From positions 268,766 through 303,481 of the forward strand of contig JAQURC010000001.1 of the NCBI GenBank assembly GCA_028715785.1: DNA of 34,716 bases. The letters are read 5' to 3'. This document shows positions 1 through 34,716 of this stretch, one piece after another (position 1 is the stretch's first letter; every line of letters starts with the position of its first letter). Under the pieces are notes generated by a model. That model saw only the letters and a program-made list of their open reading frames with translations, made no database searches and had not been told where the DNA came from. This stretch comes from Candidatus Omnitrophota bacterium. GTDB taxonomy: Bacteria; Omnitrophota; Gorgyraeia; Gygaellales; Profunditerraquicolaceae. A program made the position numbers and the translations under genes.

Positions 1-1
1 T

Positions 2-775
2 TTTGATTCAGGGGTGGGCGGGCTGACGGTAGCCAGGGAGATAATCCGCCAGCTGCCCAATGAAAACATAGTTTATTTCGGCGATACCGCCCGGGTCCCT
101 TACGGGATCAAGTCGCCGCAGACAGTTATCCGTTTTTCCATCGAGAATATTTTATTTTTATTAAAACAGGATGTTAAGCTTATCTGCGTTGCCTGTAACA
201 CCGCCTCCAGTTTTGCCCTGCCGGTGATCAAGAACCATTTCCGCGCCCCGATTATCGGGGTAATTACCCCCGGAGCAAGAGAGGCGGTTTATGCTTCGCA
301 GAATAAAAGGATCGGGGTGATCGGGACCAAGGGAACGATTAAAAGCCGCACTTATGAAAAAGAGATCAGGCAGCTTGACCCTAAGGCCAAAGTTACCGCG
401 GTTGCCTGCCCGTTGTTTGTCCCCTTTGTCGAGGAGGGATGGTTTAGCGGCGAGGTTGTTTTAAGCGTGGCCAGGACTTATTTAAAACCGCTGCGCCAGG
501 CCGGAGTGGATACGGTAATTTTAGGCTGCACGCATTATCCATTGCTTAAGCCGGTAATCCAGGAAATTTTAGGCAAACATGTCACTTTGATCGATTCGGC
601 CAAGCAGGTGGCTTTTGAGGTAAAGAAGATCTTAGCCGGCGAAGACATGCTTAACCGCGGTAAAGGCGGAAAGCATAAATTTTATGTCAGCGATAATCCG
701 GAGTGGTTCAGTTCTTTGGCCCATAGATTTATGGGCAGGAAATTAACCAACGTTAAAAAGGTGGATAATGTATAG
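2..775 (+). CDS. murI: Glutamate racemase MurI (5' truncated by window edge)
   Basis: Glutamate racemase interconverts L- and D-glutamate in the cytoplasm to supply D-Glu for peptidoglycan. The frame is open from base 2 and starts mid-motif with FDSGVGGLTV, the N-terminal Asp motif of the family, so the true start lies a few codons upstream of the window. The two catalytic cysteines are visible in the family contexts CVACNTAS and LGCTHYPLL, about 120 residues apart. The C-terminus is complete. The stop overlaps queD by 8 bp, so murI heads or sits inside the que-fumarase-rph operon. Nothing looks degraded. Aspartate racemase is the only close alternative, but the CNTAS/GCTHYPL pair and position favour MurI. 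Confidence 0.96.
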   Translation, partial: FDSGVGGLTVAREIIRQLPNENIVYFGDTARVPYGIKSPQTVIRFSIENILFLLKQDVKLICVACNTASSFALPVIKNHFRAPIIGVITPGAREAVYASQNKRIGVIGTKGTIKSRTYEKEIRQLDPKAKVTAVACPLFVPFVEEGWFSGEVVLSVARTYLKPLRQAGVDTVILGCTHYPLLKPVIQEILGKHVTLIDSAKQVAFEVKKILAGEDMLNRGKGGKHKFYVSDNPEWFSSLAHRFMGRKLTNVKKVDNV

Positions 776-1124
776 CTTGAAAGTGGAAGGCACCTTTAGC
801 TCCGCGCATAATTTAAGAGGCTATAAGGGCAAGTGCGAGGAGCTGCACGGCCATAACTGGCGGATAGAAGCGGTTGTCAAATCAGAAGAGCTTAATAATA
901 TCGGCATAGTTGTGGATTTCAAGGAGCTCAAGAAAAAATTAAACGCTGTTTTAGAAGAGATGGACCATAAGTATTTAAATAAACTGGCTTATTTCAAAAA
1001 AGTCAACCCGACATCCGAGAATATCGCGAAATATATTTATAAAAAGCTTATAACTAAAATTCCTTTGCTTAATTCCGTGACTGTTTGGGAAAACGCCACC
1101 AGCTGCGCTGCTTATGAAGAATAA
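768..1124 (+). CDS. queD: 6-carboxy-5,6,7,8-tetrahydropterin synthase QueD
   Basis: QueD converts 7,8-dihydroneopterin triphosphate to 6-carboxytetrahydropterin, the first committed step of 7-deazaguanine (queuosine) synthesis. The 118-aa length is typical. Zinc-ligand histidines are seen at H14 (SSAHNL) and H27/H29 (ELHGHN), with the catalytic Cys at C23 (GKCEELHGH). A conserved DHKYLN follows near residue 66. It starts inside the last codons of murI and ends 11 bp inside queC, so translation is probably coupled. It belongs to the PTPS superfamily; the three que genes immediately downstream fix it as QueD and not a eukaryal-type pyruvoyltetrahydropterin synthase. Confidence 0.95.
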   Translation: MYSLKVEGTFSSAHNLRGYKGKCEELHGHNWRIEAVVKSEELNNIGIVVDFKELKKKLNAVLEEMDHKYLNKLAYFKKVNPTSENIAKYIYKKLITKIPLLNSVTVWENATSCAAYEE

Positions 1125-1767
1125 ACCGGCGGTAGTGCTTTTATCCGGCGGCCTGGATTCGGCGACGGTTTTATATTTGGCCAAAGCCAAAGGATATACC
1201 TGCCACTGCCTGATCTTTGATTACGGCCAGCGGCATCGAAAAGAAATAAATTGCGCCGTTAAGCTTGCTAAGGCCAGCGGGTCCGCGTACAGGATTTTAA
1301 AAATTGATTTTCCCTGGAAGGGTTCGGCGCTCTTAGACAGGAAAATAAAAGTCCCGGATAAAATTACCAAAGGCATCCCGCCTACTTATGTGCCGGCGCG
1401 TAATATCATATTTTTAAGTTTTGCTTTGTCGTTTGCCGAAACGATCAAGGCCAAGGCAATTTTTATCGGGGCCCATGCCCAGGATTATTCCGGTTATCCC
1501 GATTGCCGCCCTGAATTTTTTAAAGCTTTTGCTAAAATGGCCAAGGCCGGAACGTATGGAGGAGGCAGGATCAAAATTTTAGCTCCGTTATTAAATAAGA
1601 AAAAAGCGCGGATTATCAGTTTGGGGCAAAGACTGGGCGTGCCGTTTAATTTAAGCTGGTCATGTTACCGCGGACAAAAACTTCCTTGCGGAATATGCGA
1701 CAGCTGCCATTACCGCGCCAAAGGTTTTCAGGAGGCGGGTTTAGTTGATCCGCTAAACAAAAGATGA
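1114..1767 (+). CDS. queC: 7-cyano-7-deazaguanine synthase QueC
   Basis: QueC is the ATP- and ammonia-dependent enzyme that turns 7-carboxy-7-deazaguanine into preQ0. The N-terminal PP-loop reads LLSGGLDSAT (residues 9-18), the nucleotide-binding motif of adenine nucleotide alpha hydrolases. The C-terminal zinc site is complete: C184, C192, C195 and C198. The internal NIIFLSFALSFAE segment is also typical. Length (217 aa) is normal. The start codon lies within the end of queD, and the stop overlaps the queE start (ATGA), so expression is coupled. Confidence 0.96.
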   Translation: MKNKPAVVLLSGGLDSATVLYLAKAKGYTCHCLIFDYGQRHRKEINCAVKLAKASGSAYRILKIDFPWKGSALLDRKIKVPDKITKGIPPTYVPARNIIFLSFALSFAETIKAKAIFIGAHAQDYSGYPDCRPEFFKAFAKMAKAGTYGGGRIKILAPLLNKKKARIISLGQRLGVPFNLSWSCYRGQKLPCGICDSCHYRAKGFQEAGLVDPLNKR

Positions 1768-2435
1768 AGGCCAAGATTGCCGAGGTATTTGAAAGTATAC
1801 AGGGCGAAGGCATTTATTTAGGGGAGAAGCAGATTTTCGTGCGTTTTTTTAACTGCAATTTAAGCTGCAGCTATTGCGATACCAAGCTTGACCGGTTTAT
1901 GGAATATGAGCCGCGCGAGCTTTTCGAGGAGATCAAGCTTTACCGCAATAAATACCATTCCGTTTCATTTACCGGCGGAGAACCGCTTTTATATAAGGAT
2001 TTTTTAAAAGAAATATTAAAGCTTACCGCAAAACACGGCCACCGGCATTACCTGGAAACAAACGGCACATTATTTTTTGAGTTAGAGGAGATAATTGACC
2101 ACATCGATATCGTGGCCATGGATTTAAAGCTGCCCAGTTCAAGCGGGATGGGCAATCTTTGGCAGATGCACCGGAGATTTTTAAAGGTCGCGGTTAAAAA
2201 AGAAGTATTCCTTAAAGCAATTATTTGCCAGGCTACGCGGGAGGAAGATTTGCTGGAGGCCCTGGGCCTGATCAGGGAGATAAGCCCTTCCAGCGTCCTG
2301 GTTTTACAGCCGAACAGTTACGAAAGCATGAATGTTTTAGGTGAGAAGTTATCGCGGTTCAAAGAGACAGCTAATCAACACAGAGTTACGGCTTGCGTTA
2401 TACCGCAGATCCATAAAATAGCGGGGTTAAGATGA
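1764..2435 (+). CDS. queE: 7-carboxy-7-deazaguanine synthase QueE (radical SAM)
   Basis: QueE is a radical SAM enzyme that contracts the ring of 6-carboxytetrahydropterin to 7-carboxy-7-deazaguanine. The [4Fe-4S] motif is CxxxCxxC at C31, C35 and C38 (within NCNLSCSYCDT). It is preceded by the QueE signature ESIQGEG and followed by TGGEPLLY, the SAM-binding GGE motif. The 223-aa length is normal for the family. The gene overlaps queC and queF by four bases on each side, giving a continuous D-C-E-F translation unit. Other activating radical SAM enzymes share the cluster motif, but the IQGEG motif plus context make QueE secure. Confidence 0.95.
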   Translation: MKAKIAEVFESIQGEGIYLGEKQIFVRFFNCNLSCSYCDTKLDRFMEYEPRELFEEIKLYRNKYHSVSFTGGEPLLYKDFLKEILKLTAKHGHRHYLETNGTLFFELEEIIDHIDIVAMDLKLPSSSGMGNLWQMHRRFLKVAVKKEVFLKAIICQATREEDLLEALGLIREISPSSVLVLQPNSYESMNVLGEKLSRFKETANQHRVTACVIPQIHKIAGLR

Positions 2436-2866
2436 GAAAAACAGAAGTCGGAAGACAGAATACAGAAGACAGAAAAGATAGGTCAAGCTACGAAGGGTTG
2501 CAGGAAAATGTCAGGGGCCTAGAAACGCCGAAGATTGAGGTCTGGCTTAATCAATACGCGGATAAAGTTTACACGATCAATCTGGATATTCCGGAATTCA
2601 CCTGTATTTGCCCCAAGACCGGGCTGCCGGATTTTGCGGCGATCCGCATCGAATATCGCCCGGCTAAATTCTGCGTGGAGTTAAAATCTTTTAAAATGTA
2701 CACCATATCCTTCCGCAATGTGGGAATTTTTCATGAGCATTTGATCAATAAGATGCTTGAGGATTTTGCGGCCGCGGTCAAGCCGCGCTGGTTAAAGATT
2801 ACCGGGATTTTTAATCCCCGCGGCGGTATCACGACCAGCGTTTGCCGGGAATATAAAGCTAAATGA
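2432..2866 (+). CDS. queF: NADPH-dependent preQ0 reductase QueF
   Basis: QueF reduces the nitrile of preQ0 to the amine preQ1, the base that Tgt inserts into tRNA. The catalytic Cys is C60 in the CPKTGLPDF motif. The family signature ELKSFKMY follows at about residues 83-90, and FHEHLINK supplies the conserved His/Glu substrate region. Length is 144 aa, close to the short unimodular class. The first ~25 residues are odd: they are Arg/Lys/Glu/Asp-rich, encoded by an imperfect GA-rich repeat, and unlike any QueF N-terminus I know. The start at 2432 is supported by the ATGA overlap with queE. No tgt or queA is present in the window, so the pathway continues elsewhere. Confidence 0.94.
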   Translation: MRKTEVGRQNTEDRKDRSSYEGLQENVRGLETPKIEVWLNQYADKVYTINLDIPEFTCICPKTGLPDFAAIRIEYRPAKFCVELKSFKMYTISFRNVGIFHEHLINKMLEDFAAAVKPRWLKITGIFNPRGGITTSVCREYKAK

Positions 2867-3684
2867 GAGAGATCAAAGCAAGCAGGATAACCCAAGCCGT
2901 TACTGAATTAGTGCGGCAGGCTAATTTTATTTTGCGCCAAGATGTTTTATCCGCTTTGCGCGGCGCTTATAAATTTGAGAAAAATCAGCGGGCAAAAACA
3001 ATCCTTAAAGCGATACTGGATAATGCCGCCTATGCCAGGAAAAAGAATCTGGCCATCTGCCAGGACACCGGCATGCCGGTTGTGTTTGTTGAGGCGGGCC
3101 AGGATGTAAAGATAAGCGGCGATTTAAAAGCCGCGATAAATAAGGGGATTGAGGAGGGCTATAAAAAATATTTTTTAAGAAATTCTATTGTCAGCGACCC
3201 GCTTTTAAGAGGGAAGCCTAAATTTTCTCCCTGCGTAATCCATACGGATATAGTTAGGGGAAATAAAATAAAACTAACGGTCATGCCTAAAGGCTTTGGC
3301 TGTGAAAATAAATCACAATTAAAAATGTTTAAACCCACAGCCGCCACAGAAGAGATTAAGAAATTTATTGTTGAGGCGGTTAAAAGCGCGGGCCCGGATG
3401 CCTGCCCGCCGTATATTGTGGGCGTGGGAATTGGAGGGACGGCCGATTACGCAAGCATTCTGGCCAAGAAGGCTTTATTGATTAAAATACAAGCCGAAAA
3501 TTCAAAGTTAGAAGAAGATTTATTGAAAAAAATAAATAAAACCGGGATCGGGCCGATGGGTTTAGGCGGCAGGTGCACGGCATTGGCCGTAAAAATCCAA
3601 AAATATCCCACGCATATCGCCGGCCTGCCGGTGAGCGTGAATATCAGCTGCCATGCCTTAAGAAGCGCCTCAATAATTTTATGA
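2863..3684 (+). CDS. Class I fumarate hydratase, alpha subunit (TtdA-like)
   Basis: This is the Fe-S cluster-carrying subunit of a two-subunit class I fumarase, interconverting fumarate and L-malate in an oxygen-sensitive reaction. Family landmarks are ICQDTGMPVVF near residue 65 (first cluster Cys), GFGCENKSQL near 145 (second Cys) and GLGGRCTALAVK near 230 (third Cys). The 273-aa length fits the alpha domain. It starts with an ATGA overlap on queF and ends with an ATGA overlap on the beta subunit. L(+)-tartrate dehydratase uses the same architecture and cannot be excluded by sequence alone. The housekeeping operon context favours fumarase. Confidence 0.9.
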   Translation: MREIKASRITQAVTELVRQANFILRQDVLSALRGAYKFEKNQRAKTILKAILDNAAYARKKNLAICQDTGMPVVFVEAGQDVKISGDLKAAINKGIEEGYKKYFLRNSIVSDPLLRGKPKFSPCVIHTDIVRGNKIKLTVMPKGFGCENKSQLKMFKPTAATEEIKKFIVEAVKSAGPDACPPYIVGVGIGGTADYASILAKKALLIKIQAENSKLEEDLLKKINKTGIGPMGLGGRCTALAVKIQKYPTHIAGLPVSVNISCHALRSASIIL

Positions 3685-4181
3685 AAAAATTGAACTCCTT
3701 AAAAGCCGGCCAGCAGATTTTTTTTAGCGGGACAATTTATACTGCCCGGGATCAGGCGCATAAACGGATGGTTGCGGCAATTAAAACCGGCAAGCGCCTG
3801 CCTTTTGAGCTTAAAGGGGCGATTATCTATTATTGCGGGCCTACGCGCACTCCTAAGGGTAAGGTGATTGGTTCTTGCGGCCCGACGACCAGCTTGCGCA
3901 TGGATGAGTTTACTCCGCTTTTACTGGCCCAAGGATTAAGCGGGATGATTGGCAAGGGGGGCCGCTCCAAAGAAGTAAGAGATGCAATTAAAAAATATAA
4001 AGGAGTTTATTTTGTAACTTACGCCGGCTGCGGGGCGCTATTAAGCAAATATGTTAAAGGTGCCAAAACAATTGCTTATCGGGATTTAGGCCCGGAGGCA
4101 ATCATAAAATTGGAAGTAAAGGATTTTCCTTTGATTGTGGCAATCGATGCTAACGGAGGGTGTATTTATGATGCGGATTGA
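3681..4181 (+). CDS. Class I fumarate hydratase, beta subunit (TtdB-like)
   Basis: This is the partner of the preceding alpha subunit and supplies the swivelling C-terminal domain of class I fumarases. Recognisable blocks are [22 protein letters not shown] near the N-terminus, [14 protein letters not shown] and IGKGGRS in the middle, and TYAGCGALL toward the end. The frame is open further upstream, but the ATG at 3681 is chosen because it overlaps the alpha stop (ATGA) and yields a 166-aa protein that starts at the family N-terminus. The end runs 14 bp into rph. Confidence 0.9.
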
Positions 4182-4884
4182 CGGGCGAGGGGCGGATAAG
4201 ATCAGAAAAGTCAATATTACCAGAAATTATATTAAGTTTCCCGAAGGTTCATGTTTAATCGAATTGGGCAATACTAAGGTGATCTGCACCGCTTCGGTTG
4301 AAGAAACTGTCCCGCCGTTTTTAAGAGGCTCCGGCACAGGCTGGGTGAGCGCCGAGTACGGCATGCTTCCCCGTTCCTGCGGAACGCGCATCCCGCGCGG
4401 AAAAGATTCCGGCCGCACTTATGAAATTCAGCGCCTGATCGGCAGATCGCTTCGGGCAGTTACGGAGATGAAATACTTGGGGGAGCGCACTATTTGGATT
4501 GACTGCGATGTTATCCAGGGGGACGGCGGCACGCGCACCGCTTCGATCACCGGCAGTTTTATCGCCCTGGTCGATGCTTTGCAGAAACTTAAAAAAGACG
4601 GCAAGATTACTCGTGTCCCGATTCAGGATTATGTTGCCGCTACCAGCGTGGGAATTTTAAACGATAATCTGCTTTTAGATTTATGCTATGAGGAGGATTC
4701 CAAGGCGGAAGTGGACATGAACGTGATTATGACCGGCTCGGGTGAATTTATCGAAGTCCAGGGAAATGCGGAACGCAAGCCTTTTTCTAAAGATAAAATG
4801 GACAGCATGCTGGATTTTGCCAGGAAAGGCATCGAGGAGCTTTTTACCATCCAAAGAAAATTAGTCGGGGATATCTTAGCATAA
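4168..4884 (+). CDS. rph: Ribonuclease PH
   Basis: RNase PH is a phosphorolytic 3'-5' exoribonuclease that trims tRNA 3' ends. The start is set at the ATG at 4168 (a second ATG follows at 4171), preceded by GGAGGG at 4155-4160; the frame stays open a little upstream with no ribosome site. The protein begins with the family MRxDGR motif. Other family blocks are [15 protein letters not shown], the basic [17 protein letters not shown] stretch, and [19 protein letters not shown], which holds the phosphate/catalytic region. Length of about 238 aa is standard. The stop overlaps the rdgB start by one base. Confidence 0.96.
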
Positions 4885-5492
4885 TGAAGTTAGTAGTTGC
4901 CACGCGAAATAAGAAAAAGTTGCTTGAAATAAAAGAGATTTTAAAGGGGATGGATTTAGTTCTCCTGTCCCTGGATGCCTATAAAAATTCTCCGAAGGTA
5001 ATTGAGAACGGCAAAACCTTTAAGGAGAACGCGGTAAAGAAAGCGGTAAAGTTAGCGCGCTTTACAGGCGAGTTTTGTTTGGGCGAAGATTCAGGGTTAT
5101 GCGTCGATGCCCTGGATGGGGCTCCGGGGATTTATTCAGCGCGTTTTTCAGGCAATGGCAAAAACGATATCAAGAATAATCTTAAACTTTTAAAATTGCT
5201 CAAAGGTTTGCCCCGGTCAAAAAGAAAAGCGCATTATGTTTGCGCTGCGGCCTTAGCCGATAAGGGAGGGCTGGTGGGAGTAGTTGAAGGAAGATGCAAC
5301 GGTTTGATTGCTTTTGAGCCAAAGGGGAGCGCGGGGTTTGGTTATGATCCGGTATTCTATATCCCGAAATACAAAAAGACCTTTGCCCAGCTTGGGGAAA
5401 AAATTAAGCATAAGATGAGCCACCGCTACCATGCTTTAGAGAAGGCCAGGCGGGTAATTCAGAAATACATTGTTAAGCAGGCAGCGGGTTGA
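4884..5492 (+). CDS. rdgB: XTP/dITP diphosphohydrolase (RdgB/HAM1)
   Basis: This is a house-cleaning pyrophosphatase that hydrolyses non-canonical purine triphosphates (dITP, XTP). It begins with VVATRNKKKLLEIKEIL (family TxNxxK), then GEDSGLCVDALDGAPGIYSARFSG with the metal-binding Asp, FGYDPVF, and the C-terminal SHR motif in MSHRYHALEKA. The 202-aa length is normal. It shares the rph stop (TAATG) and is the last gene of the operon. The rph-rdgB pairing is a very common bacterial arrangement, which supports both calls. Confidence 0.96.
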   Translation: MKLVVATRNKKKLLEIKEILKGMDLVLLSLDAYKNSPKVIENGKTFKENAVKKAVKLARFTGEFCLGEDSGLCVDALDGAPGIYSARFSGNGKNDIKNNLKLLKLLKGLPRSKRKAHYVCAAALADKGGLVGVVEGRCNGLIAFEPKGSAGFGYDPVFYIPKYKKTFAQLGEKIKHKMSHRYHALEKARRVIQKYIVKQAAG

Positions 5493-5498
5493 TATAAT
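5470..5498 (+). promoter_or_regulatory. Sigma-70-type promoter for the tRNA-Pro/tRNA-Arg pair
   Basis: TTGTTA at 5470-5475, a 17-base spacer and a consensus TATAAT at 5493-5498. The expected start is about 10 bases before tRNA-Pro. The -35 element overlaps the end of rdgB. Confidence 0.6.
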
Positions 5499-5514
5499 AA
5501 AAATTTGCGTAAAA

Positions 5515-5589
5515 CGGGGCGTGGCTCAGTTTGGCTAGAGCGCCTGCTTTGGGAGCAGGAGGTCACAGGTTCAAGTCCTGTCGCCCCGA
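5515..5589 (+). tRNA. tRNA-Pro (anticodon TGG)
   Basis: The cloverleaf is complete: a 7-bp acceptor CGGGGCG/CGCCCCG, D-arm GCTC/GAGC, anticodon stem CCTGC/GCAGG with loop TTTGGGA giving TGG, and T-arm ACAGG/CCTGT with TTCAAGT. The discriminator is A and the 3' CCA is not encoded. It lies 14 bases upstream of tRNA-Arg. Confidence 0.96.
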
Positions 5590-5603
5590 ATTTGAAAATT
5601 AAT

Positions 5604-5677
5604 GCGCCTGTAGCTCAGATGGATAGAGCATCTGCCTTCTAAGCAGAATGTAGCAGGTTCGATTCCTGCCAGGCGCA
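5604..5677 (+). tRNA. tRNA-Arg (anticodon TCT)
   Basis: Acceptor GCGCCTG pairs with CAGGCGC, the anticodon loop CTTCTAA gives TCT, and the T-arm is GCAGG/CCTGC around TTCGATT. The discriminator is A and no CCA is encoded. It is probably co-transcribed with tRNA-Pro and ends only 8 bases before the next ORF. Confidence 0.95.
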
Positions 5678-5685
5678 TAAAACTT

Positions 5686-6912
5686 ATGAAAAACTGGAAT
5701 AAAAAATTCAAAATTATTGCCATTGTAGTTATTATCTTTAGCCTTGGCTACGCCTTTTTTCTGGTGGAGGCTAAAAATATAATCACCAATAAAATCGAGC
5801 AGGCATGCGGCCGTAAAACTACTATTGGCGCGCTGGATATTAAGCCGCCGCTAAATTTAGAGATAAGAGGCTTAGCGATTGAAGGTTTACTGAAGGCCGG
5901 CTATATTTATGTATCACCCAGCATTCCCGGGCTTCTAATCGGCAGGATCGCTCTTAATAAAGTTAAAATTGTCAGCCCGCAGCTTACTTATCAACGCATA
6001 CCCGCGCCTGTTACGGTGCGGGAGAACGGCACTCCGGTTGCAGAAACCGCGCCAATTGTTGCGCCTGCGCCTGTCACAGCGCCGGCTGCCAACACCGTTT
6101 CCACTGCGCAAAACAAAGCTTTACCCATAACCATAAAAAGCCTAAAAGTTTATTCCGGCTTGTTAAATTTTATCGATTCAACAACAACCAGCGGAAGCAT
6201 AAAATTCAAAATCAAGGATATCTACTTTTACGCGACTAATTTATCCACTGTCAGCGCCGACGCGGTAACTAATTTCAGCTTAAAAGGCAACATCTCCTGG
6301 AATACCGGTGAGCCCGACGGCAAAATCTTTGCGCAGGGATGGGTAAATGCTTATAAGAAGAATATGCTTGCTGCTTTAAAAGTTGAAAATATCGACGCCA
6401 TTGTCTTTTATCCATATTACTCAACCTGGGTGGATTTGGAAAAGGCGCGCATCGAAAAAGCAAAGCTGAATTTCAGCAGCAATATCAAAGGGGTAAATAA
6501 TGAGGTTGCGGCGGCTTGCCATCTGGAGTTAGCCGATATCGTGCGTAAAGTTCGGGCTCCTGAAGAGAAGCAGGAAAAAGCGGAGAAGTTGACGGATGCG
6601 GTGCTGGATATGTTTAAAACTATGAACCAGGGAAAGGTAGTTTTGGATTTTACCCTGCATACAAAAATGGACCAGCCGGTTTTTGGTTTTGGCGATATAA
6701 AATCCGCGTTTGAGGGCAAGCTTATGCAGGGCAGGGCCAGGGCCGGGTTGCGGCCGCAGGATATGCTGTTAGTGCCGGGTAAACTGCTGCAGACCGGGAT
6801 TAAAAACGGCGTGGATTTTTCTAACGCCGCCATTGACGGGGTATTTGCCGTAGGCAACGGCATCAAGAAATTTTTTGAAGAAGTTATAAATAAGCCGGCT
6901 TCGGCAAATTAG
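5686..6912 (+). CDS. AsmA/DUF748-like membrane-anchored envelope protein
   Basis: A 408-aa protein with one N-terminal transmembrane anchor (about residues 9-28, hydrophobic after a Lys-rich start) and a large extracytoplasmic part. The segment after the anchor (IEQACGRKTTIGALDIKPPL, then a beta-rich series ending in VKIVSPQLTYQR) resembles the N-terminal repeat of AsmA/DUF748 family proteins, which act in outer-membrane assembly or lipid transport. A Pro/Ala/Thr-rich linker follows at about residues 112-145. No catalytic motif is visible. The family call is by pattern only and the function is unproved. It starts 8 bases after tRNA-Arg, so it may be read from the tRNA promoter. An outer membrane is implied if the call is right. 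Confidence 0.6.
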   Translation: MKNWNKKFKIIAIVVIIFSLGYAFFLVEAKNIITNKIEQACGRKTTIGALDIKPPLNLEIRGLAIEGLLKAGYIYVSPSIPGLLIGRIALNKVKIVSPQLTYQRIPAPVTVRENGTPVAETAPIVAPAPVTAPAANTVSTAQNKALPITIKSLKVYSGLLNFIDSTTTSGSIKFKIKDIYFYATNLSTVSADAVTNFSLKGNISWNTGEPDGKIFAQGWVNAYKKNMLAALKVENIDAIVFYPYYSTWVDLEKARIEKAKLNFSSNIKGVNNEVAAACHLELADIVRKVRAPEEKQEKAEKLTDAVLDMFKTMNQGKVVLDFTLHTKMDQPVFGFGDIKSAFEGKLMQGRARAGLRPQDMLLVPGKLLQTGIKNGVDFSNAAIDGVFAVGNGIKKFFEEVINKPASAN

Positions 6913-6927
6913 TTCTTTTTAGATTAT

Positions 6928-7002
6928 GGTGGGTATAGCTCAATTGGTCAGAGCGTTAGACTGTGGCTCTAAAGGTTGCGGGTTCGATCCCCGTTACCCA
7001 CC
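6928..7002 (+). tRNA. tRNA-His (anticodon GTG)
   Basis: The acceptor GTGGGTA (6929-6935) pairs with TACCCAC (6995-7001), with the extra G-1 (6928) facing discriminator C73 (7002), the tRNA-His identity pair. The anticodon loop CTGTGGC gives GTG and the T-arm is GCGGG/CCCGT around TTCGATC. The 3' CCA is not fully encoded. It is the last core feature before the AT-rich island. Confidence 0.96.
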
Positions 7003-7058
7003 CATAACTTGTTGTGTAGCAATGAGTTACATCATTAAGAATTTGCGTTAGATTTCCC

Positions 7059-7095
7059 CACTTCCTGCGTCAATTGCATCAGGAGACAAGAAGTG
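7059..7095. repeat. Inverted repeat ending two bases before the island promoter
   Basis: CACTTC at 7059-7064 pairs with GAAGTG at 7090-7095, with an inner CCTG/CAGG pair (7064-7067, 7080-7083). It ends one base before the -35 box, so it could be an operator or the edge of the inserted DNA. The role is inferred from position only. Confidence 0.4.
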
Positions 7096-7096
7096 A

Positions 7097-7125
7097 TTGA
7101 CAAAAGCGCTTTTCTATGCTAAAAA
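7097..7125 (+). promoter_or_regulatory. Strong promoter of the restriction-modification operon
   Basis: A consensus -35 TTGACA (7097-7102), a 17-base spacer and -10 TAAAAA (7120-7125). Transcription would start near 7132, giving a leader of about 110 bases that contains a small hairpin (7146-7151 with 7068-type partner at 7168-7173) and then an intrinsic terminator before the first gene. Confidence 0.6.
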
Positions 7126-7187
7126 TAAATCAACAATCAAATAAAGTGGTATGTTTGAAGGGGGAACTGCCACGCAAAAATAATTAA

Positions 7188-7216
7188 AACCTTCGCTCAA
7201 AAGGCGAGGGTTTTTT
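7188..7216 (+). terminator. Intrinsic terminator in the leader of the R-M operon
   Basis: AACCTTCGC (7188-7196) pairs with GCGAGGGTT (7204-7212), nine pairs with one G-U, followed directly by a T-run. It lies after the promoter at 7097 and 27 bases before the first ATG, so it could act as an attenuator of methylase/nuclease synthesis. It could instead end readthrough from tRNA-His. Confidence 0.7.
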
Positions 7217-7243
7217 GTTTAGTAAACAGTAATTGGGTAAAAG

Positions 7244-9058
7244 ATGACAAAAATCAAAGATATTCCGCAAGTAGATCGGCCGCGAGAAAAATTTCTAAAG
7301 AAGGGAGCAGAAGCGCTTTCGAAAAGCGACCTTTTGGCAATATTACTTGGAAGCGGTATTAAAGGAAAGAATGTTAAACAGCTTTCAGAGCATATTGTGA
7401 AAAAATTTGGTAAAGGCTTTTTAGATATTAAGATTAAAGATCTATTGGAGATTCCAGGCATTGGGCAAGCTAAAGCATTGCAAATAGTTTCCGCAATTTC
7501 TTTAGTAAAGAGGTGTTATGAAGAACAAAAGGGAAATGAGGTCATAATAAGGAATTCAAAAGATGCCTTATCGCTTGTTTATGATTTAAGAGATAAGAAA
7601 AAGGAATATTTAATTTGTCTATACCTTAATGCAAGGAATGTTTTGATTAAAAAAGAGACTATAAGTATCGGCTTGCTCGATAAAAGCTTGGTACACCCAA
7701 GAGAAATATTCCATCCGGCAGTAGAAATTAACGCAGCAAGTATTATTTTAATCCATAATCATCCTTCCGGTATCGCAGCACCAAGCGAAAAAGACATTGA
7801 AGTTGTTAAGAAAATATCCCAAGCAGGAGAGATTATGGGAATTGCCGTTATAGATTTTATTATTATAGCAAATAACGAAAACTATAGTTTCTATGAAAGA
7901 CTAAAGATAAAAAATGATAACTGGGATTATGTAGCGGAAGAAGTGCAGGGAACTTTATTTGATTTACTGAAAATCGAGAGGCCAATCTATGAAATTGATG
8001 CAGAAAAGGTAAAAGAAACACATTTTAATATCCCACAGATAAAGAAAAATCACTTTCAACTGCAAAACCGCAGATATATAGGGAATAAGTACAAATTAAT
8101 AGATTGGATCTTTTCTATAGTTGATAGAGAATGTAAGGAGAGGAGTTCTTTCACCGATATTTTCGCAGGTACTGGAGTTGTTGCTGCTGTTGCCGCGAGA
8201 CATTTCGAGAAGATCGTATTGAACGATCTTTTACATTCTAATTACGCAATTTATCAGGCTTTCTTTAGTAATGGTTCTTGGGATATGAACAAGATCGATA
8301 ATATAATCAGGGATTATAACAATGTAGATAGCGATGATTTAGAAGATAATTATTTTTCGGAATGTTTTGGAGGCAAATATTTTAGTCATAAATCAGCAAA
8401 AATTATTGGATTTATTAGAGAGAACATAGAAGAAAATAGAGATATTTTGTCGATAAGAGAATATTATATTCTTATCGCATCTTTGTTGTATTCGATTGAT
8501 AAGATTGCTAATACAGTCGGCCATTATGATGCGTATTTTAAGAAAGAACATATTGAAGATGGTTTTTTCATGAAACCTATTGACCCGATTAGTGTCAGAA
8601 ACGTTGATATTTTCAGAGAAGATGCAAACCTATTAGCTAGGAAAGTTGAAACAGATATTGTTTACGTGGATCCCCCGTATAATTCAAGACAGTATAGTAG
8701 ATTTTATCATGTGTTAGAAACTCTGACTAAATGGGATAAACCAAAGCTATATGGCACAGCGTTGAAGCCTGCGTCTGAGAATATGAGCGATTATTGTCGA
8801 GTACAAGCTAAGAGCAAACTAGGCCAATTAGTAAGCGATATCAAGGCAAAGTACATAGTAGTATCATATAATAATACGTATGATTCTAAAAGTAACTCAT
8901 CCAAGAACAAGATAACTCTTCATGAAATAAAAGACATTTTAATGAGAAAAGGAAAAACTAAAGTTTTTGAAAAAGACTACCGACATTTTAATGCAGGTAA
9001 TACCGATTTTAAAAACCATAAAGAATATCTATTTGTTACAAATGCCAACCATGACTAA
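7244..9058 (+). CDS. RadC-D12 adenine methyltransferase fusion (R-M methylase 1)
   Basis: A 604-aa two-domain protein. Residues 1-220 are a full RadC/UPF0758 protein: the VDRPREKFL start, helix-hairpin-helix IPGIGQAKA near 70, and an intact JAMM metalloprotease-like motif with H171, H173, S181 and D184 in HNHPSG..PSEKD. After a linker, residues 276-604 form an N6-adenine DNA methyltransferase of the D12 class: YIGNKYKLIDWI, SAM-binding motif I FTDIFAGTG (302-310) and catalytic DPPY (475-478) followed by NSRQYS. The reading frame is continuous, with no sign of a frameshift joining two genes. The second methylase overlaps its 3' end by 8 bp, and an AlwI-type nuclease follows. With an asymmetric site, one methylase per strand is expected, so this is probably the first of the pair. 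The job of the RadC part is unknown. Confidence 0.9.
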   Translation: MTKIKDIPQVDRPREKFLKKGAEALSKSDLLAILLGSGIKGKNVKQLSEHIVKKFGKGFLDIKIKDLLEIPGIGQAKALQIVSAISLVKRCYEEQKGNEVIIRNSKDALSLVYDLRDKKKEYLICLYLNARNVLIKKETISIGLLDKSLVHPREIFHPAVEINAASIILIHNHPSGIAAPSEKDIEVVKKISQAGEIMGIAVIDFIIIANNENYSFYERLKIKNDNWDYVAEEVQGTLFDLLKIERPIYEIDAEKVKETHFNIPQIKKNHFQLQNRRYIGNKYKLIDWIFSIVDRECKERSSFTDIFAGTGVVAAVAARHFEKIVLNDLLHSNYAIYQAFFSNGSWDMNKIDNIIRDYNNVDSDDLEDNYFSECFGGKYFSHKSAKIIGFIRENIEENRDILSIREYYILIASLLYSIDKIANTVGHYDAYFKKEHIEDGFFMKPIDPISVRNVDIFREDANLLARKVETDIVYVDPPYNSRQYSRFYHVLETLTKWDKPKLYGTALKPASENMSDYCRVQAKSKLGQLVSDIKAKYIVVSYNNTYDSKSNSSKNKITLHEIKDILMRKGKTKVFEKDYRHFNAGNTDFKNHKEYLFVTNANHD

Positions 9059-9956
9059 TAATATTAGTAGATCTCCATTATTCTATGTTGGCGATAAATA
9101 TAAGCTGATGAAACAATTAATCGATCTGTTTCCGCAAGGAGTCGATAATTTTTATGAGCCTTTTGTTGGTGGTGGTACAGTATTTTTGAATATTAAGGCA
9201 AGGAGATATTTCGTAAATGACATTGATCAAAACCTTATTAGTATACACCAGTATCTAGTCAAGAATTCAAATAACCCTGGTTATTTCTTCCAGAATGTCG
9301 AGAAAATAATATATAAATATAATCTGTCTAGGTCATTCAAAGAAGACGTAATCCCTGATTCACTAAAACGAGAATGCAAGAAAACTTATTTTGCACGATT
9401 TAATAAGGGCGGATATGAAAAGTTAAGAAAACGCGTCAACAAAAGAAAAGATAACGATCCCTTAATTTTATATATTTTGCTTATATATGGTTTTAATAGA
9501 ATGTTAAGATTTAATGGAGGAGGAAAATTTAATTTGCCAGTAGGAAATGTCGACTTTAATAAAAATGTGGCTAGGGCTTTATATAATTATTTTGGTTTTG
9601 TGCAAAACAAGGAAATAATTTTGAGTTCAGTAGATTTTAGAAAATTCTTTTCTAAAATAAAACCTTCTAAGGATAATTTTGTTTATTTAGATCCGCCTTA
9701 TTTAATTGCTTCGAGTGAATATAACAAACTTTGGGATTATAAATCTGAATCAGATTTACTTCATTCAGTTGACTGCATCAACAAAATGGGCATTAAATTC
9801 GCTTTATCGAACGTAACTCATTATAATGGATACAAAAATGAACTATTGATTCAATGGATGGGTAAATACAAGGTGCACAAAATGGAAAGTAACTACATTA
9901 ATTACCATAATAATGGGAAAAAGAAAATTAAAGAAGTCCTTGTTACTAACTACTAA
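9051..9956 (+). CDS. D12-class N6-adenine DNA methyltransferase (R-M methylase 2)
   Basis: A Dam-like methylase of 301 aa. SPLFYVGDKYKLM at residues 8-20 is the usual D12 opening, motif I is FYEPFVGGGTVF (34-45), NDID follows at 56-59, and the catalytic motif IV is DPPY at 214-217. The frame is open further upstream, but the ATG at 9051 is preferred because it gives the family N-terminus and an 8-bp overlap with the fusion gene. It stops 4 bases before the nuclease start. Two adenine methylases plus one nuclease fit a non-palindromic recognition site such as GGATC or GAGTC, known for relatives of this nuclease family. Confidence 0.93.
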   Translation: MTNNISRSPLFYVGDKYKLMKQLIDLFPQGVDNFYEPFVGGGTVFLNIKARRYFVNDIDQNLISIHQYLVKNSNNPGYFFQNVEKIIYKYNLSRSFKEDVIPDSLKRECKKTYFARFNKGGYEKLRKRVNKRKDNDPLILYILLIYGFNRMLRFNGGGKFNLPVGNVDFNKNVARALYNYFGFVQNKEIILSSVDFRKFFSKIKPSKDNFVYLDPPYLIASSEYNKLWDYKSESDLLHSVDCINKMGIKFALSNVTHYNGYKNELLIQWMGKYKVHKMESNYINYHNNGKKKIKEVLVTNY

Positions 9957-9960
9957 ATCT

Positions 9961-11490
9961 ATGAGAAAACGACAATCAGAGTATAAGCCGTTATTATTTA
10001 CAACTACACTTAGAAATCCTGAGCGATTAAAATGGTTTTTGGGAGTATTAAAGAATTATAATGGGCAAATCTTGACTAACGATTTAGCTAAAAAGATCTC
10101 AGGGGAAATAATAAGGAATGGATTATATCGTCCAACAAATTTAAGTAATATTGTAAAGAATAAAATAAAAGCAAAAGAATCATTGACTGATAATGAAATA
10201 GCCAGAATTCTTAAAGACAATCCTCAAAATCATAAAGAAGCAGGTTTTGATAAAGGTTGGCCTTCTAGGTTTGATACTTGGTTTAAGATTGCAAAAGAAC
10301 TCGGATTTGTTTTTTATAGAAATGGCGAGAAAATAAGATTTTCAGAGGTTGGATTGATGCTGGTTGATAAGGAACATCCTGAATTTGAGCAGCAGGTATT
10401 TCTGAACGCTTTTGTAAAATACCAAAGCAATAGTCCTTTTAGGCGAGTGTTGAATGAAAACGTGCCATTGATACTCTTGCTAGAAGTAATTGCAAGGCTT
10501 GATAATGATCAAGCCTTCAATGGATCGGGAATCTCAAAATTAGAATTGCCCTTGATAATTTTCTGGAAAAATAATAATTCAGAAGAACTGTATAAACTTA
10601 TAAAGAAGATAAGAAAAAGATATGGTTATAATCCGAGTTCGGAAGTGATAGTCGATATCTGTCTTAACCAAATAATGGGAGGGCGTTTTAAGAAATTTAA
10701 TCATAAATCAATATTAGGTGACTATCCCGATGAATTTATAAGGAAGATGAGATTAACCGGATTGATTTCTATAAGGGGTGGTGGACGTTTTATAGATATT
10801 AACAGAAATGAACAAAAGAAAGTCAACTATGCAATTGCGAATTATTCTCAATACAAAAAATATGATACCGAAGAAGAATATTTCGAATATATGTCGAGAA
10901 TTGATAGGAATCTTATTTCATTCGAGAGCAAGTCTATAAGTTTAAAGGAGGCAGAAAGATATTTAGCGAAATGGAATGATATTTATTCTTGGGATAAGAT
11001 TAAAGAAGAGATGCTCAACTTAGTCAAAAGAAGATTAACTAAAGACGACATCTTAAAATATCTTTCTAACCCCATTAGATTAGAGTTTCTTGTTGCACTA
11101 GCCGTTAAGTCTAAATTTCCCAAGATTAGGGTTGTTCCTAACTACCCTTGTGATGACGAAGGATTGCCAACGGCAACTGCTGCAGGTATTGGTGATAAAG
11201 GAGATATTGAGTGCTATGAAGATATCAATGGAATTCTAATTGAAGTTACTATGTCCGAAGGTAGAACGCAAACAGTTATGGAAGTATGGCCTATAACTAG
11301 ACACTTAGAAGAATTTAAGAAAGCTAGGAATAATTCAATGTGTTATTTTATTGCACCTACAATATTTAAAGATTCTGAACGACAAATTGAATATGTAAAA
11401 TCTAAAGAAAAACTTTATATTTTACCAAAAACTATTGAAGAATTCTTGAGACATATAGATAAGAATGAGCTTTTGTATTGCAAAGAATAA
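9961..11490 (+). CDS. AlwI-family type IIS restriction endonuclease
   Basis: A 509-aa protein that begins KPLLFTTTLRNPERLKWFL, the hallmark N-terminus of AlwI-type nucleases (relatives: PleI, MlyI, nicking enzyme BstNBI). The catalytic part lies near residues 405-450: a GDKGDIECYE stretch, then GILIEVTM, then EVWPITRHLEEF, matching the family pattern of acidic residues around an IEVT strand and a following RHL. The ATG at 9961 is chosen over one 48 bases upstream, which would overlap the methylase. These enzymes bind an asymmetric site and cut a few bases away. The family includes enzymes that cut one strand only, so double-strand cleavage is not certain. Target sequence cannot be read from the gene; GGATC or GAGTC are the family precedents. 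Confidence 0.85.
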   Translation: MRKRQSEYKPLLFTTTLRNPERLKWFLGVLKNYNGQILTNDLAKKISGEIIRNGLYRPTNLSNIVKNKIKAKESLTDNEIARILKDNPQNHKEAGFDKGWPSRFDTWFKIAKELGFVFYRNGEKIRFSEVGLMLVDKEHPEFEQQVFLNAFVKYQSNSPFRRVLNENVPLILLLEVIARLDNDQAFNGSGISKLELPLIIFWKNNNSEELYKLIKKIRKRYGYNPSSEVIVDICLNQIMGGRFKKFNHKSILGDYPDEFIRKMRLTGLISIRGGGRFIDINRNEQKKVNYAIANYSQYKKYDTEEEYFEYMSRIDRNLISFESKSISLKEAERYLAKWNDIYSWDKIKEEMLNLVKRRLTKDDILKYLSNPIRLEFLVALAVKSKFPKIRVVPNYPCDDEGLPTATAAGIGDKGDIECYEDINGILIEVTMSEGRTQTVMEVWPITRHLEEFKKARNNSMCYFIAPTIFKDSERQIEYVKSKEKLYILPKTIEEFLRHIDKNELLYCKE

Positions 11491-11557
11491 AGTGGGTAGG
11501 ATTTCTTTGTTTGGAATTTGATAATTATTAGGATGACATGGAGTATTTTAGATTTTA

Positions 11558-12004
11558 ATGAGGCTTGCTAAGAAAATGAAGAAAATGATTTCTGAAAAGT
11601 TTGTTAGAAGGGCAGTGAGAGATTGGCTTTTTAGAAATGGCTGGGGAAGGAATTATGTTGAGAAAGAAACTCACGAACAAGGCGTTGATATAAAAGTTTG
11701 CCATAACAAATATTCTCGGTATTTCTTTATTGAAACTAAAGGAGAGTCTTCTGCAAAATCTGCAAAGTCTCAAAAGGAAACTGCATTTGTTTATTCCTTA
11801 GGCCAGATCATAACAAGAATGAAGGTAGGTAACGCGCGGTATTATTATGGTTTAGGTCTTCCTGCTTCGAGCGCTGTAATAGCGATTAGACGCATACCAT
11901 GGCAAGTTGCTAAGAAGTTACTTTTATACATTTTCTCAGTAGATAATAGTGGCAAAGTAAAGCGATGCGCTTGGCAAGATTTAAGGATAATTCAAGCAAG
12001 ATAA
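11558..12004 (+). CDS. Probable PD-(D/E)XK-fold nuclease-like protein
   Basis: A basic protein of up to 148 aa. The region EKETHEQGVDIKV...YFFIETKGES (residues ~29-58) has the spacing of a PD-(D/E)XK core: an upstream Glu, a GVD Asp at the start of one strand, then an IETKG strand carrying the Glu and Lys. The start is uncertain: ATGs exist at 11558, 11576 and 11588 and none has a strong ribosome site, but all keep the motif. It lies 67 bases after the restriction gene and 40 before the HEPN gene, so it is likely part of the island transcript. It could be a Vsr-like repair nuclease, a solitary restriction nuclease or an archaeal-resolvase-like protein; I cannot choose. Confidence 0.6.
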   Translation: MRLAKKMKKMISEKFVRRAVRDWLFRNGWGRNYVEKETHEQGVDIKVCHNKYSRYFFIETKGESSAKSAKSQKETAFVYSLGQIITRMKVGNARYYYGLGLPASSAVIAIRRIPWQVAKKLLLYIFSVDNSGKVKRCAWQDLRIIQAR

Positions 12005-12044
12005 TAGTAATTATAGTTTTTGAAGCTGAGACGACATTAGACTT

Positions 12045-12923
12045 ATGGTAAATAGAAGGATCTTAATTCCGATACTGAATAGGGCTTCTCTGAGGTGGAT
12101 GCCATTTTACCTTACAGATAATATATATTTTGATGAAATCGCGAAGGAAGATTATGCTGTGATTAATGGACAACTTAACGAATATACTGCAAAGATAAAT
12201 GCTAAGACCAAATGTATTTATATAGTTAACGAAAAATTTACTGATGTTGATTCGTATATTAAGAATATCTCAACTGCATTAAGATTTACGTTTAATATGT
12301 TTTCAAGTCAAGATTTTATTGTGTTGTTATTTGGTTTTTTGATTGAGGAGAATAGAAATGCTAGATTGAGTAAGACTGTAGATATACTAGATATTAATTA
12401 TGAATCTTTAAGAGAGCTTCATTATAAGCTAAAGCCGAATGTAAAAAGAAAAGAGGTTATAGCATATTTTAAAATTTTAGATTCAGCGATAGAAAAATCT
12501 GATAAAATTATTATCACGCTGGAAAGATTTAATTCTAGCCTTATGAGAAGTGATAATCACGATAAAATAATCGACATTACGACAAGTTTAGAGTCTCTTA
12601 TAGAAACTAGCACCGAAATCAATTTTAAATTTTCACTTTATAACACTTTAATTTCTTATGTTAAACTAGAAGAGAGAGAAGGTATAAGCGTTCTTTTAAA
12701 AGATCTTTACGACGCTCGGAGTAAAATTGTGCATGGTTCTAAGAATGCAAGACATAGAGAATTAAGAAATATTATGGAGCATTGGAGAACTTTTGTGGAA
12801 ATAGCTAAAGCCTGCATAAATTATTATATTTTTTTCTTAAATCAAAGTAACCCTGAATCGTGGAATAATCATTTACGGAAGTTAGCTTTAGGAATAGACA
12901 AGAAGATAATCGATAATGATTAA
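12045..12923 (+). CDS. HEPN (Apea-like) domain protein
   Basis: A 292-aa protein with a C-terminal HEPN-type helical domain. The signature ARSKIVHG carries the Rx4H motif (R225, H230) found at the active site of HEPN ribonucleases. A preceding pair of helices (residues ~172-222) and a following amphipathic stretch complete the four-helix pattern. The first ~150 residues are not recognisable. HEPN proteins in defence loci are often toxins that cut RNA once triggered, but many Apea-type members are uncharacterised. No MNT nucleotidyltransferase antitoxin is next to it. A degenerate copy of the island repeat core (TAGTTTTTGAA, 12014-12024) lies just before the start. Ends 12 bases before the DndB-like gene. 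Confidence 0.65.
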   Translation: MVNRRILIPILNRASLRWMPFYLTDNIYFDEIAKEDYAVINGQLNEYTAKINAKTKCIYIVNEKFTDVDSYIKNISTALRFTFNMFSSQDFIVLLFGFLIEENRNARLSKTVDILDINYESLRELHYKLKPNVKRKEVIAYFKILDSAIEKSDKIIITLERFNSSLMRSDNHDKIIDITTSLESLIETSTEINFKFSLYNTLISYVKLEEREGISVLLKDLYDARSKIVHGSKNARHRELRNIMEHWRTFVEIAKACINYYIFFLNQSNPESWNNHLRKLALGIDKKIIDND

Positions 12924-12935
12924 AGGAGAAAAACT

Positions 12936-14042
12936 ATGTTAATTAAGAGAGATAAAAACATTTTTGCTAAGATCCCGGTCATAAGAGGCGTAGTGCTAGG
13001 TATTAATGTTTTTAGGGGTTTTGCAGATTTAAGTATTATTTCTCAGATTTCACAGCCAGATATATATGATCAAACAATTAACCCCAAAGGTACTCAAAGG
13101 GATTTGAACCATTCACATGCTAAGAATGCTTATAATTATGTTGCGTCACGCAATTTCGCTTTTTGGCCAGAAGTCTTTCTTTGCGCTAGGAATAAGAATG
13201 TTGTTAAATACATTCCTTTTGCCTATTGCAAAGATACTGGCGTATTGTTGATATCGAAGAGAGCGATTAATAGAAAGAGCATTTCTATCTCGAGGGTTGA
13301 TGGAAATCATAGGTTGCATTATGCTTCTGGTGACTATCCAGGTTATCCACCTCTTCGCAAACCAGTTTCTTTTTGTTTGGCAATGGGGTTAACTCGGGAT
13401 CAAGAAATCACCCTCTTCAAGGATATTAATGATAACCAGAGAAGGATGGATACTAGTCACTTAGATAATATTAAGATTAGATTAACAGGGGATGAGCTTC
13501 TAAAAAAAGAAGATCCATATTTATATATTGCAAAGAAAATGAGCTCTGATAAAGATAGCCCATTTTGCGATATTGTTTATCAGGGGGGGCACAAGTCAAC
13601 CACTCATATCATCCCATTAAGAGCTTTAAAGACCGGCATCCAATATATGCTTTCAAGAACCACAAAACTTACAGCGTTGAAAGATCCCGATGTTCAGTTG
13701 AAAGTTATTAAAAATTATTTTCTTGCTTTAAGAAAATGGGAACCAAAAGCTTGGAAGCATTATAAGAAGTATTTAATGCTTCGTGGTGCGGGTTTTTGGG
13801 CTGCTTGTTTTTTGGGAACTGAAATCATCAATGATGTGCTTACGAAAGGTAAATTTGGTGTTGAAGATATGCTGTCAATATTGAAATCTGGAAGGAAATG
13901 GGATTGGTCAAATAATGGAGATTTTAAGGGTCTCTCTGGCCGTGTTGGGGCTAAAGAAATATCCGAGAAAATAGTCTCAAAACTAAAGAATGATTCGGGT
14001 GTTTCTGTTGAAAACTTAGTTAGGAAAATAATGAGTAAATAA
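12936..14042 (+). CDS. DndB-like DGQHR-domain protein
   Basis: A 368-aa protein behind a good ribosome site (AAAGGAG ending ~6 bases before ATG). RVDGNHRL at residues 120-127 is a DGQHR motif variant (Gln replaced by Asn), and LFKDINDNQRRMD (160-172) is the second signature shared with DndB. DndB proteins are DNA-binding regulators or partners in phosphorothioate DNA modification, and related DGQHR proteins occur in other DNA-modification clusters. Here there is no DndA/C/D/E, no Dpd-type transglycosylase and no Ssp protein nearby, so it is an orphan. It may serve the R-M or HEPN genes or be a regulator. Function inferred from family only. Confidence 0.7.
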   Translation: MLIKRDKNIFAKIPVIRGVVLGINVFRGFADLSIISQISQPDIYDQTINPKGTQRDLNHSHAKNAYNYVASRNFAFWPEVFLCARNKNVVKYIPFAYCKDTGVLLISKRAINRKSISISRVDGNHRLHYASGDYPGYPPLRKPVSFCLAMGLTRDQEITLFKDINDNQRRMDTSHLDNIKIRLTGDELLKKEDPYLYIAKKMSSDKDSPFCDIVYQGGHKSTTHIIPLRALKTGIQYMLSRTTKLTALKDPDVQLKVIKNYFLALRKWEPKAWKHYKKYLMLRGAGFWAACFLGTEIINDVLTKGKFGVEDMLSILKSGRKWDWSNNGDFKGLSGRVGAKEISEKIVSKLKNDSGVSVENLVRKIMSK

Positions 14043-14080
14043 GTATGTTTTAATGGAGTTTAATATTCAAGAATCATTTT

Positions 14081-14140
14081 CCTCCCCTCTAAAATTTTCA
14101 CCAGTTTTTTGAAAAGATAGCGCTAGGCGGGGGCGGGTTA
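14081..14140 (+). repeat. Island repeat, copy 1
   Basis: A ~60-bp unit in the gap between the DndB-like and OLD genes. It has a C-rich start (CCTCCCCTCTAAAA), the invariant 20-base core at 14103-14122, then GCTAGGCGGGGG. It matches copies at 15691-15750 and 16767-16824. The C-rich start and G-rich end can pair with a bulge, giving an imperfect hairpin. A short GACT..AGTC hairpin follows near 14146-14162. Confidence 0.9.
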
Positions 14141-14186
14141 ATGCGACTGTAAAAAAAGTCGGAAAATATAATTTTACGAGAGAACA

Positions 14187-15701
14187 ATGGTTAAAGCTTT
14201 AAAATTGAAAGGACATAAAGGAATAAAAGAGGTAAATATTGTTGATTTGGAGCATATAAATGTCTTGTCCGGGAAGAATAATTCTGGAAAATCGAGTATT
14301 CTTGAGGCTGTGCAGGATAAGGCTAAACGTTCCCTGGGAGTACTATTTAAGGAAGAGAATTTGGAGAATTTAGCTAAGATATATCGGCCTCTTATAAATA
14401 CATCAAGTCCATCGCCAGATCAAATACTGGATACATTTAGACAGTTTATAAAAACGCATAACGGCGAGTATCTTTATAAAGATTATGAAAAAGATTATGT
14501 TGACGAGTTCTCGAAAATATTCCAACAGAAATATCACCAGAATTACGGAAACAGTTATAGTTTTGATAGGTTCTTTAGGGTAGTTGTTTCTCAGGAAGAA
14601 GATAATTTTAAGCCTTGTCTTATTGATCCCAAAAGAAAGATAGGATCCGTAACTAAGATTGATACAGCCGTAAAACTTTCTACAAACGGGGATAATCTTC
14701 TAAATGATTTATTTTTTCTAAAGAATCAAGAACCATATTCTAAAGAGTACAAGAGTTACGTCAGTATATTTGATAGTTTTAAGCAAATAACAAATGGGGC
14801 CCAATTTAATATTTTACCCGACAAAGGAAATAACATTAAATTGCAGTTCAGAATTGATAAATGCGATGGTTGGGTTGATGCCGATAATTGTGGTTTAGGT
14901 TTACGGGAGGTGTTATTAATTGTTTCTTTTGTTTTTAGCCCTGAATTCGATTTTATCCAAATTGAAGAACCAGAAAACCACTTGCATCCAGAATATCAAA
15001 GGAAACTCTTGAGATTTATCGATTCAGCTATTGATAAGCAGTTTCTTATATCAACCCATTCAAATATTTTCTTAGATACGAGTTATGTGGATAAAGTATT
15101 CCTTACTTATTTTAATGGCCAGGTTTGCATTGAGGAGAAAACAAACAAAGCTAAAATTCTCAATGAATTAGGTTATTCCCCCTCGGATAATTTAATTTCA
15201 GATTTAATAATTTTAACCGAAGGACCAAAAGATTTCCCTGCCATAGAGGAATTCTTGAAGAAAATAGAAGGATTAGCGGGTTATGCGATTAAGTTTTGGC
15301 CTTTAGGCGGAGATATAATGTCTCAAGTCGATTTGTCAATCCTAAAAGAAAACAGTAATTTGATTGCACTTATCGATAACGACCCCGGAAGTAAAACACA
15401 TAGAGAAAAGTTTAAAGAACATTGCAAATCTTTAAATATCGAGTGCTTTCAGTTAAAACGCTATGCTTTGGAAAATTATTTCTCGATCAAAGCAATTAGA
15501 GATGTTTTTCAAGCGCAAATTTCAAAGGATATTACTGAAATAAAACCGGACAAAAAAATTGATTCGCAGATTGGCATAAATGTCAAAAATAATTCAAGGA
15601 AGATAGTTGGGCAAATGGGTATTGATGAGATAAAAAATACGGATTTATATGAATTTTTGGTCAGAGTAGAGACAATTTTGAAGAATTCTAGCTCCCCCTA
15701 A
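14187..15701 (+). CDS. OLD-family ATP-dependent nuclease (solo, class 1 type)
   Basis: A 504-aa ABC-type ATPase fused to a TOPRIM nuclease. Walker A is GKNNSGKSS (residues 29-37) after the usual LKLKGHKGIKEV opening. The Walker B region is IQIEEPENHLHPEYQ, followed by LISTHSNIFLD. The C-terminal TOPRIM part has LTEGPKDFPAIEEF and LIALIDNDPGSK, carrying the catalytic Glu and Asp residues. OLD proteins act in phage defence (P2 Old, class 1) or with a UvrD-like helicase (Gabija GajA, class 2). No helicase is adjacent, so it is solo or works with the small downstream genes. Its C-terminus, including the stop, runs into repeat copy 2, and copy 1 lies upstream, so the gene sits between two repeats like a cassette. 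Confidence 0.88.
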   Translation: MVKALKLKGHKGIKEVNIVDLEHINVLSGKNNSGKSSILEAVQDKAKRSLGVLFKEENLENLAKIYRPLINTSSPSPDQILDTFRQFIKTHNGEYLYKDYEKDYVDEFSKIFQQKYHQNYGNSYSFDRFFRVVVSQEEDNFKPCLIDPKRKIGSVTKIDTAVKLSTNGDNLLNDLFFLKNQEPYSKEYKSYVSIFDSFKQITNGAQFNILPDKGNNIKLQFRIDKCDGWVDADNCGLGLREVLLIVSFVFSPEFDFIQIEEPENHLHPEYQRKLLRFIDSAIDKQFLISTHSNIFLDTSYVDKVFLTYFNGQVCIEEKTNKAKILNELGYSPSDNLISDLIILTEGPKDFPAIEEFLKKIEGLAGYAIKFWPLGGDIMSQVDLSILKENSNLIALIDNDPGSKTHREKFKEHCKSLNIECFQLKRYALENYFSIKAIRDVFQAQISKDITEIKPDKKIDSQIGINVKNNSRKIVGQMGIDEIKNTDLYEFLVRVETILKNSSSP

Positions 15702-15750
15702 AAATTTCGCTAGTTTTTTGAAAAGATAGCGTTAAGCGGTGAGCGGTTAA
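15691..15750 (+). repeat. Island repeat, copy 2
   Basis: The same unit as copies 1 and 3, with the invariant core at 15712-15731. Here CGCTA (15708-15712) and TAGCG (15727-15731) form a perfect stem around the T-rich/A-rich centre. The copy overlaps the last codons of the OLD gene and ends 6 bases before the next ATG. The right part reads GTTAAGC where copies 1 and 3 read GCTAGGC. Confidence 0.9.
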
Positions 15751-15756
15751 ATAAAT

Positions 15757-16155
15757 ATGAAAAGAAGTGATTTCAGCAATAAAGAATGGGATAATATTAA
15801 AAATGAAATAAAAATTATTTTAATAGAAATGGCTAAGAGAAGAGGTCTAATTACTTACTCAGATTTAACGAAGAGAATTAATGCTGTCAGGTTAAATACA
15901 GAAAATAAAGATGAAGTACAAATTATGGCGCAGTTATTGGGAGAGCTTTCGTGTGAAGAAAGTCGCGTTGGTCATGGGATGATTTCGACACTAGTAATTC
16001 ACAAGACTGGTGATCAGGAGCCCGGTTTAGGATTTTTTGATTACGCTAAAGAAATAGGCAAAGATTTCAATGATAAAACAAAATTTTGGGTTGAAGAATG
16101 CAAAAAGGTGCATAATTATTGGGCTGTTAAATCGAAGGTAGTAAAAAATAGATAG
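15757..16155 (+). CDS. Conserved-looking small protein of unknown function
   Basis: A 132-aa soluble protein with no motif I can name. It starts with an acidic helix (NKEWDNIKNEIKIILIEMAK), then RGLITYSDLTKRI, which looks like a helix-turn-helix or winged-helix half. The middle has LLGELSCEESRVGHGMISTLVIHK, then PGLGFFDYAKEIG, and it ends with a helix containing WVEECKKVHNYW. The ordered GHGM-S-LVIHK and PGLGFF blocks look like a real conserved family and not a random frame. It begins 6 bases after repeat copy 2 and is followed after 20 bases by the RusA-like gene, so the two probably form one unit. Function unknown. Confidence 0.65.
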   Translation: MKRSDFSNKEWDNIKNEIKIILIEMAKRRGLITYSDLTKRINAVRLNTENKDEVQIMAQLLGELSCEESRVGHGMISTLVIHKTGDQEPGLGFFDYAKEIGKDFNDKTKFWVEECKKVHNYWAVKSKVVKNR

Positions 16156-16175
16156 TCATTTCTAGTTTTTGAAAA

Positions 16176-16745
16176 ATGGAATTTACACTAATATATTCAG
16201 GTCCTTTGAAAGCCAATGGTACTTTACAGGACAAACAAAGTATTCGTCGGATATTTCACTCTCAACTTAAAAAACTTTGGACTTTGCCACCTTTTGATAT
16301 TTATGCTAGTCCGGAAGAAGGGTACCTAGAAGAAGAACCGCAAGCAGGAAAAATTTCTTTGGTCAAAAGAGTAGGAGAATTCAGTTTTGTGCCACTTGTA
16401 ACCCAAAAACCCCATCTCCTTGCAGAGATTAGATTAATTTTATTACGTCCTGAATCTCCAGGATCGATTGTTTCGCAAGGCGGAGACATTGACAATCGAT
16501 TGAAGACTTTATTTGATGCTTTACGTATGCCTGCTAATACAAATGAATTACCAGGTGGAGATGCGCCTAAAGATGGAGAAAGACCGTTTTTTTGTCTTTT
16601 AGAGGATGATAAGCTTATAACTAAAATATCCGTAGAAACAGATACTCTTTTAGAGCCAATACGGGATTCAGTCTTTGTTAAGCTTTTTTTAAACATTAAA
16701 ACTAAAGGAACTCAACTTACTTTCGGAAATATTGGATTGGCATAA
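16176..16745 (+). CDS. RusA-like endonuclease-fold protein
   Basis: A 189-aa protein. GGDIDNRLKTLFDALRMP (residues 102-119) matches the RusA resolvase core pattern DxDNxxKxxxDAL, with D104, D106, N107, K110 and D114. The second acidic patch LLEDDKLITKISVETD (141-156) resembles the RusA DDxxV segment. RusA proteins resolve Holliday junctions in phage and prophage DNA. This one is longer than RusA (~120 aa), with about 80 extra N-terminal residues, so it is a divergent relative whose activity is not assured. No ribosome site is seen; a degenerate repeat core (CTAGTTTTTGAAAA, 16162-16175) lies directly against the ATG. It is followed by repeat copy 3. Confidence 0.6.
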   Translation: MEFTLIYSGPLKANGTLQDKQSIRRIFHSQLKKLWTLPPFDIYASPEEGYLEEEPQAGKISLVKRVGEFSFVPLVTQKPHLLAEIRLILLRPESPGSIVSQGGDIDNRLKTLFDALRMPANTNELPGGDAPKDGERPFFCLLEDDKLITKISVETDTLLEPIRDSVFVKLFLNIKTKGTQLTFGNIGLA

Positions 16746-16766
16746 ACTAAAAAAGTCTTTCTATTT

Positions 16767-16824
16767 CCTCCCCCTAAAAATTTCGGCAGTTTTTTGAAAA
16801 GATAGCGCTAGGCGGGGCGCGGGG
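16767..16824 (+). repeat. Island repeat, copy 3
   Basis: The same unit as copies 1 and 2, with the invariant core at 16788-16807. It lies 21 bases after the RusA-like gene. Its G-rich right part merges with the left arm of a 12-bp perfect hairpin (16811-16842). TAGCGCTA at 16803-16810 is itself palindromic, as in copy 1. Confidence 0.9.
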
Positions 16825-16842
16825 TGGGGGCCGCGCCCCGCC
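16811..16842. repeat. Perfect 12-bp GC hairpin at the island's right side
   Basis: GGCGGGGCGCGG (16811-16822) pairs exactly with CCGCGCCCCGCC (16831-16842) around an 8-base loop. There is no T-run, so it is not a classical terminator. It fuses with repeat copy 3 and opens the palindrome-rich block. Confidence 0.85.
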
Positions 16843-17165
16843 CAAGCAGCAGTTTTGAAGCCTTGACCGCAAGAGGCGGGGCATCCCGCCTCACGCTAAA
16901 GTTTTTCTGTTGAAGGCGGGAAGCGTCCGAGCTTGTTCTTTCCTAAAAAAATTTTGTTTTTAATGAGTAATTCTGGCTGAAGCGAGGACGCACGCCGCGA
17001 CCCTGGATTTTTTTATTGTTGTAGAGCGGCGAGCCACGCCGCACACGCATTGCAAAAGCTCGAAGGCAGCCGGACAAGGCTGCCGCCAAGCGAGGCTTCT
17101 GCCTACAGAAGCCGAGCGGTAAATCGGGAGATGCGGGAGCGCCGACAGGCGCGGTGCATTTAAGC
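16843..17165. other. Palindrome-rich GC-rich noncoding block
   Basis: No convincing gene lies between 16746 and 17399 apart from a candidate leader peptide. This stretch holds a string of perfect short hairpins: GAGGCGGG/CCCGCCTC (16873-16892), GCGGCG/CGCCGC (17026-17042), GGCAGCC/GGCTGCC (17065-17084), GGCTTCTG/CAGAAGCC (17094-17113) and GCGCC/GGCGC (17139-17152), with 4-6-base loops. Two AT-rich spacers separate the groups. A 102-codon minus-strand frame here is low-complexity and I treat it as spurious. It could be a structured RNA, an extragenic palindrome cluster, or a recombination or island-end region. Confidence 0.7.
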
Positions 17166-17204
17166 CGTTTCATTAGAGACAAAAACGGATGGAAGGGTTT
17201 GTTA

Positions 17205-17233
17205 TTGACTTCAATATTTAAAAGAGATAATAT
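17205..17233 (+). promoter_or_regulatory. Promoter of the nrdJ transcript
   Basis: TTGACT (17205-17210), a 17-base spacer and TAATAT (17228-17233). The predicted start near 17240 gives a ~160-base leader with a GCTCAC/GTGAGC stem (17245-17250, 17290-17295), a candidate leader peptide and a terminator-type hairpin before nrdJ. Confidence 0.65.
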
Positions 17234-17264
17234 TAAAATCAGGTAGCTCACAAAGGAGGTTTAT

Positions 17265-17333
17265 TTGTTGAGTAAGAATGGTATGGTAAGTGAGCCGGCA
17301 AGCAAGGCTAATCGTTCTAATAAGTTTTTCTAA
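17265..17333 (+). CDS. Candidate 22-aa leader peptide upstream of nrdJ
   Basis: A TTG-started frame (TTG at 17265 or 17268) behind a perfect AAAGGAGG (17252-17259). It encodes a short hydrophilic peptide rich in Ser, Asn and Lys and ends at TAA 17331-17333, seven bases before the terminator hairpin of the nrdJ leader. No run of a single regulatory amino acid is seen. The strong ribosome site with no other gene to serve, and the position, are the only support; the site could instead be part of an RNA fold. Confidence 0.4.
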   Translation: MLSKNGMVSEPASKANRSNKFF

Positions 17334-17339
17334 AATCAT

Positions 17340-17388
17340 CCCAAGTGTTTTATGCCTAACCGGGCATAAGGCCTTGGGTTTTTATTTT
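17340..17388 (+). terminator. Leader terminator/attenuator before nrdJ
   Basis: Outer stem CCCAAG (17340-17345)/CTTGGG (17373-17378) and inner stem TTATGCC (17350-17356)/GGCATAA (17363-17369), followed by a T-rich tract. It ends only ~12 bases before the nrdJ start and after its promoter, so a regulated attenuator is the natural reading. Confidence 0.7.
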
Positions 17389-17399
17389 TAGGAGAATAA

Positions 17400-19166
17400 A
17401 TGGCCGGCGGACTAAATTTAGCCGTAAATACTTTAGAGGTCTTGAAAAAAAGATACCTTATAAAGGACGATAATCGGAAGGTTATAGAATCTCCGGACGC
17501 CCTTTTTAGAAGGGTTGCCAGATGTGTTGTTAGAGCAGAAAATGCGTATTCAAGAGGCCCAGACAGCAGCCGTATCGAAGAGCAATTTTACCTGATGATG
17601 CGCAACCTGGAATTTATGCCTAACTCGCCGACCCTGATGAACGCCGGCACTTCGATGGGCCAGCTTTCCGCTTGTTTTGTCATTCCCATCGAGGATTCTA
17701 TTGAGGGCATATTCAAAGCCGTAAAAGATATGGCCAGGATCCATCAAACCGGCGGCGGCACAGGTTTTAATTTTTCCACCTTAAGGCCTAAAGGGGATAT
17801 CGTCGATTCCACCAAAGGCGAAGCCTCCGGCCCGGTGTCTTTTATGAAAATATTCGATGAAGCCACAGGGGTGGTCCTGCAGGGAGGGAGAAGGCGCGGT
17901 GCTAATATGGGAATTTTAAAATGCGACCATCCGGACATCGAAGAATTTGTCGGCGCCAAGATAGACGGCGCAAGTTTCTCCAATTTTAATATTTCGGTAG
18001 CAGTTACCGACAAATTTATGCAGGCCGCAAAAAGCAATCAACCGTTTGATCTGATAAACCCGAGGACTAAAAAAATAGTAAAAAGAATAAGGGCCGGGGA
18101 GCTTTTTGACAAAATAGTCCATGCGGCCTGGAAGACCGGAGACCCGGGTTTGGTTTTTATCGACGAGGTAAACCGCAGGAATCCCACGCCGCTTATCGGA
18201 AAGATAGAGGCCACAAACCCTTGCGGAGAGTTGCCGCTTTTGCCTTATGAAAGCTGTAACCTGGCCTCGATAAACCTTGGCAGGATGGTAAATGCCGGCG
18301 GCCTGGATTGGGAGAAGCTAAAAAACAGGATACACCTGGGCGTGAGGTTTTTGGATGATGTGATCGATGTGAATAAATTCCCGCTGCCGCAAATCAAGAA
18401 GATAACTTTTGCCAATCGCAAGATAGGATTGGGAGTGATGGGATTGGCCGATATGTTTATAAAATTGGATATGAGTTATAATTCCAAGGCGGCAGTAGAA
18501 TTTTCTAAAAAGCTTATGAAATTTATACATAAAGAGTCGCTTGCTGCCTCTTCTAAGCTTGCGGCGCAGAGAGGGGCTTTTCCAAATTTTAATAAGTCCA
18601 TATATGCTAAGAAAAATTTAAGGCTGCGTAACGCAACGGTCAATACTATCGCTCCTACCGGCACCATCAGTATCATCGCCGGATGCTCCAGCGGCATAGA
18701 GCCGATATTTGCCATAAGTTTTGTCAGGAATATACTTTCAGGGGAAAAGCTTTTTGAAGTCAATGCCCTGTTTGAAGGCCTGGCGCGAAAAAGAGGGTTT
18801 TATAAAAAGGGGTTGATGGAAGAGATTGCGCAAAAAGGCTCTTTAAAGGATGTAAAAGGGATTCCGCAGGACCTGAAACGCATATTTTTGACCGCGTTTG
18901 ATATCAAGCCTCTGCAGCATCTGGAGATCCAGGCCGCTTTTCAAAAGTATTCGGATAATTCGGTTTCTAAGACGATTAATCTGCCGCCGGCTGCCACTGA
19001 AAAAAATATAAAAAACATTTATATCGCCGCGCATAAACTTAAATGTAAAGGCATAACCGTTTACAGGTATGGGAGCAAAGATAAGCAGGTGCTTTCTTTC
19101 GGCCCTTCTGTAAAGGTTGATTCGGAATATGCCGGAGGATGCATTTCTGGGACATGTTCATTCTAA
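17400..19166 (+). CDS. nrdJ: Class II (adenosylcobalamin) ribonucleotide reductase NrdJ
   Basis: Reduces ribonucleotides to deoxyribonucleotides with a radical made from adenosylcobalamin, working with or without oxygen. Landmarks: MPNSPTLMNAG (residues 73-83), GQLSACFV with C92, TGGGTGFNFS, the GGRRRGANMG loop, the active-site NPCGE with C275 and the following ESCNLASINL, and APTGTISIIAG. The C-terminus ends GGCISGTCSF, with the redox-shuttle pair C581/C586 that regenerates the active site through thioredoxin. The 588-aa protein lacks an N-terminal ATP cone, so it is a short form. A 160-base leader with a terminator suggests attenuation control. I see no cobalamin riboswitch. Confidence 0.96.
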   Translation: MAGGLNLAVNTLEVLKKRYLIKDDNRKVIESPDALFRRVARCVVRAENAYSRGPDSSRIEEQFYLMMRNLEFMPNSPTLMNAGTSMGQLSACFVIPIEDSIEGIFKAVKDMARIHQTGGGTGFNFSTLRPKGDIVDSTKGEASGPVSFMKIFDEATGVVLQGGRRRGANMGILKCDHPDIEEFVGAKIDGASFSNFNISVAVTDKFMQAAKSNQPFDLINPRTKKIVKRIRAGELFDKIVHAAWKTGDPGLVFIDEVNRRNPTPLIGKIEATNPCGELPLLPYESCNLASINLGRMVNAGGLDWEKLKNRIHLGVRFLDDVIDVNKFPLPQIKKITFANRKIGLGVMGLADMFIKLDMSYNSKAAVEFSKKLMKFIHKESLAASSKLAAQRGAFPNFNKSIYAKKNLRLRNATVNTIAPTGTISIIAGCSSGIEPIFAISFVRNILSGEKLFEVNALFEGLARKRGFYKKGLMEEIAQKGSLKDVKGIPQDLKRIFLTAFDIKPLQHLEIQAAFQKYSDNSVSKTINLPPAATEKNIKNIYIAAHKLKCKGITVYRYGSKDKQVLSFGPSVKVDSEYAGGCISGTCSF

Positions 19167-19175
19167 TAATATTAA

Positions 19176-19814
19176 ATGACAAATAAAAATTCCGGATCCA
19201 TTTGGAAGAGTTTTAAAGAGAAGTTTCCCTGGAGGGATATGTTTTTGGGTTTTTTAATCCCCAAAATGTTTTTTCTTTATGGGGCGCGTCATGGCATGGC
19301 TTTTCTCTGGGGGGCCATAGCTATAGCCTGGTGCGGGGCGGTATTTTATCTGACCCAGGTGAAAACCCGCAAGGTGAATTTTTTTGCCGTCTTTGCCGTA
19401 ATTATGATTTTGGCGCGCATAGTCGTGGTGGTCGCCGAAAAAAATCCCCGGATGTATTTATACGTGTTGGCATTGGATAATTTAACCGTGGGGGTTATTT
19501 TTATGGCCTCACTTTTATTTAAGCGTTCGCTGATGCAGATGTTCGCTGATTCTGCCGGCGCCCGAATTCCGCAGGAGATCCTGCGCTCAATGTATTATGG
19601 AAAGGCCTGGAGGATAGTTACCTTTGTATGGGCGGCAGTATATATACTCTTTGCGCTGGCGCTGGTGTTATTAAAAGCCCGCAACCTGAAGATCGTCGGC
19701 CTGATCGATATGTTCGCCGGTTGGCCGCTTATGATTATCCTGTTTCTTTTTACCCTTAAATTCCCCGCTTGGTACTGGAAAAATAATTACGCGTTGATAA
19801 AAACAGGGCAATAA
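19176..19814 (+). CDS. Polytopic membrane protein, family unclear
   Basis: A 212-aa protein with about five or six hydrophobic segments (near residues 22-34, 39-58, 67-88, 92-112, 147-168 and 175-193). The layout and motifs such as PKMFFLYGARHGMAF are loosely reminiscent of VC0807/septation-A-like proteins, but I cannot assign a family. It sits 9 bases after nrdJ with no clear ribosome site and 3 bases before the ACR3 gene, so it may travel with the arsenite pump. No catalytic motif is visible. Confidence 0.6.
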   Translation: MTNKNSGSIWKSFKEKFPWRDMFLGFLIPKMFFLYGARHGMAFLWGAIAIAWCGAVFYLTQVKTRKVNFFAVFAVIMILARIVVVVAEKNPRMYLYVLALDNLTVGVIFMASLLFKRSLMQMFADSAGARIPQEILRSMYYGKAWRIVTFVWAAVYILFALALVLLKARNLKIVGLIDMFAGWPLMIILFLFTLKFPAWYWKNNYALIKTGQ

Positions 19815-19817
19815 ATA

Positions 19818-20867
19818 ATGTCCGAGAGCATTGTAAAAAAACTTTCATTTCTGGACAGGTTCTTAACGCTGTGGATATTTTTGGCTATGGCATTGGGGGT
19901 GTTGCTGGGTTATTTTTATCCGCCGATAGTCGGCTTTTGGAATAAATTTCAGGCAGGCTCCACTAATATACCGATTGCCATCGGCCTGATCCTGATGATG
20001 TATCCGCCGCTGGCTAAAGTCAGGTATGAAGAATTGGCCGATGTTTTACGGGATACAAAAGTACTCACTTTGTCTCTTATCCAAAACTGGATCATCGGCC
20101 CGGTTTTAATGTTTTTTCTGGCAATCGTATTCTTGAGGAATTATCCGGAATATATGGTGGGTTTGATCCTGATCGGCCTTGCCCGTTGCATCGCCATGGT
20201 GATTGTCTGGAACGAGTTGGCAGGCGGCGATACGGAATACTGCGCCGGACTGGTCGCGTTTAACTCATTTTTCCAGGTTTTATTTTATTCCGCCTACGCC
20301 TGGTTTTTTATCACCATTGCGCCGGTTTGGTTCGGGTTAAAAGGGATGGTTGCCGCTGTTTCCATGGGGCAGATCGCCCACAGCGTTTTCATTTATCTGG
20401 GGATTCCTTTTATCGCCGGCATGCTCACCCGGTTTGTCGTCATCAGGACAAAAGGTAAAGTTTGGCACCATGAGAAGTTTATTCCCAAAATCAGCCCCTT
20501 GACCCTGATCGCGCTTTTATTCACCATTGTCGTGATGTTTTCAATGAAGGGGGAGTATATCGTTAAAATCCCCCTGGATGTGTTCAGGATTGCCCTGCCG
20601 CTTTTAATTTATTTTGCGGTGATGTTTCTAGTCTCATTCTATATGGGCAAAAAGGCCAAAGCAAGCTATGCCAAGAGCGCCACACTTTCCTTTACCGCAG
20701 CCAGCAATAATTTTGAGTTGGCCATCGCGGTGGCTATCGTAACCTTTGGAATTAATTCCGGCCAGGCGTTTGCCGCGGTAATCGGGCCGCTGGTAGAGGT
20801 GCCGGTATTAATCGGCCTGGTGAATGTCGCGTTATATTTTAAAAGAAGATACTTTCAACATGGATAA
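19818..20867 (+). CDS. acr3: ACR3-family arsenite efflux transporter
   Basis: A 349-aa inner-membrane carrier with about ten hydrophobic segments that exports arsenite. The segment [21 protein letters not shown] holds the conserved Cys of the ACR3 family, and the late segment [17 protein letters not shown] is the other family signature. Length is normal (about 350-400 aa). It starts 3 bases after the membrane protein. An arsR-type regulator lies ~7.7 kb downstream past the Ehr-like operon, so the arsenic genes here are split. Antimonite may also be a substrate. Confidence 0.93.
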
Positions 20868-20885
20868 AAGAAAGGATGGGAATAA

Positions 20886-21287
20886 ATGAAAAAATATTAT
20901 CTGGCTGTGATTAGCGCGTTCTGTTTTAGCGTATTTGTTTGTGCATATTCTTTAGCGCTTGATGACGCAAAAACAAAATTACCTGAGTTATCCGGCAAAA
21001 TTGAAAATGGCGTAAGAGTGGTTAAAGTTAAGGCCTTCAGGTATGGCTATGATCCTGATCCGATTGCGGTAAAACTGGGGGAGAAAGTTCGTATTGTTGC
21101 CGTAACCAGTGATGTAACCCACGGCCTGGCTATATCCGAATTTAATATAAATTTGATGATTGAGCCCGGAGAGACGGAAACCGCGGAATTCCTGGCCGAT
21201 AAAGAAGGCGAATTTACTATATATTGCACTGTTTATTGCGGGTCCGGCCATGTAAACATGCGCGGAAAATTTATTGTCGAGAAATAA
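20886..21287 (+). CDS. Exported CuA-like cupredoxin
   Basis: A 133-aa protein with a signal peptide (KKYYLAVISA..., cut likely near ALA/D at residue ~25). The mature part is a single cupredoxin domain. DVTHGLAI supplies H79 and the loop CTVYCGSGHVNM supplies C114, C118, H122 and M125. This is the CxxxCxxxHxxM ligand set of CuA centres in cytochrome oxidase subunit II and nitrous oxide reductase. There are no transmembrane helices of subunit II and no oxidase subunit I nearby, so it is a stand-alone periplasmic electron carrier or copper chaperone. It follows the ACR3 gene by 18 bases. Confidence 0.85.
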   Translation: MKKYYLAVISAFCFSVFVCAYSLALDDAKTKLPELSGKIENGVRVVKVKAFRYGYDPDPIAVKLGEKVRIVAVTSDVTHGLAISEFNINLMIEPGETETAEFLADKEGEFTIYCTVYCGSGHVNMRGKFIVEK

Positions 21288-21304
21288 ATAGCGGGAGGGC
21301 TAAA

Positions 21305-21430
21305 ATGGCAGTTGAGAAAATAGGAGAAAAATATAGGTGCAATGTCTGCGGCAACGAGGTTACCGTAACCAGGGTGGGAGGCGGCGAACTTGTTTGCTGC
21401 AACCAGCCAATGGAAAAAATAGGGGGATAA
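21305..21430 (+). CDS. Desulforedoxin-type rubredoxin-like protein
   Basis: A 41-aa protein with the four iron ligands C12, C15, C31 and C32 (CxxC then CC). This is the desulforedoxin arrangement, which also forms the N-terminal domain of desulfoferrodoxin (superoxide reductase). Here the superoxide reductase domain is missing. The ATG at 21305 follows GGGAGGG at 21292-21298; a longer frame upstream overlaps the cupredoxin and has no support. It lies 17 bases after the cupredoxin. A role in electron transfer or oxidative-stress response is the family expectation. Confidence 0.88.
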   Translation: MAVEKIGEKYRCNVCGNEVTVTRVGGGELVCCNQPMEKIGG

Positions 21431-21467
21431 AATACGATTGAATTTTTGGGTAGGCGGGAAAATTTTC

Positions 21468-21495
21468 TTGATTTTTATTGGAAAAGTGATAAAAT
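21468..21495 (+). promoter_or_regulatory. Promoter of the Ehr-like operon
   Basis: TTGATT (21468-21473), a 16-base spacer and TAAAAT (21490-21495). Transcription would start near 21502 and pass through a ~120-base leader that contains the terminator at 21556-21600. Confidence 0.5.
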
Positions 21496-21555
21496 TTTAA
21501 CATAGTAAAGCAGTTCCGAGTTTTAAGGTGGGTCTGGGCTAAGAAAATAACGAGA

Positions 21556-21600
21556 AACCTTTGTTGGTGGGTTATATCTACCGGCAAAGGTTTTTTCTTT
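21556..21600 (+). terminator. Leader terminator/attenuator before the Ehr-like operon
   Basis: AACCTTTG (21556-21563) pairs with CAAAGGTT (21585-21592), with an inner GGT/ACC pair, followed by a T-rich run. It sits between the promoter and the first gene, 22 bases before the ATG at 21623. It may attenuate the operon, or simply end the desulforedoxin transcript. Confidence 0.7.
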
Positions 21601-21622
21601 TTATAGAGGTTATTGGGTTAAA

Positions 21623-23449
21623 ATGCTGGATTTTTTACCGCAACAAATTTTTCAATTTGATCCGCTTGCGCTATTCTTCCTTTGCGTCATCTTTATTGTT
21701 TGCCTTCCATCGGCTATTTACTCCTTTGGCTACTTAAAAGGGAAGTACTCATCTTCTAAAATAACCCTCTCCTGGTTTCTTCTAGTTGTTTTTGTCTTAT
21801 CCATGGCTGCTGTGGTTAGCGTGGGCAACGCTTTAATCTTTCTTGTGGCCTGGGAAATCATGTCGCTGGTTTCTTATTTTCTGGTGGTTTTTGATACTAC
21901 CCATGAAAAATCAATCCAGGCCGGTATGATTTATATAATCATGACGCATATCGGAACGGCATTTTTGGTGGCGGCATTTTTGATTTTGTATCAACAGGCG
22001 CATTCGTTTGATTTTATGGCAATAAAAAATGCCTGCCTTGTTATGCCGGCCCGGACCAAAGATATCGTTTTCTTGTTACTCTTAGCAGGCTTTGGGACAA
22101 AAGCCGGTATCGTGCCATTGCATGTTTGGCTGCCCTACGCCCATCCGCAGGCTCCCAGCCATATTTCAAGTATTATGTCCGGTGTAATGATCAAGACCGC
22201 CATCTACGGGATAATCCGGTTTGTGATTTTTTTACTAGGCGTGAATTCTTCCTGGTGGGGCATCCTGATTTTAATCTTAGCGGTAATTTCTTGTTTGGCG
22301 GGAATAATTTACGCGCTGATGGATCGCGACATAAAGAGGCTGTTGGCTTATTCCAGCGTGGAAAATATCGGTATAATCCTCTTGGGGGTTGGGCTGGCAA
22401 TGCTGTTTATATCCAAACGGATGCCATATTTAGCCGTATTTTCGCTGATTGCCGGATTTTATCATTTGGTAAATCACGCGATTTTTAAAGGACTTTTATT
22501 TTTATGCGCCGGCAGCGTGTATAAAGCTACGGGGACCCGCGATATTGAAAAGTTAGGGGGATTGATTAAGAAAATGCCGCAGACTGCGGTTTATTTTCTG
22601 CTCGGGGCAATGGCAATTTCCGCCCTGCCTCCTCTGAATGGTTTTGTGAGTGAATGGCTTACCTTGCAGGCGTTCTTTTTAGGCGCCTTTAATTCAACAG
22701 GAGGGATGAAGCTTTTTCTAGGGATTTGCGCGGCGCTGCTGGCTTTAACCGGCGGCTTGGCCGCTGCCTGTTTTGTTAAGGGTTTTGGGGTGAGTTTCCT
22801 CGGCCTGCCGAGGAGCCATTATGCTGAAAGCGCCAAAGAAATATCTTTATCGATGAAGCTGGGTATGTTTTTCTTATCGCTGCTTGCTGTTGTTTTTGGC
22901 CTAGCCGCGAGTTTAATAATCAAATTATTGGCCAGGGTCGCCGGCGCAGCAATGAATATTGATGTCAGCAGCATGAGTTTTTCCCTGAACAATTTCACCC
23001 TAAGCCCGCAGATAGGTGAGGGCGCATATATTTCCGCGCCTTTGCTTGGGTTATGGCTGATTGTTTTGGGGGCTGCCGGTTTTGCTATATACAAATTATT
23101 TGGCAAGAGGAGGCGAGTTTATAAAACCTGGGATTGCGGTTACTACAAATTAGACGCGCGCAATGAATACACCGCCACTGCTTTTTCCAAGCCGTTCAGG
23201 ATTGCTTTTAGTTTCTTTTTATTGCCTTACCGCAAAACGCAGAAGATCCGGGAATCATTTTATCATGTTAAATCGATCACCTATGAAACCTACACGACCA
23301 AAGTTTTTAAAAAATACATTTATGAGCCTTTGCTGGCTTTAGTTTTTAGGTCCGCCAAGTCAATGCGGCGCCTTCAGCCGGGCAGCATCCATCTGTATCT
23401 GGGTTATATTTTTGTTACTTTACTGCTGTTGGTCATATTTACGCGTTAA
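21623..23449 (+). CDS. HyfB/HycC-like membrane subunit (NuoL/M/N family)
   Basis: A 608-aa integral membrane protein of the Mrp antiporter/NuoLMN family and the first gene of a six-gene complex. About 14 hydrophobic segments are seen. Family hallmarks: VAWEIMSLVSYFLV (residues ~74-87) with the conserved Glu, GTKAGIVPLHVWLPYAHPQAPS (~157-178) with the key Lys, and LLAYSSVENIGI (~238-249) with the helix-break Ser. The C-terminal extension of HyfB/HycC is present (WDCGYYK and following). Such subunits couple ion pumping to electron transfer. It follows a leader with a terminator and precedes the HyfC-like gene by 9 bases. Confidence 0.9.
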   Translation: MLDFLPQQIFQFDPLALFFLCVIFIVCLPSAIYSFGYLKGKYSSSKITLSWFLLVVFVLSMAAVVSVGNALIFLVAWEIMSLVSYFLVVFDTTHEKSIQAGMIYIIMTHIGTAFLVAAFLILYQQAHSFDFMAIKNACLVMPARTKDIVFLLLLAGFGTKAGIVPLHVWLPYAHPQAPSHISSIMSGVMIKTAIYGIIRFVIFLLGVNSSWWGILILILAVISCLAGIIYALMDRDIKRLLAYSSVENIGIILLGVGLAMLFISKRMPYLAVFSLIAGFYHLVNHAIFKGLLFLCAGSVYKATGTRDIEKLGGLIKKMPQTAVYFLLGAMAISALPPLNGFVSEWLTLQAFFLGAFNSTGGMKLFLGICAALLALTGGLAAACFVKGFGVSFLGLPRSHYAESAKEISLSMKLGMFFLSLLAVVFGLAASLIIKLLARVAGAAMNIDVSSMSFSLNNFTLSPQIGEGAYISAPLLGLWLIVLGAAGFAIYKLFGKRRRVYKTWDCGYYKLDARNEYTATAFSKPFRIAFSFFLLPYRKTQKIRESFYHVKSITYETYTTKVFKKYIYEPLLALVFRSAKSMRRLQPGSIHLYLGYIFVTLLLLVIFTR

Positions 23450-23458
23450 TCCTAAAAA

Positions 23459-24352
23459 ATGGAAATAATTATAATTATCGCCCAATTAATTTTATTTATC
23501 GTCATCGCCCCGCTTTTAAGCGGCCTGGTCTCCAAGCTTAAGAATAATATCCGCATGCGTAAAGGCCAGAGTATTTTTCAGCCGTATTATAATTTGATCA
23601 AGCTCTTTTCTAAAGAAGAGGTGGTTTCAGAAACCGCCTCCTGGATATTTAAGGCTGCTCCGTTTGTCGTGTTTTCTGCGATGCTTACGGCGGCAACACT
23701 TATTCCTGTGTTTATCGCCAGCCCCCTGCATCGAATGGGGGATTTTCTGGCCCTGATATTTATTTTTGCTTTGGGCCGGTTTTTTATGGCCTTGGCAGCA
23801 TTAGATACCGGCAGTTCTTTCGGCGGGATGGGCGCCTCAAGAGAAATGTTTATCTCAAGCCTGGTTGAGCCGGCGTTTTGTTTAGTCGTATTTTCCATAT
23901 TTTTACAATTCGGTTCGACGGACATTTCAGTGTTTGGCGCGGCTCATCCGGTATCGGTTTGTTCGATCGTCGCCGCCTTTGCTTTATTTATGATTACGCT
24001 TGCCGAGACCTCCCGGATCCCCGTGGATAACCAGGAGACGCACCTGGAATTGACCATGGTGCATGAGGCGATGGCCCTGGAATATTCGGGGAGATCTTTG
24101 GCTTTAATCGAGCTATCTGCGCATATAAAACAGATGATTTTATTTTTTCTGATTGCCCAGCTGGTTTTTCCGGTTAATTTTTGCGGTTTCTGGATCCTGT
24201 GGTATTCGGCCCGGATAATGGTCATCGTGATCGCCGTGGCCCTGGTTGAGGTTTCGGTTGCCAAGATGCGCCTGTTCAGAGTGGCGGATTTTTTGGGATT
24301 TGCTTTTGTATTGGCAATGATCGCCGTAGTTTGCGCGGTGTTAGGAGTTTAA
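23459..24352 (+). CDS. HyfC/HycD-like membrane subunit (NuoH family)
   Basis: A 297-aa protein with about eight hydrophobic segments. The cytoplasmic loop RKGQSIFQPYYNLIKLFSKEEV near residues 36-57 is the NuoH/HycD signature, and the later ETSRIPVDNQETHLELTMVHEAM (~182-204) is the second, acidic one. It anchors the peripheral arm to the membrane and links it to the ion-pumping subunits. It is followed by the HyfE-like gene after one base. Confidence 0.93.
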   Translation: MEIIIIIAQLILFIVIAPLLSGLVSKLKNNIRMRKGQSIFQPYYNLIKLFSKEEVVSETASWIFKAAPFVVFSAMLTAATLIPVFIASPLHRMGDFLALIFIFALGRFFMALAALDTGSSFGGMGASREMFISSLVEPAFCLVVFSIFLQFGSTDISVFGAAHPVSVCSIVAAFALFMITLAETSRIPVDNQETHLELTMVHEAMALEYSGRSLALIELSAHIKQMILFFLIAQLVFPVNFCGFWILWYSARIMVIVIAVALVEVSVAKMRLFRVADFLGFAFVLAMIAVVCAVLGV

Positions 24353-24353
24353 G

Positions 24354-24989
24354 ATGAAGGAAATTATCCTGTTCGGTATTTTGGTCTCGACGTATTTTAT
24401 GGTTATTGCCAAAAGGATGCCGGCTTTAATCCGCTCTTTTGGCTACCAGTCGTTTTTTTTGTTTCTGGCAACTTTTGCCATCGCCTGGGGGGAGGACCAG
24501 CCGGAACTGTATATTATCTGTGGGCTCCTGTTTATTATAAAAGTATCGCTTATTCCTTATTTATTATACAGGATTACCAATAAAATCAAGGCAGGCCAGG
24601 ATCTGGGGTTGATCATAAATTCCCAATTATCTTTATTCTGCGCTTTAGGCTTTACGTATCTGGCCTGGATTTTTTCCGCACGGCTGTTTTCTTCCCTCAA
24701 CCAGTCTTTGGTGAGCATGCCGGCGGTAGCTTTTTTTATGGTCTTGACGGGGTTATTTTTAATGGTCTCCAGGATAACCGCGCTGGCCCAGGTTGTCGGG
24801 CTTCTGGTTATGGAAAACGGTTTATTCCTGCTGGCTTCTACCGTATCAGGAGGCATGCCGTTTTTTGTGGAGATTGCCATATTTTTTGACGTGTTTGTCA
24901 GCGTAGTGATCATGGGTTTTTTTGTTTACCGGATCAATAAGCTCTTTACGCACATTGACGTAGGTAAACTTTCAAATTTAAAAGGATAA
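24354..24989 (+). CDS. HyfE-like membrane subunit (NuoK family)
   Basis: A 211-aa polytopic protein of about seven hydrophobic segments. Conserved features are ARITALAQVVGLLVMENGLFLLA-type residues near 140-160, the MENG/GLF stretch with its buried Glu being the NuoK/HyfE mark. It starts one base after the HyfC-like stop and ends 3 bases before the HyfF-like gene. Confidence 0.85.
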   Translation: MKEIILFGILVSTYFMVIAKRMPALIRSFGYQSFFLFLATFAIAWGEDQPELYIICGLLFIIKVSLIPYLLYRITNKIKAGQDLGLIINSQLSLFCALGFTYLAWIFSARLFSSLNQSLVSMPAVAFFMVLTGLFLMVSRITALAQVVGLLVMENGLFLLASTVSGGMPFFVEIAIFFDVFVSVVIMGFFVYRINKLFTHIDVGKLSNLKG

Positions 24990-24992
24990 TTT

Positions 24993-26450
24993 ATGCCGAT
25001 ATTTTTTATTTTAGGGATTCCGTTTGCGCTTGCCTTAAGCGCGCTGTTGATTAAAAACAGGAAGGTGCTGGGACTGTTGAATTGCCTGGGGTATCTGGCG
25101 GTTTTATCTTTTAGCGTCGTCCTTCTCAAGCAAATAGTTTTATCGGCAGGCACCCGCTCGTATCCGGGTTTTATTTACCTGGATACTTTGAGCGTATTTT
25201 TTATCCTGGTTACCTCCATCGTCGCTTTGGCTGTTGCCTTATATTCTATCGGCTATCTGGAAAAAGATATAGAAGAGGGCCGGATATCGGAGAGAAAAGC
25301 CAGGATCTATTACCTGCTTTTTAATTTATTCTGCTGTTCGATGTTGGTTGTTCCGGCAGTCAATAACTTAGGGATACTCTGGGTGGCAATTGAGATGACC
25401 ACTTTAATTTCGGCTTTTTTGGTAGGATTTTATAACACCAAGAAATCAGTTGAAGCGGCCTGGAAATATATTATTATTTGTTCGGTGGGGATAATTTTTG
25501 CGCTCTTGGGTACGATCCTTTTTTCCTACGCATTCTCCATCTCCGGTCTTTCCAAGAGCCTGAATTGGTCGGATATTGCCCCGGTTGCCCACATTTTGGA
25601 TAAAGATATCTTAAAAATTGCTTTTATTTTTATTTTAGTCGGCTATGGGACCAAGGCCGGCTTGGCGCCGATGCATACCTGGTTGCCCGACGCCCACAGC
25701 CAGGCGCCTGCTCCGATCAGCGCGTTACTTTCCGGGGTATTATTAAAGATGGCCATTTACGCTATTTTAAGGTTCGGTATTATCACGATCAAGGGCGTGG
25801 GTTTTGCTTATTTTTCCAACTTAATGATTTTGCTGGGCGTAGTTTCTTTGGTGATATCCAGCGGATTTATCCTGGTCCAAAAGGACCTAAAAAGGCTGCT
25901 TGCTTATAGCAGTATCGAACATATCGGGATAATTGCCATCGGTTTTGGTTTAGGCACCCCTTTGGCTGTTGCCGGAGCGGCTTTGCATGTATTTAATCAC
26001 GCCGTGGCTAAGTCGCTGATGTTTTTTGGCGCGGGTAATATTGTCAGAGTTTATAAAAAGCATAATCTGAACGCTATCCGGGGAGTGATCAAGGCGCTGC
26101 CGTTTACGGGCATTGCGGTATTGATCGGCGTTTTTGTGCTTACGGGATTTCCTCCGTTTTCGTTATTTGTAAGCGAGATGATGATCATAATTTCCGCTTT
26201 TACCAATGGCGCATATTTAACCGGCGCTTTATTGTTATTGTTTCTTGCGGTTGTTTTCGGAGGATTCATTTATCATTTTGGAAAAATGCTTTTTGGCAAT
26301 CTTCCTAAGGGGATGGTTAGAGTGGATGAGCCGTTAAGCACAAAAATTGCGTTCATCTTTTTGTTTTTTCCCATTTGCGCTTTAGGGATTGCGCTGTTAT
26401 TTGTAAATAAGGATTTGCTATGGGTGGCCCAGAGATTATTGCCGAGATAA
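24993..26450 (+). CDS. HyfF-like membrane subunit (NuoL/M/N family)
   Basis: A 485-aa integral membrane protein, the second antiporter-like subunit. AIEMTTLISAFLVGFYN (~130-146) gives the conserved Glu, GTKAGLAPMHTWLPDAHSQAPAP (~214-236) gives the Lys-containing segment, and LLAYSSIEHIGI (~303-314) the broken helix. Fourteen or so hydrophobic segments are present. Its 3' end overlaps the large-subunit gene by 31 bases. A second antiporter-like subunit means two putative ion channels in the complex. Confidence 0.92.
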   Translation: MPIFFILGIPFALALSALLIKNRKVLGLLNCLGYLAVLSFSVVLLKQIVLSAGTRSYPGFIYLDTLSVFFILVTSIVALAVALYSIGYLEKDIEEGRISERKARIYYLLFNLFCCSMLVVPAVNNLGILWVAIEMTTLISAFLVGFYNTKKSVEAAWKYIIICSVGIIFALLGTILFSYAFSISGLSKSLNWSDIAPVAHILDKDILKIAFIFILVGYGTKAGLAPMHTWLPDAHSQAPAPISALLSGVLLKMAIYAILRFGIITIKGVGFAYFSNLMILLGVVSLVISSGFILVQKDLKRLLAYSSIEHIGIIAIGFGLGTPLAVAGAALHVFNHAVAKSLMFFGAGNIVRVYKKHNLNAIRGVIKALPFTGIAVLIGVFVLTGFPPFSLFVSEMMIIISAFTNGAYLTGALLLLFLAVVFGGFIYHFGKMLFGNLPKGMVRVDEPLSTKIAFIFLFFPICALGIALLFVNKDLLWVAQRLLPR

Positions 26451-27997
26451 AAAATAAAATTCCGGATTTTGTTCCCCTTGCGGTATTACAAAATTACCCG
26501 GATGAAATTAATATTAAGGTAAGCCCGCAGGTTTTCAAGGATACTTGCCTGGCCCTGCATAAAATTCTTTTTTCTGCGGTTGCGGCGCTTTTTGCTTTGG
26601 ATGAACGTAAGGAAAGAGGGTGTTTTGAAATTAATTCCATATTTGTGGATTTTAAAAATAGCCGCTGGATCACGGTCAGTATGGATATCCCGCAGGAAAA
26701 TCCCGGTTTTGATTCACTGGCAAAGAGTATGTATTCCGCCAGCCTTTTTGAAAGAGAGATTTGGGAGATGTTCGGGATCCAGCCAAAGGGCCATCCTGAC
26801 CTAAGGGGGTTAAGGCTGCATAATGAAGTCTGGGCCAAAGAGAATTATCCCTTGCGTAAAGATTTCCGGAAAATGCAATCCGGAAATTTAAGCGATTATA
26901 AATTTAGCCGGGTGGAGGGGGATGGCATATTTGAAGTCCCGGTTGGGCCGGTGCATGCCGGGATTATCGGTCCGGGGCATTTCAGGTTTAGCGTTGCCGG
27001 AGAGCCGATCATAAACTTGGAGCTTCGCCTGGGGTTTGCGCATCGGGGAGTAGAGAAGCTTTTTGAGGATAAGCTTTATTATGATGCGGTCGGTTTATCA
27101 GAATGTGTTTGCGGGGATTCCAGCTTTGCGCATAGCCTGGCATTTACCCATGCCATCGAGAAGATTTCAGGCACATCGATTCCGATGCAAGCGGTTTATT
27201 TAAGAGGGGTTTTCTTAGAGCTGGAACGTATGTATAATCATGTGAATGGCATAGGAGGAATTGCCACTGATGTGGGTTTTAGTTTTCCCGCTGCCTACGC
27301 TTCAATCATTAAAGAGGCGATCCTGCAATTAAACGCCCGGCTTACCGGAAACAGGTATCTGAAAAAAGTTAATACCATAGGAGGAGTTTTAGCGGATATT
27401 GATGAAACCAAGAAGCAGGTACTTCTTGGGTCTATCAAGCACCTAAAGCGGGATTTTAATGAATTAGTCAAAATATTATATTCCAGCGTTTCTTTCATGG
27501 ACAGGGTGGATACCACCGGGGTTTTGCGCCGGAAAACCGCTGAGGATCTGGGCGTGGTCGGCCTCATCGGCCGCGCATCCGGCATTCCTGCGGATTTAAG
27601 AAAGTATTTTTCCGGAATATATAAGGAGGCTGGATTTAAAATGGCTTCACAGGAATCCGGAGATGTCCTGGCCAGGCTGCGCGTGAGGATTTCTGAATTT
27701 CAGGAATCCTGCCGTTTGATCGAAGAATTCGCGGCAAGGCTTAATAAGGTTGAGAAATCAAGAGTCGAGCCGGAATTAAAGGCAGGCAGCGCCTTGGGTT
27801 ATGCCGAAGGTTGGAGGGGCCCGGTTTTATACTGGGTTAAAGCAGATCCCGCCGGCTTGATCCAGAGATGTAAAATAGTCGATCCTTCTTTCCTTAACTG
27901 GCAGGGGTTGGCCTATGCCGTATTAGGAAATATTATCCCAGATTTTCCACTGTGTAACAAAAGTTTTGATTTGTCCTATGCGGGAAATGATCTTTAA
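26420..27997 (+). CDS. HyfG/NuoCD-like large subunit lacking the NiFe ligands (Ehr-type)
   Basis: A 525-aa fusion of a NuoC-like domain (residues ~1-150, ending EREIWEMFGIQPKGHPDL) and a NuoD/hydrogenase large-subunit domain. Family motifs such as GPVHAGIIGPGHFRF and LELRLGFAHRGVEK are intact. The nickel site is not: the first motif, RxCGxC in true hydrogenases, reads E-C-V-C-G-D-S here (C231 kept, second Cys is S234, Arg is C229). The C-terminal DPCxxC motif reads D-L-S-Y-A-G (residues 517-522), with both Cys gone. Three of four ligands are lost, so no NiFe centre is expected. This matches energy-converting hydrogenase-related (Ehr) complexes, not a hydrogenase. Start 26420 has AAGGA 6 bases upstream. 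Confidence 0.9.
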   Translation: MGGPEIIAEIKNKIPDFVPLAVLQNYPDEINIKVSPQVFKDTCLALHKILFSAVAALFALDERKERGCFEINSIFVDFKNSRWITVSMDIPQENPGFDSLAKSMYSASLFEREIWEMFGIQPKGHPDLRGLRLHNEVWAKENYPLRKDFRKMQSGNLSDYKFSRVEGDGIFEVPVGPVHAGIIGPGHFRFSVAGEPIINLELRLGFAHRGVEKLFEDKLYYDAVGLSECVCGDSSFAHSLAFTHAIEKISGTSIPMQAVYLRGVFLELERMYNHVNGIGGIATDVGFSFPAAYASIIKEAILQLNARLTGNRYLKKVNTIGGVLADIDETKKQVLLGSIKHLKRDFNELVKILYSSVSFMDRVDTTGVLRRKTAEDLGVVGLIGRASGIPADLRKYFSGIYKEAGFKMASQESGDVLARLRVRISEFQESCRLIEEFAARLNKVEKSRVEPELKAGSALGYAEGWRGPVLYWVKADPAGLIQRCKIVDPSFLNWQGLAYAVLGNIIPDFPLCNKSFDLSYAGNDL

Positions 27998-28003
27998 ACT
28001 ATT

Positions 28004-28516
28004 ATGATACATATACTAAAAAACAGGATCTTAAAAGGTATCGTCACCAGGCAGATTGAGCCGGAATTATCCAAAGAGATAGAGGCGGCCGGTTCTGAAT
28101 TGCGGTCTTTGATCCGGAAAAAATTCGGCCGATCTTTGCACATACGCGAAATCGACACGGGTTCTTGCGGAGCCTGTGAATCGGAGATCATTGCGGCAAA
28201 TAACCCCGTTTATGACTTGCAGCGGTTCGGGATCAATTTCGTCGCCTCGCCCCGTCATGCCGATTGTCTTTTGGTTACCGGCCCGGTATCTAAAAATATG
28301 TTGCTGGCCCTCAAAAAGACCTATGATGCTATGCCTGAGCCGAAATTTGTGATTACCTGCGGAGATTGTGCCTTAAACGGAGGATTATTTAAAAGTTCTT
28401 ATTATGTGGAAGGCGCGGTGAAGGATATAGTTCCGGTCGTCTTACATATTCCAGGTTGCCCCCCAAGTCCTCTGCAAATTATATTATCCTTGAATGCTTT
28501 ATTGCAGAAAGCCTAA
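28004..28516 (+). CDS. HyfI/NuoB-like small subunit with intact 4Fe-4S ligands
   Basis: A 170-aa subunit of the NuoB/hydrogenase small-subunit family. The proximal [4Fe-4S] ligands are all present: C55 and C58 (DTGSCGACESE), C122 (ITCGDCALNGG) and C152 (IPGCPPSP). So the electron-accepting cluster is kept although the partner large subunit has lost nickel. It is the last gene of the operon; its stop codon lies inside the palindrome in front of arsR. No HyfH/HycF-type 8Fe ferredoxin subunit is found in the operon. Confidence 0.92.
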   Translation: MIHILKNRILKGIVTRQIEPELSKEIEAAGSELRSLIRKKFGRSLHIREIDTGSCGACESEIIAANNPVYDLQRFGINFVASPRHADCLLVTGPVSKNMLLALKKTYDAMPEPKFVITCGDCALNGGLFKSSYYVEGAVKDIVPVVLHIPGCPPSPLQIILSLNALLQKA

Positions 28517-28551
28517 AAAATACTTGACATTTTTTAGGGATAGGTTATACT
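28512..28551 (+). promoter_or_regulatory. arsR promoter with overlapping palindromic operator
   Basis: A sigma-70-type promoter: TTGACA (28524-28529), 16-base spacer, TATACT (28546-28551). A perfect 10-bp inverted repeat CCTAAAAAAT (28512-28521)/ATTTTTTAGG (28529-28538) brackets the -35 box with a 7-base spacer, the position expected for an autorepressor. The start would fall within ~3 bases of the arsR ATG. Confidence 0.65.
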
Positions 28552-28560
28552 TCTATTGTT

Positions 28561-28896
28561 ATGGAACTATCAAACTGTGTAAAGATATTTAAAGCCTTAG
28601 CAAACGAACAGCGGCTGAAGATCTTTTTTATGATCCGTAAAGGCTGTTGTTCGACGGAAGATAAGGCCGGTTCGGCATTCCGGATAAAAAATAAAACCTG
28701 TTGTCCGGTGGCCGGGGTCATTGAAAAGGCTTTTACCAAAGTGTGCGAGTGTATGAATCTTTCCAGATCGACGGTATCGCATCATTTTAAAGAACTTCAA
28801 AACGCAGGATTAATTAGCTGCCAGCGGGATGGGCAAATGTATCGTTGCAAGGTTAATGAGGAAGTGATCAATTCTATGCGGGATTTTCTGAAATAA
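28561..28896 (+). CDS. arsR: ArsR-family (HTH_5) transcriptional repressor
   Basis: A 111-aa winged-helix repressor that releases DNA when it binds metal(loid)s. The start KIFKALANEQRLKIF is the family opening; MNLSRSTVSHHFKELQNAGLI is the recognition helix region. It is unusually Cys-rich: CC in the first helix-loop region, CC after an insertion (residues ~40-50), and KVCECMN just before the recognition helix, which is the ArsR-like CxC/CxxC metal site position. The ~25-residue insert between the first helix pair and the DNA-binding helices is not typical. The gene may be leaderless. It likely controls itself and the genes downstream, perhaps the ACR3 cluster as well. Confidence 0.9.
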   Translation: MELSNCVKIFKALANEQRLKIFFMIRKGCCSTEDKAGSAFRIKNKTCCPVAGVIEKAFTKVCECMNLSRSTVSHHFKELQNAGLISCQRDGQMYRCKVNEEVINSMRDFLK

Positions 28897-28922
28897 TTTT
28901 TTTTGTCTTTATAGTTCGACTG

Positions 28923-28935
28923 TATTGGAACAATA
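28923..28935 (+). promoter_or_regulatory. Small palindrome upstream of the Cys-rich gene
   Basis: TATTG-GAA-CAATA is a perfect 5-3-5 inverted repeat between arsR and the next gene. The sequence AACAATAGAA (28929-28938) is also the reverse complement of bases 28551-28560 at the arsR start. This suggests a shared binding site, perhaps for ArsR. Confidence 0.4.
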
Positions 28936-28956
28936 GAATGAAAGGAGGTGATGGGA

Positions 28957-29127
28957 ATGTTCAACTGTTGCGGAAAAGAGGGTAAGTCTTTTTGCGAACA
29001 GCTTGATTGCAAGGCAAAAGAAACACCAAAAGGCATTCAAGTTGAAATAAGCGCAAAAGATGCTTCCAAAACAAAATCGTTGAAGGCTTTAATCAAGGCT
29101 TTCCATGATTTCTGCGGATGTTCTTAA
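28957..29127 (+). CDS. 56-aa Cys-rich small protein
   Basis: A short frame with a strong ribosome site (AAAGGAGG at 28941-28948, 8 bases before the ATG). The 56 residues include six Cys: a CC pair near the N-terminus (FNCCGKE), FCEQLDC, and a C-terminal FCGCS. The middle is Lys-rich with an amphipathic helix pattern. It lies between arsR and a DGC-domain gene, so a metal-binding or metal(loid) stress role is likely, possibly as a thiol carrier. An alternative ATG at 28951 is too close to the ribosome site. I do not recognise the family. Confidence 0.7.
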   Translation: MFNCCGKEGKSFCEQLDCKAKETPKGIQVEISAKDASKTKSLKALIKAFHDFCGCS

Positions 29128-29134
29128 GGTAGTT

Positions 29135-29166
29135 AATGTCGGGAGGTGGGCCCGCTTCCCGACATT
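29135..29166. repeat. 10-bp perfect hairpin between Cys-rich and DGC genes
   Basis: AATGTCGGGA (29135-29144) pairs with TCCCGACATT (29157-29166), and inner bases extend it with G-U pairs. There is no T-run, so it may be an mRNA-processing or stability element, not a standard terminator. Confidence 0.7.
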
Positions 29167-29216
29167 TCCCGAATCCAAGGATGATGCTAAAAAATATTTA
29201 AAACCGGGAGTAAAAA

Positions 29217-29720
29217 ATGGCTGAGAAAAAATGTTCTGGAATTAATAGGCAGGGAGCTAGCGAGTATGAAACTGTCAAGATAGCAAAAACTGATAATGTA
29301 TGCCCGATGTGCGAAGATTACGCCAAGAAGCAGGCGTCTAAACCCATCGCGGTGATATGCTGCGAAGGCGCTTGTTTGCGCGGCGAGGTGGCCAGGCAGG
29401 CGGCAAACTTAATATGCAATTGGCTTGCGCCGGAAAAAACTGTCCGTATTTGCCTGGGCGGCGCCTTTACCAAAGATACAGGACAGAGAAGTTTGGTAAA
29501 AAATGCCGGCAAGGTCATCGCGATAGAGGGTTGTTTTATTCAATGCGCTTCCCGTATGATGAAAGGGGTAGTTGACAATCTTAATCCGGAGATAATTATT
29601 GCCGACAGGCTTTACGATTTCGACACAAATCTCTTTGGAGTAGATGAAATGTCTGAAGATCAAATAAAAATTCATGCAAAAGAGGCGGCAAGAAAGATTG
29701 GTGAAAAATTATATGAATAA
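29217..29720 (+). CDS. DGC-domain putative zinc-binding protein
   Basis: A 167-aa cytoplasmic protein of the DGC/zinc-binding family. Ordered motifs are VCPMCEDYAKKQ (residues ~25-36), VICCEGACLRGEVARQAANL (~47-66) and AIEGCFIQCASRMM (~103-116), each with paired cysteines that should bind metal. A ribosome site GGGAG lies ~8 bases before the start. Family members often neighbour ArsR regulators and thioredoxin or arsenic genes, as here. The exact role is unknown. The N-terminal MAEKKCSGINRQGASEYE segment is variable in the family. Confidence 0.8.
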   Translation: MAEKKCSGINRQGASEYETVKIAKTDNVCPMCEDYAKKQASKPIAVICCEGACLRGEVARQAANLICNWLAPEKTVRICLGGAFTKDTGQRSLVKNAGKVIAIEGCFIQCASRMMKGVVDNLNPEIIIADRLYDFDTNLFGVDEMSEDQIKIHAKEAARKIGEKLYE

Positions 29721-29734
29721 CCACGGAGAGAAAT

Positions 29735-29899
29735 ATGAAAAATCAAAAAACACAAAATAAATTAACCGGCGTTTATTTTTGGGGAGGCTGCCGCCCTGTC
29801 CTAATGGAGTCTTTTGCAAAGGAAGCGGGTTTTAGAAACGTCATAAGAGAGATCCCAAAGAACCTTTTGCCGTCGGAGATTGTTACCGGGTTAAAGTGA
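29735..29899 (+). CDS. 54-aa ORF resembling a truncated C-terminal domain
   Basis: A frame of 54 residues with a ribosome site (CGGAGAG) 4-9 bases before the ATG, 14 bases after the DGC gene. After a Lys/Gln-rich start, the segment GVYFWGGCRPVLMESFAKEAGFRN and the end PSEIVTGLK look like the C-terminal end of a class I SAM-dependent methyltransferase (KEAGF-type segment). It lacks any SAM-binding core, so it is more likely a remnant than a working enzyme, or an independent small protein. Its 3' end overlaps the opposite-strand response regulator by 17 bases. Confidence 0.45.
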   Translation: MKNQKTQNKLTGVYFWGGCRPVLMESFAKEAGFRNVIREIPKNLLPSEIVTGLK

Positions 29900-30266
29900 G
29901 GTTGTTGATCTGGGTAAGCAAATATTCCAGGTCGCAGGGTTTTTCAATATATTTTATCGCCGCCCCCGGCATCCTCCGGATTATTTGGCCGGGTTCATGC
30001 GAGGACAAAAGAATGATCGGGATATCCTGCGTATCGGGATTTTCCCTTAATTGTCCGCATGCCTCTAAGCCGCCCGGCACCGGCATTGCAATATCCAGAA
30101 TTATGATATCAGGTTTATCTTGCCTTACTTTTTCCAGCGCTTCTTTCCCGTTGCCTGCGCCTTCAGCAATAAATCCCTTTCTTTGAAGTAAACCAACGAT
30201 ACAGTCTTTGACGCAATCTTCGTCAGCCGCAATCAAAATCTTTATTTTTTTCCTTTTGGCGTTCAT
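29883..30266 (-). CDS. Single-domain response regulator (CheY-like)
   Basis: A 127-aa stand-alone receiver domain. The phospho-acceptor is D58 (IIILDIAMP), the acidic pocket is D15/E16 (AADED), the switch Ser is S88 (LLSSH) and the conserved Lys is K109 (YIEKP). There is no output domain, so it acts by protein-protein contact. No histidine kinase is adjacent. It is divergent from the XRE regulator, with a perfect palindrome between, and its coding end overlaps the 54-aa ORF. Confidence 0.93.
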   Translation of the reverse strand: MNAKRKKIKILIAADEDCVKDCIVGLLQRKGFIAEGAGNGKEALEKVRQDKPDIIILDIAMPVPGGLEACGQLRENPDTQDIPIILLSSHEPGQIIRRMPGAAIKYIEKPCDLEYLLTQINNLTLTR

Positions 30267-30281
30267 AATTATCTCTCAAAC

Positions 30282-30306
30282 ATGATATTCCATTTTGGAA
30301 TATCAT
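30282..30306. promoter_or_regulatory. Perfect palindromic operator between divergent regulators
   Basis: ATGATATTCC (30282-30291) and GGAATATCAT (30297-30306) are perfect 10-bp arms with a 5-base spacer. The 11-base TATCATTAAAA recurs at 30301-30311 and 30318-30328. It lies 16 bases from the response-regulator start and ~40 from the XRE start, so one protein bound here could control both. The XRE protein is the likely binder. Confidence 0.7.
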
Positions 30307-30346
30307 TAAAACAAGTGTATCATTAAAAAACAAAGGTGTCAACTGA

Positions 30347-30568
30347 ATGGATAAAACTATTTTTACAAAAAGCCACAAGGACCTGGTTGCCAGGTTGATC
30401 AAGGCCCGCAGGGAAGCAAAGCTCAGGCAGGCCGAGGCAGCCGCTAAATTAGGCAAGACACAATCCTATATTTCCAAGATAGAGGCAGGGCAGCGCCGTA
30501 TTGATATTGTGCAGCTCAAAGAGCTGGCTGCGGTCTATAAAAAGAAAGTCAGCCACTTTATTCATTAA
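30347..30568 (+). CDS. XRE-family helix-turn-helix regulator
   Basis: A 73-aa DNA-binding protein, nearly all HTH_3/XRE domain. RREAKLRQAEAAAKLGKTQSYISKIEAGQRRIDI (residues ~21-54) is the classic helix-turn-helix and adjoining helix. There is no partner domain, similar to lambda-Cro-size repressors or antitoxins. AAGGTG lies ~9 bases before the ATG. The palindrome between it and the response regulator is the likely binding site. No toxin gene is adjacent. Confidence 0.92.
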   Translation: MDKTIFTKSHKDLVARLIKARREAKLRQAEAAAKLGKTQSYISKIEAGQRRIDIVQLKELAAVYKKKVSHFIH

Positions 30569-30594
30569 GGATCGCCGATATTCTCTCCGCAGGT

Positions 30595-31293
30595 TCAAAT
30601 TAACCCCTCATCGCAAAAGCTAAAGTAATTTCCGTTTCCGATAATTATATGGTCAAGGCATTTTACCAGAAGAATGTCTCCCGCCTGGACCAGCGCTTGC
30701 GTAAACTCCCGGTCCTCCTGGCTGGGGCTGGGGTTGCCTGACGGGTGATTGTGAACGCAGATTATAAAGGATGCGGAATGCTGCATGGCCTTCTGGAAGA
30801 TCTCTCTTATTATGGGTTTTGCCTGGTTTACGGTCCCTTCCTCGGCCTCTAATATATCTATAATCCTGTTTTCTGAATTTAAAAGCAAGACTTTGAACAC
30901 CTCTTTTTTTAAGTCCTGCATTCGCGGCATCAGGATCTCAGTTATATCTTCCGAAGATCCTATTTTTGGCCGGTCTTCCTTGATTTCTTCTTCTCTGAAT
31001 CTTTTTCCTATCTCGATAGCCGCTTTTATCCGGGCGAGTTTCGCATTTCCTAACCCCCGCAATCCTCTCCAGCAATCTAGGTCCGCCTGGCCGATATTGC
31101 GAAAGGCCTTGAATTTCCGCAAAATCGCCCTCGCTAAATCCATGGCGCTTTCTTCTCTTGCTCCTGTCCCTAAAATGATTGCCAGCAATTCGGAATTGCT
31201 TAAGGTGTGTTCTCCATTTTTCAGCAATTTCTCTCTGGGCCTATCCTCAAGCGGCCAATTGTTTATAGATATGAATTTTCTGGTTTTTCCCAT
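30595..31293 (-). CDS. radC: RadC/UPF0758 family JAMM protein
   Basis: A 232-aa protein with the family opening PLEDRPREKLLKNG, a helix-hairpin-helix near LRGLGNAKLARI (residues ~78-90) and the JAMM motif VHNHPSGNPSPSQED (~180-195). The family is widely conserved but its biochemical role is unsettled; an involvement in recombination repair was first proposed and later questioned. It is the stand-alone relative of the RadC domain in the island's fusion protein. Codon use matches the core genome, so this is likely the resident copy. Confidence 0.93.
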   Translation of the reverse strand: MGKTRKFISINNWPLEDRPREKLLKNGEHTLSNSELLAIILGTGAREESAMDLARAILRKFKAFRNIGQADLDCWRGLRGLGNAKLARIKAAIEIGKRFREEEIKEDRPKIGSSEDITEILMPRMQDLKKEVFKVLLLNSENRIIDILEAEEGTVNQAKPIIREIFQKAMQHSASFIICVHNHPSGNPSPSQEDREFTQALVQAGDILLVKCLDHIIIGNGNYFSFCDEGLI

Positions 31294-31463
31294 ATTCCAG
31301 CCTTTCTTATCCGTCTTGGCAAAAAACCACGTTAGCTCTCTATATAACAGACGTAAAAAACCTGATTTTCTAACATTCCAGCTTCAGCTTGTTTTTTTCT
31401 AATTTTGTGTTAAACTTATATTCACCAGCCTTATCAATATAAGTATGAACAAGTTAGGAGAAA

Positions 31464-34400
31464 ATGAGCGCTGAAAAAGTCTCGATCCCTAATTACGAAA
31501 TCGTTCAAAAGCTAGGAGAGGGCCCGCAGTCGGTTGTTTATAAGGCCTTCCACAAAAAATTCCCCGAACGCCCGCTTGTCTTGAAAGTCCTCAAAGTGGG
31601 ATTCCTTCCCGAGCACCAGAAATTACATTTTCGGCAGAAAATCGAACGGCTTAAGGTCTTAAACGACCCGATGCTTATCCGGCCGCTTTCTTTCGAGGTT
31701 ATCGAAGATATCCAGTTTATCACGCGGGAGTATTTTGACGGGATCCCTCTTAACGAATGGGCGGCCCTTCAGCCGAAGATTTCCCTCAAGGATTTTTTTA
31801 CCATCAGCTGCCTTTTGGCGCAGGCCGTCAATAAAGTTTGCGAGAGCGGCATTATTTACGGCGGGCTTAAACCGCACAATATACTGGTCCATCCCAAGAG
31901 CCTGGATATCCGGCTGGTCGATTTCATCTCTTCAATAGACGTCAGGGAGGTAAGCCATTTTATTTACGACCGCGGCTTTGTCGAAGGTACCCTTGCCTAT
32001 ACCTCGCCGGAACAGACCGGGCGCATAAATCACAGGGTGGATTTTTCTTCGGATTTTTACGCTATGGGCATTATTTTTTATGAACTATTGACGCGCAAAC
32101 TTCCTTTTTTTTCGCTGGACCCGCTGGAGCTTATCCATTCGCACCTGGCGGAAGAGGCGCCATATGTCAGCGAGTTAAACCCCGAGATCCCCCAGATGTT
32201 AAGCAAGATAGTTGCCAAGCTTATCTTAAAACAGCCGGAGAAGCGCTATCTGAGCGCTTCGGGATTGCTGGCGGATCTGGTCCAATGCCATAATGAATAC
32301 GCGGCAAAAGGGGCTATCGCCGAGTTTCCTTTGGGCGTTTACGATTACACGCGCAGGGTCACGTTTGTTTCTAAGATGGTTGGCCGGGACAATGAGGCCA
32401 AGACGATCCTGGATGAATACGAGCAGGCCACTAAGGGTTTCTTCCGCTCTATGTTTATATCGGGCCTTCCGGGTATCGGAAAAACCCGGCTTATCCAGGA
32501 ATTGCAAAAGCCGATAGTCAAACGCCACGGTTATTTTACCTCCGGAAAATTTGACCTCTATCAAAAGAATATCCCCTATAGCGCCCTTATCCAGAGCCTG
32601 CGCAATCTTATAAGGACTTTTTTAACGGAAAGCGACGAAAGGGTTGAGCTTTGGAAAGATAAAATCCTCAAGACGCTGGCAAATAACGGCAGGATCATCA
32701 CCGAGGTTATCCCCGAGCTTGAGGTATTAATCGGCTCCCAGCCCGAGATCAAGCCTCTTCCGCCCGTAGAATCCAGGAACCGTTTTAACGACCTCTTCGG
32801 GAAATTTTTGGCTTGCCTGGCTAACGAGGAGAACCCGCTTACTATATTTATTGATGACCTGCAGTGGTGTGATATCGCGACCTTCGATTTTTTAGACACT
32901 CTTTTTACCAATTATCGGGATTACAAATGCATTTTTTTCATCGGGGCATATCGGCATAATGAAGTGAGCCTCGAACATCCTTTAACCCGCCTGATCCGCG
33001 ACATCAAAGAACAAAACAGCCCGCTCAAGGAAACAAGGTTGGGGCCTCTGCAGGTGGAAGATTGCCACGAGATGGTTTCGTATATTCTTGATTCACCTCT
33101 TTCCCAAACCGGAGAATTGTCCGCTTTTATCGCCGACCTTTCGGAAGGAAATCCGTTGTTTGTAAGCGAGATACTTTCTTACCTTAACAATGAAAATCTT
33201 ATGTATTCGGATGAGCACCGGCATTGGCAGTGGGATATCAATAAAATAAGACAGTCAAACATGCCGCCGACGGTGGTTGCGCTCTTCAGCTCCAAAGTTA
33301 AGAGGCTCCCCGCTGCGGCGATAGAATTACTTGAATATTGCGCTTGTATGGGCAACCGTTTTTCTCCTACTGAAATCTCAATGGTTAAAGAGATATCTTT
33401 ACTGGACGTCTTTGAAACATTAAAGCCTGCTCTATCCCAGGGGCTTTTGATGGAGAGTAAAGACGACTTGCAGTTTGTTCATGACCGCGTGCAGGAAGCG
33501 GTTTTAAGCGCCATAGGTACCCAGAGTAGGCGCCAGATCCACTGGACCATCGGGACGCATTTATTGTCCGGTGTGCCTGAAGGAGCGGATCCGGAAAGGG
33601 TTAATAGTATGTTTAACATTTTTTCGATGACCGCCCATTTAAACCTCGGTAAACCGGCTGTTTTGGAACCGAAGATGGCGTACCGGTTGTCGGATATAAA
33701 CTATCATGCCGGCAACAAGGCTCTGGATGCTTTGGCTACGGAAGCGGCGAATGAATATTTCCGTCTGGCCAGAGAACTCCTGCCCCCGGAGTGCTGGGAG
33801 GCGCAATACGAGAAGACCTTTAAGATATATCAAAAATCGGCAAAGACAGAGCTGATGTGCGGCAAATACGACGATTCGGAGAAGCTGCTGAATAAACTGC
33901 TGGAGAATGCCAAGACTGACCTGGATAAAGCGGAGTGCCTTGCCGAACAAACCACTTCGCTTTCCTCGATCGGAAATTTTATTAAAGCCATCGAGACCGC
34001 CAACCGCGGGCTTGCTTATTTCAACAAATCCATTCCTGATAACCCCGCGGAAGCAGAGAGAAAAAGAGAAGAGTTGATGCGGGATATAGAATCCAAGAAC
34101 ATCGATGTCTGGAACACCATCCTGAATATGCCGTTTACCAAGGATAGGAAGAGTAAGATAGAATTAGCTTTTTACAGCGAACTTATTCCCGATCTTTATA
34201 TGTCGGGGCTTGTGCCGCAGCTTTATCTTTCGGCAGCCCAGTCAACCCAGCATTGCCTGGAAGGCGGCATGGATGAATCGGTTATCTACTCTTTTTCCAT
34301 AATGGGCCTTTGCCTGGGAGAGAGGGGTGAATTTGAAAAAGCGTTTAAATACGAGGATCTTGCGCGCGATCTAAGCGAAAAATATCCCAATACCTTCGGC

Positions 34401-34716
34401 GCTACGCGGGGTATGAACGGGATTGTCTGGTGTAACGCGCATTCGCGAAGCTACCCCGAAGAGATAGTTGATTATTGCCTGAAGGCCATACAGTGCGGTA
34501 AAAATTCCGGGGATCTTTACAATGCGGGGCTCTCTTACGGGCCGTTGATGTGGAACCTCCAGGTGCAAGGAAATGATTTCAGGAGGACGGAGGAATACGC
34601 CCGCGAGTGCCTGGAGTTCTCCAAGAAATACCACCTTTATTTTTCTGTCCGCCTGGCTGAAGCGATGCAGGCCGGATGGATAGAGCCGATGAAGAAGGGT
34701 TATACGCCCATTGAGA
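31464..34716 (+). CDS. Kinase-like/AAA ATPase multidomain signalling protein, start of gene (3' truncated)
   Basis: An open frame of at least 1084 codons running out of the window. Domain 1 (residues ~8-265) is a Ser/Thr kinase fold: glycine loop LGEGPQSVVYKA (18-29), Lys K41, a DFG-position D153 (VDFI) and the YTSPEQTGRINHRVDFSSDFYAMG activation segment. The catalytic loop, normally HRD..N, reads Y132-G-G-L-K-P-H-N, so the catalytic Asp is missing and a pseudokinase is likely. Domain 2 (~320-620) is an AAA_16-type ATPase with Walker A GLPGIGKT (334-341) and Walker B IFIDD (D464/D465). The rest is helical, TPR-like. Relatives usually continue into GAF and histidine-kinase domains, which would lie beyond the window. 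ATG 31464 follows TTAGGAG closely. Confidence 0.88.
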   Translation, partial: MSAEKVSIPNYEIVQKLGEGPQSVVYKAFHKKFPERPLVLKVLKVGFLPEHQKLHFRQKIERLKVLNDPMLIRPLSFEVIEDIQFITREYFDGIPLNEWAALQPKISLKDFFTISCLLAQAVNKVCESGIIYGGLKPHNILVHPKSLDIRLVDFISSIDVREVSHFIYDRGFVEGTLAYTSPEQTGRINHRVDFSSDFYAMGIIFYELLTRKLPFFSLDPLELIHSHLAEEAPYVSELNPEIPQMLSKIVAKLILKQPEKRYLSASGLLADLVQCHNEYAAKGAIAEFPLGVYDYTRRVTFVSKMVGRDNEAKTILDEYEQATKGFFRSMFISGLPGIGKTRLIQELQKPIVKRHGYFTSGKFDLYQKNIPYSALIQSLRNLIRTFLTESDERVELWKDKILKTLANNGRIITEVIPELEVLIGSQPEIKPLPPVESRNRFNDLFGKFLACLANEENPLTIFIDDLQWCDIATFDFLDTLFTNYRDYKCIFFIGAYRHNEVSLEHPLTRLIRDIKEQNSPLKETRLGPLQVEDCHEMVSYILDSPLSQTGELSAFIADLSEGNPLFVSEILSYLNNENLMYSDEHRHWQWDINKIRQSNMPPTVVALFSSKVKRLPAAAIELLEYCACMGNRFSPTEISMVKEISLLDVFETLKPALSQGLLMESKDDLQFVHDRVQEAVLSAIGTQSRRQIHWTIGTHLLSGVPEGADPERVNSMFNIFSMTAHLNLGKPAVLEPKMAYRLSDINYHAGNKALDALATEAANEYFRLARELLPPECWEAQYEKTFKIYQKSAKTELMCGKYDDSEKLLNKLLENAKTDLDKAECLAEQTTSLSSIGNFIKAIETANRGLAYFNKSIPDNPAEAERKREELMRDIESKNIDVWNTILNMPFTKDRKSKIELAFYSELIPDLYMSGLVPQLYLSAAQSTQHCLEGGMDESVIYSFSIMGLCLGERGEFEKAFKYEDLARDLSEKYPNTFGATRGMNGIVWCNAHSRSYPEEIVDYCLKAIQCGKNSGDLYNAGLSYGPLMWNLQVQGNDFRRTEEYARECLEFSKKYHLYFSVRLAEAMQAGWIEPMKKGYTPIE

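Follow-up and report, generated by a model that had tools for sequence, protein, structure and literature searches.

A repeat between defence genes in an Omnitrophota genome is probably the inner end of an integrative island's terminal repeat

Why does a repeat of about 58 bp stand between defence genes in an Omnitrophota genome, and does it move them? The window, that is, the whole stretch of 34,716 nucleotides analysed here, was read in a first-pass annotation as a cassette-like array in which the repeats could be integron-like recombination sites or an extragenic palindrome family. We compared the window with its own genome (G000, an Omnitrophota MAG of 1.46 Mb) and with other genomes, given below by G-numbers. 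All of them are MAGs, and the loci of G108 and G203 were left out, since their near-identity to contigs from other genomes marks them as possible misbins. We consider it very probable that the repeat forms the inner end of the terminal inverted repeats, each about 0.5 kb long, that bound integrative islands of Omnitrophota. The window block is probably such an island in a degraded state.

Repeat copies and genes behind the tRNA-His gene

Repeat detection in the window yielded exactly three direct copies of 55 nt (78% and 89% versus the reference; spacing of 1609 and 1076), and this repeat is the top direct-repeat family of the window (Table 1). A search of the whole 1.46-Mb genome recovered the three copies with E values of 2.6e-36, 3.4e-17, and 5.8e-11, far beyond chance, and found no fourth copy anywhere in G000 at the search threshold. 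Both approaches thus agree with the three copies first described, and the 20-base core, AGTTTTTTGAAAAGATAGCG, is perfect in each. Copy 2 covers the terminal 10 nt of the OLD-like gene, whose stop codon lies at 15701. An imperfect bulged hairpin did not hold up as a common property: DNA folding z scores against shuffles were −0.6, −2.4, and +1.2 for copies 1, 2, and 3, respectively, and only copy 2 beats its shuffles. Copy 1 shares 93 to 94% identity with copies in the inverted pair of G157. From copy 3, a GC-rich noncoding stretch that is conserved in relatives continues to about 17180, and the segment from 16764 to 17183 is about 75 to 82% identical to the terminal repeats of the G157 and G093 islands; long copies in G196, G318, and G011 align with it at about the same identity. 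No recognisable outer attachment end was found beyond 17183, and no half-site match was found in the window. The only Rfam matches in the window were its tRNAs, and Rfam returned nothing for the GC-rich element in the relatives' loci.

The block starts directly after the tRNA-His gene. Its leader RNA is 82 to 86% identical to sequences 5' of methyltransferase genes in the intact islands of G020 (L079, 2717-2842) and G157b (L118, 2984-3113), and it also occurs in G266, G005, and G032. A protein 95% identical to the RadC-methyltransferase lies at tRNA-His of G032, which belongs to another genus, with DNA identity of 93.5% from position 7146. The "RusA" label given earlier to the last ORF before copy 3 is weak and is kept only as a possibility in Table 1. 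Neither the 58-bp motif nor the leader RNA had an exact match in IMG/VR, and so a phage carrier receives no support.

To anchor comparisons, we used the AsmA-like gene left of tRNA-His in place of the RNR gene. The RNR gene right of the block is not that of the genus (56% identity), which makes it useless as a conserved flank. Among the genus mates, G020 has the closest AsmA-like gene (85%). On the right flank, its genes match window 19818-20867 and 20886-21287 at 94% and 84% identity, yet its cargo is wholly different despite this common flank. More broadly, the genes between copies vary from genome to genome, and relatives with the same flanks have another gene order between them. Islands or repeat arrays lie 3' of the same tRNA-His gene in G020, G157, G040, G273, G005, G013, and others; the tRNA-Pro/Arg/His cluster precedes repeat-bearing blocks in G157, in G040 of another family, and in G273 of a third family. 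In G005, the contig that carries tRNA-His shares exactly 127 nt with the contig that carries the array; this overlap begins with ACCCCA, which suggests an assembly fork at the core.

Table 1. Features of the window block and of the tRNA genes before it (positions in the window)
Feature	Position	Strand	Basis or remark
tRNA-Pro	5515-5589		Upstream of tRNA-His
tRNA-Arg	5603-5678		Upstream of tRNA-His
tRNA-His (gtg)	6929-7003	+	ARAGORN; hotspot and putative target
Promoter and conserved leader RNA with terminator	7091-7234	+	Opens the cargo operon
RadC domain and D12 adenine methyltransferase, single ORF	7244-9058	+	Pfam, PADLOC
D12 class adenine methyltransferase	8967-9956	+	Pfam, PADLOC
AlwI-like type II restriction endonuclease	9913-11490	+	PF09491, E=3e-43; PADLOC REase_II
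Two cargo ORFs (11558-12004, 12045-12923)	11558-12923	+	No convincing Pfam or PADLOC match
Possible DndB/DpdB-like protein	12936-14042	+	PF14072, E=5.8e-6, below curated cut-off; PADLOC DpdB, E=1.9e-4
Repeat copy 1	14083-14137	+	55 bp; probable remnant of the terminal repeat's inner end; repeat detection and genome search
OLD/GajA-like AAA ATPase	14187-15701	+	PF13175/PF13304; PADLOC AriA, GajA, and others
Repeat copy 2	15692-15746	+	Probable remnant; overlaps end of OLD-like ORF
Small ORF, 132 aa	15757-16155	+	Sole match weak: sigma70 r1.1, E=0.0012
Possible RusA-like endonuclease	16176-16745	+	PF05866, E=0.12 over 17 residues: weak
Repeat copy 3 and terminal-repeat remnant of ~420 bp	16764-17183 (copy itself 16765-16824)	+	Relatives' alignment

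Terminal repeats, recombinase, and tRNA cores in relatives

In relatives, the 58-bp motif forms the inner end of a GC-rich terminal inverted repeat of 0.43 to 0.51 kb. It lies on the cargo-facing side, where the two arms cease to match. The arms are 88 to 99.8% identical inside one island and about 65 to 82% identical between islands. In intact islands, the tRNA 3' end is followed by a large serine recombinase and then by one terminal repeat, the defence cargo, the second terminal repeat, and attR. The G020 island has an inverted repeat of 465 bp (99.8%) around a C-protein-like HTH gene, two N6 methyltransferases, a BfiI-like restriction enzyme, OLD, and SbcD/SbcC-like genes, while that of G157 (513 bp, 98.6%) encloses a HaeIII restriction enzyme, a C5 methyltransferase, and Vsr; a second G157 island, at tRNA-Ala (430 bp, 88%), carries D12 and N6 methyltransferases. 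In G374, an inverted pair of at least 217 bp (97.7%) surrounds UvrD and OLD (Gabija-like) together with a DpnII restriction-modification (RM) system. The G030 pair, of at least 133 bp (98.5%), has between its arms a Fic-family gene, two helicases of the Schlafen group, and a MazG-like gene, and the G093 pair (112 bp, 91%) encloses OLD with a TaqI RM system. The 58-bp inner motif is missing from the terminal repeats of G020, G152, and G157b, which have the remainder in common with the others; in G020 the inner end still reads TTCCGCCCC(C)TA, and the next ~80 bases are different.

The recombinase is a large serine recombinase of about 480 to 520 aa with resolvase, recombinase, and zinc-ribbon domains, and homologues were found in 32 of 107 family genomes; G000 has none at E<=1e-40, and the window has none. 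In G020 and G157, the recombinase gene adjoins the outer end of one arm, and its C-terminal end overlaps the tRNA gene. At 15 loci with an annotated tRNA (tRNA-His, -Ala, -Ser, and -Asp), inverted repeats of about 90 to 140 bp, 94 to 100% identical, bracket the recombinase gene and start 3 to 7 nt before the tRNA end, and the GC-rich terminal repeat is detectable at many of those with enough sequence. The far copy of this flanking repeat abuts sequence ending in the same core as the tRNA. The cores at island ends are ACCCCA (tRNA-His), CCACCA (tRNA-Ala), CCGCCA (tRNA-Ser), and CCCGCCA. Read by eye, TTCGA stands about 17 to 21 nt before the core in most island ends, as in the tRNA T arm. The right arms of G020, G374, and G093 likewise carry the repeat end with the core, as do G034, G200, and G409, and one G034 contig joins a terminal-repeat outer end to a recombinase-side half-site, the junction predicted for attP.

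The insertion point can be read at tRNA-Ala. In G027, G362, and G028, the tRNA runs without interruption through CCACCA into the terminator and the next gene, and the gene order is also the same in G278 and G402. In G157, the site is split exactly at CCACCA by an 8.8-kb island whose right end reads ...TACGCACCACCA, followed by the terminator hairpin and then the promoter of a 280-aa gene. Comparison with the uninterrupted relatives therefore places the island exactly between the tRNA end and the terminator. Apart from the core, no target duplication was seen at the island ends examined.

As read from the sequences, then, the island family has a common architecture, a shared core, an exact insertion point, near-identical inverted repeats, and defence cargo, and the window block lies at a tRNA-His hotspot with the family leader RNA on its left and a terminal-repeat remnant on its right. 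We propose that a large serine recombinase would place the island at a tRNA gene's 3' end, and that the recombining core would be the tRNA's terminal bases, which recur at the outer edge of the terminal repeat; the cargo between the terminal repeats would be mostly RM and other defence genes. The 58-bp motif is not taken as the recombining site; in intact islands, the core lies at the outer end of the terminal repeat, beside the tRNA, and the motif at the inner end. The window block is probably a degraded, accreted defence island of this serine-recombinase kind, which may have lost its recombinase and left repeat, and copies 1 and 2 may be scars from accretion and decay of islands or modules. 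Counting against this explanation, the window lacks the recombinase, the left inverted repeat, and the outer attachment end, so that it is at most a non-autonomous or decayed member of the family. In addition, the insertion of one island alone would not give short direct copies such as 1 and 2, and the outermost copy of the window is the longest, opposite to a simple decay in which the oldest copy is outermost. The terminal repeats without the inner motif and the repeats that adjoin ordinary genes (below) also speak against it.

Distribution of the motif and competing explanations

A search for the motif beyond G000 found it patchily in other Omnitrophota: in 10 of 58 relatives, in 20 of 108 family genomes, and in 23 of 384 genomes phylum-wide. 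A pattern scan of GTDB contigs found it only in Omnitrophota. Within a genome, copies are mostly grouped (G157 C8, 39.8-53.2 kb; G005 C4, 5.5-10.5 kb; G266 C114, 8-17 kb; G011 C9, 97-105 kb), which makes a dispersed repeat family unlikely; in G347 and G030, copies are spread over two or three contigs, and some repeats adjoin ordinary genes (pyruvate kinase/DUF502, ferritin, redoxin). Clustering of this kind differs from random scatter between housekeeping genes. Several modules recur near the repeat in differing surroundings, namely, a Fic module (95% aa identity, G018/G266), an MNT-HEPN pair (about 90%, G013/G196/G200), a TaqI RM system (94%, G093/G273, across families), and an AbrB/RelE-like pair. 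Together with the RadC-methyltransferase shared across genera, the Fic and cross-family TaqI similarities indicate lateral transfer of defence genes.

Could the repeats instead be integron-like cassette sites that move defence genes singly? Single genes do lie between direct copies (the OLD-like gene in the window, Fic in G018), the same gene is found with a copy just 3' of it in different genomes (Fic, MNT-HEPN), G005 has five short direct copies, and copy 2 contains GTTAAGC. However, this is the only window copy that fits GTTRRRY, copies 1 and 3 and most relatives having GCTAGGC; there is neither a conserved R box nor a conserved hairpin; and the motif forms just one end of a longer inverted terminal repeat. 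Among the 58 relatives, the only above-cut-off match to the integron integrase model (TIGR02249) is in G047, a noncarrier, and the matches in G000 are sub-threshold and Xer-like. Moreover, in the MNT-HEPN module common to G013 and G200, DNA identity falls where the motif begins and not within it. We therefore regard integron-like sites as very unlikely. The first-pass annotation asked whether an intI or another tyrosine recombinase is encoded; the site-specific recombinase of relatives is a large serine recombinase, and no integron integrase was found in the repeat carriers tested. The proposal of mobile defence genes stands insofar as the repeats mark module borders and a recombinase is involved in relatives, while the motif as a recombination site is unsupported. 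The earlier interpretation was thus partly supported: its general idea of mobile defence modules holds, and the family does have a site-specific recombinase, but the repeats are of another kind than integron sites.

A hairpin-rich, GC-rich element 3' of genes would also suit an extragenic palindrome (REP/BIME) or a small MITE family lying in the islands by chance, and REP-type Y1 transposases occur in 49 of the 58 relatives, G000 included. Such genes are nearly everywhere and therefore do not track the repeat; Y1/RAYT transposases were set aside as the cause of a patchy repeat because they are too widespread. With no consistent hairpin, copies clustered in few genomes (three at one locus in G000), and inverted pairs ending in a tRNA core beside a serine recombinase, a palindrome or MITE family is highly improbable. 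Near-identical inverted copies around cargo would likewise fit a composite transposon, in which two inverted short elements mobilise the genes between them; this is extremely improbable, since the element contains no transposase, its outer ends coincide with the tRNA core, and there is no target duplication beyond the core.

For copies 1 and 2, a variant of the island explanation holds that the serine recombinase brought only the first island and that both copies would stem from homologous recombination and deletion between terminal repeats, with RecA shuffling the modules. Long, near-identical repeats invite RecA exchange, internal deletions occur at the short repeats GCAGTTTTTTGAA and GGCGCGG, each present twice within the GC-rich element, and copy identity is higher within a genome (0.88) than between genomes (0.83). 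On the other hand, many copies have their nearest relatives in other genomes, which points to separate arrivals. Furthermore, the MNT-HEPN pair of G200 is directly preceded by a full repeat end, its core, and part of the recombinase-side half-site, and in G013 the half-site precedes the same pair; remnants of this type are what stacked islands without a recombinase would leave, which is suggestive, although not proof, for the window copies 1 and 2. We consider the RecA variant a real possibility, albeit one that we lean slightly against.

Relation to known systems and significance

The closest known kinds to the proposed islands are tRNA-associated islands and cassettes of the SCC/ECC type. 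SCC elements combine a large serine recombinase, one chromosomal site, stackable elements, and varied cargo. The staphylococcal and Enterococcus cassette chromosomes share the serine recombinase, the stacking, and the varied cargo with the islands described here, but they target rlmH, whereas these islands target the 3' ends of four tRNA types with a single recombinase and have long terminal inverted repeats. RM units flanked by inverted repeats are putative mobile forms of RM systems. They resemble the present islands in having RM genes bounded by inverted repeats; here, a dedicated recombinase and a tRNA target are added, and the cargo extends to OLD, Gabija-like, Fic, Schlafen, and toxin-antitoxin (TA) genes. 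The phrase "putative mobile forms" occurs in PMC3874152, and Ccr serine recombinases are described for SCC/ECC cassettes in PMC6222049. The tRNA-associated genomic islands (Islander/TIGER) are alike in insertion at the tRNA 3' end, an attL/attR core, a strain-variable hotspot, and defence cargo, and differ in that here a large serine recombinase, inverted terminal repeats of ~0.5 kb, and a recombinase gene flanked by inverted repeats of 90 to 140 bp are found; according to the Islander report, integration at tRNA genes is usually catalysed by tyrosine integrases (PMC4383910). Integron arrays also have direct repeats between modules, modules common to several genomes, and mostly one array per genome, but the islands lack IntI and attC features, and their repeat is part of an inverted terminal repeat.

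At the level of titles and abstracts, no description of this combination of features, or of Omnitrophota islands, was found in open-licence literature. Tentatively, these loci may represent a new island family, in which one serine recombinase would recognise tRNA 3' ends and carry two half-sites in inverted order around its own gene. Defence modules between the long terminal repeats would be exchanged at the tRNA, and arrays like that of the window would build up as islands insert one after another and lose the recombinase. With two inverted half-sites around the recombinase gene, an excised circle would therefore hold two attP sites.

The odd repeat becomes diagnostic for finding such islands. 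Their serine recombinases have predicted attachment sites at tRNA 3' ends that are directly testable, and they could serve as integration tools. For the biology of the group, the islands are a likely vehicle by which defence genes, among them RM, OLD/Gabija, and Fic, pass from one genus or family to another in a phylum that is largely uncultured.

Recombinases encoded in relatives

Genes of one serine recombinase family each have an end that overlaps a tRNA gene, and near-perfect inverted repeats of 90 to 140 bp lie on both sides of the recombinase gene (see table below); many contig breaks fall at these loci. A true integron integrase, by curated cut-off, is encoded in G047, a genome of the same order that lacks the repeat.

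Coordinates of features in the window and in related loci
Feature	Locus	Position	Remark
Leader RNA	Window	7091-7234	
Leader RNA	L079 (G020 island)	2717-2842	
Leader RNA	L118 (G157 tRNA-Ala island)	2984-3113	
Leader RNA	L155-L183		
RadC + D12 adenine methyltransferase	Window	7244-9058	Fused, single ORF
Second ribonucleotide reductase	Window	17400-19166	
Serine recombinase gene	L079	225-1958	
Serine recombinase genes	L090, L110, L112, L114, L116-L126		
Integron integrase	G047:C16	3307-4263	
AbrB-like/RelE-like pair	L052	4029-5141	In terminal repeat
AbrB-like/RelE-like pair	L057	8073-9261	In terminal repeat
Palindrome in 58-bp motif	L020	9077-9154	
Palindrome in 58-bp motif	L055	10641-10718	
Palindrome in 58-bp motif	L064	629-711	
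Terminal-repeat fragment	L071 (G000:C1)	182584-182697	

Insertions and fragments of the terminal repeat

At two loci, the terminal repeat is split by a gene pair labeled AbrB-like/RelE-like from the look of the sequence alone. At three others, a small palindrome (CCCTTCGACAAGCTCAGGG or similar) interrupts the 58-bp motif mid-way. The window's own genome carries a lone terminal-repeat fragment of ~115 bp (80% identity), about 100 kb from the array. Near-identical contigs were found across genomes of different families, namely, L058/L059 (G203) versus L019/L020 (G030) and L064 (G108) versus L016 (G009); these are probably misbinned.

Window genes and a conserved leader RNA

Compared with the genus copy, which lies on contig C6, the second ribonucleotide reductase encoded in the window is only ~55% identical. 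A leader RNA, GTGGTAT..GTTTGAAGGGGGAACTGCCAC, is conserved; it is preceded by a promoter-like TTGACA and usually followed by a terminator, ACCTTCGC..GCGAAGGTTTTTT, and GAAGG could base-pair with CCTTC. A pattern search returned 29 matches in 22 of the 107 family genomes, and a reversed-pattern control gave zero; comparison of the leader with Rfam yielded nothing above threshold. Methyltransferase and other defense genes often lie downstream, and the leader may act as an attenuator of restriction-modification expression.

Follow-up and report, generated by a model that had tools for sequence, protein, structure and literature searches.

The stretch of Candidatus Omnitrophota DNA analyzed here (34,716 nucleotides; hereafter, the window) carries a six-gene operon of the HyfB-C-E-F-G-I type (21623–28516) that encodes a group-4-hydrogenase-like complex, and judged by its sequence this complex is an Ehr (Ech/energy-converting-hydrogenase-related) complex. 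We tentatively interpret Ehr as a membrane ion translocator of the Hyf/Hyc line, in which the conserved core would be not electron transfer but an ion path gated by a pocket, with electrons as an accessory. By the published definition, an Ehr large subunit lacks the Ni-Fe-binding CxxC motifs (PMC6349859), and the literature that we consulted on these complexes reports no proven function. The large subunit in the window, EhrL, is of the group 4/NuoD type without these motifs, and it is encoded together with membrane subunits that resemble Mrp antiporters and keep their conserved charged residues. In a large-subunit tree that was built without the named Geobacter proteins GSU0739-45, the window sequence and 92 others formed one clade (support 100/100) beside E. 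coli HycE and HyfG. This clade contains Geobacteraceae, Nitrospirota, Nitrososphaerota, Saganbacteria, and CPR, i.e., groups in which Ehr has been described. The relatives are those among the matches listed in a pattern search, an incomplete sample that leans toward window-like sequences. The missing motifs and the placement in the tree bear out the original prediction of an Ehr-type complex.

The features of the operon are summarized in Table 1. The EhrL reading frame shares 31 bases with the end of the HyfF-like gene, and no HyfH-type ferredoxin gene was present in the six-gene module or beside it. Compared with the nearest relative, the dN/dS values were 0.09 (HyfB), 0.09 (HyfC), 0.10 (HyfE), 0.12 (HyfF), 0.10 (EhrL), and 0.11 (EhrS), so that the whole operon is under purifying selection. 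Thirteen further genomes, 12 of them from the genus of the window organism, carry this gene with identical losses. With these genomes and dN/dS values of ∼0.1, we rejected a pseudogene, as well as a sequencing error behind the missing cysteines, which had been named at the outset as grounds for refutation. A search for plasmid-borne copies at the DNA level found none. The RNA search of the window gave only tRNAs, and no RNA element was found at the start of the operon. The terminator-like hairpin would form an operon boundary outside the Ehr complex, and the promoter-like site on the other side suggests that the ArsR gene is probably a unit of its own.

Table 1. Features of the Ehr operon and its borders in the window.
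Feature	Position	Strand	Basis
HyfB-like antiporter-like membrane subunit, 608 aa	21623..23449	+	Proton_antipo_M 4.9e-58; best NCBIfam, hydrogenase 4 subunit B, 645 bits
HyfC-like (NuoH-like) membrane anchor subunit, 297 aa	23459..24352	+	NADHdh 6.3e-35
HyfE-like membrane subunit, 211 aa	24354..24989	+	hydrogenase 4 membrane subunit 2e-22, below curated cut-off; place in operon conserved
HyfF-like antiporter-like membrane subunit, 485 aa	24993..26450	+	hydrogenase 4 subunit F 6e-136, below curated cut-off
HyfG-like large subunit EhrL, 525 aa, NuoC+NuoD fusion	26420..27997	+	Complex1_49kDa 5e-36; Complex1_30kDa 3e-22
Former L1 nickel motif, EhrL residues 228-234, ECVCGDS (hydrogenase: xRxCGxC)	27101..27121	+	alignment to HycE and HyfG
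Former L2 nickel motif, EhrL residues 513-525, NKSFDLSYAGNDL (hydrogenase: xxSLDPCYSCTDR); chain end	27956..27994	+	alignment to HycE/HyfG; position statistics
HyfI-like small subunit EhrS, 170 aa, one [4Fe-4S] site	28004..28516	+	Oxidored_q6 1e-27
Cluster ligands C55 and C58 (CGAC)	28166..28177	+	invariant in close family
Cluster ligand C122	28367..28369	+	invariant in close family
Cluster ligand C152	28457..28459	+	invariant in close family
Terminator-like hairpin, 20-pair stem and T tail, between ACR3/cupredoxin genes and Ehr operon	21552..21596	+	consensus scan only
Promoter-like site TTGACA-16-TATACT, 3' of small subunit gene	28524..28551	+	11/12 consensus matches; scan only

Alignment to E. 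coli HycE placed its L1 motif RVCGIC on C229-V-C231-G-D-S234 of EhrL and its L2 motif DPCYSC on D517-L-S519-Y-A-G522. The Ni-Fe ligand positions in EhrL are therefore C231, S234, S519, and G522, so that three of the four cysteines are replaced, as had been predicted, and the RxCGxC and DPCxxC motifs of group 4 [NiFe] hydrogenases, with their four cysteines, are not present. A large subunit with this sequence leaves no Ni-Fe site possible in the complex, which is predicted neither to make nor to use H2, and the operon should not be counted as a hydrogenase in the window organism. We also rejected C231 as a surviving metal ligand: among 94 listed relatives, this position is Ser in 82, Cys in 8, Ala in 2, and Asp in 2, and all four residues occur within the window's own clade. 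At the second position, the listed relatives have Ser, Thr, Glu, Ala, or Asn, and the third and fourth are Ser in 92/93 and Gly in 91/93. The family thus reads Ser, Ser/Thr, Ser, and Gly inside a conserved SGD...NKSFNLSYSGND pocket, in which N513, K514, S515, Y520, and D524 are invariant in 93 of the 93 listed Ehr large subunits. H179, which occupies the position of Nqo4 H38, is likewise invariant among the listed large subunits, and at the other quinone head-group position of Nqo4, Y87, EhrL has Gly. The pattern at the ligand positions, together with these invariant residues, argues that the site was remodeled and is not decaying. Among the matches listed, the new pocket motif is invariant across more than 12 phyla.

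All 93 listed Ehr large subunits end at the mature terminus, with nothing past position 525, where the HycI protease cuts HycE, and hence they have no C-terminal extension for maturation cleavage. Such an extension is not universal in group 4, and the true group 4 large subunit of the host ends at DPCISCTER. The closest solved chain to EhrL was HycE (7z0s_E; 208 bits by sequence). In a fold comparison of the large subunit alone, the EhrL model matched the same chain with a Z score of 47.2 over 518 residues and aligned to HycE residues 5–537.

The four cysteines of EhrS, which the original prediction described as intact, are indeed kept with the hydrogenase-type spacing CxxC...C...C, and the closest solved chain was MbhJ (6cfw_J). 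These cysteines do not vary across the window's own clade, and electron transfer therefore clearly matters in that clade. Other Ehr complexes have more or fewer clusters. Three clusters, two in a ferredoxin domain and the proximal one, occur in some bacteria and methanogens; the full ferredoxin domain was found at 8 loci in the listed sample, in the Ehr of methanogens and Firmicutes and in a few others. Two clusters remain in Acidobacteria, Verrucomicrobia, and most of the sampled Nitrososphaeria (15 loci), in which exactly cluster I is lost and cluster II retains all four ligands. Omnitrophota, Nitrospirota, Rokubacteria, and Geobacteraceae have one cluster, and the ferredoxin domain is absent from the window clade. 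Finally, Patescibacteria have none, and their proximal ligands are replaced by TCDD, TEDD, SEGD, TEGD, or DADN. Their large subunits form a clade nested within Ehr (support 100/99) and keep the pocket motif. This apparent stepwise dismantling of the Fe-S wiring is new here when set against the literature that we consulted. The lack of HyfH had been regarded as a puzzle of this operon; the absence is real, but it is one step of a graded loss throughout the family. It is possible, although we consider it doubtful, that the function shared by Ehr needs no electrons and that its redox centers were shed in the order Ni-Fe site, ferredoxin cluster I, cluster II, and proximal cluster, ending in a complex free of cofactors in Patescibacteria, with an unchanged pocket and ion path and with the window's complex at the one-cluster stage.

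The ion path of the membrane arm is preserved. In the window, HyfB keeps E78, K160, K191, and E344, HyfF has E134, K221, K252, and E395, and HyfC keeps the equivalents of NuoH E157 and E220; at the NuoH E218 position, His stands in 66 of 66 Ehr. Equivalents of NuoM E144, K234, K265, and E407 are present in 69–71 of 71 HyfB sequences, and the E, K, and E residues in at least 80 of 83 HyfF sequences, Patescibacteria included. Pocket and ion-path residues are thus conserved at every cluster grade, even in the cluster-free Patescibacteria, and the complete set of ion-pathway residues in the antiporter-like subunits is consistent with the ion-pumping module that had been proposed.

At the level of sequence, then, the Ni-Fe ligands are lost, the pocket is remodeled, the ion path is intact, one [4Fe-4S] site remains, there is no ferredoxin subunit, and selection is purifying. 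Under our tentative reading, the conserved job of the family would be the movement or exchange of ions (H+ or Na+) by the HyfB/C/E/F arm, which a ligand bound in the remodeled pocket would drive or gate. Electron transfer would be an accessory input that lineages have kept unequally (3, 2, 1, or 0 clusters). The window cluster probably senses redox or accepts electrons from a soluble ferredoxin, which would dock at the former place of HyfH and feed electrons to the cluster one by one, so that ion movement would be coupled to, or gated by, the redox state of the cell. Three points count against this reading: the cluster cysteines never vary in the window's own clade, the cluster-free complex of Patescibacteria may be derived and exceptional and thus a poor guide to the family, and the invariant H179 would equally suit the binding of a redox substrate in the pocket.

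A rival reading is a pump in the style of complex I or MBS, in which reduced ferredoxin docks on EhrS and its electrons pass through the one cluster there, reach an acceptor (a quinone, a sulfur compound, or another molecule) where the Ni-Fe site used to be, and drive ion pumping. This is the common view in the literature and also the original proposal, of which the Ehr identity and the ion path are upheld, but electron-driven pumping is not established. We regard it as a possible alternative that falls well short of probable. It is favored by the invariant cluster cysteines of the window clade, by the Ehr complexes that have the full two-cluster ferredoxin domain or intact cluster II ligands after the loss of cluster I, and by the host genome, which encodes an RnfC-like protein and a true, ferredoxin-type group 4 hydrogenase with all four Ni-Fe cysteines; moreover, MBS works without a Ni-Fe site (PMC7684303). 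However, such a pump is impossible for the Patescibacteria, in which pocket and ion path persist although all clusters are gone, and EhrS has the hydrogenase-type four-cysteine spacing, in contrast to the three-cysteine catalytic cluster of MBS. A conserved donor or acceptor gene was also sought: neither the clustering of 1,458 neighboring genes at 93 loci nor a Pfam search with 126 flanking proteins revealed a conserved redox partner beside the module, and the commonest neighbors were ArsR-family regulators (8) and Usp (4), with the others at three or fewer. Given this absence and the cluster-free Patescibacteria, electron-driven pumping is one option and not the default. Against a quinone as the acceptor stand the Gly at the Nqo4 Y87 position and the absence from the host of PF02621, the marker of the futalosine menaquinone pathway, although a weak MenA-like protein (below every curated cut-off) is present. 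At a single locus (L035), a 2-oxoacid:ferredoxin oxidoreductase lies two genes downstream of Ehr.

Electrons could instead come from a separately encoded formate dehydrogenase, as was proposed from gene neighborhoods for Margulisbacteria and Saganbacteria (PMC6349859), and the Ehr subunits of Geobacter sulfurreducens are commoner on formate (PMC7894505). We consider this improbable here: there is no formate dehydrogenase gene within the window, and the molybdopterin oxidoreductase family is absent from the 25 commonest families of the 126 flanking genes at the 93 loci. A role in arsenic handling, suggested by the ACR3, ArsR-family regulator, and DGC protein genes that flank the operon (19818–21287 and 28561–29720), is very unlikely. 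ArsR and DGC genes also adjoin the Ehr of the nearest relative, but the modules of the other relatives lack these neighbors, except for one in which a fragment of ACR3 lies at a distance of a few genes. The terminator-like and promoter-like sites (scan only) separate the units, and the ArsR-type genes adjoining Ehr at 10 other loci have no cysteines in the stretches examined; we rejected the arsenic role as unsupported beyond the nearest relative. That the complex is a functionless, decaying relic, as was assumed for the Geobacter complex because its Ni-Fe site is missing (PMC13194489), is barely credible in view of the selection on all six genes and the motif shared by more than 12 phyla, even though the Ni-Fe site is lost and about half of the window's genus lacks the complex.

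Many phyla of both bacteria and archaea have Ehr complexes, and ammonia- and nitrite-oxidizing microbes are among the carriers. The complexes are known from Geobacter (GSU0739-45), Nitrospira, ammonia-oxidizing archaea, Margulisbacteria/Saganbacteria, and CPR. Like the window complex, they combine group-4-like large and small subunits with Hyf-type membrane subunits and lack the Ni-Fe ligands. The window clade differs in having Gly (G184) for Glu at the MbhL E21 position, Cys at position 512, and one Fe-S cluster, whereas a ferredoxin domain is found in some other Ehr and those of CPR have no cluster. The nearest characterized relative in sequence, tree, and fold is the E. coli formate hydrogenlyase Hyc/Hyf (group 4a), which shares the types of membrane subunit; in comparison, the module lacks the Ni-Fe ligands, counterparts of HyfA, HyfD, HyfH, and FdhF, and the C-terminal extension removed by the protease. 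MBS (Mbx, the Pyrococcus sulfane sulfur reductase) is also group-4-like and still ion-coupled after losing its Ni-Fe ligands, and it has two of the four cysteines and three Fe-S clusters, with a catalytic three-cysteine proximal cluster (PMC7684303). The window complex has one cysteine, a single four-cysteine cluster, and no MbsN-like ferredoxin subunit, and is not of the MBS/Mbx type.

Complex I (NuoCD, NuoB, NuoH, and NuoL/M/N) shares with the window complex its folds, the antiporter ion path, and the His at the Nqo4 H38 position. In contrast, NuoE, NuoF, NuoG, and NuoI are absent from the operon and the genes adjoining it, Y87 of Nqo4 is replaced by Gly, and the small subunit has CxxC and not adjacent CC. 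How complex I couples its redox reaction to ion movement is a long-standing question. If our reading is true, a redox-stripped relative that keeps the ion path and coupling pocket would be a natural experiment on this coupling, in which the invariant pocket motif provides exact targets for mutation, and would separate the parts needed for ion movement from those that serve only electron transfer.

The window contains an operon of six co-directional genes with short gaps or overlaps between them, and we are almost certain that it encodes an Ech/energy-converting-hydrogenase-related (Ehr) complex because published Ehr complexes show the same defining loss. Those of Saganbacteria, Nitrospira, ammonia-oxidising archaea, and CPR bacteria share this ligand loss and have no known function. 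In a sequence search, Escherichia coli HycE was the nearest solved chain to the large subunit (525 aa; 208 bits), and Pyrococcus MbhJ, followed by HycG, was nearest to the small subunit (170 aa). HycE was also the best fold match (Z 47.2, rmsd 2.0) to the AlphaFold model of the large subunit (pLDDT 87.7, pTM 0.90). CVCGDS and DLSYAG align where HycE has the nickel motifs RVCGIC and DPCYSC, and the ligand positions are C231, S234, S519, and G522, which confirms the original prediction that three of the four Ni-Fe cysteines are replaced. Its claim that the small subunit keeps four cluster cysteines also held: C55, C58, C122, and C152 are present, with no variation across the close family.

Scanning public genomes yielded at least 571 relatives, from which 80 named loci were retained. 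These belonged to Omnitrophota, Elusimicrobiota, Saganbacteria, Patescibacteria, Rokubacteria, Methylomirabilota, Nitrospirota, Acidobacteriota, Verrucomicrobiota, Chloroflexota, Bacillota, Geobacteraceae, Nitrososphaerota, and methanogens. The six-gene module was repeated in most sufficiently long loci, in the order B-C-E-F-G-I or I-B-C-E-F-G. In the large-subunit tree, 93 relatives formed a single clade (support 100/100) with E. coli HycE/HyfG as its sister (100/99), and the window fell within a 24-row Omnitrophota/Elusimicrobiota/Saganbacteria clade (100/100). Ehr is an accessory, not a core, function in the genus, because close relatives of the window's Ehr were found in 13 of 27 genomes (the window's own counted; several genomes are incomplete).

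The former nickel site is remodelled rather than decayed. Identical ligand losses occurred in 13 other genomes (65–91% identity), namely 12 of the 26 other genus genomes sampled and one from another genus of the family. Ligand positions 1 and 2 were S82/C8/A2/D2 and S39/T31/E9/A8/N6/C1 across 94 sequences, and positions 3 and 4 were S92/T1 and G91/A2 across the family alignment. The flanking residues N513, K514, S515, Y520, and D524 were invariant (93/93), as was H179 (94/94). Furthermore, the chain stops at the residue matching the C terminus of processed HycE (residue 537) in 93/93 sequences, which leaves a maturation protease no extension to cleave. A recent paper takes the missing Ni-Fe site to mean that Geobacter Ehr does not function (PMC13194489); selection argues against this, with dN/dS of 0.09–0.12 for each of the six genes when the window is compared with its nearest relative. 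In the membrane arm, the NuoM ion-path lysines and glutamates are retained in HyfB and HyfF throughout the family, and two NuoH glutamates in HyfC; the equivalent of NuoH E218 was His in each of the 66 Ehr examined. These conserved residues suggest that the arm moves ions.

The graded loss of Fe-S clusters across the Ehr family is a new observation. Three clusters are present where a two-[4Fe-4S] ferredoxin gene separates those of the large and small subunits (methanogen loci L080 and L093) or where the small subunit carries such a domain as a fusion (loci L125, L077, and L089, and three Bacillota). Two remain in 12 Acidobacteria/Verrucomicrobia and three of four Nitrososphaeria loci: the fused domain of these 15 has lost exactly the cluster I ligands (C1, C2, C3, C8) and retained exactly those of cluster II (C4–C7), the cysteines being assigned to the clusters by the standard two-[4Fe-4S] ferredoxin pattern. 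In the fourth archaeal locus, L103, no two-[4Fe-4S] domain was found in the called frame. Only the proximal cluster, the small-subunit [4Fe-4S] site, is present in the window clade, Nitrospirota, Rokubacteria, Methylomirabilota, and Geobacteraceae. Patescibacteria have lost even the proximal ligands, C-C-C-C becoming T-C-D-D, T-E-D-D, S-E-G-D, T-E-G-D, or D-A-D-N in the 10 genomes whose site could be read (locus search plus a survey of 285 genomes). Their large subunits form a nested clade (100/99) and retain the SGD and NKSFNLSYSGND motifs, and the HyfB/HyfF ion-path residues are also retained. Two more Patescibacteria matches keep CCCC, but their motif differs (GACNGCDIEI) and they resemble normal small subunits of group 4. 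Replacement was regular in the small subunits of L068, L075, L090, L096, L129, and L139–L149, mostly Thr, Cys/Glu, Asp/Gly, Asp; the conserved acidic residues at the former cluster site could coordinate a metal ion or take part in a network of hydrogen bonds. L090, on a contig labelled Thermoleophilia bacterium, lies inside this cluster-free clade with the same TCDD site, reflecting either a misbinned contig or transfer. In the CPR paper we found only the large-subunit cysteine loss reported, and no earlier report of the cluster losses was found in the literature searched, the founding Ehr papers lying outside that coverage.

Features of the window and of the host's hydrogenase loci (G000, host genome; C6 and C8, its contigs)
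Feature	Location	Strand	Remarks
Three tRNA genes, then RadC-like protein fused to DNA methyltransferase-like part	within 5515–16155		protein by eye
Second adenine-methyltransferase-like protein, restriction-endonuclease-like protein, AAA ATPase	within 5515–16155		by eye
VC0807-family membrane protein, ACR3 arsenite exporter, cupredoxin	within 19176–21287		VC0807 below cut-off
Ehr operon	21623–28516	+	HyfB-, HyfC-, HyfE-, HyfF-, HyfG-, HyfI-like
Large subunit gene	26420–27997	+	NuoC-NuoD fusion, HycE-like
Small subunit gene	28004–28516	+	NuoB/HycG-like
Cysteine-rich ArsR, then DGC-domain protein	within 28561–29720		
Small cysteine-rich open frame	about 28951–29129	+	between ArsR and DGC genes; starts MGMFNCCGKEGKSFCEQLDCK, ends CGCS; by eye
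Canonical group 4 hydrogenase operon	G000 C6, L044:5360–11110		ERICGICSF, DPCISCTER, two-[4Fe-4S] ferredoxin subunit
Group-3-type [NiFe] hydrogenase	G000 C8, L053:175–6406		all four Ni-Fe cysteines

No redox partner gene conserved beside the module was found among the family loci. The arsenic-type genes flanking the Ehr operon of the window, partly common to its nearest relative and absent beside nearly all others, seem to be separate transcription units; the cupredoxin is secreted-looking and resembles the C-terminal domain of nitrous-oxide reductase/COX2. ArsR-type regulators also lie one to five genes upstream of Ehr in L076, L086, L094, L095, L099, L104, L105, L107, and L112, and five genes upstream in L058; unlike the window's cysteine-rich ArsR, these had no cysteines in the stretches inspected. 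The tRNA-proximal region looks like an inserted defence island.

The host genome, 1.46 Mb in 18 contigs and 96% complete, encodes an RnfC-like protein, a true group 4 [NiFe] hydrogenase with all four cysteines, and a group 3-type enzyme; therefore, the Ehr ligand loss is not a sign that the host abandoned hydrogenases. HypA adjoins the group 4 operon, whose large subunit likewise has no extension beyond the mature C terminus. The group 3 enzyme is followed by a maturation protease, a HypC-HydE fusion (HydE being an [FeFe]-hydrogenase maturase), and HydG (496 bits; cut-off 312). HypD (PF01924) was found in 0/27 genus genomes, and neither the host nor ten same-genus genomes with HydG yielded an [FeFe] hydrogenase; HydE/HydG, instead of HypDEF, may therefore supply the CO/CN ligands of a [NiFe] site, a route for which we found no report in the literature.

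If a function common to the family outlasts the loss of every known redox centre, electron transfer is unlikely to be that function. What stays constant is the pocket together with the ion path, and we therefore tentatively favour an ion translocator or exchanger that would be driven by whatever the pocket binds and in which redox input persists to varying degrees. The original prediction of ion pumping with another electron source or sink is one possibility rather than the default. Redox input is likely in the window's complex because its one cluster is strictly kept. The simplest source would be a soluble ferredoxin docking at the vacant site of HyfH, the ferredoxin subunit of Hyf hydrogenase. 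The chief competing reading is a pump driven by electrons that pass to some acceptor in the pocket; it is possible though rather doubtful overall, but for the window's clade it is almost as likely as the favoured one. Quinone as the acceptor is conceivable but not supported: Y87 is absent, the PF02621 marker was not found in the host, and the host has a weak MenA-like protein. An MBS-like sulfur reaction finds no support in the spacing of the window's cluster cysteines. In the fold comparison, HycE aligns with the large subunit over 518 residues, whereas complex I chains (Z about 44 and below) align over the NuoD part only. The operon is a new member of a family already known, and the graded cluster loss raises its interest.
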